Assembly: GCF_017347585.1 (NCBI RefSeq)
Contig: NZ_AP024480.1
Span: 734,001 to 798,000, forward strand
Origin: Caldicellulosiruptor diazotrophicus
GTDB lineage: Bacteria; Bacillota; Thermoanaerobacteria; Caldicellulosiruptorales; Caldicellulosiruptoraceae
Reading direction: 5' to 3'
DNA length: 64,000 nt
Part shown: positions 1 through 64,000 of the stretch, piece by piece
How positions within the stretch are numbered: the first letter of the stretch is position 1
How the letters are laid out: each line of letters opens with the position of its first letter
The notes under the pieces: model-generated
Databases searched by the model: none
Seen by the model: only the letters and a program-made list of their open reading frames with translations
Told to the model about the DNA's origin: nothing
Program-made: the position numbers and the translations under genes

Positions 1-22
1 AGATGTAAAGGAGTGATTTAAA

Positions 23-664
23 ATGAATCAAAATAAGGCATGGTGGTTGGATACAAACTTTGAAACTGTAAAGAAAAACTTGGAGGCAAGAAACTTTGAA
101 TGTTTTGTTGTTGAAAAAAAAGAAGATGTTGTACCTCTTTTAGAAAAACTCATTTCAAAAGGCAGCATGGTATCATGCGGTGGGTCAATGACACTTTTTG
201 AATGTGGTGTGATAGATTTTCTGAGAAATGGCAATTACAACTTTTTGGACAGATACAAAGAAGGAATAACACCTGAGGAGCTTGGTGAGATTTACAGAAA
301 ATCTTTCTGGGCTGACTACTATCTTATGTCAACAAACGCAATAACACTTGACGGAAAACTCATAAACATAGATGGGAATGGCAACAGGCTTGCAGCGCTT
401 CTTTTCGGTCCTAAAAATGTAATAGTGATTGCCGGAAAGAACAAGCTTGTTTTAAACGAGGAACAAGGTTTGCTGAGAGTAAGGAACATAGCATCTCCTA
501 TGAACTCAAAAAGACTTTCTCGAAACACACCCTGTACCCAGGACGGAAAATGCCATGATTGTTTAAGTTTTGAGTGCATCTGCAGCCATATTGTTGTAAC
601 AAGAAGGTCTCCTGCAAAGGGAAGAATCAAGGTTGTGCTGGTCAAAGAAGACTTGGGCTTTTAG
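23..664 (+). CDS. LUD-domain (LutC/YkgG-like, DUF162) protein
   Basis: The 213-residue protein resembles the LUD/DUF162 family, whose members include the LutB/LutC parts of the L-lactate oxidation system. The stand-alone form is common in anaerobes and its reaction is not settled. The central region has the family-like glycine-rich stretch VSCGGSMTLFECGV near residues 51-64. The C-terminus is cysteine-rich (CTQDGKCHDCLSFECIC, about 170-186) and could bind metal or an Fe-S cluster, which is inference. A good Shine-Dalgarno, aaaggag at 7-13, precedes the ATG. No lutA or lutB lies downstream in the window, so a role in lactate use is not supported by context. The upstream neighbour lies outside the window. 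Confidence 0.8.
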   Translation: MNQNKAWWLDTNFETVKKNLEARNFECFVVEKKEDVVPLLEKLISKGSMVSCGGSMTLFECGVIDFLRNGNYNFLDRYKEGITPEELGEIYRKSFWADYYLMSTNAITLDGKLINIDGNGNRLAALLFGPKNVIVIAGKNKLVLNEEQGLLRVRNIASPMNSKRLSRNTPCTQDGKCHDCLSFECICSHIVVTRRSPAKGRIKVVLVKEDLGF

Positions 665-718
665 AGATGGGGTTGTAATATTTCAGAAATATTTGCGTAA
701 CAATTCTGTAAAAAAGGG

Positions 719-748
719 TTGACAGAATAAAGTGACTTGTAATAAAAT
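719..748 (+). promoter_or_regulatory. Sigma-A promoter for the riboswitch-controlled hydrolase
   Basis: TTGACA at 719-724 and TAAAAT at 743-748 are separated by 18 bp. Transcription would begin near 755, about 20 nt before the c-di-AMP aptamer. Confidence 0.7.
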
Positions 749-774
749 AATAACATCAAAATAATAAACTTCAT

Positions 775-910
775 AGGCTGAATGTCTGAGCAAATTGTAA
801 AAATTGCTCAGACAGCGGGAGACCCAAAGTAAGTCAGGGGTGAATCGGCAAAAGTGTTGCCGTAGGGATAGCCTTCTTGTCCCGAACCCGTCAGCTAATC
901 CCGTAAGCCT
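775..910 (+). ncRNA. Cyclic-di-AMP riboswitch (ydaO/yuaA motif)
   Basis: The segment carries the conserved blocks of the ydaO/yuaA aptamer in order: agcgggagacccaaa, then ggggtgaatc, then gtaggg, then cccgaacccgtcagctaat, then cccgtaagcc. The closing helix pairs aggct (775-779) with agcct (906-910). A further hairpin pairs tgtctgagcaa with ttgctcagaca (783-815). The motif is an established c-di-AMP sensor that normally turns expression off at high ligand, and it often precedes cell-wall hydrolase genes, as it does here. The distance to the start codon is about 18 nt. Confidence 0.93.
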
Positions 911-926
911 CAAGAAGGGAGTTTTT
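872..926 (+). promoter_or_regulatory. Possible riboswitch expression platform covering the Shine-Dalgarno
   Basis: ccttcttg (872-879), which lies in a loop of the aptamer, is exactly complementary to caagaagg (911-918). The second copy contains the Shine-Dalgarno (aaggga, 915-920) of the hydrolase gene and is followed by gagttttt. Pairing would both hide the ribosome-binding site and build a terminator-like helix. The complementarity is seen directly; the switching mechanism is inference. Confidence 0.5.
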
Positions 927-928
927 GC

Positions 929-1888
929 ATGAATCTCAGAAGTTTAATGGCTATACTTCTTGTAATTTTTTTGATGTTTTTTTCTGCAAAGGCCTTTGCC
1001 CAGTCAGCCCAGGCAAAATCCACAATAAATATAAGAAGTGCACCTTCAACAAGTAGTAAGATTTTAGGAGTTTTCCCCAAAGGGTTTAAAGCACAAGTTT
1101 TGTCAAATACAGGTGGATGGGTAAAGATTTCGTATGATGGAATTGTTGGGTATGTAAAGTCTGATTACATAGCTATTACGAATGAAAAAATGAGCGCAGT
1201 TTTAAATAATTCAAGAGCAAGTGTAGCAAAAACGGCTGATATAATTGCGCAAGCCACAGTTTTAAAAGACAATGCACGCCTGAGAAGTGATATGTCAACT
1301 TCATCAAAGGTGCTGAAGACATTAAAAAATGGTAGCAAGGTGTATGTCCTGTCAAAAGAACAAAATGGCTGGGTGAAGGTAAAGACGCTTGATGGCGCAG
1401 TAGGATATATGGCTTATTACCTTTTGAAGATGCCATCGCAGCTTGTATCAAAAACAGTGTCACGTGGTGGGTTTGAAAGAAGTCAAGCAGAAACTTTTAT
1501 AAATCTTAGCTTGGCACAGAGAATTTTGGAGTTTGCTCAAAGATTTCGTGGCATAAGATACTCATACGGTGGAACATCGCCATCAACTGGTTTTGACTGT
1601 TCAGGATTTGTTCAGTTTGTGTTTAGAAACTTTGGAATAAATTTAGAAAGAACAGCAGCTGACATGGCAAGGGCAAATGGTGTGAGAATTTCGTATAGTG
1701 AAATTCAACCGGGAGATTTGCTTTTCTTTGATACAGATGGTGGGAAAAATTATATAAATCATGTTGGCATATATTTAGGTGGTGGCAAGTTCATTCATGC
1801 GTCAAGTGCAAGGGGACGTGTAACAGAAACTGACCTAAATTCATATTATGGAAGATTTTTTATGATGGCAAAAAGGGTCATAAGATGA
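929..1888 (+). CDS. Secreted cell-wall hydrolase, two SH3 domains plus NlpC/P60
   Basis: This 319-residue exported peptidoglycan hydrolase probably cuts stem peptides. A signal peptide covers residues 1-25 (cleavage after AKAFA). Two bacterial SH3 modules follow at about 28-82 and 109-166 (each with RSxxSxxSKxL and GWVK motifs), then a linker, then a C-terminal NlpC/P60 domain at about 195-319. Catalytic residues are visible: Cys224 in FDCSGF, His278 in NHVGIY and His290 in FIHASS. The gene sits directly behind a c-di-AMP riboswitch with a strong sigma-A promoter, so its expression should follow c-di-AMP, a messenger tied to turgor and wall homeostasis. It is monocistronic, because a strong terminator follows the stop codon. 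Confidence 0.93.
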   Translation: MNLRSLMAILLVIFLMFFSAKAFAQSAQAKSTINIRSAPSTSSKILGVFPKGFKAQVLSNTGGWVKISYDGIVGYVKSDYIAITNEKMSAVLNNSRASVAKTADIIAQATVLKDNARLRSDMSTSSKVLKTLKNGSKVYVLSKEQNGWVKVKTLDGAVGYMAYYLLKMPSQLVSKTVSRGGFERSQAETFINLSLAQRILEFAQRFRGIRYSYGGTSPSTGFDCSGFVQFVFRNFGINLERTAADMARANGVRISYSEIQPGDLLFFDTDGGKNYINHVGIYLGGGKFIHASSARGRVTETDLNSYYGRFFMMAKRVIR

Positions 1889-1893
1889 AAGTA

Positions 1894-1939
1894 AAAAGGG
1901 GCTTTTTCCTGAAAATCAGAAAGGGAAAAGCCCCTTTTA
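1894..1939. terminator. Bidirectional intrinsic terminator
   Basis: The inverted repeat aaaaggggcttttt / aaaagcccctttt (arms 1894-1907 and 1926-1938) has T-rich flanks on both sides. It can end the hydrolase gene on the plus strand and the mutarotase-fold gene on the minus strand. Confidence 0.85.
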
Positions 1940-1955
1940 TGTTTGAAAATGTTTT

Positions 1956-2855
1956 TTACTTTTTTATCAAAGGCAAAATTAGGTTTTTGACATCTTCCTC
2001 GTTTTCAATAGTAGCGTCAACCTTATTGAGCTGCCAAACCTCAAGATGAGAAATCTCTTCGCCCGGTGCCACAAGGTAAAGTGGACTTAGAGTTTCCATC
2101 TCAAGCATGAAATCGGTTGTATATGTTTCGTAAGAACATCCAAAGTCAGGGTACTGGGCACCATCTATGTGTTTATATTGTTTTATAAACAAGTTTCCAT
2201 CGATTAAATAGCAAGCCCAGCCATCTAAATTTGGATATCCAATCTTAAACGGTGGTTTGCAGTTTTTATCCTGTTTTAGAATAATAAAATTCTCTCCCCA
2301 CAAGACTCTGTGGTCGTTAAGTTTTGTGTATGGCCACATAACCAAAGGATAGCTTGGTAAAAGTCCTGTATCAATCTTTGGAATTGGCATGACTTCAACT
2401 CCACCAGGAGCCATTACAGAAAGAGCCCAAATTGCAAACTTAACTTCAAAAAGACCATTGTTTTTGATTTTATACGTTACATAAACTTCTGGTTCAGTTG
2501 GGTGAAACTTCAGTTCAATTGTTTTTTGCAAGAAAGTTGTGGTTTCCATAGGTTGTTTTAGTACAATGCCATTTTCTACAATTTCAAAGTCTATTTTGTG
2601 ATTATCAGGGAAATATGTGCGCTCAATAGCTTCCGGGCTGTGCCACAGTCTTGTGCCGCCGTATATTCTCCACTCATCACCGCCAACTTTTCCTGCCTGG
2701 TCTTTTACCACGCAAAAAACGTTCTTACCACCTTCAAATCCAAAATGAATTATTCTTGGTCCCACGTCTGTTGTGACAACTGCTTCGATTTTTCCATTAG
2801 AGATTTTATAGCAGTTTTCCCAGCCCATATACTCAACTTTTTTTACCTCAACCAT
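1956..2855 (-). CDS. Galactose-mutarotase-fold protein (DUF4380-like)
   Basis: The 299-residue cytoplasmic protein has the look of the aldose-1-epimerase/mutarotase superfamily: TDVGPRIIHFGFEGGKN near residues 29-45, GGTRLWHSPE near 66-75, and a run of beta-strand-like segments through the C-terminus. I recall similar proteins annotated as DUF4380 or hypothetical in Clostridia. The catalytic His/Glu pair of true mutarotases cannot be assigned with confidence, so the substrate is unknown; a sugar is the natural guess. It is a single gene with Shine-Dalgarno agaaggggg about 15 nt before the ATG. Its neighbours give no pathway clue. Confidence 0.65.
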   Translation of the reverse strand: MVEVKKVEYMGWENCYKISNGKIEAVVTTDVGPRIIHFGFEGGKNVFCVVKDQAGKVGGDEWRIYGGTRLWHSPEAIERTYFPDNHKIDFEIVENGIVLKQPMETTTFLQKTIELKFHPTEPEVYVTYKIKNNGLFEVKFAIWALSVMAPGGVEVMPIPKIDTGLLPSYPLVMWPYTKLNDHRVLWGENFIILKQDKNCKPPFKIGYPNLDGWACYLIDGNLFIKQYKHIDGAQYPDFGCSYETYTTDFMLEMETLSPLYLVAPGEEISHLEVWQLNKVDATIENEEDVKNLILPLIKK

Positions 2856-2918
2856 TTTTAAGCTTTTTCCCCCTTCTCAATTTATTTTGAAAATTATAAA
2901 GGCTTAGAATATAATTAA

Positions 2919-2948
2919 ATTATACCTTATCAGGTTGTATTTTCACAA
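2919..2948 (-). promoter_or_regulatory. Possible promoter for the mutarotase-fold gene
   Basis: On the minus strand, TTGTGA (2948-2943) and TATAAT (2924-2919) are 18 bp apart. The -10 is perfect and the -35 is weak. Confidence 0.45.
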
Positions 2949-3030
2949 ATCAAAAAACAAAAAAGTTGTGTAGATTCATTTTTTCTTTGACAATTTTTAG
3001 ATGGTAAAAGGGAGAGAAAGGGCAGAGAAG

Positions 3031-3540
3031 ATGCTAAAAAAATTTAAGCCTGACATGATATGCAAAAGTATATTGGATGTTGACCTTGAAACTCTTATAA
3101 AAAGAGGAATAAACTATCTCATTATCGACATAGACAACACCATAGTTGCGTGGGGTGAATTTGATGTAAGAGACGAGATTATTGAGTGGCTTGAAAAGGC
3201 TCAAAAGATGGGATTTAAAATTTGCCTTGTTTCGAACAACCAGAAGGATAGAGTCAAAAAAATAGAAAGTATGCTTGGCATTCCTGCCATCTATAATGCA
3301 AAAAAGCCTTTGAAATCTGGATTTTTAAAAGCATCAATACTGCTTCATCAGGGCAAGAAAAATCATCAAACAGCTGTGATAGGTGACCAGTTTTTTACAG
3401 ATGTCATAGGTGCAAAAAGGTTAAAACTCTTTGTGATATTGGTCCGACCATTAAAAGAAAAGGAGTTTTTTGTAACAAGGATAAACAGGATTTTTGAGAA
3501 GAAAATTCTAAAATATTACGAAAAGGATGAGAGAAAATGA
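3031..3540 (+). CDS. yqeG: YqeG family HAD-IIIA phosphatase
   Basis: This is a HAD-superfamily phosphatase of the YqeG type, 169 residues, the usual size. I chose the ATG at 3031 over the in-frame ATG at 3001 for two reasons. Family members begin MLKKFxPD, and the purine-rich aaagggagagaaaggg stretch that can serve as ribosome-binding site lies between the two codons. The nucleophile motif DIDNT sits at about residues 32-36, motif II is the VSNN segment, and GDQFFTDVIGAK carries the metal-binding acidic residue of motif IV. In Firmicutes yqeG typically sits next to aroE and ribosome-assembly genes; here its stop overlaps the aroE start by 4 nt, so the two are co-translated. The physiological substrate is not established. 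Confidence 0.88.
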   Translation: MLKKFKPDMICKSILDVDLETLIKRGINYLIIDIDNTIVAWGEFDVRDEIIEWLEKAQKMGFKICLVSNNQKDRVKKIESMLGIPAIYNAKKPLKSGFLKASILLHQGKKNHQTAVIGDQFFTDVIGAKRLKLFVILVRPLKEKEFFVTRINRIFEKKILKYYEKDERK

Positions 3541-4388
3541 AAAAGCTTTTTTTGATTGGAAAGAGCTTAAAACACTCAATTTCACCTTTTATTCATAACA
3601 GGATTCTATCTGAGTTTGAGATTGATGCAATTTATTCAAATTTAGAACTCTCTGATACTGAAGAGCTAAAAGAATTTGTTGAGATGGTAAAAAAAGACAA
3701 GGATGTTGTTGGGTTTAACATAACAATACCATACAAGGAAGATATTTTAAAGTTTTGTGATGAAGTCTCAGAAGATGTCAGAATAATAAAAGCGGCAAAT
3801 ACTGTGAAAAAAGAAGATGGGAAGCTTTTGGCTTACAATACAGACTGGATAGGTTTTAAAAAAAGCTTAGAGGATAGGGGGGTTGATGTAAAAGACAAAA
3901 AGATATTGGTACTTGGTAGCGGTGGTGCGGCAAAAGCTTGTATCTACGGACTTTACAGGATGGGTGCAAAAGAAGTGTTTGTTGCAAACAGGACATATGA
4001 GAAGGCAGAAAGGTTAAAAGAGGTTCTTCAAGACATTTTAAAGATACTTCCAATAGAATGGCTAAGAAGATATGAGTTTAAATACGATATAATTATTAAC
4101 ACAACATCTGTGGGAATGTTTCCGAATATTGAAAACAATCCTTTTGACTTTGAAATTTATGAGCAGAGCCCGCCAGTTTTTGTATATGATATGATATACA
4201 ATCCTCTTAAGACCGCCTTTTTGAAGGAAGCTGAAAAGAGAGGGATAAAGACTGAAAACGGACTTAAGATGCTTGTGTACCAAGCAGTTGAAGCTGAAAA
4301 GATTTGGTTTGGTGACATTGATATTGTCTCAAATTTGATTGCTGAAATACTAAATCAATGTGAGAGGAAAGTAGCCCAATTTGAATAA
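3537..4388 (+). CDS. aroE: Shikimate dehydrogenase (NADP+)
   Basis: AroE reduces 3-dehydroshikimate to shikimate, step four of chorismate and aromatic amino acid synthesis. At 283 residues it is normal length. The substrate-binding start KSLKHSISPFIHN (about 9-21), the catalytic lysine in FNITIPYKED (about 60-69), the NADP-binding loop GSGGAAKA (about 127-134), NRTYEKAERL, NTTSVGM and the C-terminal NGLKMLVYQA are all recognisable. Translation starts within the yqeG stop (ATGA overlap). No other aro genes lie nearby, so the gene is dispersed from its pathway. Confidence 0.96.
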   Translation: MKKLFLIGKSLKHSISPFIHNRILSEFEIDAIYSNLELSDTEELKEFVEMVKKDKDVVGFNITIPYKEDILKFCDEVSEDVRIIKAANTVKKEDGKLLAYNTDWIGFKKSLEDRGVDVKDKKILVLGSGGAAKACIYGLYRMGAKEVFVANRTYEKAERLKEVLQDILKILPIEWLRRYEFKYDIIINTTSVGMFPNIENNPFDFEIYEQSPPVFVYDMIYNPLKTAFLKEAEKRGIKTENGLKMLVYQAVEAEKIWFGDIDIVSNLIAEILNQCERKVAQFE

Positions 4389-4415
4389 GTATTTTTGTAA
4401 TTTTCCCAAAAATTT

Positions 4416-4444
4416 TTTTACTTTATGTTATTTTGTGGTATAAT
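4416..4444 (+). promoter_or_regulatory. Promoter of the type IV pilus operon
   Basis: An extended -10, TGG-TATAAT (TATAAT at 4439-4444), has a weak -35 (TTTTAC/TTTACT near 4416-4422). The start site would be about 4451, giving a leader of about 30 nt with Shine-Dalgarno gaggggtg before the first gene of the operon. Confidence 0.65.
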
Positions 4445-4479
4445 TTATATAAGGACATAAATCGAGGGGTGTATCAAAA

Positions 4480-7400
4480 ATGAAAATTATGATAGTTGAT
4501 GATGCTGTATTTATAAGAAAGGTGTTAAAGGGTATTTTAATTGAGCTTGGGTACAATGTTGTAGCAGAAGCCTCAACAGGGAAAGACGCAATAGAACAAG
4601 CTTCTAAAGTAAAGCCAGATATTATTACACTTGATATAACCCTTCCTGACATGAGTGGGATTGATGTTTTAAAAGAGATAAAGAAAATAAATCCAGCCAT
4701 TCAAATAATAATGGTTTCTGCGCTTTCAGGACAGGAAGCTGTAATGCAGGCTTTAAGGGAAGGTGCAGTTAATTATATTACAAAACCGTTCTCAAAAGAA
4801 AAAATAGAAAGTGTATTAAAAAGTGTTTGTGAAAGCATAGAACTTAAGAAAGATGAAGAAAGCAAGAGTGAAAAGAAAGAAAAAGAGGTTATAGGACTTC
4901 AAATAGTTAACTCTGAAGAAACTTCAGAAGGACCAAATTTAGAAGGAGCTATAACACCTGACTTTGAAATAAGTAATTTAGATGAGAAGTTACCAGTAGA
5001 AGAATTAGCAGAAGAAAACACGAAAAATGAGCCATTTTATGAGAACACAAATGTAGAAGAAAATAGAAAAATTGAAAAAGAAGAGATACATATTGATTTT
5101 AAGTCAGATTTGCAGGAAGAAAATAGTAAAGCGAGACTTGAAGATATAAGGGTATTCGAAAAAGACGAAGGATATGTTTTGTCCCTTTATTTTAATGAAC
5201 CTGTAACATACAATTTTGGTAAAATGAAGATTGGTAATGGTTTTATACTTAACGTTGAAGATTGTAAAGTCGACCCAAATGTTAAAGAGACCATAAAGGT
5301 TTCTGATGAGGGTTTAAGAGAGATAAAAGTAGAAGAGATTTCAGGCAATGTTTACATTGCAATTAAAACTGATATACGAAAGTTCAACATACAAGAAAAC
5401 GATAGGATAATTGAGATATTATTACAAAAAGAGACTGCTCGTCTATCCTACAATCCTTTGACAAAACTTTTGCTAATAGAAGGAATATCTTCAAGAAACA
5501 TAGAAGTAGAAAAAGCTGAAAACAACTTAAAAATTAATATCCTGAGCAAAGAGTCAGCATTAAAAGAGGAAGTAATGGAAATTAATGATGGTTTGGTTGA
5601 AATAATTGAAGTGCTCAAGACTTTCAAAGGTTTTGTAGTTCTAGTTAAAAGTTCAAAATTCTTAGAATTTGAAAAGATTGAAGGAAGATCTTCGTTTGGA
5701 ATCAGGTTAAAAGAAGCAAATTTAATCAGGAAATGGAATGTATTTACTAAAGAGGATATGACAATAGTTGAAATAATTTCATCGACTGGGGATGCACAGG
5801 TCCAAATGGAACACGATAAAGAAAATAATAAGTTATATGTATATTTTATAGATTTAGAAGTGCCAGATGAACTTCTGAACAAGCGATATGAATACGAAGA
5901 AGGTTTTATTGAATGGATAGAATTTAAAAAAGATTATGCAAATAAAGCAAAGAGCTACATGATTATATCCACTCCAGTAAGTAAAGTGAGTGTATCTAAA
6001 GAAAATAGCAGAATACTTATTTTATGCAGATCGCAAAGAGCATTTTTGCTTTATGATAACTTGCAAACAAGACTTATTTTCCAGAATATTAAGCCTTCTG
6101 AGATAGAACTTGAGCTTGTTGAAGACAAGAAATTAAGATTTAGTATACTCAATAGATTTGTAAATCTAATAAAAGATTCTATGGTGGAAGAAAATCAGTT
6201 TATTGAAAAAGTAGATATTGAAAGAGTTAGAAATGGTTATGAGGGTCTAATATATCTTAAAAAAAGATGCAGTTTTTATTCTCTTTTGGCTAAAGATAAG
6301 GTATCTACAGATGTTTACCTAACACCTTTGAAAGCACAGAACAAAATCAACTTTTATGAGTACGAAGAAAAAGATAATAAAGCTATTTTGCATATAAGAG
6401 GAGAGGGAGAGTTAAATAAAGAGATTAAAAAAGAAAATGGGGTTATCAGAATTGAAATTCATGATGCTCAATTGGAGAACATATCCACATTACCTGTTGA
6501 GCTTGAGAGCTGTTGTGTTGAAAAAATTGTTTTTAAAGAAGAGGAGAATAATAAAGTTTTAATAGACATTTATTCTTTTAAGGATGATTTTATTGTAAAT
6601 AATCACGAAAAGGGTTTTGATTTAGAATTTGTTCTGGATGTTATAGAAATTCAAGCTTTTGAGAATTTTATTCAGTTCATTGGACTTAATAAAAATGATT
6701 TTATTTTAAAAGAAGTAAGAGAAAACAATCAATTTGAATTAGAAATTAAGAAAAAAGGTATCTTTATTTCCACGGGACTATTCAAAGTTGAAGACAGCCT
6801 TATCAAGAGCTATCAGGTTTATAAGTCTAATGGAAGTTATGGCATTGTAATAAAAACTAATAAAAAGTCAACTGCTATTATAAGTTCTGATGAAGAAAGA
6901 ACTGTTAAAATTATAATGAAAAAACTACCTGAACTTGTAGTATGTGAAGTTGTTGTAAATAGTGAAAATGAAGCATATCTGAAACTTAGTTTTGACTGTG
7001 AGCTATTTAAAGAGCCAGAGATAGAACAAATTGGCAAAGGTATGTTAGAAGTCAAGCTGTCAAAAATTGTATATGACCAGATTGAATTGACTTCTCAGTA
7101 TTATGAGAAAGGAATAATAAAACTTATAGAGTTTATACCTGCTGAGGAAAATTTAAGTATAAGAACAAGCTTTAACCGTGCACAGTGGGAAATAGAATCT
7201 AACTTATCACAAGTTCTTTTAAAGTTTGAAAAAGCAACTTCAAAAGTTGAAATTGATGAAGCTGGTGTTTTAGTAAAGTATATAGATGCAGAGGATATAT
7301 CATACAGGGTTTTTGATGAAAACGGCGTTGTAATATTAGAGGTACCTTCTTATGCAGGTGATTTTGTTAATACTGTTCCAGTTATAAAAAGTGAAAAGAC

Positions 7401-7554
7401 GGTAAAATTTGTCAGCATAGAAAAGATGGAATCTGGGTGGAGAATATATTTGATTACAGTATTAGGTATTAAGTATAACTTAGTAAAAAAACAAGATGAA
7501 ATGAAGATAGAATTTTTGGAAGAAAAATGTGGTTTGAGTGAGATTGCTGGCTAA
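4480..7554 (+). CDS. Response-regulator receiver fused to about eight AMIN-like modules; first gene of pilus operon
   Basis: The 1024-residue protein opens the pilus operon. Residues 1-119 are a complete CheY-like receiver: acidic pair Asp8/Asp9, phospho-acceptor Asp52 in LDITLPDMSG, the Ser in IIMVSALSG and the Lys in INYITKPF. Residues 120-217 form a very acidic, charged linker. From 218 to the end the protein is built of about eight consecutive modules of roughly 95-108 residues. Each has the rhythm of an AMIN domain: a strand reading like VLSLYF, then an ILNVEDCxV-like strand, a turn, then an EIKVEEISGNVYIAI-like hairpin and a final strand. AMIN domains are known from PilQ secretins and amidases, outside the cytoplasm. 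Here there is no signal peptide or membrane segment, so the protein is predicted to be cytoplasmic. No histidine kinase is adjacent. The module call is by eye. Confidence 0.8.
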   Translation: MKIMIVDDAVFIRKVLKGILIELGYNVVAEASTGKDAIEQASKVKPDIITLDITLPDMSGIDVLKEIKKINPAIQIIMVSALSGQEAVMQALREGAVNYITKPFSKEKIESVLKSVCESIELKKDEESKSEKKEKEVIGLQIVNSEETSEGPNLEGAITPDFEISNLDEKLPVEELAEENTKNEPFYENTNVEENRKIEKEEIHIDFKSDLQEENSKARLEDIRVFEKDEGYVLSLYFNEPVTYNFGKMKIGNGFILNVEDCKVDPNVKETIKVSDEGLREIKVEEISGNVYIAIKTDIRKFNIQENDRIIEILLQKETARLSYNPLTKLLLIEGISSRNIEVEKAENNLKINILSKESALKEEVMEINDGLVEIIEVLKTFKGFVVLVKSSKFLEFEKIEGRSSFGIRLKEANLIRKWNVFTKEDMTIVEIISSTGDAQVQMEHDKENNKLYVYFIDLEVPDELLNKRYEYEEGFIEWIEFKKDYANKAKSYMIISTPVSKVSVSKENSRILILCRSQRAFLLYDNLQTRLIFQNIKPSEIELELVEDKKLRFSILNRFVNLIKDSMVEENQFIEKVDIERVRNGYEGLIYLKKRCSFYSLLAKDKVSTDVYLTPLKAQNKINFYEYEEKDNKAILHIRGEGELNKEIKKENGVIRIEIHDAQLENISTLPVELESCCVEKIVFKEEENNKVLIDIYSFKDDFIVNNHEKGFDLEFVLDVIEIQAFENFIQFIGLNKNDFILKEVRENNQFELEIKKKGIFISTGLFKVEDSLIKSYQVYKSNGSYGIVIKTNKKSTAIISSDEERTVKIIMKKLPELVVCEVVVNSENEAYLKLSFDCELFKEPEIEQIGKGMLEVKLSKIVYDQIELTSQYYEKGIIKLIEFIPAEENLSIRTSFNRAQWEIESNLSQVLLKFEKATSKVEIDEAGVLVKYIDAEDISYRVFDENGVVILEVPSYAGDFVNTVPVIKSEKTVKFVSIEKMESGWRIYLITVLGIKYNLVKKQDEMKIEFLEEKCGLSEIAG

Positions 7555-7603
7555 GTTTTTAAGAAGAGATAAGTTGGTAAAGACCAAAAGAAGGTGAATT
7601 CAG

Positions 7604-9301
7604 TTGCCAGTAAATGAAAAGAGAAAAATTGGTGAGCTTTTATTAGAGGCAGGAATTATTACAAGACAGCAACTTGAGGAAGCGCTTCAGATTCAGAAAA
7701 AAACAGGTAAAAAAATAGGCGAAATTCTTGTTGAAAAGGGTTATATTACAGAAGATGAAATTTTAGAAGTTCTGGAATTCCAGCTGGGAATTCCACATGT
7801 TAAGCTTGACCAGTATGTAATTGACCCTGAGGTTGTGAACTTAGTTTCAGAGAGTATAGCAAGAAGGCATACTTTAATTCCAATTCAGCTAAAGGATGAT
7901 AAACTTGTTGTTGCTATGGCAGATCCGCTGAATATATTTGCTATTGAAGATGTTTCGATATACTCAGGCAAAAATGTCCAGCCGGTGATTGCTAAAGCAT
8001 CTGAAATAAAAAGACAAATAGAAAGATTTTACGGTAAGCAAGAAGCTCTAAAAGCTATTGAAGAGCTAAAAAAAGAAGGCTCATCTCAAAGAAAAATCCA
8101 AACAACAAGAATGCAAATAAGTTCAGAAGATGACGTGGAAGGGCCTGTTGTCAAGCTTGTAAATTCTATATTTGAGCAAGCAATAACATCACGTGCAAGT
8201 GATATTCACATTGAACCTTTTGAAAATGAAATTAGAGTTAGGTTTAGAATTGACGGTATACTTTATGATATACTTCAACTTGAGATTGAAACGTTACCAT
8301 CTCTTGTTGCAAGGATAAAGGTTATAGGTAACATGGACATTGCTGAAAAAAGAGTGCCTCAGGATGGTAGAACTACTTTCTTGTTTGCTGACAAGGTATA
8401 TGACATGAGAATTTCTTCACTTCCAACTGTCTACGGTGAGAAGATAGTTATAAGAATTGCTGACAAAGGAGCATTTATTAAATCGAAAACAGATCTTGGT
8501 TTTACAGAAGATGACTTGGAAAAGTATAACAGAATTATATCAGCACCCCATGGTATTATTCTTGTGTGTGGTCCAACTGGAAGTGGAAAGACCACTACCT
8601 TGTACACAATTCTTAATGAGCTTAACACAGGGTTAAAAAACATCATAACAGTAGAAGATCCTGTTGAGAGTACAATATATGGTATAAATCAGGTTGAAGT
8701 AAACCCAAAAGCAGGGCTTACATTTGCAGCAGCCCTGCGTTCTATCTTAAGGCAGGACCCTGACATCATAATGATAGGTGAGATTAGAGATAAAGAAACT
8801 GCTGATATGGCAGTAAGAGCTGCTATCACAGGGCATTTGGTACTTTCCACAATCCATACCAACGATGCACCGTCTGCTGTCACGCGGCTTGTTGATATGG
8901 GTATTGAAAACTTTTTGATAAGTTCGTCACTTGTTGGTGTTATATCTCAAAGACTTATTCGAAAAATTTGCCCATATTGTAAGGAAGAGTACACTCCTAC
9001 CGAAGCAGAACTAAAGGCTCTTGACATAGAAGAAAATTACAATGTAAAATTATACAGAGGAAGAGGTTGTGCACTTTGTAACAATAAAGGATATTACGGC
9101 AGGTCTGGGATATATGAAATAATGATAGTAACAAATCAGATAAAAAGATTAATTGTGAAAAAAGATGTAAGCAGTGATGAAATAAAACAACTTGCTATAA
9201 AAGAAGGAATGAAAACATTGAAAGATGCTTGTAAAGAGAGGGTTTTAAGCGGGATAACTACAGTTGAAGAATTTTTAAGAGTTACATTTTCACTTGAGTG
9301 A
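7604..9301 (+). CDS. pilB: Type IV pilus assembly ATPase PilB
   Basis: PilB is the hexameric motor that drives pilin polymerisation from the cytoplasmic face. At 565 residues it has an N-terminal MshEN/GspE-N type region (about 1-150), a linker, then the secretion ATPase core. Walker A is GPTGSGKT at 323-330, the Asp box/Walker B is PDIIMIGEIRD, and the His box region is STIHTNDAPSA. Two CxxC pairs (CPYC and CALC, about 455-492) form the zinc site typical of GspE/PilB. The start is TTG at 7604 with aaggtga before it; the nearby ATG at 7614 is out of frame. MshEN modules in some homologues bind c-di-GMP, which is worth noting given the c-di-GMP signalling elements elsewhere in the window. Confidence 0.96.
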   Translation: MPVNEKRKIGELLLEAGIITRQQLEEALQIQKKTGKKIGEILVEKGYITEDEILEVLEFQLGIPHVKLDQYVIDPEVVNLVSESIARRHTLIPIQLKDDKLVVAMADPLNIFAIEDVSIYSGKNVQPVIAKASEIKRQIERFYGKQEALKAIEELKKEGSSQRKIQTTRMQISSEDDVEGPVVKLVNSIFEQAITSRASDIHIEPFENEIRVRFRIDGILYDILQLEIETLPSLVARIKVIGNMDIAEKRVPQDGRTTFLFADKVYDMRISSLPTVYGEKIVIRIADKGAFIKSKTDLGFTEDDLEKYNRIISAPHGIILVCGPTGSGKTTTLYTILNELNTGLKNIITVEDPVESTIYGINQVEVNPKAGLTFAAALRSILRQDPDIIMIGEIRDKETADMAVRAAITGHLVLSTIHTNDAPSAVTRLVDMGIENFLISSSLVGVISQRLIRKICPYCKEEYTPTEAELKALDIEENYNVKLYRGRGCALCNNKGYYGRSGIYEIMIVTNQIKRLIVKKDVSSDEIKQLAIKEGMKTLKDACKERVLSGITTVEEFLRVTFSLE

Positions 9302-9364
9302 TTTTAAATGTTCGAGGGGTTTAATTAAAAAGAGTTGAGGATAGAGGAAGGAGGAAAGGCCTAA

Positions 9365-10420
9365 ATGGATATAAACGAGATTTTAAAAGAAGCATTTTTA
9401 AAAGGCGCTTCTGATATACATATCACAGCAGGTTCACCCCCTATCATGAGGGTGCACGGCGTACTTACACGTATGAGCGATTTGAGTCTCACACCAGAGA
9501 TAACTGAAAGGTTTGTAAAAGAAATTACAAATGAATACCAGTACAAACGATTGCAAGAAGCTGGTGAAGTTGATTTTTCTTACAGCATAAGAGGTCTTAG
9601 CAGGTTTAGAGTAAATGCTTTCAAACAAAGAGGATCCTATGCAATTGCGTTTAGGGTTATATCACAGGATATACCTAAATTTGAAACGTTAGGGCTTCCA
9701 TCAATTTTAAAAGATTTTACAAGGCTCAACAAAGGACTTGTGCTTGTTACTGGTCCGACAGGTTCAGGAAAATCAACTACCTTAGCGTCGCTAATAGACA
9801 TAATAAACAGTGAAAGAAACTTACACATTATTACATTGGAAGACCCTATTGAATATCTTCACAGACACAAAAAGAGTATTGTTAACCAAAGAGAAATAGG
9901 GAATGATACTCAAAGTTTTGCGGCAGCCCTGAGAGCTGCTCTTCGTGAGGACCCTGATGTAATTCTGGTTGGCGAGATGAGAGATTTAGAGACAATTTCC
10001 ATAGCACTTACCGCTGCAGAAACCGGGCACTTGGTTTTTTCAACACTTCACACCGTTGGTGCAGCAAAAACAATTGATAGAATCATCGATGTTTTTCCAC
10101 CGTATCAACAGCAGCAGATACGTGTTCAGCTTTCAACTGTGCTTCAGGCAGTTGTCTCGCAACAGCTTTTAACACGTCGAGATGGAAAAGGCAGGGTTGT
10201 AGCTGTTGAAGTTATGATAGCAAATGCGGCGATAAGAAATTTAATAAGAGAAGCAAAAACGTATCAAATACAGTCAATTATTCAGACGCATACTAAAAAT
10301 GGTATGGTAACAATGGAACAATCTCTTGTTGATTTGTATAAAAGAGGGCTTATAACAAGAGAAGATGCAATAATGTATGCATCTGACCAGGAACTTATAA
10401 ACAAGCTTTTGATATTCTAA
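9365..10420 (+). CDS. pilT: Pilus retraction ATPase PilT
   Basis: PilT powers pilus depolymerisation and retraction, and hence twitching and DNA uptake. It is 351 residues, the standard length. Walker A GPTGSGKST starts at residue 130, Walker B is PDVILVGEMRD, the His box is STLHTVGAAKTIDR, and the PilT signature AIRNLIREAKTYQI lies near 275-288. Shine-Dalgarno ggaaggagg precedes the ATG. Having both pilB and pilT here indicates dynamic, retractable pili rather than a static pseudopilus. Confidence 0.96.
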   Translation: MDINEILKEAFLKGASDIHITAGSPPIMRVHGVLTRMSDLSLTPEITERFVKEITNEYQYKRLQEAGEVDFSYSIRGLSRFRVNAFKQRGSYAIAFRVISQDIPKFETLGLPSILKDFTRLNKGLVLVTGPTGSGKSTTLASLIDIINSERNLHIITLEDPIEYLHRHKKSIVNQREIGNDTQSFAAALRAALREDPDVILVGEMRDLETISIALTAAETGHLVFSTLHTVGAAKTIDRIIDVFPPYQQQQIRVQLSTVLQAVVSQQLLTRRDGKGRVVAVEVMIANAAIRNLIREAKTYQIQSIIQTHTKNGMVTMEQSLVDLYKRGLITREDAIMYASDQELINKLLIF

Positions 10421-10439
10421 AGGGGTAGGAAGAATTAAG

Positions 10440-11651
10440 ATGGCAGAGTATGTATACAGTGCAATGGACTCTTCCGGTAAAAAGGTTAGTGGTACAGTAA
10501 TTGCGGAGGATGAGCAATCGGCGATTGAGATTTTAAAAGCAAGAAACGTGTTTGTGTTAGAAATAAAAGAAAAAGGAACACTTCAGAGAGAGATAAAACT
10601 TCCGTTTGGGCAGAGATCAACAGTGAAAGACCTTTCAATCTTTTGCAGACAGTTTGCGACAATGCTCTCAGCAGGTATTTCAATTTTAAGCTGTTTGGAC
10701 GTTTTGCGCCAGCAATACAGAGGACGACCGTTTGGAAAAGTTATTAGTGATATTTATGAAAAGGTTGAAAGAGGAACACTTTTGTCAAGTGCTATGAGAG
10801 AACATCCAAGGTTCTTTCCACCAATTTTAGTGAACATGGTTGAAGCAGGAGAGGTTGCAGGGTCGATTGACAAGTCTATGGACAAGATGGCTACACACTT
10901 TGAAAAGGAGCTTAAACTCAGGCAAAAGATAGTAAATGCTCTCATGTATCCTGCAATTGTTATAAGTGTAGCGGTAATAGTGCTAATAATTCTTTTGACG
11001 TACGTTATTCCAACCTTTGTTGGACTTTTTGAAGAGCTCAATGTTGAACTTCCTGCAACAACAAGGTTTGTGATAAATTCAAGCAAATTCATGCAGCAAA
11101 ACGGGATTTATCTTCTGTTTGCGATTGTAGCATTGGTATTTGGATATAAAGTATTTAAATCAACACCAACAGGTGGGGTTATTGTTGGCAAAATAAAAAT
11201 AAAAATGCCAGTTATAGGAAGGATAATGTTAGGCCAGGTAACCAGCCGTTTCACAAGGACGCTGGCAACACTTTTGAATGCTGGTGTTTCCTTGATAACG
11301 GCTTTGGATACAACAAAAAATATCTTGTCAAACGCCTACATAGAAAAGGAATTTGACAAGGTAATTGAGAGAGTGAAAGGTGGTGAGGGGCTTTCTTATC
11401 CGATTGAGGATATGGGGATTTTTCCAAAGCTTATGAATATTATGTTAAAAACTGGCGAGGAGACAGGACAGCTTGAGTACATGCTTGAAAAAGCAGCAGA
11501 TTACTATGAAAATGAAGTAGAAAATCAGGTCACAAGACTTACATCTCTTTTTGAACCAGTGATGATTGTGCTGCTTGCTTTGATGGTTGGATTTTTGCTT
11601 GCGTCAATCATCATGCCGATGTTCAAGCTCTATGGCAGCATCGGCACATAA
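10440..11651 (+). CDS. pilC: Pilus inner platform protein PilC (GspF family)
   Basis: PilC is the polytopic platform protein that couples PilB/PilT to the pilin shaft. At 403 residues it carries the usual duplicated GspF domain (about 68-190 and 270-393). Membrane segments lie near residues 167-192, 218-238 and 373-396. The N-terminal AEYVYSAMDSSGKKVSGT is the family opening. The gene follows pilT by 19 nt and overlaps none of its neighbours. Confidence 0.95.
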   Translation: MAEYVYSAMDSSGKKVSGTVIAEDEQSAIEILKARNVFVLEIKEKGTLQREIKLPFGQRSTVKDLSIFCRQFATMLSAGISILSCLDVLRQQYRGRPFGKVISDIYEKVERGTLLSSAMREHPRFFPPILVNMVEAGEVAGSIDKSMDKMATHFEKELKLRQKIVNALMYPAIVISVAVIVLIILLTYVIPTFVGLFEELNVELPATTRFVINSSKFMQQNGIYLLFAIVALVFGYKVFKSTPTGGVIVGKIKIKMPVIGRIMLGQVTSRFTRTLATLLNAGVSLITALDTTKNILSNAYIEKEFDKVIERVKGGEGLSYPIEDMGIFPKLMNIMLKTGEETGQLEYMLEKAADYYENEVENQVTRLTSLFEPVMIVLLALMVGFLLASIIMPMFKLYGSIGT

Positions 11652-11667
11652 AAAAGGGCGGTGGCTT

Positions 11668-12090
11668 ATGAAAAGAAAGTTTTGTGGGTTTACTTTAATT
11701 GAACTTGTTGTAGTGATTGCAATAATTGGAGTAATTGTTGCAATTGCAACACCACAGGTTTTAAGGACAATCCAGAATGCTCAAAAAAGAGCAGACAGCC
11801 AAACAGCCCGCCACATTGCGTACGCATTTTTGATGTGGCAGGAAGAAAGCGGGAAGAGCTTGAGTGAAATTATTCCAGATGCTAATTTCCACAAAATTGA
11901 TTCAGACCAAATTGGTGGCGCAAGCGGGTTTAGATTAAGTAAATATATTACAGGAAGCCTGCCAAGGCCAAGGATAAATAAAAATTATTACTTTTATTAC
12001 AAATATGAGTCGTCAGTTTTAAAGATTTATGCGGGTGATGACTCAAATAAGTGGGAACTTTTTCCTGAGTTTGATGGAAATTATAAATAA
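11668..12090 (+). CDS. Type IV prepilin
   Basis: This 140-residue prepilin has a class III signal, MKRKFCG followed by FTLIELVVVIAIIGVIV, with cleavage after Gly7 and Glu at +5. The ATG at 11668 is chosen because it puts the short leader in the normal place; an open frame reading back to 11587 overlaps pilC and is not needed. The globular part ends in a beta-rich tail with YYFYYKY. It is probably a minor pilin, since the next gene has a stronger ribosome-binding site. Release and N-methylation would be done by the peptidase encoded at 12560. Confidence 0.92.
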   Translation: MKRKFCGFTLIELVVVIAIIGVIVAIATPQVLRTIQNAQKRADSQTARHIAYAFLMWQEESGKSLSEIIPDANFHKIDSDQIGGASGFRLSKYITGSLPRPRINKNYYFYYKYESSVLKIYAGDDSNKWELFPEFDGNYK

Positions 12091-12114
12091 AAAAAATAGG
12101 AGGTAGATGTTAAC

Positions 12115-12570
12115 ATGATGGCTTGGCTTGTAAAGCAGGTTAATAATAAGAATAAAGGTTTTACATTGATTGAAATGGTTGTTGTTTTGGCAATAATTGC
12201 GGTACTGATTGCAATTGCTGTTCCACAGGTGTTGAAACAGATTAACAATGCAAAGAAAAACGCAGATATTGCTAATGCAAAAGCAATTGCTACGGCTATC
12301 ATGCAATGGGTAGGTGAAGGAAATTCTATAGGAGCAGATGTAAGTGGTGCTCAAGTTGATGATACAAACGGGACAGTGACATTGAACGGGCAACTTGTAG
12401 ATTTGAAAAAATATATGAATGCAGGTTCATACAAACCAAAGTATAATACAAATTATAAATTCTTTGTTGACTATACCTTGTCTGACGACAAATTGGTAGT
12501 AAAAGCTGGTCAAGCTGCTAGTTCAGCAAAAGAACTTTATCCTAATCCAGACTCAACTTATGGGCAATAA
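12115..12570 (+). CDS. Type IV prepilin, candidate major pilin
   Basis: The 151-residue prepilin has a 15-residue leader ending KNKG and the mature start FTLIEMVVVLAIIAVLIAIAVP. A consensus Shine-Dalgarno (AGGAGGT, 12098-12104) is the best in the operon, which is my reason for calling it the likely major subunit; two adjacent ATG codons (12115, 12118) are possible starts. The globular domain is Asn/Asp-rich and short, as in Clostridia pilins. Its 3' end overlaps the prepilin peptidase gene by 11 nt. Confidence 0.92.
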   Translation: MMAWLVKQVNNKNKGFTLIEMVVVLAIIAVLIAIAVPQVLKQINNAKKNADIANAKAIATAIMQWVGEGNSIGADVSGAQVDDTNGTVTLNGQLVDLKKYMNAGSYKPKYNTNYKFFVDYTLSDDKLVVKAGQAASSAKELYPNPDSTYGQ

Positions 12571-13336
12571 TTTTAATGTAGAGACAGTGATATGTGTATT
12601 TCTTTCCCTCACCCTTGGCAGCTTCCTGAATGTCTGTATATACAGAATTCCTCGGGGGGAGTCGATTGTGTTCCCCCCGAGCCACTGCCCAAAATGTAAA
12701 AAGAGAATAAAGTGGTATGATTTGATGCCCGTTATAAGCTATATAATCTTAAGAGGAAGGTGCAGGTTCTGCAAAGAGAAAATTTCTATAAGATATCCCA
12801 TTGTTGAGCTTTTAACAGCAGCAGGTGGGCTTTTGTGCTACCACAAGTATGGTTTTACGACAGAGATGTTTGTTGCTTTTTTCATTTACTGCATTCTTCT
12901 TTATATCTCAGCAGTTGACATTGACACCATGGAGATTTCAACAAAGAGCGTACTTTTGTTGTTTGCTGCAAGATGTTTGCAGATATTTTTTGAAAGAGGA
13001 GTTAGCATAAAGACTGCTTTGAGCATTTTTTCAGGAATGATTTTCTCAATGCTTTTAATTTTAATAATTTACATTCTGTCTAAAGGCAGGGCAATGGGAT
13101 TTGGAGATGTACTTTTGATTGCGGCGGGCGGAGCAGGATTTACAGCAGGAGAAGCTATTTTAGCAAATTTTCTTGCATTTGTTCTGGGAGCTGTGTTTGC
13201 AGCATTTGTATTGGTAAAGAAGAATAAGAGTTTGAAGAGCGAAGTCCCGTTTGGACCGTTTATATCCGCTGCACTGATTGTCACAATACTATATGGTGAT
13301 ACTATTTTAAAGATGTATTTAGAGTACATAAAATAG
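12560..13336 (+). CDS. pilD: Prepilin peptidase / N-methyltransferase PilD
   Basis: This membrane aspartyl protease removes prepilin leaders and methylates the new N-terminus. At 258 residues it has the N-terminal methyltransferase-type domain with two zinc-binding CxxC pairs (Cys43/Cys46 and Cys68/Cys71) and several membrane segments. The two catalytic aspartates are Asp120 in SAVDIDT and Asp183 in GFGDVLL. It should process all prepilins encoded in this operon. The start lies inside the preceding pilin gene, so the two are translationally coupled. Confidence 0.96.
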   Translation: MGNNFNVETVICVFLSLTLGSFLNVCIYRIPRGESIVFPPSHCPKCKKRIKWYDLMPVISYIILRGRCRFCKEKISIRYPIVELLTAAGGLLCYHKYGFTTEMFVAFFIYCILLYISAVDIDTMEISTKSVLLLFAARCLQIFFERGVSIKTALSIFSGMIFSMLLILIIYILSKGRAMGFGDVLLIAAGGAGFTAGEAILANFLAFVLGAVFAAFVLVKKNKSLKSEVPFGPFISAALIVTILYGDTILKMYLEYIK

Positions 13337-13373
13337 CCTAAAAAAAAATTGAAACAATAGCAAGGGGGCAAAA

Positions 13374-13643
13374 GTGGTGTATACAATAAAAAACTATATG
13401 GAAGAAGCAGTAGGAAACATGATAGATAAAGTTCTTGAAAACATTGATGTTTGCAAGTGTCCAAAGTGCAAACTTGATATTATGGCTTTAGCACTCAACA
13501 GACTTCCACCAAGGTATTTTGTCACAAAAGAAGGAGAGCTTTTTGAAAGACTTTCAGAACTTCAAGAACAATTTACAGTGGACATTACAGCTGCAATTGC
13601 AGCAGCAGCTTTCATTGTAAAAAGCAATCCAAAACATGATTAA
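13374..13643 (+). CDS. ComFB-like small protein
   Basis: This 89-residue protein has the ComFB family pattern: an N-terminal helix NYMEEAVGNMID, then CKCPKCKLDIMALALNRLPPRYF near 33-55 with cysteines that can bind zinc, then a helical C-terminus. ComFB was first seen in competence operons. From memory, ComFB family members in other phyla have been reported as cyclic-dinucleotide receptors; I cannot check that here. It lies between the prepilin peptidase and a pseudopilin, so it is part of the pilus operon. The start is GTG at 13374 (or the adjacent GTG at 13377), after caaggggg. Confidence 0.82.
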   Translation: MVYTIKNYMEEAVGNMIDKVLENIDVCKCPKCKLDIMALALNRLPPRYFVTKEGELFERLSELQEQFTVDITAAIAAAAFIVKSNPKHD

Positions 13644-13670
13644 AGCTTTTAGGAATAGAAGAGGGATAAG

Positions 13671-14276
13671 ATGAAAAGGTTTAAAGGCTTTACCCTGCAG
13701 GAAATGGCAATTGTTTTGGCGATTTTGGCAATCCTTTTAGCAATTGCAGTTCCAAATTATATAGCGATGAAAAAAAGAGCTGATGTAAACAGTGTTGCAA
13801 CCCAGTTTGCTGCAATGATAAGAGAGCTTTATGAAAAGATTGATTCTGAGATGGAATATGACACATATACATCCGCGCCGGGTGGGCATATATCGAAGTA
13901 TTACATAAAGATTGACAACTACTACATTCCTGACCCTGTAACGGGTGAGAGGTCTTTAAAAATCCAGTTGATAAAATTCGATGCAAGTTTTACTCCACAA
14001 GAAACTGTGTTAAAAGATATAAAGTCAAAGACAGTAAAACTTCAAAATGCTTTGGGTTCATCAATATTGATGGACAGTGCCGGTGCTGTTGCAACTTATA
14101 TTACATTCAAACCTAATGGAGAGATAGTAAGATTTACAGGCTCTGTACTTGCAAGAGGAAATGTTAGCACTTTTTCTGCACAGAACAAAATTGAGGTAAT
14201 TCCCGTGTCAGGTCATGGCTACAAAAGGGTAGTAGTGCTAAATAGCGTACCACCAGGGAGCGTTGAAGTGCAATGA
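13671..14276 (+). CDS. Type IV pseudopilin / minor pilin
   Basis: The 201-residue protein has the class III leader MKRFKG and mature start FTLQEMAIVLAILAILLAIAVP (cleavage after Gly6, Glu at +5). The remaining 165 residues are a beta-rich globular domain without recognisable motif. It is likely a minor pilin that primes or caps the fibre. Its stop overlaps the next start by 4 nt. Confidence 0.88.
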   Translation: MKRFKGFTLQEMAIVLAILAILLAIAVPNYIAMKKRADVNSVATQFAAMIRELYEKIDSEMEYDTYTSAPGGHISKYYIKIDNYYIPDPVTGERSLKIQLIKFDASFTPQETVLKDIKSKTVKLQNALGSSILMDSAGAVATYITFKPNGEIVRFTGSVLARGNVSTFSAQNKIEVIPVSGHGYKRVVVLNSVPPGSVEVQ

Positions 14277-14758
14277 AGAGAGTTTTAAAAGGTTTCACAC
14301 TTATTGAAATAATAGCTGTTGTTGCAATTGTTGGGATAATCGTGGTTGCTCTGTACAGCTTTTTTATCAACAATTTTAAGGTAGTTCAAGAAGAGGCAAA
14401 AATTGCTCAAATTGAGTCCCAGGCAAAAAGACTTGAGGATACAATAAAACAGTGGCTGCAGATGGCAGACCAACAGAATATATTGGTATATCCTCTTTCT
14501 AAAAGAATTGATATGATTGTGTATGAAGATAACTCTGCAGTTTCTGGCATAGCTATCTCTATAACGTTTGAACCCTCTACAAAGGGAATTAGGATAACAA
14601 AAAATGGTAATATCACTTCTTTCTTAGATGGAAAAATAATAAACTTTGATGTTGAAGATGTCACACCGCAAATAAAAATTCAATATACAGTTGATTTGGG
14701 AATTCGAGGAAAGACAAGGACATATAAAATTGTATATACCAGACGATATGACTGGTAG
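14273..14758 (+). CDS. Type IV pseudopilin / minor pilin
   Basis: This 161-residue prepilin-like protein has leader MKRVLKG and mature start FTLIEIIAVVAIVGIIVVALYSFF (Glu at +5). A helix with EEAKIAQIESQAKRLEDTI follows, then a beta-rich domain. The ATGA overlap with the preceding minor-pilin gene suggests that the two subunits are made in equal amounts and act together, as GspH/I/J-like sets do. It contains no cysteine for a disulfide-bonded D-region. Confidence 0.88.
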   Translation: MKRVLKGFTLIEIIAVVAIVGIIVVALYSFFINNFKVVQEEAKIAQIESQAKRLEDTIKQWLQMADQQNILVYPLSKRIDMIVYEDNSAVSGIAISITFEPSTKGIRITKNGNITSFLDGKIINFDVEDVTPQIKIQYTVDLGIRGKTRTYKIVYTRRYDW

Positions 14759-14788
14759 AAATCTTATTTTGAGGGGAAAAAGAAGAAT

Positions 14789-15754
14789 ATGAGTACAAAG
14801 GTTGTTATAGAACTTGGCAAAAACTATATTAAGATTGCAGAAGGGAATTTTTCAGGTAATATTCATATAAACAAACTTGCAGAAGAGCAATTAAAGGATA
14901 ATCTCATTATAAATGATATGAAGTTTGAGCCTAATCTTTTTTACGAAACTCTTGGAAATATTTTTTTGAAAAATAACTTTCCAAAAAATAATATAACCTT
15001 TGTTTTGTCAGGCATTTCAAATATGATAATAAGAGAATTGGTAGTGCCATGCCTGAATGAAGAAAAAACTTTTAACCTTATCACATTTGAAGCAAGACAA
15101 TATTTTCCTACAAGTATAGAAAATTATGTTATTGATTATAAGCAATTAAAGGTTTTCAATGAAGGAAAAACAAAAAAGCAGAAAATTTTACTTGTTGCAC
15201 TTGCTAAGAGTCTTATTGAAGATATTGTTACAGTTTCAAACAAGCTGGGGCTCAAAATAAAAAAGATTGATATTGAACCAAACACAATATCAAAGCTTGT
15301 TGATTTAGAAAGAAAAGTTAGGAAAGAAGCAGAAAAAGAGCTTATAATGCTTGTAAACATTGTACGTTCTTTCATTACTATTGTAATAATAAATCAGGGG
15401 GAAATTGTTCTTTCCAAGTCTTTTCCCAATTATGATTTAGAAAGAATGTTCAATGAGGAAGAAGACTCAGAAGCTTTCATAGAATACTTTTATACATATA
15501 CTATAAATGAGATTGTTGAGAATATTTCAAAATTCTACGAGTTTTATAGAAACAGAGAACAGGATAGCAAAGAACTTTCAAAGGTATATTTAATGGGGGA
15601 AGTTTGCCAGCATATAGATATAAGCGATATGCTAAAAACTAAGATAAACGCACAAATGGTATTGCTTACAGATCTTATATCAATTGACAAAAAAATATTA
15701 CTTACAAAAAGTGAAGTTTGTAACTATTTTACAACAATTAGTGGAATCCTATAG
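14789..15754 (+). CDS. pilM: Pilus assembly protein PilM-like (actin fold)
   Basis: PilM is the cytoplasmic actin-like ATP-binding protein that docks on the N-terminus of PilN and links the ATPases to the membrane alignment complex. At 321 residues, the phosphate-1-like start VVIELGKNYIKIAEG and the PilM-type segment FEARQYFPTSIENYVIDYKQL (about 99-119) support the call, as does its position directly before pilN and pilO. Sequence divergence from proteobacterial PilM is high. Confidence 0.82.
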   Translation: MSTKVVIELGKNYIKIAEGNFSGNIHINKLAEEQLKDNLIINDMKFEPNLFYETLGNIFLKNNFPKNNITFVLSGISNMIIRELVVPCLNEEKTFNLITFEARQYFPTSIENYVIDYKQLKVFNEGKTKKQKILLVALAKSLIEDIVTVSNKLGLKIKKIDIEPNTISKLVDLERKVRKEAEKELIMLVNIVRSFITIVIINQGEIVLSKSFPNYDLERMFNEEEDSEAFIEYFYTYTINEIVENISKFYEFYRNREQDSKELSKVYLMGEVCQHIDISDMLKTKINAQMVLLTDLISIDKKILLTKSEVCNYFTTISGIL

Positions 15755-15790
15755 CACTTTAGTTTTCATATTACTGAGGAGAGATAATGA

Positions 15791-16330
15791 ATGGCAAAAA
15801 AACTGAAAGATATAAATCTTTTGTTGGCATATGAAAGAGGGATAAAAAAGAAAGATGCAACGCTTAGAGTATATTTTTTGGTGTTTATATTGGAGATATG
15901 CTTATTTGCGTTAATTGCTTCTATTTATTTGACTAAAATAATGACTACGAATAATGATATCAAAAGATTGAGTGACGAAATAAGAATAAAGCAGCAACAA
16001 ATGGTAGAAGCACAAAGACTTGTTGAGAAAAAAACACTGGATACACAAAAGAGAGCTTTACTTGAATATGTATCAAAAAACCACATAAAGTATTTAGAAA
16101 TTTTGGACAAGCTTGAGGCATTAGCACCTATAAATCTAAAGTTTGAAAGCTTGAATCTTTCAACTGAAAAAATTACATGTACAGTGAAGGCAGATACACT
16201 TGAAACAGTGACACAGTTTGTTTACAACCTTCAAACAAGTAATTACTTTATGAACGTAAATTTTAGTAGTGTAACTGGAGATGAAAGTTCAAAAACTTCA
16301 ACAATATCAGCAGACATAGCAAGGAAGTGA
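15791..16330 (+). CDS. pilN: Pilus assembly protein PilN-like
   Basis: This 179-residue bitopic membrane protein has a short cytoplasmic N-terminus KDINLLLAYERG that matches the PilM-binding INLLP-type motif. One membrane helix lies at about 26-48, then a coiled coil at about 50-80, then a small ferredoxin-like domain. PilN with PilO forms the alignment subcomplex. In an organism without outer membrane it would face the wall side of the membrane. Confidence 0.85.
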   Translation: MAKKLKDINLLLAYERGIKKKDATLRVYFLVFILEICLFALIASIYLTKIMTTNNDIKRLSDEIRIKQQQMVEAQRLVEKKTLDTQKRALLEYVSKNHIKYLEILDKLEALAPINLKFESLNLSTEKITCTVKADTLETVTQFVYNLQTSNYFMNVNFSSVTGDESSKTSTISADIARK

Positions 16331-16336
16331 GAAAAA

Positions 16337-17596
16337 GTGCAAATCACAGACAGAGATAAAAAACTTTTAGTAATTCTTGGTATGGTTATTATTGGATTTT
16401 TGTTTTATAACTTTTTCTATACTCCTTATTCTCAAAAGCTTAGTAATTTAATTTCAGAAAAGCAACAGTTAGAAAGTAAGCTAAGTGAAATAGATCAGAA
16501 GATTGCTATTTATAATCTTCAAAAACAAAAGTTAAAAGAAGTTGAAAAAGACTATATGTCTATAAGTCAAAAAATTCCGCCCAATCAAGACGAAAAATTT
16601 TCAATGCTTGATTTGCAAAGGCTTGCTCAGATGGTTGGGAGTAAAACCTCAGACTTTACATTTTCGCAAAGACAGAGCCTAAATGTTACTTATAACAATA
16701 TTAATATTGCAAAAGCATACTTTTATTCATCTAAACAAAACTGGCAAATGACATATGCTAACTTCAAAAAATTATTGTTTTTGCAAAAGGAATTTGAACC
16801 TTTGTATTCTGTCGATTCAATCTCGTTGTCAGGCGGGAATAACAACATGATAACAGCAAGTTTTGAAATTAAATTTTATGGTTTTGAAGATACGCTTGCT
16901 CCTGAAAGGAAATGGCAAAACTTTGCAATTTCATATGGTAAAGGCGATTTGTTCAGTGGTGGATCTGGGCAAAAGGCCAAGTTTATCTATACTCAAGAAG
17001 ATTTAAAAAAAAATGAAATTACAAAACAGTCATCAGCCTTAAAAGTGGAAAGAACAGATAATATGTCTTTAACAAATGCAGAAACCAGTTTTAAGTTACC
17101 ACAAAACAATAAAAATATCACTTTTAACGAAAAAAGTGCAAGCACTAAAGACCAAAGTCAATTATCAGAAGAGAAAGTAGATTTTAATAAAGCAGATTTT
17201 GTTGTAACAGTATCAACTTTATATTCTCCTACAACCAATGTAACTATTGAAAAAACTCAAAAAGGTTCAATATTTGGTGCTAAAAAGAAAAGTGAAAATG
17301 CTTTTATAACAATTAAAAAAGAAGGTGACAAGTATTATTACAGGATTGGTACTCAGGCAAGCGAATATCCCCAAGCTAATAAATTTGACATTTTGGATTT
17401 GCAGGATAAAAGCCAGATTTTAATTGTGGTATTTTCAACCCCAAGAAAATACAAAGATGATGAGAATGTAGTAACTCTTAAAGTAACTAATAGTTCTGAT
17501 AAACCAGTAAAAATTTATATTTCAGGTGATGATAAGCAAAAACCAAGAGTGAACATTGCACCAAGTGGATTTGATATTAGCGTTGTGAGAAAATAA
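16337..17596 (+). CDS. pilO: Pilus assembly protein PilO-like with extra C-terminal domain
   Basis: Residues 1-190 look like PilO: a membrane helix at about 11-31, a coiled coil at about 32-75, and a small alpha/beta domain. The protein then runs on to 419 residues, about twice the usual PilO size. The extra part has a polar low-complexity linker (about 220-285) and a beta-rich tail domain (about 290-419; KADFVVTVSTLYSPTTNVTIE and VVTLKVTNSSDKPVKIYISG) of unknown family. The start is GTG at 16337, 6 nt after pilN. The extension could contact peptidoglycan or the S-layer where Gram-negatives would use PilP/PilQ; this is a guess. Confidence 0.78.
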   Translation: MQITDRDKKLLVILGMVIIGFLFYNFFYTPYSQKLSNLISEKQQLESKLSEIDQKIAIYNLQKQKLKEVEKDYMSISQKIPPNQDEKFSMLDLQRLAQMVGSKTSDFTFSQRQSLNVTYNNINIAKAYFYSSKQNWQMTYANFKKLLFLQKEFEPLYSVDSISLSGGNNNMITASFEIKFYGFEDTLAPERKWQNFAISYGKGDLFSGGSGQKAKFIYTQEDLKKNEITKQSSALKVERTDNMSLTNAETSFKLPQNNKNITFNEKSASTKDQSQLSEEKVDFNKADFVVTVSTLYSPTTNVTIEKTQKGSIFGAKKKSENAFITIKKEGDKYYYRIGTQASEYPQANKFDILDLQDKSQILIVVFSTPRKYKDDENVVTLKVTNSSDKPVKIYISGDDKQKPRVNIAPSGFDISVVRK

Positions 17597-17615
17597 AGTG
17601 GGGTGACGAGCAAGC

Positions 17616-18413
17616 ATGAAACAATTAAAAGGGTTTACTCTTGTTGAGGTTATTGTGACAGTTGCAGTATTTGCACTGTTTGTCACCCCCATAGTGTTAC
17701 TTATTCAGCAGTCGTTGAAGGTAAACATTAGTGCAAAGACAAATCTTGAAGTTGCTGAAGTTATAAATCAAGCTGTTGAAAATCTTGTATATCAAAATGT
17801 TTATGGCACAGGTTCTTTGAATATAAATGGATATACAGTAAACTACGAGATTGACGATTCATTTAAAACGGGAACTATTCAAAATATTGAAAACAGCCAA
17901 ATAGATTTTAGAATATATTTAGATGCGACAGGTAAACTGACAATCGAGGATTTGGCAACTCATAATACCTATGAAAGACAAATATCTTCTAGTACATTTG
18001 ACAAACTTAGAATACAGATAAGATATGACGAAGCAACCAAGAGGGCGACATATACTTTTGTCCTAAATGGTTCACCAATTATAACTTTTTTAAGTGGAAA
18101 CAGTACAGAACCTGCCAAACTTGGAGCAGAGTTTGTATGTGACACTTTATCACATTTTCTCTATGTAGTAATTGATGGTGTGTATGACCTCTCAAATAAA
18201 CTTACTACTACTATGTTCAATCTTTGGCTGACGAATGTTAACAATAATATCAAAATCCTTGCAACAACTCCATTCATTGTCTATGATAATTCTCCGAGAC
18301 ATTCTGTTCTTACAGGCGTAGAAAGGGTAAGGCAGATTTCTTTAAAAATTTATGATTTAAATGGTCAGTTTATTAAAGAATATACAACATATTATACTCA
18401 CAGGGTGAAGTAG
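17616..18413 (+). CDS. Prepilin-like protein (PilW/PulJ type)
   Basis: This 265-residue prepilin has leader MKQLKG and mature start FTLVEVIVTVAVFALFVTPIVLLIQQ (Glu at +5). The proline after the first half of the helix and the longer globular domain resemble PilW/PulJ-type minor pilins. It lies 2 nt before the large PilX-like gene, mirroring the pilW-pilX order of other T4P minor-pilin clusters. Confidence 0.85.
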   Translation: MKQLKGFTLVEVIVTVAVFALFVTPIVLLIQQSLKVNISAKTNLEVAEVINQAVENLVYQNVYGTGSLNINGYTVNYEIDDSFKTGTIQNIENSQIDFRIYLDATGKLTIEDLATHNTYERQISSSTFDKLRIQIRYDEATKRATYTFVLNGSPIITFLSGNSTEPAKLGAEFVCDTLSHFLYVVIDGVYDLSNKLTTTMFNLWLTNVNNNIKILATTPFIVYDNSPRHSVLTGVERVRQISLKIYDLNGQFIKEYTTYYTHRVK

Positions 18414-18415
18414 AT

Positions 18416-21112
18416 ATGAAAATTGAAAGCAAACATAAAGGTTCGACGTTGGTACTTACAATAATCTTCATAGCGGTTATGTTTGTTATGTCCGTTGCTT
18501 TGATTGAAGCAGCAATATCATCACTAAAAATTAGTAAAGGCTACTATGCAAAAAACAGAGCATATTACGATGCAGAAAGTGTTTTTGAAAGAATTATATA
18601 TTATCTTGACATGGTCGCAGACAAAGCACGAAAAATGGCAGATAATTATGTTTTTATGGAAAGTGGTGTTCTTAACACTCAAAATCCAGATATTGCAAAT
18701 ATCTTAAAAGACTATCAGCAAAAGGAGAGCCAGTATTATCTGCAGTACATGAATGGTCTTATATCCAAGACTGATTATGACAATGCACTTGTTCAAATTA
18801 ATAAGGAGTACCAAGATAAAGTGAGAAAAAAATTTTTGGAAAAGTTTAAAGAGTATATGAACAATTTTTTTACAAATTCAGGTACGTTTTCTGAGAGACC
18901 TGCAATTGAGTTTACTGTTTCTGGCACCATTTATACAATTGATAACTGGAGAGGAACTTCAAATGATTTATATTCATTTATGAAAATGGTAGATTTTAAT
19001 AATCCGGAAGTTGATGTTGAAATAAGATTTGACCCTGCAACTGATATGAACCTGCACATGTCAAGTACTGATATAGAAAATCCAATTGATATTAAGATGG
19101 AAGTTGTTGTAAATTTACTAAAAGAAAAAACTAAAAGAGTTTTAAGAGCAGATTTTAGTATTTTCCCATATAAAAGTAATGCTTTGAATTTTTCTACGAG
19201 GACAATAAAGAGAAGTTTTAACCATATACTTGACTATGCAATTTTTGCAGGTAGGAACTTGATTGTTCTAAATGGTTTAAATTTGTTCAAAATAAAAGGT
19301 GGAAAGGTCTATGTGAATGGAACTGCAAATGATGTGAGATATTCAAATCCGTCTGAATATTTTGGTGGAATTTTGGCAGGCTTGACACAAACTCAGCTTG
19401 ATAATTTATCTTCTGATTCAAGAGTTAATAAAATAGATTCAATGACTAAAAATAGAATTGAAAACATCTTGAGTGGTTCGGGAGTTATAAGTGGAAATAT
19501 AAGAATTGAAAATGCACCTGTATTTGTTGGATATACTGATTTGAATCCCGAAGCACCTTCCAATCCAGTGAGGCTTATGGATAAATATTCGCTATACGGT
19601 GGGTTTGTTAAAACTTGTGCTCCTAATTCACAGATAACCATTACAGATGATGTTTATTGTCACAGTATTGTTACAGAAAATGCATCGGATAATTCTTCAA
19701 TTACAATAGGCAAAAATGCATATATCATGGACAACATCTCAATGTACGCTCAAAATAGCAACATTAATATTTCAGGCTCGCTAATTGGTCTTGGCACAGC
19801 AGATGTTCCTTACAATTACAACATGAGTTCTTCAATAGCGATAAATGAAGATACAGCAAGATTAAATATAGGAAAAAATATTGTGCTAATGGGAGTTGTA
19901 TTTGTTGATGAAATACATAGAACTGATGAAAATGGTAAGGAAAAACTTTTCAGAATGCCAGAGAGTTCTTCGCTAATGCCTAATTTTACTATCTACCAAT
20001 ATTTTAATCTTCCTATAGCAGAACTTTCTGATCTTCTTAATACTCTTGGATTAAATGGAAGTATTGGTTCTTTTACAACACTGGATTTATTTGCTTCTGA
20101 TTACTTTAAACCATTTAAAGTGAAGGTAAGTCCAACAGAGGAAGTAGAAGCAAGCTTCTATGATATGGATGTTGAAACAGTGGGTGGTTTTCCAATTTCG
20201 TCAGTAGAAAGATCAATAAACTTTGTACTTCACTATCTCACCGCGCACATAAAAGACCCTACTGATTTTGATACACAGTATAATACCGGTTCCACTAATA
20301 TAACTGTTGGTGGAGGAAATATACATTTTGACCCATCAAACCCTTATGATACAAGTTACTTTCATTATTTTTTAAATGCAAATGGTAAACTTTACTTGGC
20401 AAGAAGAATTATCAATTTTTTAAATGAACCGACTATTAATTCGACTATTGGCTCGGCAGGTACTGGTGAGTTTGTCAACTTGGGCCAGACCGTATCATCT
20501 TCAGATATATTAAGACAGTCTATAATAGACAATGTGATAGATCCAACAAAAGAAAATTATTTCAAAGAATTAAATCTTGTTGACAAAGGGTTATTAGATA
20601 ACACAAAAGATAAATTTGACTTATTTGATTTTGTCGATTTTAATCAGATTGGATCTGACCGACTTATAATAAATGATGACAAAAATCTTATTGTTATCAG
20701 CAAAAATGACGTGGAAGAAATTGATTTTGGACTTCCAAGCTATAATGGGGTTTCACTTTTAGACATAGAAAATGTTTTGATTGTGACAAAAGGCAGTGTT
20801 ATTCTAAGAAACAGTAGTACACAAGAAAAAACTCTAAAAGGAAATATAATAGCAGGAGGGGATATTGTAGTTTGTGGAAATGGTAATCTTACAATTGAAT
20901 ATAGTAAAGGCATTTCAAGCCAGCTTATGTATTACTTTAACTATGCAAACTTTAACAGCATATCAGACAGGTTGGGTCAGCTTTACAACTTCTTTATAAA
21001 GGGCATTGATACAAATGACATTATTGAAATACCATTTGTTAGTACATTTTATGAAACAACAGTAAAAACAAATATTAAGGTTAAAAGTAAAAGACAGGTT
21101 GTTAGTGATTGA
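18416..21112 (+). CDS. Giant PilX-like pilus protein, 898 residues
   Basis: The N-terminus KHKGSTLVLTIIFIAVMFVMSVALIEAA is a PilX/PulK-like class III signal and helix (no Glu at +5, as is usual for that type). The rest is far longer than a minor pilin. A helical region (about 60-150) precedes a mixed domain. Two stretches of short beta repeats rich in Asn, Ser and Ile follow, at about 400-465 and 785-830 (for example SSITIGKNAYIMDNISMYA and KGNIIAGGDIVVCGNGNLTI), which suggest beta-helix or bactofilin-like folds. No C-terminal membrane segment is evident. I infer a large tip or surface-exposed subunit of the pilus. Confidence 0.75.
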   Translation: MKIESKHKGSTLVLTIIFIAVMFVMSVALIEAAISSLKISKGYYAKNRAYYDAESVFERIIYYLDMVADKARKMADNYVFMESGVLNTQNPDIANILKDYQQKESQYYLQYMNGLISKTDYDNALVQINKEYQDKVRKKFLEKFKEYMNNFFTNSGTFSERPAIEFTVSGTIYTIDNWRGTSNDLYSFMKMVDFNNPEVDVEIRFDPATDMNLHMSSTDIENPIDIKMEVVVNLLKEKTKRVLRADFSIFPYKSNALNFSTRTIKRSFNHILDYAIFAGRNLIVLNGLNLFKIKGGKVYVNGTANDVRYSNPSEYFGGILAGLTQTQLDNLSSDSRVNKIDSMTKNRIENILSGSGVISGNIRIENAPVFVGYTDLNPEAPSNPVRLMDKYSLYGGFVKTCAPNSQITITDDVYCHSIVTENASDNSSITIGKNAYIMDNISMYAQNSNINISGSLIGLGTADVPYNYNMSSSIAINEDTARLNIGKNIVLMGVVFVDEIHRTDENGKEKLFRMPESSSLMPNFTIYQYFNLPIAELSDLLNTLGLNGSIGSFTTLDLFASDYFKPFKVKVSPTEEVEASFYDMDVETVGGFPISSVERSINFVLHYLTAHIKDPTDFDTQYNTGSTNITVGGGNIHFDPSNPYDTSYFHYFLNANGKLYLARRIINFLNEPTINSTIGSAGTGEFVNLGQTVSSSDILRQSIIDNVIDPTKENYFKELNLVDKGLLDNTKDKFDLFDFVDFNQIGSDRLIINDDKNLIVISKNDVEEIDFGLPSYNGVSLLDIENVLIVTKGSVILRNSSTQEKTLKGNIIAGGDIVVCGNGNLTIEYSKGISSQLMYYFNYANFNSISDRLGQLYNFFIKGIDTNDIIEIPFVSTFYETTVKTNIKVKSKRQVVSD

Positions 21113-21127
21113 TGAAAGTGGTATAAT
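21099..21127 (+). promoter_or_regulatory. Internal promoter for the VWA gene
   Basis: TTGTTA (21099-21104) and TATAAT (21122-21127) are 17 bp apart, with a TGG extension before the -10. The -35 lies inside the last codons of the preceding gene. The VWA gene can therefore be expressed apart from the pilus operon. Confidence 0.7.
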
Positions 21128-21215
21128 TTATATTAGAAGATATTTGAAATGGAAAAGTAATTTGTATAAGTTTAATTATAAGTGTTGGATACATTAAAAA
21201 AAAGGAGGGATTTTA

Positions 21216-23219
21216 ATGAAACGGAGATTTATGGCATGGATTGGTGTATTACTAATTTTTATGACAATTTGTAGCGGGTTTTATTACTTTTCTACAAAAG
21301 CAAAGGCAGCGGATACGTCTTCTGTGAGTATTGGATTTAATGGAGGTGTAGTTAAATCTAAAGGCTATGTAGGAAATGACATTGAAGTAAAACTCAGGCT
21401 AACACCGACAGGTTCTATAAACGTGACAAGGTCACCTGTTTCGGTAGTACTTGTTGTTGATTCTTCTGGTTCGATGAGTAGCAATGGTAAGATGACGGCG
21501 GCAAAAAATGCCGCAAAGAATCTAATTGACAGTTTTAAAAATTCTGCAAAGTCTGGTGACAAGCTTGGGATTGTTGACTTTGATACTTTTATAAATGATA
21601 ATTCCACTTTTTATATTAAAGGATTTTATTATCAAAATGGAACATGGAACAAAGGAAATTCATCTTCTATATATGGACCTTATTCATTACCGAATAATTG
21701 CACACAGAATCTCATAGATTTAACAAGCTCTTCTGCTGTAAATAACGCAAAGACATACATTGACAATATGGTTGCATCTGGCGGAACTAACATGGAAGCT
21801 GCGCTTAATAAAGCAAAAGCACTTCTTGACTCGTCACCCTCTGGAAATGACAAATATGTTGTATTTATTACAGATGGTATGCCAACATTTTATATAAATG
21901 GTACAAAAAATGGGTATCCACTTGTTGATGGACCTGGTTCTCAGCCAGATAATACTACAAAGTCAGAGACCCTTTCTGCTGTTCAAACACTTGCGCAAAG
22001 TGGAGCGAAGGTATTTGTAGTTGGAGTTGATACAACTGGTGCGGATGTTGACAAAACATTTATCGATTTGATGGCAAGTACTGCAAGCGGAAAGTCTTAT
22101 TATATCTCAAACCCAAGTGCGTTAAATTCTATTTTGCAGGAGATATTTAGAATAATAAACTTGGCAGTAACATATGATAATCTGACTGTTGAATACCCAA
22201 TTCCCTCAGGGCTTACAATAACTTCAATGCCTGCTGGCTGGAGAGTTGAAAATGGGAAATTAATAGGTACATTTAATCCTGTCACATTTGAAAATGGTGG
22301 CACAACTCCTGCTTCGCAAGAGGTATCTTTTAAGATAACATCTAACTCAGAAGGAATATATAATCTTGGGAAGGCAACACTTACATTCAGAAGATATGAT
22401 ACTTTAAACGGTGAAACCACAGGAAGCGTGGAGGCAAATCTTGGGCAGGTTGAATTTGTCAGAATGCCAGGAATTAGTGCTACATTTCAAATAGTAGGTA
22501 GTGGTAATATATATGTGCCAAATACTCAATATGATGCAAAGCTTATAATTAGCGCATTTGGTAAGTCACTTGATATTCCAACAGTCATTAATAATTTTGC
22601 TTTAGCAGTAAATGATTCATACATTGCACTGCAGAAGATTACAACCACAAATCCTTCATTTAACTACGCAGTTGATTTAGGGCCAACACCTACGAGTTTG
22701 ACTATCGATTATAAGATTACATTTTTAAGAGAAGGTACATTTAATTTTACCCCAATATTGTCTTACAGCATAAATAGTGCACCTAATTCTATGAACTTAA
22801 CACCTATTAATTTATTTGTTATTGATGCTACAAATATGATAAAAAGTTTTTCAATTACTAAAAAAATAATTTCAGATAATTCAAGCGCAAATATATCTAT
22901 AAAAGTTGATGATTTGGGACTATTTAGTTATGATTCTTCGGCTAAAATAAAGGTATATATCGAAATGAATCCTTCTGACAAACTTAATACAAACGTAACA
23001 TTTCCAATCCAGCTTGTAGTTGACAGTACTACAAGACAGCAAAATGGTTTGAGAGTATTATCAAAGACTATTACATTTAAATTAAAACCAAGTTTCACAT
23101 CAGCAACTGTGAGTTTTAATATCTCACAAATTGATATTATTAGTGGTGGTGTAACATATACCACTGCGTATGAGAAGAAGATTAATAATGTTGTTGTTAA
23201 AAAAGCTATCCTCAGATAA
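21216..23219 (+). CDS. Secreted von Willebrand factor A domain protein
   Basis: The 667-residue exported protein has a signal peptide at residues 1-31 (hydrophobic 9-24, AKA at the end). The VWA domain spans about 73-315 with a complete metal-ion-dependent adhesion site: Asp82, Ser84, Ser86 (DSSGS), Thr191 (GGTNM) and Asp220 (ITDGMP). The C-terminal half is beta-rich with likely Ig-like repeats and has no cell-wall anchor or membrane tail. Adjacent to a pilus operon, a VWA protein suggests a tip adhesin in the manner of PilC/PilY1 or VWA-bearing minor pilins of streptococci; it lacks a class III leader itself. Shine-Dalgarno aaaggaggga is strong. Confidence 0.88.
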   Translation: MKRRFMAWIGVLLIFMTICSGFYYFSTKAKAADTSSVSIGFNGGVVKSKGYVGNDIEVKLRLTPTGSINVTRSPVSVVLVVDSSGSMSSNGKMTAAKNAAKNLIDSFKNSAKSGDKLGIVDFDTFINDNSTFYIKGFYYQNGTWNKGNSSSIYGPYSLPNNCTQNLIDLTSSSAVNNAKTYIDNMVASGGTNMEAALNKAKALLDSSPSGNDKYVVFITDGMPTFYINGTKNGYPLVDGPGSQPDNTTKSETLSAVQTLAQSGAKVFVVGVDTTGADVDKTFIDLMASTASGKSYYISNPSALNSILQEIFRIINLAVTYDNLTVEYPIPSGLTITSMPAGWRVENGKLIGTFNPVTFENGGTTPASQEVSFKITSNSEGIYNLGKATLTFRRYDTLNGETTGSVEANLGQVEFVRMPGISATFQIVGSGNIYVPNTQYDAKLIISAFGKSLDIPTVINNFALAVNDSYIALQKITTTNPSFNYAVDLGPTPTSLTIDYKITFLREGTFNFTPILSYSINSAPNSMNLTPINLFVIDATNMIKSFSITKKIISDNSSANISIKVDDLGLFSYDSSAKIKVYIEMNPSDKLNTNVTFPIQLVVDSTTRQQNGLRVLSKTITFKLKPSFTSATVSFNISQIDIISGGVTYTTAYEKKINNVVVKKAILR

Positions 23220-23234
23220 AAAGTATCAAGATTT

Positions 23235-23278
23235 AAAAGAGGCTGACTTTTTCAAATAAATAGAAGTCAGCCTCTTTT
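23235..23278. terminator. Bidirectional intrinsic terminator
   Basis: Arms aaaagaggctgactttt (23235-23251) and agaagtcagcctctttt (23262-23278) form a long stem with T/A-rich flanks. It separates the convergent VWA and cyclase genes; the cyclase stop codon lies inside the right arm. Confidence 0.85.
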
Positions 23279-26200
23279 GCTTTGTTTCAAAAGAGTATCA
23301 ATTAATGATTTTATATTATGTTCACTATCAATCTTTTCAGCCCAGAAATGTGCTAATTTTATTGTTTCATCAAACTCTTTTTCGTTTCCTAAAACAATAT
23401 AAGTGTTTGCAATATCATAATATATCTTTGCAAGTTCTAAAGATGACTCTATTTGATTTGCAAGTTTCTCACAAACTTTAAGGTTTTTAAGAGCGCTTAT
23501 ATATTCTCCCTTGTGTCTTAGAACGGTTGAGTACATTCTCAAAGTTTTTATTTTATGTAATGGATTTTTTAATTGTTCGGTTATTGCAATTGCTTTTTCA
23601 ATAACCAAAATAGCATTATCGACCTTATTTTTTAAGAGGTCTAGTTTAGTTTTGGCAAGAATATACTCAAGCTCAATCCTATTTTCTTTGCTATCAGATA
23701 TAATTTTTGCAACTTCATTTAGCAGGTCATTTGCAGCGGAGAGATTACCTTTTTCAAGCATTACTTTTGCAAGTCCGATTAAAGATAAAGCTTTTTCTGA
23801 GATAAAATTGAATTTATTTGCTAGGTCTAAACTCTGTGAAAAGGAGTTATAACTTTCTATGATATCTCCTTTTTCAAGATACAATTCACCAAGATTAAGA
23901 TAAGACACACATTCTTCATAAAAGAGTTTCCATTCATCCGCATATGATAAAGCTTTTAAGAATGATTCTAAGGCTTTTCCCAAAACTCCTTTTTCGAAAT
24001 TTATTATTCCAATATTGTTTAACAAAATCAACTGAAGGTGACGGTTAGATAAAATCTTAGAAAGCTCAAATGCATCAAACATATATTTTATTGCTTCTGA
24101 TGATTTGCCTTCTTCATAGTAAAGTGTTCCAATATTTGTAAGGATTTTTGCTTTAAGCAATAAGTTTTTTGACTTATTTGCATAGTTTAAAGCCTTTTTA
24201 AGATAAAGAAATGCCTTTTTTGACTCACCAGTAAATGCATAGACAGAATAAGAGACAATATTTAAAATCTGTGCAAGTTGTTCAAAATCATCATTTTCCT
24301 TTAATGTTATTTCAAGCTGGTTTATATAATATTGCAAATCAGGTTCGCCAATGTAGCTTTTATAAAGACATAAAAGGTATAATATTCTACTTTTCTTAAT
24401 GTTTCCTTCAAAAACATAGTTTTCTTTTAATTTGTTTAAATAGGTTTTTGCTTTTTCAAAGTTACTTTGGAGGATATAACATTCACAAATTTCAGCTTCT
24501 AATAAAAATTTTTCTTCATCTGTTTTGTAAAGATTAAGAAGTTTAGTATAGTGCGAAATGGCTGCTTCATAATTTCCTAAGTTTTTTTCTGAACTTGCAA
24601 GTTGTTCTATAATGGAAGTATAAAGAGTTATTGCATCTTCAACATTAATGTTTTTAATCTCGTCAAGTAACTTATAGAGGTATTTTAAAGCATAATTTAT
24701 TAGCTGTCTTTTTTTGTACTGCATTGCAAGCTCAAAAAGGTAATTTGCACCTTTAAGAAAATTTCCTGCTTCTTTGTAATGATAAAACAATGTCTCATAA
24801 TAAATTGCTAAGTCTTCCTTAGACACTATTTTTTCGATGGTGGTCGCAATTTTCAGGTGCAAGTTTTTCCTAATGTGTAATGGAATCAACTCAAGAAGTA
24901 TTTTTACAATTTCTGGTTCAACAAATTGGTATATTTTGTCTGGAAAATTGGAGTTATATACACTATCTACAAATTTGATGAGATTTAACTTTTGTGCTTG
25001 AGTTATTAAATATGAAGGTTCCTTTGAAGGTTGAAGTATATTAAATATTATCCTGCTACTGAATCTGAAACCATAAACGGCTGCAATTTTTAAAAAATCC
25101 AATATTTCGTTTTCAACGTGAAAAATCTTGTTGAGAATAATATTAGTCTTAATGCTTTCTATATTTTTTTCGGAAAGAACAATTTTAAAAATATCATTCA
25201 ATACTATATAAAATTTGTTTACTTCTAACCATTTCAATGTTTCTAAGAGATAGTCTAATTTGCCTTCAGATATATCTATGAGTAATCTCAATGATTCATT
25301 ATCAACTTCTTTTGTATTAAAATAAATTTGAACTGCCTTTTTGATATTTTCAATTGACAATTCATTGACTCTGATGTAGTAATTTTCTGGAAAATTTCTT
25401 AATTCAGTGTTTGTTGAGAAGATAAAAAATGGCTTACTTTGTTGTTGTGATATAAAACTAACGATAAAATCTAATGATTCTTTATCTGCCAGATTTAGAT
25501 TTTCAATTATAACAACAGAAAACTCTGTTTCAAAAACCTTTTTTAAAAAAAAGGTAATAACTTCAAAAAGTTCAAACATAATATCCTCTGGTGTCATATA
25601 AGAAATGAATTCTTTAAAATCACTACTGAGATCTAAGTGAAGAATAAGTGAAAGATAGTTATAACATTTTTCGGCCATCTTGAGATTTTCTTTAAATAAA
25701 TACTCTGCAAATGATATAAGCCTATTTTTCTTTATAATTAGAGAATCTTCATAATTTACATTTAGTATTTTTAAAATTAATAACGATAAAAGATAAAAAG
25801 GTTTCTGCGCATATCTTTCTGATAAACTGATATAATAGTACCTTATATTACTTTTATCTAAATGTCTCATTATAATATTGATAATAAAATGCTTTCCACA
25901 GTTATCAGAAGATAATAATACTAAAAAATCAGAATCTTTTGAAATAATTCTGTCAATAACATTTGATGTGTAGTTGTGCAACAATACCTCAATGATGTGG
26001 TTATATTCAACTTGTTCATTAACTTTTTTAGGAATATAACATTTCACAACTTTAGATTTGTTTTTTAAATTTAGCTCAATTGGGCCAGAATATTCTATAT
26101 TTTCATATGTTTCTCTATAAATACTCTCTGATACATAAATTGTATTTGGTGGAGCAGCAGTTTGAAGTCTCTGAGCAGTATTCACAACGTCACCTAAAAC

Positions 26201-26743
26201 AGTATAGTCCTTTTCAAAAAATCCGCCAATCTTTCCCACCATAACAAAACCATAATTTATTCCAACAGAAAGAAAAAGATTAATATTTTTAGTTTTTGAA
26301 AATTCTTGTGATAACTTTATCATTTCAAGCGCACACTGGACACTTTTTAATGGTGCGTCAATTGGAGAATCTTTTAGTCCAAAAATAATGAGGGCACAAT
26401 CACCTATAAATTTATCTACAATTCCATTAAAATTGTAAACCGGTCTTAAAATATATTCAAAAAATTCATTTATCAAGTTTCTAAGTTCATCAGGAGAAAA
26501 CTTTTCAGAAAGTTTTGTGAAATCCGAAACATCAGCAAACATTATAGCTAATTTTTTAAGTTCTTCTGTTTTAGAATATTCCTGTGATTTTGAAATAAAA
26601 CTGCCACAGTTTGGGCAAAAATTAGCAAAAGAAGGGACTGGATAATTACAATTTGCACAGTACTTGTCAAATTTTATACCACATACAATGCAACTGCTAA
26701 CGAATTTTTCTTGTAACTTGTTTCCACAGTTAAAACAGAACAA
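23267..26743 (-). CDS. Zinc-ribbon / class III nucleotide cyclase / ATPase / TPR signalling protein
   Basis: The large (about 1158 residues) cytoplasmic signalling protein begins with a double zinc ribbon (FCFNCG, CIVCG, CANC, CPNC). A class III cyclase homology domain follows (about 60-240) with both metal-binding aspartates (Asp71 in FADVSDFT, Asp115 in FIGDC), the adenine-selecting Lys111 and Asp185, and the transition-state residues Asn188 and Arg192, so it should be catalytically active and make cAMP. Next is a STAND/AAA-type region whose P-loop reads SSDNCGKH, lacking the first Gly and final Ser/Thr, and whose Walker B reads VVIIENLNLAD. About ten TPR-like repeats fill 650-1150. I prefer the TTG at 26743, placed 8 nt after aaaggtg; an in-frame ATG at 26767 lacks a ribosome-binding site. 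No membrane segment is evident. Confidence 0.82.
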   Translation of the reverse strand: MFCFNCGNKLQEKFVSSCIVCGIKFDKYCANCNYPVPSFANFCPNCGSFISKSQEYSKTEELKKLAIMFADVSDFTKLSEKFSPDELRNLINEFFEYILRPVYNFNGIVDKFIGDCALIIFGLKDSPIDAPLKSVQCALEMIKLSQEFSKTKNINLFLSVGINYGFVMVGKIGGFFEKDYTVLGDVVNTAQRLQTAAPPNTIYVSESIYRETYENIEYSGPIELNLKNKSKVVKCYIPKKVNEQVEYNHIIEVLLHNYTSNVIDRIISKDSDFLVLLSSDNCGKHFIINIIMRHLDKSNIRYYYISLSERYAQKPFYLLSLLILKILNVNYEDSLIIKKNRLISFAEYLFKENLKMAEKCYNYLSLILHLDLSSDFKEFISYMTPEDIMFELFEVITFFLKKVFETEFSVVIIENLNLADKESLDFIVSFISQQQSKPFFIFSTNTELRNFPENYYIRVNELSIENIKKAVQIYFNTKEVDNESLRLLIDISEGKLDYLLETLKWLEVNKFYIVLNDIFKIVLSEKNIESIKTNIILNKIFHVENEILDFLKIAAVYGFRFSSRIIFNILQPSKEPSYLITQAQKLNLIKFVDSVYNSNFPDKIYQFVEPEIVKILLELIPLHIRKNLHLKIATTIEKIVSKEDLAIYYETLFYHYKEAGNFLKGANYLFELAMQYKKRQLINYALKYLYKLLDEIKNINVEDAITLYTSIIEQLASSEKNLGNYEAAISHYTKLLNLYKTDEEKFLLEAEICECYILQSNFEKAKTYLNKLKENYVFEGNIKKSRILYLLCLYKSYIGEPDLQYYINQLEITLKENDDFEQLAQILNIVSYSVYAFTGESKKAFLYLKKALNYANKSKNLLLKAKILTNIGTLYYEEGKSSEAIKYMFDAFELSKILSNRHLQLILLNNIGIINFEKGVLGKALESFLKALSYADEWKLFYEECVSYLNLGELYLEKGDIIESYNSFSQSLDLANKFNFISEKALSLIGLAKVMLEKGNLSAANDLLNEVAKIISDSKENRIELEYILAKTKLDLLKNKVDNAILVIEKAIAITEQLKNPLHKIKTLRMYSTVLRHKGEYISALKNLKVCEKLANQIESSLELAKIYYDIANTYIVLGNEKEFDETIKLAHFWAEKIDSEHNIKSLIDTLLKQSKRG

Positions 26744-26785
26744 TTTTATCACACCTTTAATTAGCATATATGGAAATAATAAATA

Positions 26786-26814
26786 TTGAAAAAAGAAGAC
26801 TGTTGTGAGATAAT
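26786..26814 (+). promoter_or_regulatory. Promoter for the c-di-GMP riboswitch transcript
   Basis: TTGAAA (26786-26791) and GATAAT (26809-26814) are 17 bp apart. The start site would be near 26821, about 50 nt upstream of the aptamer. Confidence 0.55.
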
Positions 26815-26840
26815 AAAAACAAACGATAAATAGTAATTTA

Positions 26841-26849
26841 ATTATATCA
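26841..26849 (-). promoter_or_regulatory. Possible extended -10 promoter for the cyclase gene
   Basis: The minus strand reads TGA-TATAAT (26849-26841), an extended -10 with no good -35. It faces the plus-strand promoter at 26786-26814, so their 5' ends would overlap slightly. Confidence 0.35.
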
Positions 26850-26872
26850 AAATAAATACGATAAAAATAGTA

Positions 26873-26974
26873 GCATATGTCGAAAAGGGCAAACCTGTCG
26901 AAAGGCAGGGACGCAAAGCCATGGGCCTGTCGGAAGGAAGCTTCCTATGGTCGCCAGGCTGCCGAAACATATGC
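26873..26974 (+). ncRNA. Cyclic-di-GMP-I riboswitch (GEMM motif)
   Basis: The aptamer shows the GEMM-I hallmarks in order: aagggcaaacc, a gaaa loop, agggacgcaaagcc, gggcct, a ggaag/cttcc stem, and cgccaggctgccg. The closing helix pairs gcatatgt (26873-26880) with acatatgc (26967-26974). The cagggacgcaaagcc block contains the c-di-GMP-contacting positions. An intrinsic terminator and a strong ribosome-binding site follow, so c-di-GMP should control the secreted-protein gene at 27092 by transcription termination. Whether ligand turns it on or off cannot be read directly. Confidence 0.93.
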
Positions 26975-26996
26975 TAAAGATATTTTTCTTTAGCAT
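26971..26996 (+). promoter_or_regulatory. Hairpin competing with the riboswitch P1 helix
   Basis: atgctaaaga (26971-26980) pairs with tctttagcat (26987-26996). Its left arm uses the last 4 nt of the aptamer's P1 helix, so the two structures are partly exclusive. It is a candidate part of the expression platform. Confidence 0.5.
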
Positions 26997-26997
26997 T

Positions 26998-27034
26998 AAG
27001 GCACCTGGCAAAGTCAGGTGCCTTTTAGATTTTT
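26998..27034 (+). terminator. Riboswitch-associated intrinsic terminator
   Basis: aaggcacctg (26998-27007) pairs with caggtgcctt (27015-27024), followed by ttagattttt. It lies between the c-di-GMP aptamer and the gene, as expected of a regulated terminator. Confidence 0.8.
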
Positions 27035-27091
27035 GTGGTAATTATTTTGGGTGCTATATTGATAGTGCCCGATAAAAGGAGGGTAGAGATT

Positions 27092-27511
27092 ATGAGTTCT
27101 CCAAAACTTAAGAAAATTTCTTTAGCAGTGTTTGTATTGATGTTGTGTTGGACAATAGCTACTTCTGTTGTTATTGCTGAAAATGAGAATCCTGTGTTGT
27201 TCAATGGTAGCTTTACAGTTACAAACGAAGGAGGAAAATTCCAGGTAGGTTTTGTTGAGATTGATTTCAAAAAAAATTCTCTACCTGATGGCATAGACTC
27301 AATTACATTTAATGCTCAAATATATGCGGAAAATGGTAATATATACATTGATTTTTCTCCTGATGCTCAATTTAAAAAAGATGTTCATCTAAGGTGCTTA
27401 GGATATGAAGGCTACATTTATGACAGGTCTGCGGGGATTAATATTTTTGTTAAGCTTAAAAAACAGCAGCTTAAAACAGATCATTTTTCGCGTTTTATTT
27501 GGGCAAGATAA
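27092..27511 (+). CDS. Small secreted protein under c-di-GMP riboswitch control
   Basis: The 139-residue protein has a clear signal peptide (residues 1-29, hydrophobic SLAVFVLMLCWTIATSVVIA). The ATG at 27092 is chosen for its Shine-Dalgarno aaaggaggg; a frame open from 27035 would overlap the riboswitch terminator. The mature part of about 110 residues is beta-rich. The pattern IDFSPDAQFKKDVHL faintly recalls ZU5-like or other beta-sandwich proteins, but I do not recognise a family. It lies between pilus/VWA genes and the GAF/SLH block, so a surface or biofilm function is reasonable inference. Confidence 0.75.
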   Translation: MSSPKLKKISLAVFVLMLCWTIATSVVIAENENPVLFNGSFTVTNEGGKFQVGFVEIDFKKNSLPDGIDSITFNAQIYAENGNIYIDFSPDAQFKKDVHLRCLGYEGYIYDRSAGINIFVKLKKQQLKTDHFSRFIWAR

Positions 27512-27556
27512 TCCCTCTATCCTCATAACCCCTCGAACTCCTAAAAAATAGATTTT

Positions 27557-27595
27557 TGCCCCTCTGGCTTATTAAGAGGGGCATCTTTTTTATTT
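27557..27595 (+). terminator. Intrinsic terminator
   Basis: tgcccctc (27557-27564) pairs with gaggggca (27576-27583), followed by tcttttttattttttaa. It ends the small secreted-protein transcript. Confidence 0.85.
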
Positions 27596-27601
27596 TTTAA
27601 T

Positions 27602-28336
27602 TTATACTTCTATTTGTTCTGGGATATTAAAGCCCATGCTTAAAGCAAGATTAAAATTGAAATTTGCGTCGATATGGATACAATAAACCTTATTCCTTTT
27701 TTCAGGTGGAACAATGTTAGCAAGTTCATTTAATGAAAGATGGGGATTGTCTTCGTGTTGATTTTCAGAACATGTATCTTGATATAAAAAATCAATTTCT
27801 CCATTTAAAAATTTACTAAGGATTAGTTTATTTATTGTTTTAGCGTCTCCGCTATAAAAAAAACAACTTTCTTTTGTTTTAATTAGATAGCCAAAGCAAG
27901 GAATTTCATCAACATGTTGTTGTTTTATTGTTATTATCGTAAGTTTTTCATTGTATATGAAGATATCATCTAATTTTACTAATTCATAGATATTCTTTTT
28001 TATACCCATATTACTTAGTAAAGAAAGGATTAAAGATTCTTCTGGGAAAAAAATCTTAACTTTTTTACCTAACTCATAAAAACAATAAAAAATTAAGTGT
28101 CCTAAAGTTGCGGTATGGTCAGAATGTGTGTGTGTAATAAGAACATTAATTGTTTGATATTTTTCTGGCAATTTAAGTTTATACAAACTTGAAAAAATAC
28201 CTTCACCACAATCAAATATGAATAATTCATTATCAAACTCGAAATAGGCAGAAGTGTTTTTTAAATAAGGATTGAAAGCACTTCCTATACCCAAAAATTT
28301 CAACAAAGGTGTTTTCATTTCAGATTTCACCTTCAT
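27602..28336 (-). CDS. Metallo-beta-lactamase-fold hydrolase
   Basis: This 244-residue cytoplasmic MBL-fold protein resembles RNase Z/phosphodiesterase-like members. The metal motif HTHSDH lies near residues 70-75. The asparagine-rich opening GSAFNPYLKNTSAYFEF and DCGEG near 40 are typical. Further ligands are the Asp in YSGDAKT and the His in YCIHIDAN. The substrate is unknown. A nucleotide or cyclic nucleotide is one possibility, given the partner gene: it lies 5 nt downstream of the GAF/GGDEF-like gene and is clearly in the same operon. Confidence 0.82.
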   Translation of the reverse strand: MKVKSEMKTPLLKFLGIGSAFNPYLKNTSAYFEFDNELFIFDCGEGIFSSLYKLKLPEKYQTINVLITHTHSDHTATLGHLIFYCFYELGKKVKIFFPEESLILSLLSNMGIKKNIYELVKLDDIFIYNEKLTIITIKQQHVDEIPCFGYLIKTKESCFFYSGDAKTINKLILSKFLNGEIDFLYQDTCSENQHEDNPHLSLNELANIVPPEKRNKVYCIHIDANFNFNLALSMGFNIPEQIEV

Positions 28337-28341
28337 TTTCT

Positions 28342-29484
28342 TTAGCTATTTTTTTGCAAATAATTGATAACTTCTTCAATACTTTTTTCTTCATCAGGTT
28401 TTAGTTCATAAAAGTTCCAGGAAAACATTGGTTGAGAATTTTTGACATCATCTGTTTGAATTTTTTCAATAAATTTTCGTTCTATTCTTTTTGCAATCAT
28501 TCGAGCTTTTATTAAATCTACATTGTGAAGAAAAATTATATATTCGTAATCATTAATTTTTACAGGAATATCATAAAGTCTTATTTCGGTAGAAAAAATT
28601 TCATGCAGAATATCTAAAGATTTCATATCTAAATTTTTAACTACTAAATAAACAATTGTTGTAAGAATTTCAGTTACTTTTGAAAGATCATATTGTTTTT
28701 TAAAGAGTTCTATGCCTTCTTTTAAGTTTAAGAGTTTTTCTTTTTTTTCTGGTTGCAAGGATTCAATAAACTTCTGCTGACCACTTACAAGAATATCATT
28801 TAAAACAGAAATGGATTTTTTTACTGATTCAAACATGTTAGAAAGTAGTCTTTGAGTGGTTATAACAGATAAATCATTTTTTTCGTAAGCTTTAATTCTG
28901 TCAATAAGTATTCCTACAAAAGAAGAGATAGCCAAGATTATTTTTATATCTGTTTCTGTATAACTTATGGTATATAATGAGGCGTTGGTTTCATCTAATT
29001 TTAAATTTGATTTTGCTTTTTTATTTATTACTTGCAAAACTCCCAGAAGCCTATTTCGAAAGTCAAATATAGGGGCAGTAACAATGTTTATAGTAACATA
29101 ATGTAAACTTTTGTCAAAAAATTTGAACTGTTTAAATTCATGATTATCAGGTAAGTTTAATGTATCATTGATAACAATAGGTTTTTGAGTTATTGCGACA
29201 TAACCAGCCATGCTTATAGGTGATATAGGCAAAGTATAACCTAAATAAAATTCAAAATTTACAGAGAGATTTTTAGTAGCTTTTATTACAAGTTTATCTT
29301 CTTGCTCTACAGTTTCTTTTAAATAAATGGTTGCACCATCGCTTCCTGTAAGTTCTAAACAGGTGTCGATTGTCATTGATAGGATTTCGTTAATATCTTT
29401 TTCTGCAGAAGAATTAATTATAAAACTACTAAAACGCTCAATAATATATTTAAGTTTTGTAATCTGTTCATATGCTTCAAGCAT
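28342..29484 (-). CDS. GAF-domain protein with degenerate GGDEF-like C-terminus
   Basis: This 380-residue cytoplasmic sensor has an N-terminal helix, a GAF domain (about 20-195; LELTGSDGATIYL near 43-55, LLGVLQVINKK near 140-150), a coiled linker, and a C-terminal domain (about 270-380). The last domain aligns by eye with the second half of GGDEF: LDILHEIFSTEIRLYDI, then NDYEY where GGDEF should be, then IIFLHNVDLIKARMIAKRIERKF. The catalytic Gly-Gly-Asp is missing, so it is not expected to make c-di-GMP. I place the start at the ATG at 29484 (ggtgac ahead of it); a TTG at 29547 would add 21 residues without a ribosome-binding site. Confidence 0.75.
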   Translation of the reverse strand: MLEAYEQITKLKYIIERFSSFIINSSAEKDINEILSMTIDTCLELTGSDGATIYLKETVEQEDKLVIKATKNLSVNFEFYLGYTLPISPISMAGYVAITQKPIVINDTLNLPDNHEFKQFKFFDKSLHYVTINIVTAPIFDFRNRLLGVLQVINKKAKSNLKLDETNASLYTISYTETDIKIILAISSFVGILIDRIKAYEKNDLSVITTQRLLSNMFESVKKSISVLNDILVSGQQKFIESLQPEKKEKLLNLKEGIELFKKQYDLSKVTEILTTIVYLVVKNLDMKSLDILHEIFSTEIRLYDIPVKINDYEYIIFLHNVDLIKARMIAKRIERKFIEKIQTDDVKNSQPMFSWNFYELKPDEEKSIEEVINYLQKNS

Positions 29485-29670
29485 GTTAGAGTCACCATTG
29501 ATGTAATTGTTTATTAAGATTATCTCAAAAATTTGGAGCTGTTTCAATGTATAAAGTGGAAATAAAATTTACATAGATTTGTAATAATATCATAAAATGA
29601 ATCACATAAATATTGGATATAATGTTATTGTATAAAAAATCAACTTATTTTAGAAAGGAGTTGGAGGAGT

Positions 29671-31398
29671 ATGAGATGGTATTATAAAAAGCTGTTGACA
29701 GGTTTTTTTGCAATAGTTTTTATGGTTTCTATTTTTAGCATAGTTTCATTTTCTCAAGAACAATCAAACTCAATCTTTTCCGACCTTTCTCAAAATCATT
29801 GGGCATATAACGCTGTAAAATTTATGGTAGAAAGAGGAATAATAACAGGCTATCCGGACAACACTTTCAGACCAGACAATCCAGTCACAAGGGCTGAATT
29901 TGCAAGGATTATGGTAATTAGCTTGAATCTTCCAATCAGAGTGACAGATAATCCATCCTTTAAAGACGTTCCAAAATACCACTGGGCATATCCATATGTA
30001 GAGACTGCAAAATATTATTTGACAGGTTTTAGAAGTCAAAATGGCGACTACTTTAAACCATCTGATTATGCGGTAAGAGAGGATATGGCAGTTGCACTTG
30101 TAAAAGCAAAGGGACTACAGAATGAAAATGTTGACATGAGTATTTTAAGTGACTACATTGATAAAGACCAGATATCAAAGAATCTTGTTAAATATGTCGC
30201 AATTGCCATTGCAAAAGGTATTATGGTAGGAAGCCCAGTTTCAAATTCTAATCAGTATAAATTTGAGCCACAAGGAATTCTTACCCGTGCTCAGGCAGCG
30301 GTACTGTTGTACAACGTTATTAATGCTCAATCAACTGAAGAAAAAGTTACCTATGACGATAATTCTTCATCAGGTTCTAATCAGAGATATACTTATCCTA
30401 TACCCAATGTCACTGCCTATACAAAGGGAGACAAAGTTGTCCTGATATGGAATAGAATAAGTGATAAAAAACTGAAAGGATACGCAGTTGTTATCTCAAA
30501 GAACAATAGCCAGCCGGGATATCCGCAAGATGGATATCTGACCATATTGTCTGACAGAAATGCTAATTATATAGAGATTGGAGTGAATTCAAAGTATAAT
30601 GGTGGTGACTTTGGAGTTTATGTAAAAAGCGGAGAAGAATATTATTTCAGTGTTACAGCAATCTATGAGGGAAATGTCTACGTAAAAGGCAATGCTGTGA
30701 AAATGAGAATGCCAGTTATACAAAATTATTTTGAAAAGCCGTCTGTAAAATATGAATATAAAGACAATAAATTTGTTTTAAGCTGGCAAAAGATAGACGA
30801 TTCCCGACTTATAGGATATTGGATTGTGATATCCAAAAAAAGTAAAGAACCTAAATATCCGGACAATGGTTATCTTGTGTTTATCAATGACAAAAATACA
30901 GCTCAGATTGTTATTGACAACACAATTCCTTACAAAGGTGGAGATTTCGGTGAGTATTTAAAAGATGGTAAAGAATATTATTTTAGTGTAACAGCTCAGT
31001 ATCAAGATAGACTTATCCCTGGGAATAGCATCAAGGCCGTTTATTATTCTAATTTGGAGATTGCAAAATTAAGACCAAAGTTTCAGGCAAAAATAGTAAG
31101 ATGGTGGGGACAGTCGTATATCAACTTAAGGTGGAACAAAATTGATAACGATAAGCTTCAAGGGTATAGAGTTATTGTATCTGATACTAACTCATCACCT
31201 GACTTCAATAAAGATGGCTTGTTGGCAGTAGTATCAGATAAAAATATTACTTCAATAAATGTCAAAGCAAAGGATAAGTATTTGATCAATGGAGAATATA
31301 AGGAACTTAAGAGAGGCCATTACTATTACATTACGGTTTATGCCATTTACTCAGATAGAATATTGGGCGGTAATGTAATTAGAATAAAGATACCATAA
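29671..31398 (+). CDS. S-layer homology (SLH) protein with three FN3-like repeats
   Basis: The 575-residue exported protein has a signal peptide at 1-28. Three SLH modules (about 33-80, 96-140, 155-218; FSDLSQNHWAY, GYPDNTFRP, TRAEFARIM) would anchor it to pyruvylated wall polysaccharide. Three tandem repeats of about 103-107 residues follow (246-348, 356-458, 469-575). Each starts with a KVVLIWNRI-like strand, has a GYxVxxSxxxxxPxxxxDGYL segment and ends YYFSVTAIY; they resemble fibronectin III but with a longer insertion. Shine-Dalgarno aaaggagttggagg is strong. It is probably a structural or adhesive S-layer-associated protein; it has no catalytic domain. Confidence 0.9.
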   Translation: MRWYYKKLLTGFFAIVFMVSIFSIVSFSQEQSNSIFSDLSQNHWAYNAVKFMVERGIITGYPDNTFRPDNPVTRAEFARIMVISLNLPIRVTDNPSFKDVPKYHWAYPYVETAKYYLTGFRSQNGDYFKPSDYAVREDMAVALVKAKGLQNENVDMSILSDYIDKDQISKNLVKYVAIAIAKGIMVGSPVSNSNQYKFEPQGILTRAQAAVLLYNVINAQSTEEKVTYDDNSSSGSNQRYTYPIPNVTAYTKGDKVVLIWNRISDKKLKGYAVVISKNNSQPGYPQDGYLTILSDRNANYIEIGVNSKYNGGDFGVYVKSGEEYYFSVTAIYEGNVYVKGNAVKMRMPVIQNYFEKPSVKYEYKDNKFVLSWQKIDDSRLIGYWIVISKKSKEPKYPDNGYLVFINDKNTAQIVIDNTIPYKGGDFGEYLKDGKEYYFSVTAQYQDRLIPGNSIKAVYYSNLEIAKLRPKFQAKIVRWWGQSYINLRWNKIDNDKLQGYRVIVSDTNSSPDFNKDGLLAVVSDKNITSINVKAKDKYLINGEYKELKRGHYYYITVYAIYSDRILGGNVIRIKIP

Positions 31399-31406
31399 GA
31401 AGATAG

Positions 31407-31450
31407 AAGGGGCACACTACATTTGTAGTATGCCCTTATTTATATTTTTT
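31407..31450. terminator. Intrinsic terminator, probably bidirectional
   Basis: aaggggcacactac (31407-31420) pairs with gtagtatgccctt (31425-31437), followed by a T-rich run. It lies between the convergent SLH and uracil-DNA glycosylase genes. Confidence 0.75.
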
Positions 31451-31458
31451 TCTAGCAA

Positions 31459-32016
31459 CTATTTTATTTTCTCCAGCTTCTCCTTTACACTTTTTAAATC
31501 TCTGTAAAAATCCTCTCTTTTGCCTGGGTCTCTTAAAAGTGCTGCTGGATGGTATGTAGCCATAATCAAAAAACCACCTTTTTCAAACCATTTTCCTCTG
31601 TCTTGAGTGATTTTAAGGTCTTTGCCAAGAATATATTTCATGGCAGTTGCACCGAGGCAGACAATTATTTTTGGAGAGATAAGTTTTATCTGAGCTCTCA
31701 AAAAAGGCAAGCAGTTTTGAGCCTCCACTTCTGTTGGGACGCGATTGTTTGGTGGTCTACACTTTAAAATGTTGCAGATATAAAAATCTTTTTCTCTTGA
31801 AAGCTCCAGAGAAGTCAAAGCCAAGTCCAAAAACTTTCCTGCTCTTCCTACAAACGGTTTCCCTTGCTTGTCTTCTTCTTCACCAGGAGCTTCGCCAACA
31901 AATACAAGCTTTGCATTTTTGTTTCCATCACCCACCACAACGTTTGTGCGATTTTTAGAAATAGGGCATTTTTCACATGAAAGACATGCATTTTCAAGTT
32001 CTTCCCATGTTAGCAT
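31459..32016 (-). CDS. Type IV (Fe-S) uracil-DNA glycosylase
   Basis: This enzyme removes uracil from DNA arising by cytosine deamination, a frequent lesion at high temperature. At 185 residues it has the family 4 motif GEAPGEEED (about 42-50), the VGRAGK segment, and four cysteines placed for a 4Fe-4S cluster (Cys14, Cys17, the LKC cysteine and the QNC cysteine). The catalytic-loop motif is [11 protein letters not shown] near the C-terminus. Family 4 enzymes are typical of thermophiles. The gene overlaps the end of argD by 23 nt and probably shares its transcript. Confidence 0.94.
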
Positions 32017-33199
32017 AACTTTTCACCACGTCTTTGAAAATTTCCATAGCTTTATCTATGTGAGTTTTTTGAACAATCAAAGGTGGAGCAAATCTTATAA
32101 CGTTTCCACCTCCGCAGCTGCTTGTCAAAAGTCCGGCTAAAGCAAGCTTTCTTACAAGCTCTTTCACAGGGAAAGAAAATTCAACACCTATTAAAAGTCC
32201 CAAACCTCTGACATCCACAATAAAGTCGAATTGTTCTTTTAGCTCAAAAAGCTTTTGCTTTAAATAATCCCCCATTTTGTTCACATTTTCAATTATATTT
32301 TCTTCTTCAATTATTCTCAACACCTCTAAAGCTGCTCTTGTTGCAAGCAAATTTCCACCAAAAGTTGAGCCGTGTTCCCCTGGTTCAAATGTAGCAATTT
32401 CTTTTTTGCAAAGCATAGCTCCAATCGGCACACCATTTCCAAGCCCTTTTGCAAGAGTAATTATGTTAGGTGTTATATCATACTGCTCAAAACAAAAAAG
32501 ACTGCCACACCTTCCAATTCCTGTTTGAACCTCGTCAATTACAAGCAAAAGGTCCTCTTGTTTGCAAAGATTATAAAGCTTTTGTACAAACTCTTTTGAA
32601 AGCACATTTATTCCGCCTTCTGCCTGAACAAGTTCAATCATAACCGCAGCTGTTTTGTCATCTATAGCATTTTTTATCTTTTCAATGTCTGCCTCAACGT
32701 TTATAAATCCTTCTGGCATTGGTTCAAATGGCTTTTGATACTTTTTTTGACCTGTTGCAGCAGTTGTTGCAAGTGTTCTTCCATGGAAGGAATTTTCAAG
32801 TGTGATGATTTTGTATTTTGAAAGACCTTTTTTGAAAAAGTAGTTTCTCACAAGCTTTATTGCAGCCTCGTTCGCCTCAGCTCCAGAGTTACAAAAAAAT
32901 ACTTTGTCAAATTTAGAAACTTCAGCAAGTTTTTTTGCCAAAAGTGCTTGAGGTTCAATGTAAAACAGACTTGATGTGTGTATGAGCTTTTCAATCTGGT
33001 CTTTCAAGGCAGCAACAAATTTTGGATGGCTGTGCCCCAAATTGCACACAGAAATTCCAGAGATAAAATCAAGGTATTCTTTGTTTTCGCTGTCATAAAG
33101 AATGCATCCTTCTCCTCTTACAAATGCAAGTGGTATTCGATTTCCAAACACGTTTACATAATACTGTAAATCATAAGAGATTATATCATCTAACTTCAT
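31994..33199 (-). CDS. argD: Acetylornithine aminotransferase
   Basis: This class III PLP aminotransferase of 401 residues works in arginine synthesis (and possibly in lysine synthesis as succinyldiaminopimelate aminotransferase). Recognisable elements are [11 protein letters not shown], the [20 protein letters not shown]-phosphate region, [14 protein letters not shown], the [11 protein letters not shown] aspartate loop, and the Schiff-base lysine in [15 protein letters not shown]. ArgD is favoured over ornithine or 4-aminobutyrate aminotransferases by length and motif style, but no other arg genes lie in the window. Confidence 0.9.
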
Positions 33200-33252
33200 T
33201 GTTTTGGCCCCTCACTCAAAAGTTTTTAATAATTATACATCAACATTTATAT

Positions 33253-33879
33253 TTATTCAACATCAGCTGACTTTTTCCCTTTGAAAATTTTATAGACAAT
33301 ATAACCTACAATCGCAACAATTATTAAGGCTAATATAAAATAATCAAAACCTTTTAAATGTTCTTCAATTGACTTCCAATTGTCTCCAAGTTTTTTACCA
33401 AGGTACACAAAAAGTAAACACCATGGGAATGAACCAAGGGTTGTATAAAAGCAAAATTTTAAAAAATTCATCTTTGCGATACCAGCAGGTAGCGAGATAA
33501 ATGTTCTTATAACAGGCAGAAGTCTGCTCAAAAATATAGTAATTTCCCCTTTTTTTTGAAAGAATTCTTCTGCCTTTTCAAAATCGTGTTTTGATATAAA
33601 AAAATATTTACCGTATTTGAGTATAAATGGCCTTCCGCCGAAGTACCCTACTACATAGGCTATTACAGAGCCAGCTAAACAACCCAAGGTTGCAACAATG
33701 GTCATGGACAGTACAGTTCCAATTCCTTTATATACGAGGTACCCACCAAGTGGCAGGATGACCTCAGAGGGTATTGGAATACAGGCAGACTCAAGCGTCA
33801 TTCCTATAAATACACCTAAATGACCAAACTGGGATAGGTATTCGGCAATTGAGATAAATATTTGTTTTAAAAGTTCCAT
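33253..33879 (-). CDS. DedA family membrane protein
   Basis: The 208-residue polytopic membrane protein belongs to the DedA/SNARE-associated family, with the signature FxGxxxESACIPIPSEVILPLGG (about 24-46) and FLSRLLPVIRTFISLPAGIAKM (about 115-136). Recent work on the family points to lipid flipping, including undecaprenyl phosphate recycling; that fits the uppP gene only 1 kb away. It is divergent from the neighbouring YkvI-like gene, with ribosome-binding site ggaggaataag. Confidence 0.92.
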   Translation of the reverse strand: MELLKQIFISIAEYLSQFGHLGVFIGMTLESACIPIPSEVILPLGGYLVYKGIGTVLSMTIVATLGCLAGSVIAYVVGYFGGRPFILKYGKYFFISKHDFEKAEEFFQKKGEITIFLSRLLPVIRTFISLPAGIAKMNFLKFCFYTTLGSFPWCLLFVYLGKKLGDNWKSIEEHLKGFDYFILALIIVAIVGYIVYKIFKGKKSADVE

Positions 33880-33972
33880 TACTTATTCCTCCAGAATTCT
33901 TTCATATAATGTTGTAAATTTAAATATCATGTAATTTGAGAAAATGCAAACGTAGCAGGAGAACAACCCAGT

Positions 33973-34953
33973 ATGGAAAAAATTTTTGCAATTGTTTCTA
34001 CAATTTTAGGATCAATAATAGGTGCTGGTTTTTCCACTGGTCAAGAGATTTTCTACTTTTTCTCTCAATTCAAAGAAAAAAGTTTTTTGTATATAGGCTT
34101 TTCTTCCATTCTTATATTTTTAATATTATTTTACCTTGTGAACATCAGAATCAAAAATATAATAATTTTAGTGATATTCAAATCTTACATTTTGGTCTTT
34201 TCTGTAATAACATTAACAGTTATGTTTTCAGCATTTGGTCAACTAGGAAAAGAACTTTTTGGTATTAATAAATATGTGTTTACTTTACTTTGTGTTGTCT
34301 TGAGCTTTGCAATATATAAGCATGGCTTGCTAACAATTATTAATTTAAACAAGGTTGTAGTAAGCATTTTAATTATGACAATTGCATTTATTTTTTCAAA
34401 ATTTATACACAAAAATACTATATTATTTCAATTTAAAAATTTAAATTTTCATTTATCAAAGGATATTTTTCATAATCTTATATTTCCTCTTCTTTACGCT
34501 ACTTACAACTCGTTACTTGCCTTTCCTGTAATAAATAATCTTGAAGAAAGATTTTGTAAGCAAGAGATTAAAATATCAATTGCCATTTCTGCTGTTCTAA
34601 CTTTTTTACTGATATTAATTATCAATATTCTATTACTTTCAGAAAACTGGATTCAGACTTCCCAAATGCCTCTTTTGAAAATTGAGAAGAATCCTGTTTT
34701 GCAGTTTGTCCTTGTAACCTGTACATTTTTAGAAATACTTACAACTATTCTCGCAAACTATATGGGTCTTTCTTATTCTATCAAAAATCATAAAATTAAG
34801 TTTGTGATTATCATCGTTTCGCTTATTTTAGGTTTTAATGAGTTTCAGGAACTTCTAAGAAAGCTGTACTCTCTCATGGGGTACATCGGTCTTGGCATTA
34901 TAATAATGATCCTATTATCTACACTAATCTTAAAAGATAAAAAACTAAAATAA
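33973..34953 (+). CDS. YkvI-like membrane transporter (APC superfamily)
   Basis: The 326-residue protein with about ten membrane helices opens with [19 protein letters not shown], the marker of YkvI-type proteins related to amino-acid transporters and spore-germination permeases. No soluble domain is present. The substrate is unknown. Its codon use is more AT-rich than the surrounding genes, as often seen for membrane proteins here. The 3' end overlaps uppP on the other strand by 35 nt. Confidence 0.8.
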
Positions 34954-35716
34954 CTGCGGCTAAGAAAAATCTATAATATGCAAAGATTTTAAAACCACTT
35001 TTCTTGACAATACCAAGCAAAAAATGGATTGCGAGAAAACCTACAACTGCCGATGTAAAAAATCCAATTGCAAAGCTGTAAAATTCTGTAAATACATAAT
35101 TTATATTTTTTAAAAGCGAAACAAATCCTGCACCAAGTATAATAGGTGCTGACATCAAGAACGAAAATTTAGCTGCAGCTTCTTTTTTAAGACCAAGCAA
35201 AAGTCCTGTTGTCATTGTAATGCCAGATCGCGAAATTCCAGGGAAAAGAGCAAACGCCTGTGAAATGCCAATTAAAGCTGCTTGCAACACATTCATCTTT
35301 GAAAGTTCCACTTTGTTTTTTGCGATTGAATCTACATAGTATAGTATGAATCCAAATACTGCAAGCACAATTGCAATTAAAAGATATTGTTTTCTAAAAA
35401 CTTCTTCTACAATATTTTCAAAAAAGTATCCAAAAAGTGCACCCGGAATTGTTGCAACTATTATGAACCAAAGCAATTTTCCTTTTTCTGACTTTGGCTT
35501 TGCAATTCCTTGTACCATGAGATCTAAGTAGTCCTTCCAAAAATATACAAGTACCGCTAAGAGTGTTCCAAGATGCAGAGCAACATCGAATACAAGAGAG
35601 TGTTCTTTCCAGCCAAAAAGCCATGGGAAGATTATCAGGTGTGCAGAGCTTGAAATTGGCAAAAATTCTCCAAGCCCCTGTAGTGTTCCTAGAAAAATTG
35701 CTTGGAATGCTGTCAA
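34919..35716 (-). CDS. uppP: Undecaprenyl-diphosphatase UppP (BacA)
   Basis: UppP dephosphorylates undecaprenyl pyrophosphate to recycle the lipid carrier for wall synthesis. At 265 residues it has the family motifs [15 protein letters not shown] (about 15-29, with the catalytic Glu and Ser) and [17 protein letters not shown] (about 158-174). The start is TTG at 35716 after a clear gaggaggg. UppS, which makes the lipid, is encoded at 57.7 kb. Confidence 0.95.
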
Positions 35717-35807
35717 AACAATACCCTCCTCTGCTTAAAAAGTTTTGGACTAATCTATTATATCAAAAATGTGTAATAGGAAAAATTAAAATTGTATAAG
35801 AATTTGG

Positions 35808-35813
35808 TATAAT
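35808..35813 (+). promoter_or_regulatory. Extended -10 promoter for tsaD
   Basis: TATAAT at 35808-35813 is preceded by TGG, forming an extended -10. The -35 region (35785-35790) is poor. Confidence 0.5.
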
Positions 35814-35859
35814 AAAGAAGTGTTAAACTTTATTTTATTAAGGAGCTGAGATTTAAAAG

Positions 35860-36870
35860 ATGCTTGTACTTGGAATTGAAACATCATGTGATGAAACTTC
35901 TGCTGCAATCGTAGAAGATGGAAGAAGAGTTTTGTCAAATGTGATATATTCTCAGACTGACATACACCATCAATTTGGTGGTGTTGTGCCAGAGATAGCT
36001 TCTCGCAAACATGTTGAGAAGATTTCATATGTTGTTGATATGGCGTTCAAACAGGCAGGTTTGGCTATACACGATATCGATGGTATTGCTGCAACGTACG
36101 GACCTGGGCTTGTAGGTTCGCTTCTTGTGGGGCTTTCGTTCGCAAAAGCACTAAGCTATGCCAGAAAACTTCCGTTTGTTGCTGTGAATCATATAGAAGG
36201 ACATATTTATGCAAATTTTATAACATACCCTCAACTTACACCTCCATTGATTGTTCTAGTAGTTTCTGGAGGACATACCAATCTAATTATTTTAAAAGAC
36301 TTTGATGTGTATGAGGTGGTTGGGAAAACAAGAGATGATGCGGCAGGTGAGGCTTTTGATAAGATTGCAAGATACTTGGGGCTTGGATATCCAGGCGGTC
36401 CGGCCATAGACAAAATCGCAAAACATGGTGATGAAGACAAATACAAATATCCTGTGGCTGGTGTTGATGGATACAATTTTAGTTTCAGTGGGATAAAATC
36501 TGCCGTGATAAACCATGTTCATGGACTTTGGCAAAAAAAAGAAGAATTTAGAATAGAAGATGTAGCTGCATCATTCCAAAAAACAGTTGTGAGTATGCTC
36601 GTGGAAAAGACAATCAGTCTTTCACTTGAGACAAATATCAGAAAAATAGCGGTTGCCGGTGGTGTTGCTGCAAACTCAAGGCTAAGAAGCGAATTTTATA
36701 AAAAGTGTGCTGAACACAATATTGAATTTTTTGTACCAGAATTAATATATTGTACAGACAATGCAGCTATGATTGCTTCATGTGGCTACTTTAAGCTGCA
36801 AAAAGGAATAGTATCATCTTACTGTGAAAATGCCGTTCCATATATAAATTTTGTAAGCAAAAAAAGTTAA
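35860..36870 (+). CDS. tsaD: tRNA N6-threonylcarbamoyladenosine transferase TsaD
   Basis: TsaD transfers threonylcarbamoyl to A37 of ANN-decoding tRNAs, together with TsaB/TsaE. At 336 residues the Kae1/TsaD marks are present: LGIETSCDETSAAIV start, SRKH, the metal ligands in VNHIEGHIYAN, SGGHTNLI, GEAFDKIARYLGLGYPGG, and GGVAANSRLR with a late CTDNAAMIA. The Shine-Dalgarno aaggag lies 14 nt before the ATG, longer than usual. The stop overlaps the convergent HD-GYP gene by 4 nt. Confidence 0.97.
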   Translation: MLVLGIETSCDETSAAIVEDGRRVLSNVIYSQTDIHHQFGGVVPEIASRKHVEKISYVVDMAFKQAGLAIHDIDGIAATYGPGLVGSLLVGLSFAKALSYARKLPFVAVNHIEGHIYANFITYPQLTPPLIVLVVSGGHTNLIILKDFDVYEVVGKTRDDAAGEAFDKIARYLGLGYPGGPAIDKIAKHGDEDKYKYPVAGVDGYNFSFSGIKSAVINHVHGLWQKKEEFRIEDVAASFQKTVVSMLVEKTISLSLETNIRKIAVAGGVAANSRLRSEFYKKCAEHNIEFFVPELIYCTDNAAMIASCGYFKLQKGIVSSYCENAVPYINFVSKKS

Positions 36871-37919
36871 TAGTTAATTACATCAATAATTTCCCTTTTA
36901 TAATCTTGTGAAAGGTCCACAAAATAAGGAATAAGTACAGGTGGACCTTCTTTTTTTGCAACAACTTTAACTATTGGTCTTGTCTTATTGAAAGGATTTT
37001 CTTCATATACAATTGCAATTTCACCAGTATTCAAAACAACAAAGCAACCCACCGGATACTTTACTACCATTTTCAAGAATTTTTGGACAATATCTTTATC
37101 AAAATAAATACCCGAATATTTTGTAAGATAATCTGCCGCCTTTGTTGGTACTATTTTCTTTTTATATACTCTGTCTGCTGTAAGAGCATCGTAGACATCC
37201 GCAACTGCCACTATTTTTGCGAACAAAGGGATTTTATCACCTTTGAGCTTGAGAGGATAACCCGACCCATCAAGTCTTTCGTGATGTAAAAGTGCTACTT
37301 CTGCAATCTTTTCAGAAACATCATCCATGTTTTTTACAATTTGATACCCATATATAGTATGTTTTTTCATCTCTTCAAACTCTTCATCAGTAAGCTTTGC
37401 TGGCTTATTCAATATTTCATGAGGGATTTTCATCTTGCCAAAATCATGCAGAAGTGCTGCCAAAGCCAGCTCTTCTATCTGTTTTCTATCAAGTTCCAAA
37501 AGCTTTCCAATTATAGCAGCAAAAATACTCACATCTACAGAGTGAAAATATGTATAGTTGTCAACATCTCTAAACCCAACTATTCGTAAAAACACGTCTT
37601 CTTCTTCAATTATTTGCCCAACAATATCATTTACTATTTCTTTAGCAACAAATGGGTCAACAATTTCTCCTGCCTTTGCAGACAGCATTAAATCCTGAAT
37701 AGCAACAAAAGTTTCATGATAAATGACCTCTTCTTTCACATAACTTTCTGTTTTTTCATCTTCCACGTAGACACTCTCAATATTGTGTTCTCTGAGCTTT
37801 TGAATAAATGAGGGTTTGATGATAAATCCCTCTGGGAGCAAAAGTTTGCCGTTTTCAGTAAACACATCCCGCGCAAGTTTCATACCTTCTTCGAGCTGGT
37901 CAACCGTCACTTTTTTCAT
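36867..37919 (-). CDS. HD-GYP domain cyclic-di-GMP phosphodiesterase
   Basis: The 350-residue cytoplasmic protein carries a complete HD-GYP domain (about 110-300): HSVDVSIFAA, LLHDFGKMKIP (HD), KKHTIYGY, LLHHERLDGSGYP (HHE and GYP), ADVYDALTADR. All metal ligands and the GYP loop are present, so hydrolysis of c-di-GMP to GMP is expected. The N-terminal 110 residues (VTVDQLEEGMKLARDVF, LLPEGFIIKPSFIQKL) match the DUF3391-like cap common to Clostridia HD-GYP proteins. It is the only intact c-di-GMP enzyme in this window and could act on the GEMM riboswitch at 26.9 kb. Confidence 0.92.
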   Translation of the reverse strand: MKKVTVDQLEEGMKLARDVFTENGKLLLPEGFIIKPSFIQKLREHNIESVYVEDEKTESYVKEEVIYHETFVAIQDLMLSAKAGEIVDPFVAKEIVNDIVGQIIEEEDVFLRIVGFRDVDNYTYFHSVDVSIFAAIIGKLLELDRKQIEELALAALLHDFGKMKIPHEILNKPAKLTDEEFEEMKKHTIYGYQIVKNMDDVSEKIAEVALLHHERLDGSGYPLKLKGDKIPLFAKIVAVADVYDALTADRVYKKKIVPTKAADYLTKYSGIYFDKDIVQKFLKMVVKYPVGCFVVLNTGEIAIVYEENPFNKTRPIVKVVAKKEGPPVLIPYFVDLSQDYKREIIDVINY

Positions 37920-37974
37920 GAGATTTTAAAACCCCTTTATTTTTAAAATCAGATTAAAGATTCTTCTGTATAAA

Positions 37975-38004
37975 ATTTTACAGCAACATTTTTTACCACG
38001 TCAA
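37975..38004 (-). promoter_or_regulatory. Promoter for the HD-GYP gene
   Basis: On the minus strand, TTGACG (38004-37999) and TAAAAT (37980-37975) are 18 bp apart, about 60 bp ahead of the start codon. Confidence 0.55.
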
Positions 38005-38172
38005 TAAGATTTATATATTCTAACACAATTTAAATTCTATCAAAGTGATATTCTTTTAAATTTTTTCTGAAAGGATTAACAAATTAGCAAAAGGATTTTT
38101 AATATCAGTGTAGAATATTTTATTTATCGCATACAAATTTAAATCTTTTAAGTTACAAGGGGGAATGCCTAT

Positions 38173-40257
38173 ATGAAAGACTATGCTCCGCAGTATATAA
38201 AGAATGTGGTTTTACTTGGTCACGGAGGGGATGGGAAAACAGTTCTCACAGAAAGTATGTTATTTGCCGCAAAATGTATTGACAGAATGGGAAGGATAGA
38301 AGATGGTACAACAACCTCAGACTTTGACCCTGAAGAAATAAAAAGACGAATCTCAATTTCAATGACAGTAGAACCACTTGAGTGGCAAAACTGTAAGATA
38401 AATATTCTTGACACGCCAGGATACTTTGACTTTGTTGGTGAGGTATGCGAAGCGTTGCATATAGCTGACTCTGCAGTGTTGGTAATCGGTGCAAAAACAG
38501 GTGTGCAGGTTGGCACTGAAAAATCATGGGAACTTGCACAGAAGTATAATCTTCCAGTGCTTATATATGTCAACAAAATGGACGAGGAAAACGCTAATTT
38601 TGACAAAGTAGTAAATAAAATCAAACAGATTTTAACACAAAAGGCAATTCCGATTCAGTATCCAATAATGGAAGATGGGAAGTTTATTGGCTTTGTTGAT
38701 GTGATTTCAAAAAGAGCTTACAGGTATGAAGATAACACCGCAAAGGAAATAGAAATTCCGAGCGGGTTGAGTGATAAAATTGAAGAGATAAGAAATAGTC
38801 TTATTGAAGATTCGGTCGAAAATGATGAAAATCTGATGGAAAAATATTTTGCAGGTGAAGAAATCTCTGATGATGAAATCTACAAAGGACTTGGTGAAGG
38901 GGTAAGACAAAGGTCAGTTTTTCCAATACTGTGCGGATGTGCTACAAAGGGTATTGGAGTTAAAGAGCTTTTAGATACTATCATAAAACTTTTGCCGGCA
39001 GCTGGTGAAAAACAGTACAAAGCAATGGATATAAAAAATGGAAATGAATTAGATATAAAAGTCGATAAGAACACTCCTGTATGTGCTTTTGTATTCAAAA
39101 CAGTTGCTGACCCGTTTGTTGGCAGGATTTCATACCTAAAAGTAGTGAGCGGTATTCTAAAACCAGAAATGACCTTATTTAATACCATGTCAGAAAAACT
39201 TGAAAAAATCTCACAAATCTTCATGATAAGAGGTAAAAAGCAAATCCCTGTATCTGAGCTTGTTGCAGGTGACATCGGTATTGTGACAAAGTTACAATCT
39301 ACTCTAACAAATTCCACCCTGTGCGAGCAGTCAAGACCAATAAAGCTTCAAGAAATTGATTTTCCCCGTCCGTGGCTAATGCTTGCCATTGAGCCAAAGA
39401 CAAAAGGTGATGAAGAAAAAATTTCAAACGGTCTTCACAAGCTTATGGAGGAGGACCTTACTTTCAGGATAGAAAAGAACAATGAAACTGGGCAAAACAT
39501 CATCTATGGTATTGGTGAGATGCACATAGATGTGATTGTCAGCAAGCTTAAAAACAAGTTTGGTGTCTCAGTAGTTTTATCTGACCCAAAAGTCCCTTAT
39601 AGAGAAACTATCAGAAAGAAGGTAAAGAGTGAAGGAAAGTACAAGAAACAAACAGGAGGACATGGCCAGTATGGACATGTTTTTATTGAATTTGAACCAG
39701 GTCCAGAAGAAGATTTAGTTTTTGAAGAGAAGATATTTGGTGGTGCGGTACCAAAACAATATATTCCAGCTGTTGAAAAGGGATTGAGAGAGTGTATTAA
39801 AAAGGGTGTGCTTGCAGGCTATCCTGTTATGAATTTGAAAGCTACATTGGTTGATGGGTCGTATCATCCAGTTGACTCATCAGAACTTGCGTTCAAAGTT
39901 GCAACATCTTTAGCCTTCAAAAAAGGTCTTGCACAAGCCAATCCGGTGCTTTTAGAACCAATTATGAGTGTGAAAGTTGTAGTTCCACAGAACTATACAG
40001 GTGATATTATGGGTGATTTGAACAGACGAAGAGGAAGAGTTTTAGGAATGCAGCCGCTTGACAGTCACTTAGAAGAGATTTTAGCAGAAGTTCCTCTTGC
40101 TGAGATGTTCAAATACGCAACAGACCTCAGGTCAATGACACAGGGAAGAGGATATTTTTCCATGGAGTTTGCAAGGTATGAGGAAGTTCCAAGCCATATT
40201 GCCCAAAAAATAATTGAGGCAGCTAAGAGTACACTTCAAGAGGAAGAAGAGGAGTAA
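38173..40257 (+). CDS. EF-G-like translational GTPase (EF-G-2 type) lacking the switch II histidine
   Basis: The 694-residue paralogue of elongation factor G has all five EF-G domains. G1 is GHGGDGKT (16-23), G3 is DTPGYFDF (80-87) and G4 is NKMD (134-137). Ordinary EF-G has GHVDHGKT and DTPGHVDF; here the catalytic histidine of G3 is Tyr84. The same substitution is known in the EF-G-2 subgroup (for example in Thermus), whose role is unclear and whose GTPase and translocase activity differ from EF-G. The C-terminal domains IV-V (GGHGQYGHVFIEFEP, GDIMGDLNRRRGRVLGM) are intact. No tufA, rpsL or rpsG lies nearby, which confirms it is not the main fusA. Confidence 0.92.
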   Translation: MKDYAPQYIKNVVLLGHGGDGKTVLTESMLFAAKCIDRMGRIEDGTTTSDFDPEEIKRRISISMTVEPLEWQNCKINILDTPGYFDFVGEVCEALHIADSAVLVIGAKTGVQVGTEKSWELAQKYNLPVLIYVNKMDEENANFDKVVNKIKQILTQKAIPIQYPIMEDGKFIGFVDVISKRAYRYEDNTAKEIEIPSGLSDKIEEIRNSLIEDSVENDENLMEKYFAGEEISDDEIYKGLGEGVRQRSVFPILCGCATKGIGVKELLDTIIKLLPAAGEKQYKAMDIKNGNELDIKVDKNTPVCAFVFKTVADPFVGRISYLKVVSGILKPEMTLFNTMSEKLEKISQIFMIRGKKQIPVSELVAGDIGIVTKLQSTLTNSTLCEQSRPIKLQEIDFPRPWLMLAIEPKTKGDEEKISNGLHKLMEEDLTFRIEKNNETGQNIIYGIGEMHIDVIVSKLKNKFGVSVVLSDPKVPYRETIRKKVKSEGKYKKQTGGHGQYGHVFIEFEPGPEEDLVFEEKIFGGAVPKQYIPAVEKGLRECIKKGVLAGYPVMNLKATLVDGSYHPVDSSELAFKVATSLAFKKGLAQANPVLLEPIMSVKVVVPQNYTGDIMGDLNRRRGRVLGMQPLDSHLEEILAEVPLAEMFKYATDLRSMTQGRGYFSMEFARYEEVPSHIAQKIIEAAKSTLQEEEEE

Positions 40258-40275
40258 AAAAATTTTAATTTGCTA

Positions 40276-40304
40276 TTTACAAAATGCTAAAATGGGGTTA
40301 TAAT
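40276..40304 (+). promoter_or_regulatory. Strong sigma-A promoter for the zinc-ribbon gene
   Basis: TTTACA (40276-40281) and TATAAT (40299-40304) have ideal 17-bp spacing. The predicted start is near 40311, at the base of a hairpin. Confidence 0.75.
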
Positions 40305-40310
40305 TAAAAA

Positions 40311-40345
40311 GACGTTGGTTGTTCGGCAAATGAACAATGGGCGTC
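40311..40345 (+). promoter_or_regulatory. 5' leader hairpin of the zinc-ribbon transcript
   Basis: gacgttggttgttc (40311-40324) can pair with gaacaatgggcgtc (40332-40345) at 13 of 14 positions (three are G-U), with a 7-nt loop. It begins at the predicted transcription start. It could protect the RNA end or control translation of the downstream gene; no known family is recognised. Confidence 0.55.
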
Positions 40346-40383
40346 AGAAAAATTTAAATCCATGAAGTGAGGGGAATTTTAGA

Positions 40384-40680
40384 ATGTATCAAGACAAGGT
40401 TTTAGTTTGCAAGGATTGCGGAAGAGAGTTTGTTTTCACAGCAGGTGAACAGGAATTCTACGCACAGAAAGGGTTCAAGAATGAACCAACAAGATGCAAA
40501 GAGTGCAGAGACCAGAGAAAGGCCATGCAAAGAAGAGATTCCAGACAGGGTCAAAGACGTGAACTTTACGACGCAGTTTGCAGTGCTTGTGGGAAAGAGA
40601 CAAAGGTTCCGTTCAGACCAAGAAACGACAGACCCATATACTGCAGTGATTGTTTCTCCAAGATAAAAGCAGCAAGATAA
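40384..40680 (+). CDS. Small zinc-ribbon (CxxC) protein
   Basis: This 98-residue protein has an N-terminal CKDCGREFVFTAGEQEFYAQKGF...RCKECR zinc ribbon (about 9-42) of the zf-trcl type, an RQ-rich basic linker, and a second CSACGKE...YCSDC ribbon (about 67-90). Four CxxC pairs imply two zinc sites. Such proteins are abundant in Clostridia and may bind nucleic acid or ribosomes; the function is not known. It has a strong promoter, a stable leader hairpin and its own terminator, so it is likely well expressed. Shine-Dalgarno is gaggggaa. Confidence 0.85.
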   Translation: MYQDKVLVCKDCGREFVFTAGEQEFYAQKGFKNEPTRCKECRDQRKAMQRRDSRQGQRRELYDAVCSACGKETKVPFRPRNDRPIYCSDCFSKIKAAR

Positions 40681-40711
40681 CCACTGCAGGTTTAAATAAA
40701 ATGGGGAAGTT

Positions 40712-40744
40712 AAAAGCCGCATCAATGTGATGCGGCTTTTGTTT
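40712..40744. terminator. Bidirectional intrinsic terminator
   Basis: aaaagccgcatca (40712-40724) pairs with tgatgcggctttt (40728-40740), followed by gttt. It serves the convergent zinc-ribbon and deacetylase genes. Confidence 0.85.
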
Positions 40745-41624
40745 TAAACTGAATGGGTTTTTGTATCTTGTCAATTGTTTCAAATTTATATCCCTGTTTT
40801 TTAAAAGCTTTGATTATACTTGGCAGAGCTTCTATCACATTCTTTTTAGAAAAGCTGTCATGCATTAAAAGTACAACTCTATTTTTCTTATTAGCTGTTG
40901 AAAAAGTAATTTTTAAGATTTGTTCTGGTGTAAGATTTTCATGATTTTTCATTGAGTCACCAGTAATTGCGTTCCAGTCAATATATATTATGCCATTTGT
41001 ATCAAGAAATTTTTTAATTTGAGGAGAAACTCTGCTCAATGATCCGCCAGGAAATCTGTAGTATTTAGGTTTTATCCCTATAATTTTGTAAATAGTATCT
41101 TGAGCTTTTTTGAAATCTTCAACAAAATGATTAAAATCTTTATATATGCTATTATACTTGTGAGAATATGAATGATTACCTATCAAATGTCCTTTCTGAT
41201 AAATTTCTTTTAGATACTTTGGATATTTGATACAGTTTACACCTACAACAAAAAATGTAGCTTTAACTTTTTCATTTTCCAAAATTTCGAGTATGGAAGG
41301 AGTTACAGGAGACGGTCCATCATCGATAGTTAGATAAATAATTTTATCATTTTTTTCTTGTTTTTCAACTTCCACATTCTTGTTTTGACTATCGGGAAGA
41401 TATTTGGGCTTGTCATATTTACTTAAGCTGACTTTAGCTGGATTTTGTTTATGTGAAGGTTTTGGTTTGTCAGAAATCCTAAGCCTCTCTTCTTGAAAGT
41501 AAGAATAATTTTGTTTTAAAATTATGGTAGAGAAAAAATTTTTGCTGATGATCATAGATACAAAGAAAAAAAATAACGCTAAAATTGCGGTAAAAGCTAT
41601 ATATAACAACTTTTTCAGTTTCAA
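40722..41624 (-). CDS. Membrane-anchored polysaccharide deacetylase
   Basis: This carbohydrate esterase family 4 (NodB) protein of 300 residues has an N-terminal membrane anchor at 5-30, a basic Pro/Lys-rich stalk (about 45-85), then the catalytic domain (about 90-290). TIDDGPSP carries the metal and base aspartates, HLIGNHSYSH the two metal histidines, and YRFPGGSLS the third motif. The C-terminal VVLLMHDS provides the last histidine. It probably deacetylates peptidoglycan or another wall glycan on the outer face. The start is TTG at 41624. Confidence 0.9.
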   Translation of the reverse strand: MKLKKLLYIAFTAILALFFFFVSMIISKNFFSTIILKQNYSYFQEERLRISDKPKPSHKQNPAKVSLSKYDKPKYLPDSQNKNVEVEKQEKNDKIIYLTIDDGPSPVTPSILEILENEKVKATFFVVGVNCIKYPKYLKEIYQKGHLIGNHSYSHKYNSIYKDFNHFVEDFKKAQDTIYKIIGIKPKYYRFPGGSLSRVSPQIKKFLDTNGIIYIDWNAITGDSMKNHENLTPEQILKITFSTANKKNRVVLLMHDSFSKKNVIEALPSIIKAFKKQGYKFETIDKIQKPIQFKTKAASH

Positions 41625-41667
41625 CCTTTTTTCTTACCTTTCCAGAAAGCATTTTATACAAATTATT

Positions 41668-41696
41668 ATAATATATTTGTTACATCTTAACAACAA
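41668..41696 (-). promoter_or_regulatory. Promoter for the deacetylase gene
   Basis: On the minus strand, TTGTTG (41696-41691) and TATTAT (41673-41668) are 17 bp apart. Confidence 0.5.
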
Positions 41697-41704
41697 GAAA
41701 TATA

Positions 41705-41733
41705 TTGCATTTTAAAGAAAAATGTTTTAAAAT
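41705..41733 (+). promoter_or_regulatory. Promoter of the ctsR-clpC operon
   Basis: TTGCAT (41705-41710) and TAAAAT (41728-41733) are 17 bp apart. The predicted start is near 41740, just before the CtsR box. Confidence 0.6.
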
Positions 41734-41743
41734 ATATTTGCAA

Positions 41744-41760
41744 GGTCAAAGATAGTCAAA
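41744..41760 (+). promoter_or_regulatory. CtsR operator
   Basis: GGTCAAA-GAT-AGTCAAA is a full match to the CtsR heptad direct repeat (RGTCAAA-N3-RGTCAAA). It lies directly after the predicted transcription start, so bound CtsR would block initiation or early elongation of its own operon. Confidence 0.92.
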
Positions 41761-41792
41761 GTCAGCTAAGTTTGAAGCGGGGTGGAATTTTT

Positions 41793-42251
41793 ATGCCAAG
41801 GCTTTCTGACATCATTGAGGAGTTTATAAAACAACTCATTGAAAAAAAAGATGGTGAGGTTGAAATTCAGAGGAATGAGCTTGCAAACTTTTTCAACTGT
41901 GCACCATCTCAGATAAATTATGTACTTTCCACCAGATTTACTATCGAAAGAGGGTATTATATTGAAAGCAAACGTGGTGGAGGGGGTTCTATTAGAATTG
42001 TAAAAGTCAAGTTTGAAAATTCTTCTAATCTGCTTGAAAATATTTTGAACAATATAAGCTCACCTGTAAGTCAGCATCAAGCAAATGAAATTGTGGAGTG
42101 TCTGCTTGAAAATGGTGTTATATCAAAAAGAGAAGCTAATATAATGAAAGCTGCGCTTAATGACAAAACATTACCTGTAAACCAGCCGTTGAAAGATTCT
42201 CTCAGAATGTTAATTCTAAAAGCAATGATAATTTCCCTTATGAATGGGTAA
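41793..42251 (+). CDS. ctsR: CtsR, class III heat-shock repressor
   Basis: CtsR is the dimeric winged-helix repressor of clp genes; heat or arginine phosphorylation by McsB releases it. The ATG at 41793 is used (152 residues) because members begin with xxLSDIIExxxK and gcggggtgg sits just upstream; an in-frame TTG at 41772 is not needed. The DNA-binding part includes FNCAPSQINYVLSTRFT and the glycine-rich wing RGGGGSIRI (about 59-67). The operator is seen at 41744. It is the first gene of the four-gene operon. Confidence 0.97.
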   Translation: MPRLSDIIEEFIKQLIEKKDGEVEIQRNELANFFNCAPSQINYVLSTRFTIERGYYIESKRGGGGSIRIVKVKFENSSNLLENILNNISSPVSQHQANEIVECLLENGVISKREANIMKAALNDKTLPVNQPLKDSLRMLILKAMIISLMNG

Positions 42252-42299
42252 TATTTAAATGAGAGTAGAAGCTTTTTTTATAAAGGACGGTGAGATATT

Positions 42300-42812
42300 A
42301 TGCTTTGCGAAAATTGTGGGAAAAGACCGGCAACTGTTCATTATACTCAGATTATAAACGGAGTTAAGACAGAGATGCATCTTTGCGAAATATGCGCAAA
42401 ACAGAAAGGTAGTATAGAATTTGATGCACCGTTTTCTGTAACAAACTTTTTGGCAGGGATACTTGAACCAGCTTTTGGGGCACAAGTGTTAAAACCTTCT
42501 TTAGAGATTGCTCTTACATGCAAGGGGTGCGGTATGACATTTGATGAGTTCAGAAGGGCTGGAAGGTTTGGTTGTGCTATGTGTTATAGCTCATTTTCAG
42601 AAAAACTTTATCCCATTTTTCGCAGGATTCATGGAAATACTAAGCATGTAGGTAAAATTCCTACCAAGATGGGCGAAGACATAGCAATAAAAAGAGAAAT
42701 AGATAGGCTCAAAATAGAGCTCAATGTGGCTATAAAGAATGAGGAATATGAAAAAGCTGCACAGATTAGAGATAAGATAAGAGATCTTGAAAAAAAGCTT
42801 TCACGGGAGTGA
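42300..42812 (+). CDS. mcsA: McsA, activator of the McsB arginine kinase
   Basis: The 170-residue zinc protein has CxxC pairs at CENCGKRP, CEICAKQ, CKGCGMTF and CAMCY, and a C-terminal UVR motif (NEEYEKAAQIRDKIRDLEKKL, about 146-166). McsA activates McsB and helps target substrates to ClpC. Its place between ctsR and mcsB is standard for Firmicutes. Confidence 0.95.
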   Translation: MLCENCGKRPATVHYTQIINGVKTEMHLCEICAKQKGSIEFDAPFSVTNFLAGILEPAFGAQVLKPSLEIALTCKGCGMTFDEFRRAGRFGCAMCYSSFSEKLYPIFRRIHGNTKHVGKIPTKMGEDIAIKREIDRLKIELNVAIKNEEYEKAAQIRDKIRDLEKKLSRE

Positions 42813-42821
42813 TTTTTCAAG

Positions 42822-43808
42822 ATGAATGATATTGTTGTAACAAGCAGGATAAGGCTTGCAAGGAATCTTTCTGATGTGCCTTTTACCATAAAGATGAATG
42901 ACTATGATGCTTCAAATGTTATAGATAGGGTAAAAAATGTAATTTTGAAAAACAAGCAGTATCACTTTGACTTTTTCGAGATAAAAAAACTGCCTCTTCT
43001 AAAACGCCAAGTGCTTATAGAAAAACATTTGATATCACCTGCACTTGCATCATCAAAAATAAAAAGTGCTGTAGCAATTGACCAAAATGAGAATATCAGC
43101 ATTATGATAAATGAAGAAGACCATTTAAGAATTCAGGTTCTTTACAGGGGGCAGGAAATACAAAAAGCATGGGAAGATGCAAACAAAATTGATGATTTTT
43201 TGGAACAACATCTTCCTTATGCCTATGACGAAACATGGGGGTATCTCACTTCGTGTCCCACAAATGTAGGAACAGGTTTGAGAGCATCATTTATGGTCCA
43301 TCTTCCTGCCTTAACACTTCTGGGGTATATGAAAGGAATAATTGATACAATAACAAAGCTGGGGATTGCAGTACGTGGATTTTATGGTGAGGGGAGTGAG
43401 GCTGCAGGGAACCTTTACCAAATTTCCAATCAGATAACATTGGGTCAGCCTGAAGAAGATATTATAGCAAATGTGGTCTCAATAACCAATCAGATAATAG
43501 AGCAGGAACAGCAGGCAAGGTTGAAACTTTTGAGTGAAAACAGAGCTTTTGTTGAAGACAAAGTCTACAGATCATATGGAATTTTAAAATATGCAAGGAA
43601 TATCTCTTCAAACGAAGCTTTAAGACTTATATCTGATGTTAGAATGGGCATAAGTATGGGTATAATTAAGGAGACAACAATCGACAAGCTGGATGTGCTT
43701 TTGAATTTAATTCAGCCAGCTATTATCCAAGACTATTTTGGCAGAGAAATGACACCAGAGGAAAGAGATATAAAAAGAGCAGAACTTATAAGAAAAATTT
43801 TAGGATAG
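42822..43808 (+). CDS. mcsB: McsB protein-arginine kinase
   Basis: McsB marks proteins with phosphoarginine for ClpCP degradation and inactivates CtsR. At 328 residues it is a phosphagen-kinase homologue without the N-terminal domain. VTSRIRLARNLSDVPFT is at the start, the catalytic Cys is in LTSCPTNVGTGLRAS (about 144-158), and the RGFYGEGSEAAGNLYQISN loop follows. The stop precedes clpC by 15 nt. Confidence 0.96.
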   Translation: MNDIVVTSRIRLARNLSDVPFTIKMNDYDASNVIDRVKNVILKNKQYHFDFFEIKKLPLLKRQVLIEKHLISPALASSKIKSAVAIDQNENISIMINEEDHLRIQVLYRGQEIQKAWEDANKIDDFLEQHLPYAYDETWGYLTSCPTNVGTGLRASFMVHLPALTLLGYMKGIIDTITKLGIAVRGFYGEGSEAAGNLYQISNQITLGQPEEDIIANVVSITNQIIEQEQQARLKLLSENRAFVEDKVYRSYGILKYARNISSNEALRLISDVRMGISMGIIKETTIDKLDVLLNLIQPAIIQDYFGREMTPEERDIKRAELIRKILG

Positions 43809-43823
43809 GGAGGGAAAACTAAT

Positions 43824-46313
43824 ATGTTTCAAGGGAGATTTACAGAAAGAGCTGAAAAAGCAATAATGCTTGCGCAGCAGGCTGCTGCCGAGCTTGGGCA
43901 TAACTATGTTGGTACAGAGCACTTACTTTTGGGACTTATAAGAGAAGGTGGTGGTATTGCTGCAAGAGTTTTGCAAAATCAGGGCGTTACTGAAGAAAAG
44001 GTGATTGATGAGATTGAAGAGTTGATTGGAAGAGGCGACTATCAACTTCCGCAGCCACCAACAGGTTTTACTCCAAGAACAAAAAGAGTGTTTGAGATTG
44101 CTTTTATGGAAGCACGAAGACTTGGCAGCAGCTATATCAGCACAGAACATATCCTTCTTGCTATAATGAGAGAGGGAGAAAGTGTAGCTGTGAGAATTTT
44201 AATGGACCTTGGGGTTGACCCGCAAAGACTTTTTGAAGAGATAATGAAGCTTTTGAACGAAGATGCAAAAAATGTTGGTGGGGTATCTCCACAACAGCAG
44301 ATTAATTTCCAAACACAAAACACTCCAACATTAAATCAGTTTAGTAGAGACCTTACACAACTTGCACTTGAAGGCAAAATTGACCCTGTGATTGGTCGTG
44401 AAAAGGAAATAGAAAGAGTCATTCAAATTTTGTCAAGAAGAACAAAGAACAACCCGTGCTTGATTGGTGAGCCAGGTGTTGGTAAGACTGCTATTGTTGA
44501 AGGACTTGCACAGAAGATTGTTGAGGGCAATGTTCCTGAACTTTTAAGAAATAAAAGGGTTGTGGCTTTAGACCTTTCGGCTATGGTTGCAGGGTCAAAG
44601 TTCAGAGGAGAGTTTGAAGAAAGGCTCAAAAAAGCTATGGAAGAGGTTAGAAAAGCAGGAAATGTAATTCTGTTTATTGATGAGATGCACACCATAATTG
44701 GTGCTGGTGCAGCCGAAGGTGCAATTGATGCGTCAAACATCTTAAAACCTGCTCTTGCACGTGGTGAGATTCAGGTGATTGGTGCAACAACTCTTGATGA
44801 GTACAGAAAACATATAGAAAAAGATGCTGCACTTGAGCGAAGATTCCAGCCAATTTTAGTTGGTGAACCAACACCTGAAGAAGCTATACAGATTTTAAAA
44901 GGTCTTAGAGACAAATACGAAGCTCATCATGGTGTAAAAATAACAGATGAAGCTATAAAAGTTGCAGTTGAGCTTTCTACCAAATATATTACAGATAGAT
45001 ATCTACCTGATAAAGCAATTGACCTTATTGATGAGGCAGCATCAAGAGTAAGACTTAGAATGTACACTTTACCCCCACATGTGAAAGAATTTGAAGAGAA
45101 GATTGAGAAACTTGAAAAAGAAAAAGAGGAAGCTATAAGGCTTCAGGAATATGAAAAAGCTGCAAAAATAAGAGATGAAATAATGAAGCTTCGTCAGGAA
45201 CTTGAAAAGATAAAAAATTCATGGACAAATGACCAACAAAAGACCCAGCCAATTGTTACAGAAGATGATATAGCATACATTGTATCAAGCTGGACAGGAA
45301 TTCCAGTAAATAAACTTACCGAAGATGAGTCTGAAAGACTTTTAAAGCTTGAAGAGGTTTTGCACAGACGAGTTGTTGGTCAGGATGAGGCTGTCAGGGC
45401 TGTTGCAAGGGCTATACGACGAGGGAGAGTTGGGCTCAAAGACCCGAAAAGGCCAATTGGTTCGTTTATCTTCCTTGGACCTACTGGTGTAGGAAAAACA
45501 GAGCTTGCACGAGCTTTGGCAGAAGCACTGTTTGGTACAGAGGATGCGATGATAAGAATTGATATGTCGGAGTATATGGAAAAGTTCAACGTGTCAAAAC
45601 TAATTGGTTCACCTCCGGGCTATGTTGGGTATGAAGAAGGTGGCCAGCTTACCGAAAAGGTCAGAAGAAGACCTTACTCTGTTGTGCTGTTTGATGAAAT
45701 AGAAAAAGCACATCCTGATGTTTTCAACCTGCTTTTGCAGATACTTGATGATGGAAGGCTCACAGATTCGCAGGGAAGAACGGTCAGTTTCCGAAACACT
45801 GTTATCATCATGACATCTAATATAGGAGCAAACCTTATCACAAACCCTAAAAAGTTAGGATTTTCAACTTCAGAAGATGAAAAGCAAAGGACATATGAGA
45901 GAATAAAAGAAAATGTCATGAGTGAGCTAAAGAAAACTTTCAGACCAGAGTTTTTGAACAGGATTGATGAAATTATAGTCTTTCATCCGCTTGACGAAGA
46001 TGATGTCAAAAAGATTGTAGAGATAATGCTCAAAAACTTGCAGGAGAGGATAAAAGCAAGTGACTACTATGCAGAGTTTACCCCCTCCTTGGTTGAAGCA
46101 ATTGCTAAAAAAGGATTTGACCCTGTGTTCGGTGCAAGACCACTAAAACGAGCTATCCAGAGCATGGTAGAAGATAAGATTTCCGAAGCTATCTTGGAGG
46201 GTAAGATAAAGCAGGGTGACGAATTTATAGTAGACTTTGTTGACGGAAGTACAGAAATAGTAAAAAAAGAAAAAACATCTACATCTTCATCTGAGATGGC
46301 TCAGTCACAGTAA
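43824..46313 (+). CDS. clpC: ATP-dependent protease ATPase subunit ClpC
   Basis: This Hsp100 unfoldase recognises phosphoarginine and feeds ClpP. At 829 residues it has a ClpN double repeat (1-145), AAA-1 with Walker A GEPGVGKT (about 213-220), a middle domain with a UVR-like coiled coil (about 420-460; [19 protein letters not shown]), AAA-2 with GPTGVGKT (about 552-559), and a C-terminal D2-small domain. The tail is Ser/Thr-rich. An apparent LGF ClpP-binding loop ([11 protein letters not shown]) is present in AAA-2. It is controlled by CtsR through the shared operon. Confidence 0.97.
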
Positions 46314-46318
46314 AAATT

Positions 46319-46359
46319 AAAGCGGGAGCAAATTTTTGGTTTTAAGCTCCCGCTTTTTT
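46319..46359 (+). terminator. Intrinsic terminator of the ctsR operon
   Basis: aaagcgggagc (46319-46329) pairs with gctcccgcttt (46346-46356), followed by Ts. It also lies just beyond the convergent pfp stop. Confidence 0.88.
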
Positions 46360-46365
46360 GTGAGT

Positions 46366-47613
46366 TTATACAACCTTCTTTGGCACCATTATCTTTCTGA
46401 GCTTTGCATATCGAGGAAGACCTCTTTCGTACTTGACTTCAACTTCACCTTCAATTAGCGGCTGGATATAGTTAAGAGCGTCTTCTTTTACATAATTGCC
46501 ATCATGAGAGATCCATGCAAGTGGAACAAGCTTTTCTGCGTTTGCAACCTTGTTCAGCTCAACAAGTTCTGTTGAACTTGAATAAGGATTATCGCTGTCG
46601 CGTTTTATTGCAACCATATATCCGCAAGCACCTTCAACAGCGTACCTTACTGCCATGCGTCCAACCATATATGCTTCCTCAACGTCAGTTTTGGACATGA
46701 TATGAGCAGCACTTCGTTGTAGTACGTTGAATTGGATTGATTTTACTCTCTTTTCCACTTCTTCGCGGATGATGTTCTCTAAAACAAACGCTGCTCCGCC
46801 AAGCTGTACATGACCAAATGCGTCTATTCCGAACTTGTGACTCATATCAGCAATATATTTGCCTTCTTTATCTTTAATACCTTCTGATACAACAATAGTA
46901 ATCTTTCCGGTTTTTTTATGGATATTTCTTACATCATCCAAAAATTTATCAATCGAAAATGGAACCTCAGGAAGGTATATTAAATCTGGGGCACCTATAT
47001 CTTTTGATGCCAGTGCAGATGCTGCTGCAAGCCAGCCAGCGTTTCTTCCCATCACTTCAATTATAGTAACAATGTTTGTTGGGTACACCACAGCATCTCT
47101 TGCAATTTCCATCACAGATGTTGCAATGTACTTTGCTGCACTTCCAAAACCCGGGCAATGGTCTGTCATCACAAGGTCATTGTCAATTGTCTTTGGAATA
47201 CCGATTATGCAGATATCATACCCAATCTTTTGCGCGTATCGTGTTAATTTATCAGCTGTATCCATAGAGTCGTTTCCGCCTATATAGAAAAAATAACGGA
47301 TGTTGTGTGCTTCAAATACATTGAAAATCTTAATATAGTCCTTTTCGTCATGTTCAAAAGGCTTGAGCTGATACCTGCAAGAACCTAAGGCAGATGATGG
47401 AGTTGTCTTTAAAAGTTTTAGCTCTTCAGGATCTTCCATTCTGAGGTCGTAAAGCTCTTCGTCAATTAAACCGATGATTCCATTTTTAGCACCATAAATG
47501 GCACGGATAGGATGTTGTTTCATAGCCTCTTCAATAACACCCAAAAGCGAAGCGTTGATAACAGCAGTTGGCCCCCCTGATTGCGCGACCACGCAGTTAC
47601 CCTCTTTTGGCAT
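46366..47613 (-). CDS. pfp: Pyrophosphate-type 6-phosphofructokinase
   Basis: This 415-residue glycolytic enzyme phosphorylates fructose 6-phosphate. The ATP-binding type has GGDGS; here the sequence is GGNDSMDTA (about 112-120), with Asp in the next position and PKTIDNDL (about 139-146), both marks of PPi-dependent enzymes. MGRNAGWLAAASALA (about 188-202) is the fructose 6-phosphate region. PPi use spares ATP in glycolysis, common in anaerobic thermophiles. It is a monocistronic unit with Shine-Dalgarno gggaggga. Confidence 0.9.
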   Translation of the reverse strand: MPKEGNCVVAQSGGPTAVINASLLGVIEEAMKQHPIRAIYGAKNGIIGLIDEELYDLRMEDPEELKLLKTTPSSALGSCRYQLKPFEHDEKDYIKIFNVFEAHNIRYFFYIGGNDSMDTADKLTRYAQKIGYDICIIGIPKTIDNDLVMTDHCPGFGSAAKYIATSVMEIARDAVVYPTNIVTIIEVMGRNAGWLAAASALASKDIGAPDLIYLPEVPFSIDKFLDDVRNIHKKTGKITIVVSEGIKDKEGKYIADMSHKFGIDAFGHVQLGGAAFVLENIIREEVEKRVKSIQFNVLQRSAAHIMSKTDVEEAYMVGRMAVRYAVEGACGYMVAIKRDSDNPYSSSTELVELNKVANAEKLVPLAWISHDGNYVKEDALNYIQPLIEGEVEVKYERGLPRYAKLRKIMVPKKVV

Positions 47614-47670
47614 TCAAAATCCCTCCCGTCTATATTTTTAGTTTATCTAAATAGTTAAACATAGAAGCCA

Positions 47671-49428
47671 TTACTCAACTTTGTTAAAGTTATCAATGTT
47701 TTCAGGTGAATCAACAATGATAGTCTTGAAATTATCGTATATAACAAAACCTGGCTTGGATTTAGGTGGTTTTTTTACATACTTTACAAACGTATAGTCA
47801 ACCGGCACTTTTGTTGAATGCTTAGCTTTACTAAAGTAGCTTGCAAGGAGTGCAGCTTCGACTAAGGTTGTTTGTGGAACTTCTTTATTGTTTGTACGAA
47901 TTATAACATGAGATCCAGGGATCTTTTGGGTGTGAAGCCAGATGTCATGGCTTGATGCAAATCTTAGGGTGAGAAAATCGTTCTGCAGGTTGTTTCTACC
48001 CACATATATGTCAAATCCGTCTGAGCTGATAAAATGGTGAGGTTTTGATTTTTGATTTTCTTTTTTCTTTTGCTGACCTGCGTTTTCTGCCTGAGTTTTG
48101 ATATAGCCTTCTTTTTCCAACTCTTCTTCAATACTCAAAAGGTCTTCTATCTCTTGGCTTTTTTCAAGCAATGCTTCTAAACTTTGCAAAAATTCAAGTT
48201 CTTTTTCAATTTCAATAATCTCACTTTTTGCATATTCTTCAGCTTTTTTGAGCTTATTGTAAAGCTTATAGTACCTCTCGGCATTCTGTTTCAAATCTTT
48301 ATCTTTTTCAATTGGAATTTTTATGACAGACAAATCTTCGCTGTAATAATCAATAACTTCAATAAAATCTCGGTTTGTTTCTTTTGTCTGAAAAAGATTT
48401 GCTAAAATTAGGTCTCCATATTTTTTGTAAACCTCGGCATTTTTAGCTTCTTGGATTTTTTGAATGTTCTGTTCATATTTTTGGCTTAGCTTTTTTATAT
48501 TTTGTTCTATAGTTTTCTGAAGATATTGGCGTTTTTCAATAAATAGTGTGTATTGTTCTTTTTTAAAATAGTACTCGTCTATACACGAATTTAAATTTTC
48601 AAAATGTTTCTTAGAGTAATTAGTGTAACACTTCAAGTCGACAGCATAAAAATCTACAACATTTCCTTTTTCAGTATATAGCGTTGGAAGTATTTCCCCT
48701 TTTTCGACTATATAATATAATAATTCTTTTAAAGTATCAAAAATCCTTTTAATTGTATTCGCATTTTCAAAACTTTTTTCAAAAACTTGTGCACGCAAGA
48801 TAACTTCAATTGCAAATTGTTTGCTAATTCCTGAAAGATTATCGGTCAGAATATTTTCTGGACTTTTGTTTGAGGATTTGAAAAAAGAGACAAATTCATC
48901 AAACGAGATTTCAGTAGGATTTTTCTTTGTCAAAACTGGTGGTAAAGAATATTTAACTCCAGGTAGAATTGGTCTTGGTGAGTCTTCAAATGACAGCCTT
49001 TTTATTGCATCAATAATTTTGTAATTGGAGTCTATCAAAAATATATTGCTGTGCCTTCCCATCATTTCGAATACGATATACTTTACTTCTGTGTCACCCA
49101 GCTCACTCTTTGTCTCAAACTCTATCTTCAAAATTCTTTCTAACCCTTCCTGATAAATTCCGATAATCCTTGCTCCAAGTAAATTCTTGCGCAAAATCAT
49201 GCAGAAATTTGGAGCAACGTCTGGGTTTTTCTTTTGCCTTTCTGTGAAGTATATCCTTGGGAGAGAAGGATTTGCAGAGATAATAAGTTTTTTTGTTTTT
49301 CCAAGCTTGTAAATATAAAGGTTTACTTCAAACTGATTTGGCTGATATATCCTTTCAACTTTACCATCTACAAGCTCCAAAATTAATTCTTTTTTAAGCA
49401 CACTTAGAACAACTCCGTCAAATGGCAT
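47671..49428 (-). CDS. rqcH: RqcH / NFACT family ribosome quality-control protein
   Basis: RqcH binds stalled 50S-peptidyl-tRNA complexes and directs C-terminal alanine tailing. At 585 residues the NFACT-N domain (about 1-190; MPFDGVVLSVLKKELILEL start, the MILRKNLLGARI segment, FEMMGRHSNIFLID), two HhH/coiled-coil segments (about 270-435), and the C-terminal NFACT-R domain (about 460-575; HFISSDGFDIYVGRNNLQND, SHDIWLHTQKIPGSHVIIR) are in order. It was formerly called fibronectin-binding protein A. It lies 3 nt from the O-antigen ligase-like gene. Confidence 0.93.
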   Translation of the reverse strand: MPFDGVVLSVLKKELILELVDGKVERIYQPNQFEVNLYIYKLGKTKKLIISANPSLPRIYFTERQKKNPDVAPNFCMILRKNLLGARIIGIYQEGLERILKIEFETKSELGDTEVKYIVFEMMGRHSNIFLIDSNYKIIDAIKRLSFEDSPRPILPGVKYSLPPVLTKKNPTEISFDEFVSFFKSSNKSPENILTDNLSGISKQFAIEVILRAQVFEKSFENANTIKRIFDTLKELLYYIVEKGEILPTLYTEKGNVVDFYAVDLKCYTNYSKKHFENLNSCIDEYYFKKEQYTLFIEKRQYLQKTIEQNIKKLSQKYEQNIQKIQEAKNAEVYKKYGDLILANLFQTKETNRDFIEVIDYYSEDLSVIKIPIEKDKDLKQNAERYYKLYNKLKKAEEYAKSEIIEIEKELEFLQSLEALLEKSQEIEDLLSIEEELEKEGYIKTQAENAGQQKKKENQKSKPHHFISSDGFDIYVGRNNLQNDFLTLRFASSHDIWLHTQKIPGSHVIIRTNNKEVPQTTLVEAALLASYFSKAKHSTKVPVDYTFVKYVKKPPKSKPGFVIYDNFKTIIVDSPENIDNFNKVE

Positions 49429-49431
49429 CTT

Positions 49432-50817
49432 TTAGCTTCCTCCATTATTGTAAATGTCGTTTTGTTCAAAAAATCGGTTTTTGTCTTCTGCTGATTTGAG
49501 AGCAAATAAAAATCCCAAAAACAGCCAGAAATATGTTGTCATCATAGGAACTTCAAAGATGTTTTCAACGATATTGTGCAGCAAGACTGTTGCAAGACCT
49601 ATGAGTACTCCGCTTGCTATATTCTTCAGTTCTTTCGAGTGCAGATGTTTTACAGTTCTTGCAGCAAGCAAAAGCCCTACTATAAACACTAAAATCATAA
49701 TGCCTACTCCAATAATTCCCATTTCAACAGCACTTTTCAGATAAAAATTATCTACGTAAAACGCATTGGCTATATTTCTCTTTGCAACCGCACCGCCAAA
49801 TCTTCCAAATCCAACCCCAAAGAGAGGATGCTGCATTAATATTTCGTATGCTTTTGTCCAGCGGGCAATTCTTCCTGCCCTTGCACTGCTTTTGGCGTAC
49901 TCAGAGCTTAGCATATAAAGCACTCTCATTACAATTGAAGGTGCTAAAATAGGGACTGATATAAAGATGGCAAAGAGAATACCCAAAACTCTTTTGTCTA
50001 TGAAAAAACCAAAAAGAAGCATTGAAAACAAAAATGCAAGCCATGCACCTCTTGAAAACGTAAACCCAAGGCAGGCAATCATTGAAATCAACACAACCGC
50101 ATAATAAATTCTCTTTTTAATATTTTTCTCATAAAGCACATACGGAAGTACAAACGGGATTGACATTGCCAATAAACTTCCAAGGACATTTGGACTTCCT
50201 ATAATTGAAAACACCCTTGTTCTTATATATGTTTCTCTACTACTATCAATCCAGCTTGAGGGTATTTCAACACCAATAATATACTGATATATGCCATAGA
50301 TGGATATTATAAACATCATCAAGATAAATATTTTAATAATCCTTTCAAACTGCTTTGCGTCTTTTAAAAGCCACAGTCCGACAAAGAACCATAAGGCATA
50401 CTCTGCGTATACTCTAAAACCTTCTATTGCTATTCTCATATCAGGCGAATTTTTAAGCAGTAAAAACACACAGACAAGTAAAAAAATCAGAATGTATACG
50501 TCTAAAGGAGAAAGTCTCAAACTTGATTGGTTTTTTATAACTGACTTTAAAAGCAGCGCAAAGATAATTATCAAAAATAGCACTTCATCCCATACAGAAG
50601 CAAAACTGCTTAATATAGGAAGTTTTCTAAAAAGAAAATCCATAAATGCATAAAGTACAATACCATATATCAGCTTAGATGGCTCTTCTAATGTTATCAA
50701 TACAAGCAAAAACAGACCAAATGCAAGTATACCTATCTTTAAAGAGAACAGACTACTTAAAATTCCAAGTGTGAGTATCAAAAAAGAGGTGATATATAAA
50801 GACTTTTTCTCAACCAT
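49432..50817 (-). CDS. O-antigen ligase-like / Wzy-type membrane protein
   Basis: The 461-residue protein has about 11 membrane helices. The family signature is FSRGAWLAFLFS (about 252-263) and HPLFGVGFGRFGG (about 330-342), as in WaaL/Wzy-type glycan ligases and polymerases. In a Gram-positive it may polymerise or attach a wall polysaccharide. It is transcribed with the 50845 gene upstream and rqcH downstream. Confidence 0.85.
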   Translation of the reverse strand: MVEKKSLYITSFLILTLGILSSLFSLKIGILAFGLFLLVLITLEEPSKLIYGIVLYAFMDFLFRKLPILSSFASVWDEVLFLIIIFALLLKSVIKNQSSLRLSPLDVYILIFLLVCVFLLLKNSPDMRIAIEGFRVYAEYALWFFVGLWLLKDAKQFERIIKIFILMMFIISIYGIYQYIIGVEIPSSWIDSSRETYIRTRVFSIIGSPNVLGSLLAMSIPFVLPYVLYEKNIKKRIYYAVVLISMIACLGFTFSRGAWLAFLFSMLLFGFFIDKRVLGILFAIFISVPILAPSIVMRVLYMLSSEYAKSSARAGRIARWTKAYEILMQHPLFGVGFGRFGGAVAKRNIANAFYVDNFYLKSAVEMGIIGVGIMILVFIVGLLLAARTVKHLHSKELKNIASGVLIGLATVLLHNIVENIFEVPMMTTYFWLFLGFLFALKSAEDKNRFFEQNDIYNNGGS

Positions 50818-50844
50818 CTTTTTTCACCTTTCAAAATCTATTTT

Positions 50845-51354
50845 TCAAGAAAAAATATCTTTTAAAAATCTGAGAATTATGCTATGTTTTGAAAACTTCT
50901 TCTTAGCATCTTGAAGACAGAAGAAATTTAACAGTAGCAGTAGAGTCCACGAAAGTAGACTTTTTATTGAGAGAGCACCTTTTGCAATTTTTCCAACTAT
51001 AAAGCCAGTGTGAAAGATAAAAACATAAAAAATTAAGAAAAAAACAGGTTTTTCAGTCATAAATCTTGTCTGTTCACGGGCAATCCAAACCAAAAAACTA
51101 TTTGTCAATAAACTTTTTGAGGAAAATAATATCTGATGTATGCCATTTATAATTTTGCTATAAAAGTTCGAAAGAGCCTTTAAAAAAAGAGGTTGCTGTA
51201 TGTAGTCGTCTTTTGGCTTTTTTCTTACAAGTTCGAAGACTGCTGAGTATCTTGAAAAATAAAAAAGCTTGGAGACAAGTTCATATATTCTGCTTTCCCT
51301 CAGATATCTCGCCAGTAACAGAACCGTTTTGTATGCAAAACTTTCTTTTATCAT
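50845..51354 (-). CDS. Unknown membrane protein, 169 residues
   Basis: I do not recognise a family. The N-terminal part is amphipathic (RYLRESRIYELVSKLFYFSRYS, SNFYSKIINGIHQIL), and two or three hydrophobic segments lie around residues 104-150. There are no motifs of catalysis. It lies between DUF4330 and the O-antigen-ligase-like gene, on the same strand and with short gaps, so a role in envelope glycan handling is inferred from context only. Confidence 0.65.
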   Translation of the reverse strand: MIKESFAYKTVLLLARYLRESRIYELVSKLFYFSRYSAVFELVRKKPKDDYIQQPLFLKALSNFYSKIINGIHQILFSSKSLLTNSFLVWIAREQTRFMTEKPVFFLIFYVFIFHTGFIVGKIAKGALSIKSLLSWTLLLLLNFFCLQDAKKKFSKHSIILRFLKDIFS

Positions 51355-51367
51355 CTTTTCACCAACC

Positions 51368-51886
51368 TTATTCTTTTACAACTTTCACTCCAGTTACAAC
51401 TCCAACAAGTTCTGTAGTTCTTGTCTTTACATAAAATGTCTTTCCAACTCTGACTGTTTGCTTGTCAAGCTTTATTGTTGCTCCTTGCAAGGTTACGTAG
51501 CCATAAATAGTAAGATAGACATCTTTCTTATATGGGTGAGTTGCAACAACAACTTTGCCATCTGACGATGTTCTTTCGTATATTCCGTCTTTTATTTGAA
51601 TGTCCTGAATATATGATTTTGTCAAAGTGTCGCCAGTTACCAAATAATCGTTTTTGTGAAGAGACTGAGCCATAACAGGGTCAGCAAGAGGAATTTTTAC
51701 ATTGATGATTGCCTCGCCAGGCTTGATTTCAACAAATTCATCCTGTGTAGTATCTTCGGATGATTTTGCATGTGATGAAATTTTAGCAAACCCTACCCAT
51801 GCAATTGCAACAATTAGTATTATCAAAATGAGGTCAACAATGTTAATGATACCAAATAGTCTTCCCTTTTGGTCTACTATTTTCAT
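51368..51886 (-). CDS. DUF4330-like membrane-anchored protein
   Basis: The protein has about 172 residues. The start MKIVDQKGRLFGIINIVDLILIILIVAIAWVGF gives a short cytoplasmic tail, then one membrane helix (about 14-34), then an outside domain with GEAIINVKIPLADP and repeating beta segments. This matches my memory of DUF4330. I use the ATG at 51886, preceded by gagggag; a GTG at 51904 would put that ribosome-binding site inside the gene. The function is unknown. It is the promoter-proximal gene of the minus-strand envelope group. Confidence 0.72.
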   Translation of the reverse strand: MKIVDQKGRLFGIINIVDLILIILIVAIAWVGFAKISSHAKSSEDTTQDEFVEIKPGEAIINVKIPLADPVMAQSLHKNDYLVTGDTLTKSYIQDIQIKDGIYERTSSDGKVVVATHPYKKDVYLTIYGYVTLQGATIKLDKQTVRVGKTFYVKTRTTELVGVVTGVKVVKE

Positions 51887-51924
51887 ATCTGTTTCTCCCT
51901 CCACAACAATAGTTTATCAAAACC

Positions 51925-51954
51925 ATAGTATTACAAATTATTGAGCTTGGTCAA
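51925..51954 (-). promoter_or_regulatory. Promoter for the DUF4330 operon
   Basis: On the minus strand, TTGACC (51954-51949) and TACTAT (51930-51925) are 18 bp apart. Confidence 0.45.
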
Positions 51955-51972
51955 GAGATTTTAGAATTTTTG

Positions 51973-52002
51973 TTGACTGAGCTACCAGAAATATTGTATC
52001 TT
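51973..52002 (+). promoter_or_regulatory. Promoter for the glycosyltransferase gene
   Basis: TTGACT (51973-51978) and TATCTT (51997-52002) are 18 bp apart, divergent to the DUF4330 promoter about 20 bp away. Confidence 0.45.
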
Positions 52003-52051
52003 AAGATTTGTAAAAAAAGTTTCAAAAAAATTACTGAGGGACTGAGATAAG

Positions 52052-53218
52052 ATGATAGATATAATTTGTTTTTCAACAACGCCGTGGGATCCAATACCAA
52101 CACGTAAACAACAGATAATGAAAAGAATGCCACAAAACTGTAGGATATTTTATTTAGACCCACCAGTGACCCTGATAGGTCCATTAAAAGATCCAAGTTT
52201 AAGACCTTACCTCACAAGATTTAGAAAGTCTCCAAAAAGAATAAAAGAAAATCTTTTTGTATTTGCTCTACCACCTATCCTCCCTTTTTATAACAAGAAA
52301 AGAGCTATAAATAAGTTTAATCAAAAAATGATAGCAACTTTTGTAAAAGAAGTTATTTATCAGAACTTTGGCTTAAAATCGCCTATAATATGGACATACA
52401 TGCCAAACACTGTTGATGCACTTGAATATCTCTCTTACAGCTTTTTAGTTTACGATTGTATAGACAAGCATTCAGAGTTTCAAGGATTCATTGACAAAGC
52501 TTTGGTTGAGAGCATGGAGGATGAGCTTGCTCAAAAGAGTAATGTAGTTTTCACAACAACCCATGGACTATATAAAAAGCTCAAATTATTAAATCCTCAC
52601 ACCTATCTTGTACCAAACGGTGCTGAGTTTGAACATTTTAATATGGCTTCAAATAGGTTACCTGTACCCGATAAGATGAAGAATATTCCCCATCCTATTT
52701 TTGGCTTTATAGGTGTCATCCACACATGGATTGACACTCAACTTATAGAATATTTAGCAAAAGAAAAAAAAGAGTGGTCTTTTGTTTTAATAGGACCTGT
52801 AGGGGCTGGTGTAAGCGTAGATAATTTAAAGAAACTGAACAATGTTTATTTGCTTGGGAGGATTGATAACAAGGATTTGCCGCAGTATGTCTCTCAATTT
52901 GATGTTTGCTTAAACTTATTCAGAACAAACAAGCTTTCAGAGAATGTAAGTCCGTTAAAGTTTTATGAATATTTGGCAACTGGAAAACCAATTGTTTCAA
53001 CTTCTATACCTCAGGTAGAAGAATTTTCTGATGTTGTATATATTGGCAAAAACTATGATGATATTCTTTCAAAGTGTATTCAAGCTCTACAGGAGGTACA
53101 AAATCCTAAAACTGAAAAGATAGAAAAAAGAATAGAGTATGCAAGGCAAACTTCATGGGATAGCAGAGTAGAACAAATTATTGATATACTAAAGAGGGAA
53201 GGGATAGCTATTGAATAG
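52052..53218 (+). CDS. Glycosyltransferase (GT4-like, TuaH type)
   Basis: The 388-residue cytoplasmic GT-B enzyme has an N-terminal acceptor domain (STTPWDPIPTRKQQIM), the inter-domain YDCIDKHSEF, and a C-terminal donor domain with PNGAEFEHF, FGFIGVIHTWID, IGPVGAG and SPLKFYEYLATGKPIVST (about 297-314). This arrangement resembles TuaH-like transferases of wall polysaccharides. The donor sugar is unknown; the next gene makes a UDP-sugar uronic acid precursor, so it may supply or use it. The two genes overlap by 8 nt. Confidence 0.88.
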   Translation: MIDIICFSTTPWDPIPTRKQQIMKRMPQNCRIFYLDPPVTLIGPLKDPSLRPYLTRFRKSPKRIKENLFVFALPPILPFYNKKRAINKFNQKMIATFVKEVIYQNFGLKSPIIWTYMPNTVDALEYLSYSFLVYDCIDKHSEFQGFIDKALVESMEDELAQKSNVVFTTTHGLYKKLKLLNPHTYLVPNGAEFEHFNMASNRLPVPDKMKNIPHPIFGFIGVIHTWIDTQLIEYLAKEKKEWSFVLIGPVGAGVSVDNLKKLNNVYLLGRIDNKDLPQYVSQFDVCLNLFRTNKLSENVSPLKFYEYLATGKPIVSTSIPQVEEFSDVVYIGKNYDDILSKCIQALQEVQNPKTEKIEKRIEYARQTSWDSRVEQIIDILKREGIAIE

Positions 53219-54491
53219 CGTATGTGTAATTGGTCTTGGATATGTTGGTCTTCCACTTGCTCTTTCGTTTGCAATGAAAGGTTTCAAAGTCTTTGGTGTT
53301 GATAGCAATGAAAAGTTGATTGATGAGCTTAAAAAGGGGGAAACTCACTATTTAGAAAGTTACAATGGGAAAACTATACAGGAGATTTTAAAAGAGCAGC
53401 TTGAAAATGGGAACTTTATTCCCGTGGTAAATTACAAACAGGCACTTGAAAATGTAGATAATATAATAGTCACTGTTCCAATACCTGTTTATGGCGGAAA
53501 ACCATACTTTGATTATCTCATTTCGTGTGCCAAAGAGATAAGCAAAAACTTGAGAAAAAATCAGCTAATACTTTTGCGATCAACCGTCGTTCCGGGTACA
53601 ACAAGAAATATATTTCTCCCAATATTAGAAGAAAATGGCTTGGAATGTGGAAAGGACTTCTATTTAGCCTATGCTTCTGAGAGGATTGCAGAGGGGAAGG
53701 CTTTTGAAGAGTTTGAAAATATGCCAACTGCCCTGGCGGGATTTTGTGAAAATAGCGTAAGAAGAGCTGTTGATTTGATTAAGGTGATTTGCAAGGAAGA
53801 GATAGTTATTGCATCTTCGTTTGAAGTTGTTGAGACAGCAAAGGTGATTGAGAATCTGCAAAGGGATATAAATATTGCGATGGTAAACGAGTTTGAGAGA
53901 TTTACAAAGGCGATGAACCTTGATATATTTGAGGTTATAAAGGTTGCAAACACTCACAAAAGGGTAAATCTCTTATATCCTGGACCTGGGGTTGGAGGAT
54001 TTTGCATCCCTAATGCATTTTATTACTTAGATGCAAAGGCACAGGAGCTGGGTGTTGAGCTTAAGCTTTCTAAAACGGCAAGAATGTTCAACGAAGGTAT
54101 TCCTTACTATATATCTGATCTTGTTATGAAGACTATTGAAAAGCACAAATGTTCAAAAAAGGTTGCAGTGCTTGGCATTGCAATGAAAGATTATTCTTCT
54201 GACGACAGGCTCAGCCCCGCCGTTGAAATAATTAAAATATTACAATCTCGAGGTGTTGAGGTCAAAGCATTTGACCCTGCGGTAAAAACCGAATATGATT
54301 TTAAAGTTGAGAGTTTGCAAGAAGCTTTGAAAGATACACAAATTGTTTTGATTTTAGCAAAGCAACATGGGATGGAGTTTGAAAAAATTTTTGAATATAT
54401 ACCTCCTTCTAAGGCAATAATTATTGACACTCGAAATGTGTTTTCTTACAATGATGCAAGAGAAAGAGGATTTTTACTGGAAAAGATATAA
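53211..54491 (+). CDS. UDP-glucose/UDP-ManNAc-type nucleotide-sugar dehydrogenase
   Basis: This NAD-dependent four-electron oxidase of nucleotide sugars has 426 residues. VIGLGYVGLPLALSFAMKG (6-24) is the dinucleotide fold, STVVPGTT (124-131) is conserved, and Lys211 and Glu/Asn of ETAKVIEN and Cys265 of GGFCIP supply catalysis. The usual sequence around the cysteine is GGHCIPVDPYYL; here it is GGFCIPNAFYYL, an uncommon variant that may change substrate. The C-terminal NAD-domain and DDRLSPAVEI are normal. The start is TTG at 53211. Confidence 0.87.
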   Translation: MNSVCVIGLGYVGLPLALSFAMKGFKVFGVDSNEKLIDELKKGETHYLESYNGKTIQEILKEQLENGNFIPVVNYKQALENVDNIIVTVPIPVYGGKPYFDYLISCAKEISKNLRKNQLILLRSTVVPGTTRNIFLPILEENGLECGKDFYLAYASERIAEGKAFEEFENMPTALAGFCENSVRRAVDLIKVICKEEIVIASSFEVVETAKVIENLQRDINIAMVNEFERFTKAMNLDIFEVIKVANTHKRVNLLYPGPGVGGFCIPNAFYYLDAKAQELGVELKLSKTARMFNEGIPYYISDLVMKTIEKHKCSKKVAVLGIAMKDYSSDDRLSPAVEIIKILQSRGVEVKAFDPAVKTEYDFKVESLQEALKDTQIVLILAKQHGMEFEKIFEYIPPSKAIIIDTRNVFSYNDARERGFLLEKI

Positions 54492-54494
54492 AGG

Positions 54495-54531
54495 AAAAGA
54501 GGTCATGGCAATTTGCCACGACCTCTTTTTT
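54495..54531 (+). terminator. Intrinsic terminator
   Basis: aaaagaggtcatggca (54495-54510) pairs with tgccacgacctctttt (54514-54529), followed by T. It ends the glycosyltransferase-dehydrogenase transcript. Confidence 0.88.
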
Positions 54532-54612
54532 GAATATAGACTTTCAAAATAAAATTTGGGGGGTTTTGCAGATATGATTATATAAAAATTTTTGCAAAAA
54601 TACAACATTGTC

Positions 54613-54641
54613 TTGTTATTAATATTGAGCTGTGCTATAAT
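54613..54641 (+). promoter_or_regulatory. rpsB-tsf promoter
   Basis: TTGTTA (54613-54618) and TATAAT (54636-54641) are 17 bp apart, with a TGC extension before the -10. The start would be near 54648, giving a 5' leader of about 100 nt. Confidence 0.75.
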
Positions 54642-54667
54642 ATTGTCGGCTTTGTAAAAAAGCAGAG

Positions 54668-54730
54668 TCGGAAATCTTCGGTGGAAGGCATAAAAAGCCT
54701 TCTTAATTATCCGGCTCGAAGAAAAACCGA
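54668..54730 (+). promoter_or_regulatory. Structured rpsB leader, possible S2 autoregulatory site
   Basis: Nested helices can be drawn in the rpsB 5' untranslated region: tcgg/ccga (54668-54671 with 54727-54730), tcttcg/cgaaga (54675-54680 with 54717-54722) and gaaggc/gccttc (54684-54689 with 54697-54702). Ribosomal-protein leaders commonly fold for autoregulation. I cannot match it to a known S2 leader family. Confidence 0.45.
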
Positions 54731-54749
54731 ATTGAGGGAGGTAAAAAAG

Positions 54750-55526
54750 ATGCCAGTTTTAACCATGAAACAGCTTCTTGAAGCAGGTGTGCATTTCGGT
54801 CATCAGACACGCAGATGGAATCCCAAGATGGCTGAGTACATCTTTACTGAAAGAAATGGGATTTATATTATTGACCTTCAGAAGACAGTAAAGAAAATGG
54901 ACGAAGCTTATGAGTTTGTAAAGTCTCAGGTAGCAGAAGGTAAAATTGTGCTCTTTGTTGGAACAAAAAAGCAAGCTCAAGAGACAATCAAAGAAGAGGC
55001 AGAAAGATGCGGTATGTTTTACATCAATCAACGATGGCTTGGTGGACTTTTGACCAACTTCAGAACAATAAAGACAAGAATAGAAAGGTTAAAAGAGCTT
55101 CAGCGCATGGAAGAAGACGGCACATTTGATGTTCTGCCCAAAAAAGAAGTAAATCTCTTGAGGAAAGAAAAAGAAAGACTTTTGAAGTATCTTGGTGGAA
55201 TTCAAAACATGCCACGCATTCCTGATATCCTGTACATTGTTGACCCAAGAAAAGAAAGAAATGCTGTGCTTGAGGCAAGAAAGCTTGGGATTCCAATAGT
55301 TGCGATTGTCGATACAAACTGCGACCCTGACGAGATTGATTATGTAATTCCTGGAAATGATGATGCAATCCGTGCTGTAAAGCTCATCACGTCTAAAATT
55401 GCTGATGCTGTGATTGAGGGAAGAGAAGGTGAGCAGTTTACACCTGCTACAACTTCTTCTCAAGAAGCTGACAAAGAGATTGAACAAGCTGAAATAGCAG
55501 TGGATGATAGTATAGATGAAGAGTGA
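54750..55526 (+). CDS. rpsB: 30S ribosomal protein S2
   Basis: The protein has 258 residues. The ATG at 54750 has the clear Shine-Dalgarno gggaggt and starts [20 protein letters not shown], as expected; a longer open frame from 54681 would run through the structured leader and is rejected. S2 motifs [33 protein letters not shown] and [36 protein letters not shown] are all present. The C-terminal tail is acidic. It is followed by tsf, the universal partner. Confidence 0.98.
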
Positions 55527-55562
55527 TATGTTTTCTATCAAACATTGTAGGAGGGATTTTTA

Positions 55563-56177
55563 ATGATTACTGCTGATATGGTAAAAGAACTCAGAGAAAA
55601 AACAGGTGCTGGTATGATGGACTGCAAAAAGGCTTTAGAAGATGCAGGCGGCGATATGGACAAGGCAATAGAACTTTTGAGAGAAAGAGGCCTTGCAAAG
55701 GCTGCAAAGAAGGCTTTGCGTGTTGCGGCAGAGGGTATTGTTGAAAGCTATATCCATGGTAATGGTAGAATTGGTGTTTTGGTAGAGATAAATTGTGAGA
55801 CAGACTTTGTTGCAAGGAATGAGGAGTTTAGACAATTTGCAAAGGATATTGCTATGCAGATTGCAGCAGCAAATCCAAAATATGTTTCAAGGGAAGAAGT
55901 GCCTGTTGATGTAATTGAAAAAGAAAAGGCAATTTTAAGACAGCAGGCTTTGAATGAAGGAAAGCCAGAAAATGTTGTTGACAGAATTGTTGAGGGTAGA
56001 CTTGAAAAGTTTTTTGAAGAGGTTTGCTTGCTTGAGCAGCCTTGGATTAAAAACCCTGATATGAAGATAAAAGACTTGCTAACAGAAAAAATTGCAAAAA
56101 TTGGCGAAAATATTGTTATAAGAAGATTTGCAAGATTTGAAAGAGGAGAAGGAATTGAAAAGGCTGCTTCATGTTAA
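55563..56177 (+). CDS. tsf: Elongation factor Ts (short form)
   Basis: EF-Ts exchanges GDP for GTP on EF-Tu. At 204 residues it is the short form (E. coli has 282): the UBA-like start [19 protein letters not shown] (about 5-23), the core [13 protein letters not shown] (about 77-89) and the C-terminal helix are present, but the second dimerisation repeat is missing. Short EF-Ts is known from Clostridia and Thermus. Shine-Dalgarno is aggaggg. Confidence 0.97.
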
Positions 56178-56198
56178 AATTTTAAATATGGCAGAAGG

Positions 56199-56239
56199 AG
56201 GGAACACTATTTTATTGAAAAGTGGTGTTCCCTTTTTTT
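56199..56239 (+). terminator. Intrinsic terminator after tsf
   Basis: agggaacact (56199-56208) pairs with agtggtgttccct (56221-56233), followed by ttttttt. It separates rpsB-tsf from the pyrH operon. Confidence 0.85.
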
Positions 56240-56251
56240 GAGCAAAAACTC

Positions 56252-56281
56252 TTGATATGTGAGCATCATTGTTTGTAAAAT
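56252..56281 (+). promoter_or_regulatory. Promoter of the pyrH operon
   Basis: TTGATA (56252-56257) and TAAAAT (56276-56281) are 18 bp apart. Confidence 0.55.
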
Positions 56282-56308
56282 ATTATCGTAAAGAAGGAGA
56301 AGATAAAA

Positions 56309-57028
56309 ATGGTTAAGCCAAAATACAAAAGGGTAATATTAAAATTAAGTGGTGAAGCTTTGGGCGGTGAAAAGGGTTTTGGAATTGACTGGCAGGTTGT
56401 TGAAACTATCTGTGAAGAGATTGAAAAGGTAAGGGAGCTTGGAGTGGAAGTTGCGATTGTTGTAGGTGGAGGTAACTTCTTCAGAGGAAGAAGTGCTGAA
56501 CACATAGACAGGGCAACAGCCGACTATATGGGTATGCTCGCAACTGTTATTAATTCACTTGCACTTCAGAGCGTTCTTGAAAAAAGAGGCATTCCGACAA
56601 GAGTCCAGAGCGCAATCGAGATGAGACAGATTGCAGAGCCGTACATCCGACGCCGAGCAATTCGCCACTTGGAAAAGGGCAGGGTTGTGATATTCGCATG
56701 TGGCACAGGCAATCCTTTCTTCTCAACAGACACTGCAGCAGCCTTGCGTGCTGCTGAGATTGATGCAGAGGCAATACTTCTTGCCAAAAAAGTAGACGGT
56801 GTCTATGACAGTGACCCGAAGAAAAATCCAAATGCTAAAAAGTATGACTTTATAACTTACTTAGATGTCATCAATCAGCGACTTGAGGTTATGGACTCGA
56901 CAGCAACATCTATGTGCATGGACAATGAAATTCCTATTTTGGTGTTTGAACTTGCAAAAGGAAATATTCTCAAGGCTGTGATGGGCGAAAACATAGGAAC
57001 AATTGTAAATGTAAAGGAGGCAAAGTAA
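56309..57028 (+). CDS. pyrH: Uridylate kinase (UMP kinase)
   Basis: PyrH phosphorylates UMP to UDP. At 239 residues the amino-acid-kinase fold signatures are visible: [16 protein letters not shown] (8-23), [10 protein letters not shown] (about 52-61), [33 protein letters not shown] and [19 protein letters not shown]. It is separated by only 1 nt from frr. Confidence 0.98.
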
Positions 57029-57029
57029 G

Positions 57030-57584
57030 ATGGCAGAACCTATTCAGGTTGCAGAGGAGAAAATGAAAAAGGCAATTGAGACTTTGAAAGAGGAGTTTGC
57101 TACGGTCAGGGCAGGAAGAGCAAATCCTCATATTCTGGACAAGGTGATGGTGGACTACTATGGTGTTCCAACTCCCATTCCCCAGGTTGCGAGTATTACT
57201 GTTCCTGAAGCGAGAATGATTGTTATTCAGCCATGGGAAGCAAGAATGCTCAAAGAAATTGAAAAAGCCATTCAAAAATCTGACCTTGGAGTAAATCCAA
57301 CAAATGACGGAAAAGTTATAAGACTTATTTTCCCTGAACTCACAGAAGAAAGAAGAAAAGAGCTTGTAAAACAGGTCAAAAAAATGGCTGAAGATGCAAA
57401 GGTGGCAATTAGAAACATAAGAAGAGAGGCGCTTGATGAGTACAAAAAAATGAAAAAGAACAATGAGATTACAGAAGATGACCTCAAAGACGCCGAAGAG
57501 GATGTCCAGAAGCTTCACGACAAATACATAGAGCAGATTGAGAAACTTTTGAGTGCAAAGGAAAAAGAGATTATGGAGGTATAG
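57030..57584 (+). CDS. frr: Ribosome recycling factor
   Basis: Frr releases post-termination ribosomes with EF-G. The 184-residue all-helical/beta protein has EFATVRAGRANPHILDKVMVDYYG and the C-terminal helix ending with DKYIEQIEKLLSAKEKEI. It lies directly behind pyrH, as usual in bacteria. The E. coli order rpsB-tsf-pyrH-frr is kept. Confidence 0.98.
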   Translation: MAEPIQVAEEKMKKAIETLKEEFATVRAGRANPHILDKVMVDYYGVPTPIPQVASITVPEARMIVIQPWEARMLKEIEKAIQKSDLGVNPTNDGKVIRLIFPELTEERRKELVKQVKKMAEDAKVAIRNIRREALDEYKKMKKNNEITEDDLKDAEEDVQKLHDKYIEQIEKLLSAKEKEIMEV

Positions 57585-57621
57585 ACTTTTGTTTATAACA
57601 GTGGGAAATTTTATGGGTTTG

Positions 57622-57648
57622 GCGGGGCAGCAACCCCGTTATTTTTTT
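57622..57648 (+). terminator. Intrinsic terminator-like hairpin after frr
   Basis: gcgggg (57622-57627) faces ccccg (57634-57638) across the loop cagcaa, followed by ttattttttt. It may attenuate or end transcription before uppS; the genes continue in the same direction, so some read-through is likely. Confidence 0.7.
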
Positions 57649-57676
57649 AATCAATAAAAAGGGAGTATGGAGTCAA

Positions 57677-58423
57677 ATGTTAGAATTTTTGAAGAGAGAA
57701 AAAATAAAAATAGAAAAAGAAAAGATGCCACAACATATTGCAATCATTATGGATGGAAATGGCAGGTGGGCAAGAAAGAGGGGGCTTCCGCGTTCAGCTG
57801 GGCACAGGTTTGGTGCGCAGAAGCTAAAAGAGATAGTTCTTTTTGCTGATGAGATAGGGCTAAAATATCTTACAGTTTACGCTTTTTCGACAGAAAACTG
57901 GAAAAGGCCTAAAGAGGAAGTTGAAAATCTTATGAATCTTTTGAGAGAATTCTTTGATACAGAGATAGAAAACCTCATAAACAAGACCCAGATAAGAATC
58001 AGGGTTATAGGGGATATTTCAAAGCTTGATAAAGATATTCAAGAGAGAATTGTAAGTGCTGAAGAAAAAACGAAAGACAAAAAAGGACTTTGTGTTGTAA
58101 TAGCTTTGAATTATGGCGCAAGGCAGGAGATAATAAATGCGGTAAAAAATTTGGCTTTGGACATAAAGAGTGGTAAAATTGATATCGGAGATGTTGATGA
58201 GGACCTCTTTAAAAAATATCTTTACACAAATGATATCCCTGACCCTGACCTTTTGATAAGACCAAGCGGAGAGATGAGGGTTTCAAACTTTCTTTTGTGG
58301 CAGATATCATATACAGAATTTTGGTTTTCCAATGTGCTTTGGCCGGACTTCAAAAAGGAGCACCTTTTAAAAGCTATCGAAGACTATCAAAAAAGAGAAA
58401 GAAGATTTGGTGGTGTTAAATAG
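57677..58423 (+). CDS. uppS: Isoprenyl transferase (undecaprenyl pyrophosphate synthase)
   Basis: UppS makes the C55 lipid carrier from FPP and IPP, the substrate recycled by UppP at 34.9 kb. The 248-residue cis-prenyltransferase carries IAIIMDGNGRWARKRG (about 20-35; catalytic Asp), the hydrophobic tunnel region, and the C-terminal DPDLLIRPSGEMRVSNFLLWQISYTE. The start ATG at 57677 follows gggag at a 12-nt distance. Confidence 0.97.
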   Translation: MLEFLKREKIKIEKEKMPQHIAIIMDGNGRWARKRGLPRSAGHRFGAQKLKEIVLFADEIGLKYLTVYAFSTENWKRPKEEVENLMNLLREFFDTEIENLINKTQIRIRVIGDISKLDKDIQERIVSAEEKTKDKKGLCVVIALNYGARQEIINAVKNLALDIKSGKIDIGDVDEDLFKKYLYTNDIPDPDLLIRPSGEMRVSNFLLWQISYTEFWFSNVLWPDFKKEHLLKAIEDYQKRERRFGGVK

Positions 58424-58442
58424 CCTTTTTGGAGGAAATAAA

Positions 58443-59228
58443 ATGAAACAGAGGATAATCACTGCTATCTGGGGAATAGCGTTGGTAGCTTTGGCAAACT
58501 TTCTTGGTGGTATTTGGCTGAAGATTTTTAGTGCTCTTGTTGCAGCAGTTGCTTTGTATGAATTTTATAGTTTGTTTAGAATAGAAAGATATATGTTCTA
58601 TTTGAGCATAACATTGAGTACCTTTATTATTTTTAGCAATCTTAATATTAGCAGCAAAATATTATTTTTGTTTGTTTTCCTTTTTCTACTTGCTTTAATA
58701 GAAAGCTTTAAAAACAGGATAGCTTCACAAAATATAATTTATGTAATATTTTCTTTTATTTACATAGTTTTTCCCATTTTGTTATTAGTAATGTTAAGAG
58801 AATTTGAAAATGGGAAAAAACTAATATGGGTTCCTTACCTTGTATGCTGGCTTTCAGATACTTTTGCGTATTTTGCTGGCCTTACACTTGGAAAAAGAAG
58901 AATATGGACAAGTATTAGTCCTAAAAAAAGTTTAGAAGGCTTTTTTGGAGCAATGGTTGGAGGTGTGCTTGCTGTTTGGTTTTATAAGTTTGGACTTTCT
59001 GGCAAGAATTTTGATTTATCAACCATGCTTATAAGTGCAACAGAAGGTATGATACTATCTGTTGTTGCACACACAGGCGATTTGTTTGCTTCAATGCTAA
59101 AAAGACAGCAGCAGAAAAAGGATTTTGGCTCTATTTTGCCAGGACATGGTGGTGTGCTTGACAGGTTCGACAGCTTAATCATGGTCACACCAATAATCTA
59201 TTTTCTTGCAAAATTTGGATTATTTTAA
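58443..59228 (+). CDS. cdsA: Phosphatidate cytidylyltransferase
   Basis: CdsA makes CDP-diacylglycerol, the phospholipid branch point. At 261 residues it has about eight membrane helices and the C-terminal signature KDFGSILPGHGGVLDRFDS (about 225-243). I use the ATG at 58443 with its own ggagg; a GTG at 58407 overlapping uppS is less likely. The position between uppS and dxr is standard. Confidence 0.96.
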   Translation: MKQRIITAIWGIALVALANFLGGIWLKIFSALVAAVALYEFYSLFRIERYMFYLSITLSTFIIFSNLNISSKILFLFVFLFLLALIESFKNRIASQNIIYVIFSFIYIVFPILLLVMLREFENGKKLIWVPYLVCWLSDTFAYFAGLTLGKRRIWTSISPKKSLEGFFGAMVGGVLAVWFYKFGLSGKNFDLSTMLISATEGMILSVVAHTGDLFASMLKRQQQKKDFGSILPGHGGVLDRFDSLIMVTPIIYFLAKFGLF

Positions 59229-59254
59229 TAATTGCATTTAAAGGAGCGAAGTAT

Positions 59255-60421
59255 ATGACAAGAAGCATTTGCATCCTAGGGTCAACTGGGTCTATAGGTG
59301 TTCAGACAATAGATGTTGCAAAAAGGCTTGGGATTAAAGTTGTGGGGCTTTCAACGCACAAAAATGTAGATCTTTTGATTGAACAGGCAAGAGATCTAGA
59401 CCCTGACATTTTATGTATTGGAGATGAGAAGTACTATACTTTATTAAAAGAAAATTTTCCTGATAAAATAATTGTAACAGGTCAAGAAGGGCTAATTAGT
59501 GTTGCAACATATCCAGCAGCAGATTTGATAGTAAATGCTCTTGTTGGTATATCTGGTTTAGTGCCAACAATTGAGGCTATTTTAGCAGGTAAAAGAGTTG
59601 CTCTTGCCAACAAAGAGACTCTTGTGACAGGAGGAAAGATTATAAAAAAAATTATTTCTCGAAAACAGGGGAAAGATTCTCACCCTATTCTTATTCCTGT
59701 TGATTCAGAGCACAGTGCTATTTTTCAGTGCCTGGTAGGTGAAGACAAAAAAAATGTAAAAAAGATAATTCTTACGGCATCGGGAGGGCCTTTCAGAGGG
59801 AAAAAACTCAAAGACTTACAAAGCGTCAATATAGAAGATGTGCTCAAACACCCTACATGGACCATGGGCAAAAAAATAACAGTTGACTCAGCCACCCTTA
59901 TAAATAAAGGCTTTGAAATAATAGAAGCTATGTTTTTCTTTGATAAAAAATGTGATGATATTGATGTTGTTATACATCCTCAGAGTATTATTCATTCAAT
60001 GGTTGAATTTGTTGATGGGTCTATAAAAGCACAACTATCGTATCCTGATATGCGTCTTCCGATTGAATATGCGCTTACTTTTCCCGAAAGAGGCAAAGCA
60101 GTAGCTGCGCCACTTGACCTTGTAAAGATAAAAAACCTTACATTTGAAGAGCCTGATTTTGATACATTCTTTTTGCTCAAAATTGCATATGAGTGTGCAA
60201 AAAAAGGAGAAAGTTATCCGATTGTGCTCAATGCTGTTAATGAAGAGGCTGTAAAATATTTCTTGGAAGGAAAAATTGGCTTTGTTGATATTATGAACTA
60301 TGTGGCTAAAATTATTGAAAGTCACGAGCGGCAAAAAGTGGAATCCATTAATGATATTTTGGAAATTGATATGGAGGCAAGGCAGAAATTTAAAAATCTT
60401 GTGGAAGGTGAGAAAAGCTAA
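59255..60421 (+). CDS. dxr: 1-deoxy-D-xylulose 5-phosphate reductoisomerase
   Basis: Dxr commits to the MEP isoprenoid path, converting DXP to MEP with NADPH. At 388 residues it has the NADPH loop ILGSTGSIGVQTIDV (7-21), NKETLVTGG, the metal/substrate motif PVDSEHSAIFQCL, the catalytic loop HPTWTMGKKITVDSATLINKG, and the C-terminal helical domain. The last base of the gene is the first of rseP. Confidence 0.98.
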   Translation: MTRSICILGSTGSIGVQTIDVAKRLGIKVVGLSTHKNVDLLIEQARDLDPDILCIGDEKYYTLLKENFPDKIIVTGQEGLISVATYPAADLIVNALVGISGLVPTIEAILAGKRVALANKETLVTGGKIIKKIISRKQGKDSHPILIPVDSEHSAIFQCLVGEDKKNVKKIILTASGGPFRGKKLKDLQSVNIEDVLKHPTWTMGKKITVDSATLINKGFEIIEAMFFFDKKCDDIDVVIHPQSIIHSMVEFVDGSIKAQLSYPDMRLPIEYALTFPERGKAVAAPLDLVKIKNLTFEEPDFDTFFLLKIAYECAKKGESYPIVLNAVNEEAVKYFLEGKIGFVDIMNYVAKIIESHERQKVESINDILEIDMEARQKFKNLVEGEKS

Positions 60422-61470
60422 TGAATCTTATATTGGCTTTAATTGTGCTGACAATAGTGATACTTGTTCATGAATTTGGACATTTTATTGTATGTAAACT
60501 TTCAGGTGTACTTGTTGAAGAATTTGCAATTGGTTTTGGTCCCAAACTCTTTAGCATAAAGGGAAAAGAGACGGAGTATTCTGTGAGGGCATTTTTGATA
60601 GGAGGGTATGTAAAGCCTCTTGGTGAAGACCAGGATGTTGACCATCCACAAGCACTCAACAACGCAAAGGTTCACAAAAGAATTTTGATGGTTTTGATGG
60701 GACCTGTTATGAACTTTATTCTTGCCATATTAATCATGATGGGGATTGGTTATTTTATTGGTTTTGGAACCAACACAATTGGTAGGGTAGAACCAAACAT
60801 GCCTGCATATGAGGCTGGGATAAGAAGTGGTGACAGGATTGTTGCGCTTGACAAAAATAGAGTTTATGTCTGGGACCAGGTAAGCTTTTATTTGGCTGTT
60901 CACAATATGCTCTACAAAGACAGAGAAATAGAAATAAAGATTTTAAGAGATGGCAAACAATATACTTTCAGGGTAATGCCAAAGTATGACCCGAACACAA
61001 AAACAAAACGAATAGGCGTTTCATCAAAAATATCACGTAAAAATTTATTAGATAGCATCTATTATGGGCTATTTGGAACATATGCAGAGATAAAAGAGAC
61101 CATATATAGTGTTGTGTTAATGATAACAGGAAGGGTATCGGCATCTGAGATTATGGGACCTGTTGGTATGGTAAAGACAATTGGCGAGGCTGCAAATGCC
61201 GGATTTAAACAGAGCGTGTTTAGAGGTCTTTTGAATATTCTGTGGCTTATGCAGCTGATTTCAGTAAACTTGGGTGTTATAAATCTTATACCATTTCCTG
61301 CTTTAGATGGTAGCAGACTCGTGTTTTATTTGTACGAAGCTGTGGCAAGAAAACCATTTAACAGAGAAAAAGAAGCACTTATTCACACAATTGGTTTTGT
61401 ACTTCTTCTATTTTTGTTGGTGATAGTTACCTTTAATGATATAAAGAATATTATAATGCCTGGAAGGTGA
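60421..61470 (+). CDS. rseP: RIP metalloprotease RseP (site-2 protease)
   Basis: This intramembrane zinc protease (349 residues) cleaves membrane-anchored regulators and signal peptides. The first membrane helix carries HEFGH (His17, Glu18, His21). A PDZ domain follows (about 115-195), and the second catalytic motif is LIPFPALDGSRLVF (about 281-294). In B. subtilis the homologue RasP works in sigma-W regulation. It is co-transcribed with dxr and ispG, a conserved Firmicutes order. Confidence 0.97.
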   Translation: MNLILALIVLTIVILVHEFGHFIVCKLSGVLVEEFAIGFGPKLFSIKGKETEYSVRAFLIGGYVKPLGEDQDVDHPQALNNAKVHKRILMVLMGPVMNFILAILIMMGIGYFIGFGTNTIGRVEPNMPAYEAGIRSGDRIVALDKNRVYVWDQVSFYLAVHNMLYKDREIEIKILRDGKQYTFRVMPKYDPNTKTKRIGVSSKISRKNLLDSIYYGLFGTYAEIKETIYSVVLMITGRVSASEIMGPVGMVKTIGEAANAGFKQSVFRGLLNILWLMQLISVNLGVINLIPFPALDGSRLVFYLYEAVARKPFNREKEALIHTIGFVLLLFLLVIVTFNDIKNIIMPGR

Positions 61471-61475
61471 AGTTG

Positions 61476-62513
61476 TTGACAAAAAAAGTTAGAATAGGAG
61501 AACTTTATATTGGCGGTGGTGAGCCAATTAGAATTCAGTCAATGACAAACACAAAGACAAAGGATGTTGAAGCTACAGTTGATCAAATATTGAGGCTTGA
61601 GAGTTTGGGATGTGAAATAATAAGAGTTGCTGTTCCAGATTTAGATAGTGCTAAGGCCATAAGTAAAATAAAACTGAAGATACACATTCCACTTGTTGCT
61701 GACATTCATTTTGACTATAAGCTCGCGCTTGAAGCTATTTACAATGGTGCTGACAAGATTAGAATAAATCCTGGAAATATTGGAGATGAAAAAAAAGTCC
61801 ATGAAATAGCAAAAGAGGCCAAAAGGTATGGGATTGCTATTAGAGTTGGTGCAAATTCTGGTTCGCTTCCAAAAGAGATATTGCAAAAATATAAGTCTCC
61901 TGTACCAGAGGCCATTGTGGATGCAGCAATATACCAGGTAAAACTTCTTGAAAAATACGACTTTGACAATATTGTTGTATCTGTTAAATCTTCAGATGTT
62001 TTAACTACAATTAAGAGCTATGAAATACTATCCCAAAAGCTCAGCTATCCTCTTCATGTTGGTCTTACCGAAGCAGGCACTTTTGTTGCAGGTACTGTGA
62101 AGTCGAGCATTGCAATTGGTTATCTTCTCTTGAGGGGAATTGGTGATACAATAAGAGTTTCTCTTACAGATAGTCCAGAGAAAGAGGTTATTGTGGCAAA
62201 GGAGATTTTGAAAAGTTTAAAGCTCAGAAAAGGTGTGAAGATAGTATCATGTCCCACTTGTGCAAGGTGTAATGTTGACCTTTTAAAGATTGCAGATGAG
62301 GTTGAAAAGAGAATACAAAATTTAGACTTGGACATTTCGGTTGCGATAATGGGCTGTGCAGTAAACGGCCCTGGCGAGGCAAAAGAAGCAGATGTAGGTG
62401 TGGCATGTGGAGCTGGTGAAGGACTTCTGTTTAAGAAAGGCAAGATTATAAGGAAAGTGAAAGAGAATGAGATTGTAGATGAGCTTGTAAAGGAAATCTA
62501 TTCTCTTTCTTAA
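61476..62513 (+). CDS. ispG: (E)-4-hydroxy-3-methylbut-2-enyl-diphosphate synthase (flavodoxin)
   Basis: IspG is an Fe-S enzyme in the MEP path, converting MEcPP to HMBPP. About 345 residues. The TIM-barrel half starts GGGEPIRIQSMTNTKT, and the cluster domain has CPTCARC (about 263-269) and MGCAVNGPGEA (about 299-309) with the three cysteine ligands. The start is uncertain: I favour the TTG at 61476, 5 nt after aaggtga. A GTG at 61467 overlaps the rseP stop and has no ribosome-binding site. Confidence 0.95.
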   Translation: MTKKVRIGELYIGGGEPIRIQSMTNTKTKDVEATVDQILRLESLGCEIIRVAVPDLDSAKAISKIKLKIHIPLVADIHFDYKLALEAIYNGADKIRINPGNIGDEKKVHEIAKEAKRYGIAIRVGANSGSLPKEILQKYKSPVPEAIVDAAIYQVKLLEKYDFDNIVVSVKSSDVLTTIKSYEILSQKLSYPLHVGLTEAGTFVAGTVKSSIAIGYLLLRGIGDTIRVSLTDSPEKEVIVAKEILKSLKLRKGVKIVSCPTCARCNVDLLKIADEVEKRIQNLDLDISVAIMGCAVNGPGEAKEADVGVACGAGEGLLFKKGKIIRKVKENEIVDELVKEIYSLS

Positions 62514-62533
62514 TTTTTCGATGAGGTGAAAAT

Positions 62534-63202
62534 ATGTGTAAGAAGGTGGTTTGTCTTATTCCTGCTTACAACGAAGAAAAGAGAATAGGTGCTGTGCTTA
62601 GTGTTGTAAAAAAGTGTAAACTTGTAGATGAGATTTTTGTAATTGACGATGGTTCTGTAGACAAAACAGCTGAAGTAGCAGCAAAAAATGGTGTGAGTGT
62701 CTTAAGACTTGAAAAAAACAGAGGAAAGAGCTATGCTATTTTTTACGGTGTGGAGAATACAGAGGGAGATATAATATTGATGCTTGATGCAGACCTTGTA
62801 AATCTCAAGGTTGAAGATGTTGAAAATTTAATTAGACCTTTGCTTGAAGACCAGGCTGACATGACAATTGGAATTTTTTCTGACGGCAGGTTTTCCACCG
62901 ACCTTGCCCAGAAGATTTCGCCTTTTTTGTCAGGCCAGAGAGGGATAAAAAGATGGGTTTTTGAAAAAATTTTAGAGTCGCGCGAGGATATAAAAGATTT
63001 GGGGTATGCAATAGAGATTATTTTAACTGAGTATGCCAAAAAGTTTAACTTAAGAGTATTGACAGTACCACTGCCAAAGGTTTCGCATGTGATGAAGGAA
63101 GAGAAGCTTGGGTTTATAAAAGGTGCTCAGCACCGGATGAAGATGTATTCAGATATAATAAAAGGTTATGTCAATCTCAAAAAAAGTAGGGATGGACAAT
63201 GA
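62534..63202 (+). CDS. Family 2 glycosyltransferase
   Basis: The GT-A enzyme of 222 residues has CLIPAYNEEKRIG (about 6-18), VIDDGSVDKTAEVAA (about 37-51) and the metal-binding DADL in IILMLDADLVNL (about 76-87). It has no membrane domain. It resembles short dolichyl-phosphate-mannose/glucosyl-3-phosphoglycerate synthase-like transferases; substrates are not clear. The stop overlaps the polC start by 4 nt, so it is co-translated with a replication gene, apparently by operon position only. Confidence 0.85.
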   Translation: MCKKVVCLIPAYNEEKRIGAVLSVVKKCKLVDEIFVIDDGSVDKTAEVAAKNGVSVLRLEKNRGKSYAIFYGVENTEGDIILMLDADLVNLKVEDVENLIRPLLEDQADMTIGIFSDGRFSTDLAQKISPFLSGQRGIKRWVFEKILESREDIKDLGYAIEIILTEYAKKFNLRVLTVPLPKVSHVMKEEKLGFIKGAQHRMKMYSDIIKGYVNLKKSRDGQ

Positions 63203-64000
63203 GTGAGGCTCTATTTTTGCCAGTAAAACCTGTTAAGATTGAGTTTGACAAATCAAGTATGGATCTTAAGGTTTATGTTGAGAGCCTTGATAACCTGAAA
63301 GATATTGACCTCATTGGAATTGAACAAAGATTCAAGTCTCTTTTAGAAAGTTGCAGAGATGTTGAGATAAAACTCTTCAAAACCAGAAACCTGACGTTGG
63401 AAGAACTTTTGAAAAAATATAGATGGTTTTTGTTTTATAAGATTTCAAAAAGATGTAACGGTCTTAGCCATTTTTTGAGAGAATGCGAGATTGTGCAAAG
63501 TTCAAGCGGCTTAGATTTTTTGGTTCCAAATGGTATCAGAGATATTCTTTTTGAAAGAAAAGTAGATGTGCTTGTAAAGCAAATACTGTCTGAAGAGTTC
63601 GGAATAGTATGCGACGTGGATTTTAAGATTAAAGACTTTTTTATCCAGTTTGATACAGACCAAGAAGTAGAAAAATATCTAAGGCTTAGCGAGGAAAAGA
63701 AAGAAGAAACAGAAAAAATTACAAGTGAAAAGAATGAGGTTGAGACAGACCCGACCATTATATTTGGCAAAAAGATAGATGAAAAGAAAGAGGTAACTCC
63801 TATTTCTCTTGTCAAAGTTGGTACTGATTGCGTGATCGAAGGTGAAATTTTTAATCTTGAGATAAAAGAGACTAAAAACCAAAATGTGCTCATATACAAG
63901 CTTTACATCACAGACTATTTAAATTCAACCTTTGTAAAAATTGTTGCTAAGAAAGATAAAATTCCTACTTCAATTTCTGTTGGAGATTATGTTAAGGTTG
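63199..64000 (+). CDS. polC: DNA polymerase III PolC-type, N-terminal part (cut by window end)
   Basis: The reading frame is open from ATG 63199 to the last base, 267 residues without stop. The Gram-positive replicative polymerase PolC starts with an N-terminal domain and then an OB-fold; here VGTDCVIEGEIFNLEIKE and TFVKIVAKKDK (about 212-258) match the OB-fold entry, and the segment ahead (RFKSLLESCRDVEIKLF, LEELLKKYRWFLFYKIS) fits the N-terminal domain. Position after ispG is the usual place of polC in Firmicutes. The polymerase and exonuclease parts lie outside the window. Confidence 0.88.
   Translation, partial: MSEALFLPVKPVKIEFDKSSMDLKVYVESLDNLKDIDLIGIEQRFKSLLESCRDVEIKLFKTRNLTLEELLKKYRWFLFYKISKRCNGLSHFLRECEIVQSSSGLDFLVPNGIRDILFERKVDVLVKQILSEEFGIVCDVDFKIKDFFIQFDTDQEVEKYLRLSEEKKEETEKITSEKNEVETDPTIIFGKKIDEKKEVTPISLVKVGTDCVIEGEIFNLEIKETKNQNVLIYKLYITDYLNSTFVKIVAKKDKIPTSISVGDYVKV

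Follow-up and report, generated by a model that had tools for sequence, protein, structure and literature searches.

Proteins that join a CheY-type receiver to a non-DNA-binding output and are tied to type IV pilus control are described in cyanobacteria, where they form the PATAN-CheY group (PixG, PixE and LsiR). PixE reportedly interacts with PilB1 (PMC7690835, citing its reference 61). The PilG and PilH receivers of the Pseudomonas Chp pathway likewise control type IV pili through a chemotaxis-like system (PMC10519157), but they are single-domain receivers and have no output domain. AMIN domains are familiar from the opposite side of the membrane: those of PilQ place the pilus machine at polar peptidoglycan, and those of PilQ, AmiB and AmiC are peptidoglycan binders located outside the cytoplasm (PMC10653833). 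We describe here a gene directly before pilB whose product combines a receiver with AMIN-like modules. Our literature search, which had most subscription journals outside its range, found no publication naming both an AMIN domain and a receiver domain, and the two records naming an AMIN domain, a response regulator and type IV pili together were, by title and abstract, on other topics. The first-pass annotation of this DNA had likewise known of no described system of this type. The protein is a CheY-type regulator that probably acts on type IV pili, and its output domain is one for which no such role has been described.

The gene occupies positions 4480..7554 (+ strand) of the window, by which we mean the whole 64,000-nucleotide stretch of Caldicellulosiruptor diazotrophicus DNA that was analyzed, and encodes a protein of 1024 amino acids, referred to below as REC-(A-B)x4. 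A ribosome-binding site, GAGGGG, can be read from the sequence 10 nt upstream of the ATG (4464..4469, +), and a sigma-70-like promoter, TTTACT-16-TATAAT with a TG preceding the second hexamer, is found at 4417..4444 (+); the latter is a consensus match only, and promoter-consensus matches across the whole upstream region are not above those in shuffled sequence. Orthologs are present in 11 of the 12 genomes of the genus (own genome included) and in one sister-genus genome. The gene is under purifying selection, with a dN/dS ratio of 0.14-0.15 in the module region and 0.08-0.09 in the receiver. The promoter match, the GAGGGG site, the orthologs and purifying selection together identify the ORF as a real gene.

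Residues 1-118 (4480..4833, +) make up a CheY-type receiver domain, with a PF00072 match that spans residues 3-113 (E 8.7e-29) and with D7, D8, D52, S/T80 and K102 retained in 12/12 orthologs. The receiver is complete and of CheY type; in NCBIfam its strongest partial matches are to CheB and CheY, none of them reaching the curated thresholds set for the full proteins. A receiver tree, whose inner support is modest, places it with an orphan CheY-like receiver from its own genome (L083), in a wider group that also contains a CheY beside flagellar genes (L082) and a CheY beside CheA (L084). The orphan (L083 1456-1887, at C1:2364933) is 143 aa long and, at 47-48% identity, is the closest single-domain relative of the REC-(A-B)x4 receiver in that genome. 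No PATAN domain is present in REC-(A-B)x4 among the Pfam matches or the NCBIfam matches listed. Because no kinase gene was recognized adjoining the REC-(A-B)x4 gene, CheA, whose gene adjoins a CheY elsewhere in the genome, is put forward only as a candidate phosphodonor. The receiver is followed by an acidic linker (residues 120-216; 4837..5127, +) with 30 D/E vs 12 K/R, which evolves nearly freely (dN/dS 0.7-1.1) and is missing from the sister-genus ortholog. The complete, phosphorylatable receiver and the acidic linker are both as the first-pass annotation had read them.

The remainder of the protein had been described as eight repeated beta modules. The count of eight stands, with lengths of 97-106 residues (n=8), but the modules are not equivalent to one another. 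A self-dotplot of the window protein alone gave no internal-repeat signal over shuffles, identity between modules being too low; we therefore split profiles of the 12 orthologs into the eight modules and aligned these with each other and with an AMIN alignment. Modules matched one another in register over their full length, at P values as low as 1e-11. Odd-numbered modules, which we call type A, comprise module 1 (residues 219-318; 5134..5433), module 3 (416-521; 5725..6042), module 5 (619-720; 6334..6639) and module 7 (819-919; 6934..7236), all on the + strand. They match one another over nearly their full length (1-3, 1-5, 3-5, 1-7 and 5-7, P 1e-10 to 2e-5), with only the 3-7 pair weak; module 3 matches module 1 at full length (P 1e-9), module 5 matches module 1 (P 1e-10), and module 7 matches modules 1 and 5 (P 2e-5 to 2e-7). 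Type B comprises the even-numbered modules 2 (319-415; 5434..5724), 4 (522-618; 6043..6333), 6 (721-818; 6640..6933) and 8 (920-1018; 7237..7533), also on the + strand, which match one another in every pairing (2-6, 2-4, 6-8, 4-6, 4-8 and 2-8, P 1e-11 to 4e-4): modules 4 and 6 match module 2 with P 4e-9 to 4e-7 and P 1e-11, respectively, and module 8 matches module 6 (P 3e-7 to 1e-6) and module 4 (P 3e-5 to 4e-5). Odd-even matches are mostly weak, the best of them (6-1, 8e-5) covering half a module. Since odd matches odd, even matches even and most odd-even pairs are weak, the array consists of an A-B pair, ~200 residues long, repeated four times, and not of eight equivalent units.

The REC-(A-B)x4 gene heads a type IV pilus operon, as first annotated. 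It is followed after 49 nt by pilB, and the order continues with pilT, pilC, pilins, pilD, pilM, pilN and a pilO-like gene. On the + strand of the window these are pilB, the extension ATPase, with an N-terminal MshEN domain (7604..9301; PF00437 E 1.5e-137, PF05157 E 5e-25); pilT, the retraction ATPase, assigned by position and homology (9365..10420; PF00437 E 2e-52); pilC, the platform protein (10440..11651; PF00482 E 2e-66); pilD, the prepilin peptidase (12560..13336; PF06750 and PF01478); and pilM, pilN and the pilO-like gene (14789..17596; PilM_2 E 6e-16, PilN E 6.5e-8, T2SSM E 2e-5). MshEN is a c-di-GMP-binding domain in other systems, and given its presence in PilB, the operon may have two signal inputs. 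At its end, after a pilX-like gene, a VWA-domain protein is encoded at 21216-23219, possibly a pilus-tip adhesin. No secretin (PF00263) was found in the genome, in line with the earlier view of a cell that lacks PilQ.

Linkage to pilB, which had been proposed as a check, held within the genus and not beyond it. The REC-(A-B)x4 gene is directly 5' of pilB in 7/7 inspected gene-bearing operons (the window and six others), with a spacing that ranges from 50 nt down to a 4-nt overlap (in G006); by coordinates, pilB adjoins it in four further genomes, for a total of 11/12. In the remaining genome (G005), the pilus operon is whole, pilB comes immediately after aroE, and there is no REC-(A-B)x4 gene. 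In the sister genus, too, aroE and pilB are adjacent at the pilus operon, and the REC-(A-B)x4 ortholog is elsewhere, between galE and rho. The gene is thus not a required part of the pilus machine; it is an accessory placed before pilB in the genus lineage. A scan of genome contigs returned receiver matches only, and among the 80 proteins listed, none had AMIN or the module profile and none had a pilB relative at the locus.

These exceptions are what favors the best-surviving alternative to a role in piliation, namely, that REC-(A-B)x4, while a CheY-type regulator of the cytoplasm, works with a different partner (e.g., wall-synthesis or chemotaxis proteins) and that the gene was inserted locally before pilB and is kept there by co-transcription. 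The galE-rho location in the sister genus, the G005 pilus genes without REC-(A-B)x4 and a linkage known within one genus only all speak for such a passenger. However, the linkage persists where the upstream neighbor of the gene is not aroE, and it has outlasted divergence of the module region to 28-30% identity between two lineages. In the same comparison, identity is 29-45% for pilM/pilN/pilO, 59-62% for the receiver and 74-80% for pilB/pilT; the module region thus diverges about as fast as pilM/pilN/pilO, which also speaks against the passenger reading. We consider that reading somewhat unlikely.

Separate observations concern the history of the operon itself. Comparison of G005 (L149 6994-19503) with the window (3001-21112) showed that the HAD gene is 96% identical, aroE 75% and the pil genes 33-78%, and G005 has one pilin between pilC and pilD vs two in the window; from these sequences, the G005 pilus operon looks to have been exchanged by recombination starting near aroE. 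Between two close genomes (G009 and G010), synonymous divergence is 1.3-2.2 for pilM/pilN/pilO vs 0.3-0.7 for aroE and the receiver-AMIN gene, an excess that can be taken as a sign of a mosaic operon.

The modules had been called AMIN-like in the first-pass annotation, an assignment that is supported by independent routes, namely, profile comparison, a genome search and a fold match. Pfam AMIN (PF11741) scores the window protein under its curated cut-off (11.0 vs 20.5 bits) and no single module passes, while in the sister-genus ortholog (L100), it exceeds the cut-off (23.3 vs 20.5 bits) at about module 3. Against a reference alignment of 29 AMIN domains taken from relatives, hhalign matched module 1 over 94 columns (E 7.8e-7), module 5 (P 2e-5), module 6 (P 2.5e-4), module 2 (P 0.0021, i.e., 2e-3) and module 7 (P 0.02); modules 3, 4 and 8 were not significant alone and are linked to AMIN only via other modules. 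Controls with shuffled columns had a mean score near 10 (sd ~2); module 1 scored 38.6 and module 5 scored 31.6, which corresponds to z-scores of 13-16. Pooled by type, A modules matched AMIN with E 1.9e-7 and B modules with E 1.2e-5. When the family profile was run against 398 genomes of the phylum, just three matches outside the family had E < 0.001 (9e-8, 2.6e-7 and 2e-5), and all three, judged from their sequences, read as exported AMIN-Amidase_3 proteins.

The sister-genus ortholog points to where the modules came from. L100 carries a C-terminal Amidase_3 domain (PF01520, E 2.9e-35) and so has the AMIN-then-Amidase_3 order, the classic order of AMIN amidases. The same domain order is seen in exported Firmicutes AMIN-Amidase_3 proteins (such as L119, within the genus, and L153), which also have AMIN modules in a row; unlike REC-(A-B)x4, they have an apparent signal sequence, no receiver and few modules only, and they keep the catalytic Glu. 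The roles of the amidase zinc ligands and of this Glu are well known. In the aligned sequence of the L100 amidase domain, three zinc ligands are kept, and Gln stands where six other aligned amidases carry the catalytic Glu. The Amidase_3 domain is missing from the orthologs within the genus. Two genes after the receiver-AMIN-amidase gene of the sister genus, with rho between, is a stand-alone Amidase_3 of 186 aa (L136 9718-10278, E 1e-63). AMIN amidases are widespread among relatives and the receiver fusion was found in the REC-(A-B)x4 family only, from which we infer the direction of change, amidase to receiver fusion. Most likely, the ancestor of REC-(A-B)x4 was an exported wall amidase with several AMIN modules, which acquired a receiver and became cytoplasmic.

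The polar residues that mark exported AMIN domains have not survived this change. P-x-R-[IVL] is present in 20/29 and R-[VIM]-V-x-[DE] in 26/29 of the reference domains, and neither occurs in the modules of the 12 orthologs; a third motif, I-R-x-x-Q, has one occurrence in each of two orthologs. The hallmark motifs are thus essentially absent from the modules, and motif loss, the Glu-to-Gln change and loss of the amidase together have the pattern of a wall enzyme that has been remade into a scaffold. The same facts bear on the idea that the modules still recognize wall material, binding cytoplasmic precursors, recycled muropeptides or inner-leaflet lipid II and so coupling wall growth to pilus assembly. 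AMIN ancestry and the zinc ligands of the sister-genus amidase fit such a sensor; however, hallmark residues that are gone from all modules, a catalytic position that is Gln in L100 and an amidase domain that is absent in the genus do not, and we regard it as improbable.

Structure prediction, which had been suggested as a check, returned no unrelated fold. The AF2 model of module 1, whose alignment input was the four divergent A modules of the window protein only, is all beta with pLDDT 74 and pTM 0.65 (pLDDT across all five models, 37-74). Its top Foldseek matches in the PDB were PilQ B2 (4AQZ), PilQ (4AV2) and AmiC (4BIN), ranks 1-3 of 350,542 chains with probability 1.00. The match reflects local structure order more than exact geometry, since the TM-score to PilQ and AmiC is 0.39-0.43 (0.43 to PilQ) with high rmsd. 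The B-type model, made for module 2 and likewise built on four divergent module sequences of the window protein, also has pLDDT 74; small heat-shock proteins rank first by E-value, and the PilQ AMIN domain has the best TM-score among the matches listed (0.56, rmsd 4.4). The family profile found no match among the sequences of solved structures. We conclude from these models, which are of moderate confidence, that the modules probably adopt the all-beta AMIN fold of PilQ and AmiC. That they are instead generic beta repeats unrelated to AMIN, as the Pfam scores of the window protein (0 modules over the cut-off) and the heat-shock ranking might suggest, is very improbable, given that L100 is over the AMIN cut-off, that genome search, hhalign and the module 1 fold search converge on AMIN and that PilQ leads by TM-score for the B model.

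What the modules share with the AMIN domains of PilQ, AmiB and AmiC is thus their fold and a remote homology in sequence, and the resemblance ends there: those of REC-(A-B)x4 are apparently cytoplasmic, eight in number and of two types, they miss the hallmarks, and the genome is without a secretin. The stop-to-stop frame exceeds the ORF by nine codons only, so that an export signal cannot be added upstream; an upstream start adding one was excluded for this reason. By the usual reading of 19-residue windows, there is no membrane helix (maximum Kyte-Doolittle mean 1.6), consistent with the earlier claim that the protein has neither signal peptide nor helix. Without an export signal and with 8 Cys in the module region, REC-(A-B)x4 is predicted to be cytoplasmic, away from the exported, envelope-facing location of AMIN domains. 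Leaderless export, with the modules acting in the wall like those of PilQ, has in its favor solely the usual location of AMIN domains (PMC10653833) and is hardly credible beside the lack of a signal and membrane helix, the conserved receiver residues and the Cys-containing modules.

We favor, with a probability of about 0.5, a model in which REC-(A-B)x4 is a cytoplasmic CheY-type regulator derived from an exported multi-AMIN amidase and serves as a phosphorylation-gated adaptor of the inner pilus machine. The receiver, the fold and ancestry of the modules, the A-B periodicity, the absent export signal and the operon linkage are its computed parts. The phosphodonor, the partner and the effect on pili are its inferred parts. 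In the history that the model proposes, the receiver would have replaced the export signal of the amidase, the AMIN modules would have lost their hallmark residues, and the amidase domain would have decayed (as in the sister genus) and later been lost (in the genus). The output of the receiver would then be the four A-B pairs of AMIN-fold modules, arranged as a rod or scaffold. Once a histidine kinase (CheA or another) had phosphorylated Asp52, the receiver would, by way of the flexible linker, change how it contacts the modules or a partner, and the module rod would bind the inner pilus machine (PilB, PilC or PilM) and tune or localize it. The first-pass annotation had suggested that such an adaptor could organize PilB/PilT/PilM. 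The function of PilQ-type AMIN domains is not simply transferable, since there is no secretin and the modules sit across the membrane from those of PilQ. An adaptor role at the pilus motor would instead parallel that of the PATAN-CheY proteins; this is an analogy and not output-domain homology, as the PATAN output is not built of AMIN modules, has no long repeat array and belongs to another phylum. In its fuller and more tentative form, which we hold at a little under even odds, a CheY receiver captured a wall amidase, whose multiplied AMIN modules became a phospho-gated cytoplasmic scaffold that assembles or gates a secretin-less type IV pilus motor.

With the natural G005 operon that lacks the gene, and with the ortholog that still bears an amidase, the question can be put to a direct test. 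If the model is true, REC-(A-B)x4 would regulate type IV pili in a secretin-less bacterium, a setting in which little is known of how pilus assembly is controlled. The family would then also be a clear case, documented by an amidase-bearing intermediate, in which an extracellular domain for wall binding was turned into a signaling scaffold of the cytoplasm.

Follow-up and report, generated by a model that had tools for sequence, protein, structure and literature searches.

Caldicellulosiruptor diazotrophicus is a plant-degrading bacterium of hot springs. In the DNA analysed here (the window, a stretch of 64,000 nucleotides), a giant protein, the gene of a secreted VWA protein and a long PilO belong to one of the two principal versions in which a pilus block of about 19 kb occurs. 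We propose that the giant/VWA pair, as part of this alternative version of the locus, plays an adhesive role at the pilus tip, a joint reading to which we assign a probability of roughly 0.6. Cellulose adhesion by the tapirins of extreme thermophiles is well known; the two forms of these proteins are now tied to alternative versions of a whole locus. This offers a natural experiment on the co-evolution of pilus adhesins, PilO and secreted VWA partners in Gram-positive bacteria, and the presence of alternative blocks in near-identical sister backgrounds allows a simple test of what each version binds.

Organisation of the pilus locus

The block spans about 4.4-23.2 kb of the window and contains a complete type IV pilus operon. 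The features considered here are the following:

4480..7554, + strand: 1024-aa protein with an N-terminal response-regulator receiver domain (Response_reg, 100.4 bits), first gene of the co-varying block
7604-9301, + strand: PilB with an MshEN domain (T2SSE and MshEN above cut-off)
9365-10420, + strand: PilT-like ATPase (named PilT from size and gene order)
10440-11651, + strand: PilC (T2SSF above cut-off)
11587-12090 and 12115-12570, + strand: two prepilins, major-pilin-like by position (N_methyl above cut-off)
12560-13336, + strand: PilD prepilin peptidase (Peptidase_A24 above cut-off)
13374-13643, + strand: ComFB (ComFB above cut-off)
13671..14758, + strand: two minor prepilins with GFTLxE starts (ORFs and domain searches)
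14789..17596, + strand: PilM, PilN and a long PilO-like protein (PilM_2 and PilN above cut-off, T2SSM below cut-off)
17616..18413, + strand: minor prepilin directly preceding the giant (265 aa, N_methyl)
18416..21112, + strand: giant PilX-type or atypical-tapirin protein (PilX_N, partial NF051896 match, hhalign to tapirins)
21099..21127, + strand: promoter-like site TTGTTA-17-TATAAT with TG before the -10, between the giant and the VWA gene
21216..23219, + strand: secreted VWA protein (667 aa, intact MIDAS, no prepilin start)
26879..26967, + strand: c-di-GMP-I riboswitch (RF03167, 74.7 bits), outside the co-varying block

The true start of the prepilin at 11587-12090 probably lies downstream of the listed TTG. 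The 265-aa prepilin (17616-18413) begins with GFTLVE and exceeds the N_methyl cut-off (26.0 versus 21.2 bits), with ComGE as its best NCBIfam name, below cut-off; it is thus a prepilin, as an earlier note on this DNA had stated, although the PilW/PulJ label given there derives from position only. The giant gene starts 2 bases past its stop. This slot beside the type IV pilus operon, filled by either a giant or a tapirin, is found at the same position in 13/13 genomes of the family.

The giant protein and the tapirin family

The ORF at 18416-21112 translates into 898 aa (100.9 kDa) and passes the PilX_N cut-off of Pfam narrowly (27.1 versus 25.5 bits), which substantiates the PilX-type protein of that size perceived earlier from the letters; the orthologue of another genus (G012) does not match this domain at E 0.1. 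In a sample of 199 genomes of the phylum, 88 matched PilX_N; of the matches listed, none has a frame longer than the 911 codons of the giant, and the second longest has 717. A chance ORF is excluded, since three other species carry intact orthologues of 897-900 aa (71-82% identity) and G012 carries one of 861 aa (about 46%). An alignment of the five giants found no match in the genome-contig and viral-contig collections, where near genomes are probably absent.

Profile comparisons demonstrate tapirin likeness in the N-terminal third of the giant. Its gene sits in the slot that tapirin genes occupy in other species, and we class it as a divergent tapirin. Residues 3-301 align with tapirins at 99.1% (hhalign, E 7e-19), also when the profile is led by a protein identical to the solved 6n2c, while shuffled and reversed control sequences reach 0.1-0.4%. 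The tapirin model NF051896 matches only residues 3-303, with 56.4 bits against a curated cut-off of 600 bits, and in the genome search the giants of the five giant-type genomes score 57-81 bits, below the same cut-off; the giant is the only tapirin-family match in each of these genomes (5/5). Mature position 5 lacks Glu in 5/5 giants and in 13/13 tapirins aligned. Towards the C terminus, the last rung of the giant (about 783-840) may be collinear with that of tapirins, with 42% and 29% for profiles led by G005 and G006, respectively, whereas the G003-led profile gives 5% only, at a non-collinear place; the controls for this rung (0.1-0.2%) were run against the G003-led profile only. In between, tapirin likeness is not recognised by hhalign over residues 300-740 (0.3-2.1% for 300-560 and 0.4-0.7% for 560-740, with controls of 0.1-0.4% for these two segments and up to 3.4% for 260-560). 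The giant is not a new kind of pilin, because its N-terminal 300 residues or so are homologous to tapirins and it occupies their slot. The adhesive giant-pilin proposal of the earlier note retains its pilin-type protein, now within the tapirin family and a complete type IV pilus operon, as a divergent tapirin and not a novel giant PilX; the S-layer binding considered in that note found no support. The two beta-repeat stretches attributed to it are plausible only: single-sequence AlphaFold2 places strands near residues 397-452 and 749-828, where local pLDDT is about 40-63 in a model of 35.1 overall, the two models built without an alignment having pLDDT 35.1 and 38.7. A direct search found no solved relative.

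Tapirins (NF051896; PDB 4wa0, 6n2b, 6n2c) bind cellulose and have a beta-helix, as described in parts of a review (PMC7142884). They are encoded, like the giant, after a pilus minor prepilin, and share with it the N-terminal region and the missing Glu5, and perhaps the C-terminal rung; they differ in length (638-709 versus 898 aa), in the stretch 300-740 and in being followed by a second tapirin, while the giant is single-copy and followed by the VWA gene. 'Atypical tapirins' have been reported in C. owensensis, C. acetigenus and C. changbaiensis (PMC7142884), species taken here as G009, G010 and G004 (PMC10434631), none of which has a tapirin relative besides the giant; the giant of the window is very probably their orthologue. 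The passage of the review devoted to these proteins, which calls for study of this very different form, gives no accession, VWA partner, block replacement or long PilO (PMC7142884). Relative to that passage, the new elements are the union of giant, VWA gene and long PilO in one version of the block, and its replacement by the tapirin version.

The VWA protein and its gene

The secreted VWA protein, also recognised at first reading, is confirmed, and so is the integrity of its metal site: it exceeds the Pfam cut-offs of VWA_2 (52.2 bits) and VWA (46.1 bits), and the residues of the metal site (DSSGS at 82-86, T191 and D220) are invariant in 4/4 orthologues. Its Pfam matches include no N_methyl, PilX_N or SLH domain and, down to E 0.1, no PilY1/PilC C-terminal domain; its candidacy as a PilY1 orthologue was rejected for lack of a PilY1 domain among these matches. 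SpaC is a sortase-assembled tip pilin. Among solved VWA domains, that of SpaC (6m3y, 6m48) comes closest in sequence (E 4.5e-6 in a 39-residue match), and differs in context in that no sortase-assembled architecture was found at the window locus. In the Gram-positive pilus system of Streptococcus sanguinis, PilB likewise carries a VWA module with a metal site, which lies within a pilin, in contrast to the separate secreted protein encoded here (PMC8179133).

The VWA gene lies directly 3' of the giant in 4/5 giant-type genomes, that is, in 4/4 genomes that possess it, so the linkage in relatives whose absence had been named as refuting is preserved. The notion of a pair holds in part, since the two genes are adjacent in all four; against it, G012 has a giant and no VWA gene, with an unrelated DUF5057 protein in its place, and a separate, conserved promoter-like site precedes the VWA gene. 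No segment tested of the VWA protein showed homology to the DUF5057 partner (0.1-1.1%, like controls), and this relationship was dropped. Both proteins end in VKKxxLR. The -10 part of the promoter-like site (GTGGTATAA) is invariant in 4/4 genomes; the site is weak alone, with 59 matches to the pattern versus 54 in shuffles, and a scan for promoters and terminators gave no clear excess over shuffled sequence. A VWA gene beside PilX_N was found in none of 40 loci elsewhere in the phylum (39 of the 88 PilX_N genomes plus G058), a weak negative given that the search used an HMM built from just four closely related sequences, together with a motif search that had no outside positive control.

Two versions of the pilus block

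The long PilO and the sequence of the entire block vary in step with the giant. Five genomes are giant-type (the window genome G000, G004, G009, G010 and, from another genus, G012) and eight are tapirin-type. The long PilO-like protein of the window (16337-17596) has 419 aa, its last 210 or so being missing from tapirin-type genomes; PilO ORFs measure 416-423 aa in 5/5 giant-type and 214-220 aa in 8/8 tapirin-type genomes. The 1024-aa receiver protein has identities of 49% in G004, 87% in G009 and 82% in G010, 32% (partial) in G012, 31-32% in seven tapirin-type genomes and no match in G005. Between species with unlike versions, protein identity is high in the flanks and low in the cassette (97.2/56.7 for G004-G008, 95.1/56.2 for G009-G002 and 94.5/55.5 for G000-G003), and remote tapirin-type pairs show the reverse (77.0/96.0 for G011-G003 and 77.4/96.2 for G008-G002): at 77% flank identity, their pilus proteins are 93-96% alike. 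In a cassette tree of five genes, the four giant-type species form one clade (support 100/100). The flank tree (ten genes, 12 genomes) rejects such a single clade (lnL 1985 lower, p-AU 0.0003, the AU tests being run after the rpoB tree had been seen), and the rpoB tree scatters these species too. Sharing of the giant version with G012 by descent gives p-AU 0.42.

Four-fold sites are far closer in the block than in the flanks for tapirin-type pairs (flank/block identity of 50.1/81.6 for G008-G003 and 49.7/88.2 for G008-G002), which demonstrates by sequence comparison that the tapirin block moved. The tapirin version spread between species and replaced the giant version, with the exchange located in conserved flanks. 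Of the two, it is the giant version that looks older, and it seems to have been inherited vertically. An early reading, according to which it was the giant block itself that moved, was withdrawn after the four-fold-site check. A mobile giant block, gained separately by four species rather than resident, would accommodate the single clade of the blocks as opposed to the flanks, as well as the resemblance of G004 to the window in PilT (96%) and the first pilin (93%) against 60-91% in flanking genes. This is nonetheless highly improbable: four-fold identity of the G004 block to G000, G009 and G010 (46.3, 46.2 and 48.6%) does not exceed that of the flanks (49.1, 49.6 and 50.4%), which for G004-G000 argues against recent transfer, the remaining block proteins of G004 are flank-like (49-89%), and a giant also occurs in another genus (G012). 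As the functional part of the preferred reading is independent of the direction of transfer, this change left its weight as before.

Proposed role and alternatives

In the proposed tip role, the giant would be processed by the PilD-type prepilin peptidase encoded at 12560 and, having no Glu5 and a mass of 100 kDa, would sit at the filament tip like GspK/PilX-type subunits. Its presumably beta-rich C-terminal two thirds would bind insoluble plant polysaccharide, by analogy with the binding of cellulose by tapirins. The VWA protein would take the place of the second tapirin and work with the giant as another adhesin, or as a sensor, in either case metal-dependent, and exchange of the block would change what the pili stick to. 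We infer this location and binding for the pair.

The giant might instead be a stand-alone adhesin held in the membrane by a prepilin-type signal and never incorporated into pili, the VWA protein being independent and having another function. This is possible, if considerably less probable than a tip role, and would agree with the separate promoter-like site of the VWA gene and with section 2.1.2 of the tapirin review, which gives tapirins as cellulose-binding proteins and leaves pili unmentioned (PMC7142884); the terms pilus and pilin are absent from this review. It fits poorly with the position of the giant gene, immediately behind that of a prepilin and within a full pilus operon that also encodes a prepilin peptidase, and with its co-variation with the form of PilO. 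PilVWX/GspHIJK sets comprise four minor pilins, the last of which lacks Glu5. The four minor prepilins of the locus, likewise with a last member without Glu5, would suit a different arrangement, in which a PilX/PilY1-like tip complex of giant and VWA protein would serve mainly to prime pilus assembly and to sense surfaces, most of the giant being a stalk across the S-layer and no binding domain. PilY1 is also a separate secreted VWA protein encoded beside minor pilins, in Myxococcus it forms a priming and tip complex with four of them, and its VWA has been modelled as a force sensor acting via PilO, according to parts of two papers (PMC7541494; PMC9210963); PilO differs between the present versions. 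We regard this arrangement as unlikely. The VWA protein has no PilY1 C-terminal domain (Pfam) and is not kept with the pilus outside the giant version; it is missing in G012 and in tapirin-type genomes, and is therefore not required for pilus assembly in general.

Cellulases and c-di-GMP riboswitches

A GH48/CBM3 cellulase cluster is the neighbour of the giant/VWA gene pair in G004. Because GH48 and CBM3 are missing from 4/5 giant-type genomes, cellulose may not be the ligand of the giant; the difference in GH48 (1/5 giant-type versus 7/8 tapirin-type genomes, Fisher p 0.032) is uncorrected for kinship and not relied on. The riboswitch at 26879..26967 is the sole c-di-GMP-I riboswitch found in the genome (RF01051, 150 of 202 first-look candidates scored), and the ORF 3' of it (27035-27511) encodes a secreted-type protein of 158 aa. 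A joint and rather speculative extension, improbable as a whole, is a touch-and-grip module in which giant and VWA protein at the tip would recognise a plant polymer. As one proposed part, the version-specific extension of PilO would convert tension into an altered c-di-GMP signal (PilB MshEN, ComFB); as another, the c-di-GMP-I riboswitches of the locus would switch attachment and cellulase expression together. If so, block replacement would re-target the whole substrate-response programme.

At the pilus locus of tapirin-type relatives, c-di-GMP riboswitches are located upstream of the second tapirin and of a GH9 cellulase.

The type IV pilus operon and its terminal genes

The type IV pilus operon of the window is complete, with genes in the order PilB, PilT-like ATPase, PilC, two pilins, PilD, ComFB, two minor prepilins, PilM, PilN, a long PilO-like protein, the third minor prepilin and a giant protein. 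The three ORFs named in an earlier note on this DNA are real and lie at its end:

17616-18413, prepilin of 265 aa, the third minor prepilin, directly before the giant
18416-21112, giant of 898 aa with a PilX_N domain
21216-23219, secreted VWA protein of 667 aa

As to the PilX-type assignment proposed there, the giant scores just above the Pfam cut-off for PilX_N (27.1 vs 25.5 bits); position 5 of the mature protein is not glutamate. The metal site of the VWA protein, described as intact, keeps its residues in 4/4 orthologues; Pfam matches to this protein include no prepilin domain. PilB carries an MshEN domain, and ComFB is encoded in the same pilus operon. The pilus block opens with a 1024-aa protein (4480-7554) in which a receiver domain is joined to ~900 residues that match nothing in Pfam. 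Its counterparts in seven tapirin-type genomes are 31-32% identical, and G005 gave no match. Isoelectric points differ between the two proteins: 5.0-5.1 (acidic) in the five giants, 8.5-9.2 (basic) in the four VWA proteins.

A giant in the tapirin position

Homology of the giant to tapirins has been demonstrated for its N-terminal third. Its best NCBIfam match is tapirin (cellulose-binding protein), over residues 3-303 only, scoring 56.4 bits where the cut-off is 600. Comparison of profiles built from five giants and thirteen tapirins gave 99.1% (E 7e-19) over residues 3-301, controls with shuffled or reversed columns giving 0.1-0.4%. Residues ~783-840 are collinear with the tapirin C terminus at 42% with a profile led by the G005 tapirin and 29% with a G006-led one, and match at 5% and elsewhere with a G003-led profile; controls, for the G003-led profile only, gave 0.1-0.2%. 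The middle segments, residues 300-560 (0.3-2.1%) and 560-740 (0.4-0.7%), gave no evidence of homology to tapirins, with controls at 0.1-0.4% and up to 3.4% for 260-560.

A tapirin-family match exists in 13/13 family genomes. The NF051896 tapirin cut-off is passed in seven of them, G006 has a divergent form (709 aa, 262 bits), and the giant is the sole match in the window genome (G000), in G004, G009 and G010 of the same genus and in G012 of another genus. The giant therefore occupies the position that tapirin has in the other genomes. The G005 tapirin is identical to PDB 6n2c over 602 residues, and the review PMC7142884 names C. hydrothermalis and C. kristjanssonii as sources of solved tapirin structures. 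The same review reports that C. changbaiensis has atypical tapirins resembling those known in C. owensensis and C. acetigenus. Since the three other genus genomes with the giant (G004, G009, G010) probably belong to these species, its kind is very probably already in print as atypical tapirins. Regarding C termini (compared at window 21112 and 23219, at L063 3949 and in tapirins), short basic-hydrophobic tails (RRQLIK, RRNIVxK, KKAILR, KKMILR) end the G012 giant, most tapirins and both partner proteins, and the remaining four giants carry KRQVVSD or KRQVVND at this end.

Replacement of the pilus block

It has been demonstrated that the pilus block was replaced. Among 14 flanking genes (-7408 to 3540), 13 in G003, 11 in G007 and 14 in G005 share 92-99% identity with the window genome; from 4480 on, identity to tapirin-type genomes is ~30-81%, highest for PilB and PilT. 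In a flank tree of ten genes and 12 genomes (G006 excluded, its locus being elsewhere), giant-type and tapirin-type species stand side by side. This tree rejects a single clade of the four genus giant-type species (lnL 1985 lower, p-AU 0.0003), also when G012 is included (lnL 1982 lower, p 0.0002), and an rpoB tree likewise scatters them. The cassette tree (five block genes) unites the same four species in one clade (100/100); placement of G012 with it is neither supported nor rejected (p-AU 0.42).

Flank/cassette values for genome pairs: protein identity; four-fold degenerate sites (six cassette genes)
Giant-type with tapirin-type
G004-G008: 97.2/56.7; not listed
G009-G002: 95.1/56.2; not listed
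G000-G003: 94.5/55.5; not listed
G000-G005: 95.7/56.7; not listed
Remote tapirin-type pairs
G008-G003: 77.5/92.9; 50.1/81.6
G011-G003: 77.0/96.0; 49.1/85.0
G008-G002: 77.4/96.2; 49.7/88.2
Giant-type pairs
G004-G000: not listed; 49.1/46.3
G004-G009: not listed; 49.6/46.2
G004-G010: not listed; 50.4/48.6
G000-G009: not listed; 79.4/61.6
G000-G010: not listed; 78.3/65.8
G009-G010: not listed; 78.6/73.3

At four-fold sites the tapirin block proves much younger than the genomes that share it, so it was transferred between species. Giant-type pairs do not have a younger cassette at four-fold sites, so that the giant block looks vertically inherited; given also its presence in G012, it looks the older version in the family. 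Apparent cases of its replacement by a tapirin block include G008, whose sister is G004, G002, whose sister is G009, and the G003/G007 pair. G005 and G006 have divergent tapirin blocks on long branches, distinct from the one that spread. In G001, identities in the flank at about -2252 to 3540 resemble the other species group, as expected if this flank came in with the block; the switch beside the pilus block is likely a recombination footprint. Strains of A. acetigenus share an ANI of at least 97%, as stated in PMC10434631. Because strain kristjanssonii is a source of a solved tapirin structure (PMC7142884) and G010 has the giant only, with no other tapirin-family match, the block version may differ even within this species, depending on the inferred naming of G010. 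None of the papers listed for Caldicellulosiruptor type IV pili and horizontal transfer, a set without the primary tapirin papers, concerned this locus.

Other features co-vary with the block version. The PilO ORF has 416-423 aa in 5/5 giant-type genomes vs 214-220 aa in 8/8 tapirin-type genomes, and no Pfam domain scores above its cut-off in the added stretch. GH48 with CBM3 occurs in 8/13 genomes, being absent from G000, G005, G009, G010 and G012; the giant and VWA genes of G004 adjoin the cellulase cluster.

A variable slot behind the PilX-type gene

The neighbourhood of giant and VWA genes pointed out earlier recurs in 4/4 genomes carrying the VWA gene (G000, G004, G009, G010; 18 searched), each time directly behind the giant. 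Among the remaining 14, only G001 and G006 gave any match, weak, partial and elsewhere in the genome; the other 12 gave none. The giant-VWA gap (~100 bases) is diverged, with a -10-like GTGGTATAA invariant in the four genomes; promoter-like sites showed no clear excess in the whole scan. In G012 the giant is followed by a 1117-aa secreted DUF5057 protein without sequence relationship to the VWA protein. DUF5057 was found in 2/199 genomes sampled from the phylum, both times inside a type IV pilus locus and adjoining a gene with a PilX/GspK-like start, below family cut-offs. Secreted DUF5057 proteins (1117-1547 aa) linked to PilX-like genes, from these two genomes and from G012, are:

L119, 7138-11781
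L120, 7006-11613
L063, 3946-7299

DUF5057 proteins are possibly a pilus-partner family; the term was not found in the literature searched. The same slot holds a second tapirin in G001, G002 (with two other ORFs between first and second tapirin), G003, G007 and G008, and a broken one in G011. Directly behind the divergent tapirin of G006 lies a 1737-aa GH10-CBM3-GH5 enzyme (L057 989-6202), and G005 has nothing comparable in this slot. The content of the slot behind the PilX-type gene therefore varies. A search for Caldicellulosiruptor with von Willebrand (titles and abstract starts, primary tapirin papers outside it) returned no related report. Convergent to the VWA gene lies an adenylate/guanylate cyclase with TPRs (23267-26767), and beyond it an SLH protein (29671-31398); in the regions compared, both were found only in G009 and G010.

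A putative pilus-tip function

Prepilin peptidase processing is a known feature of GspK/PilX-type subunits, among which the tip position belongs to a large subunit without Glu5. By analogy, the giant would be processed as a prepilin and then occupy the tip. Its C-terminal part may bind plant polysaccharides, and the VWA protein might act as partner adhesin or sensor. The nearest working models are the PilY1-minor-pilin complexes of Myxococcus (PMC7541494) and, in S. sanguinis, the pilin PilB, which carries a VWA module itself (PMC8179133). The VWA protein belongs to neither kind, having no PilY1 domain and no prepilin start, respectively.

Cyclic di-GMP riboswitches at the locus

Across the 13 genomes, 33 c-di-GMP-I riboswitches were found, with only one each in G000, G006 and G010. 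That of the window is the only one found in G000, with 150/202 first-look candidates scored:

Window 26879-26967, c-di-GMP-I riboswitch, 3.7 kb behind the VWA gene
L054 10714-10803 and 17349-17438, c-di-GMP-I riboswitches in a relative
L058 7527-7616 and 1563-1652, c-di-GMP-I riboswitches in a relative
L059, L062, L052, L053, L055, L056, L060, L061, further c-di-GMP-I riboswitch loci

Such a riboswitch immediately precedes the second tapirin in 6/6 genomes with a two-gene array (the gene being broken in G011). In seven genomes one also lies before the cellulase gene that opens the neighbouring cluster; the cellulase start was read in 6/7, the seventh (G011) follows from where the GH48 frame lies, and the GH9 assignment was tested in G003 only. 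In three giant-type genomes it precedes a 158-aa secreted-type ORF, and that of G005 has no clear target. Caldicellulosiruptor, riboswitch and c-di-GMP were not found together in the literature searched, nor do the terms riboswitch, c-di-GMP or tapirin occur in the main text of a paper about regulation in C. bescii (PMC8579813). Pure cultures of C. owensensis have been reported to contain more c-di-GMP than those of C. kronotskyensis, with no locus given (PMC9933333). A c-di-AMP (ydaO) riboswitch lies at window 766-924 (89 bits).
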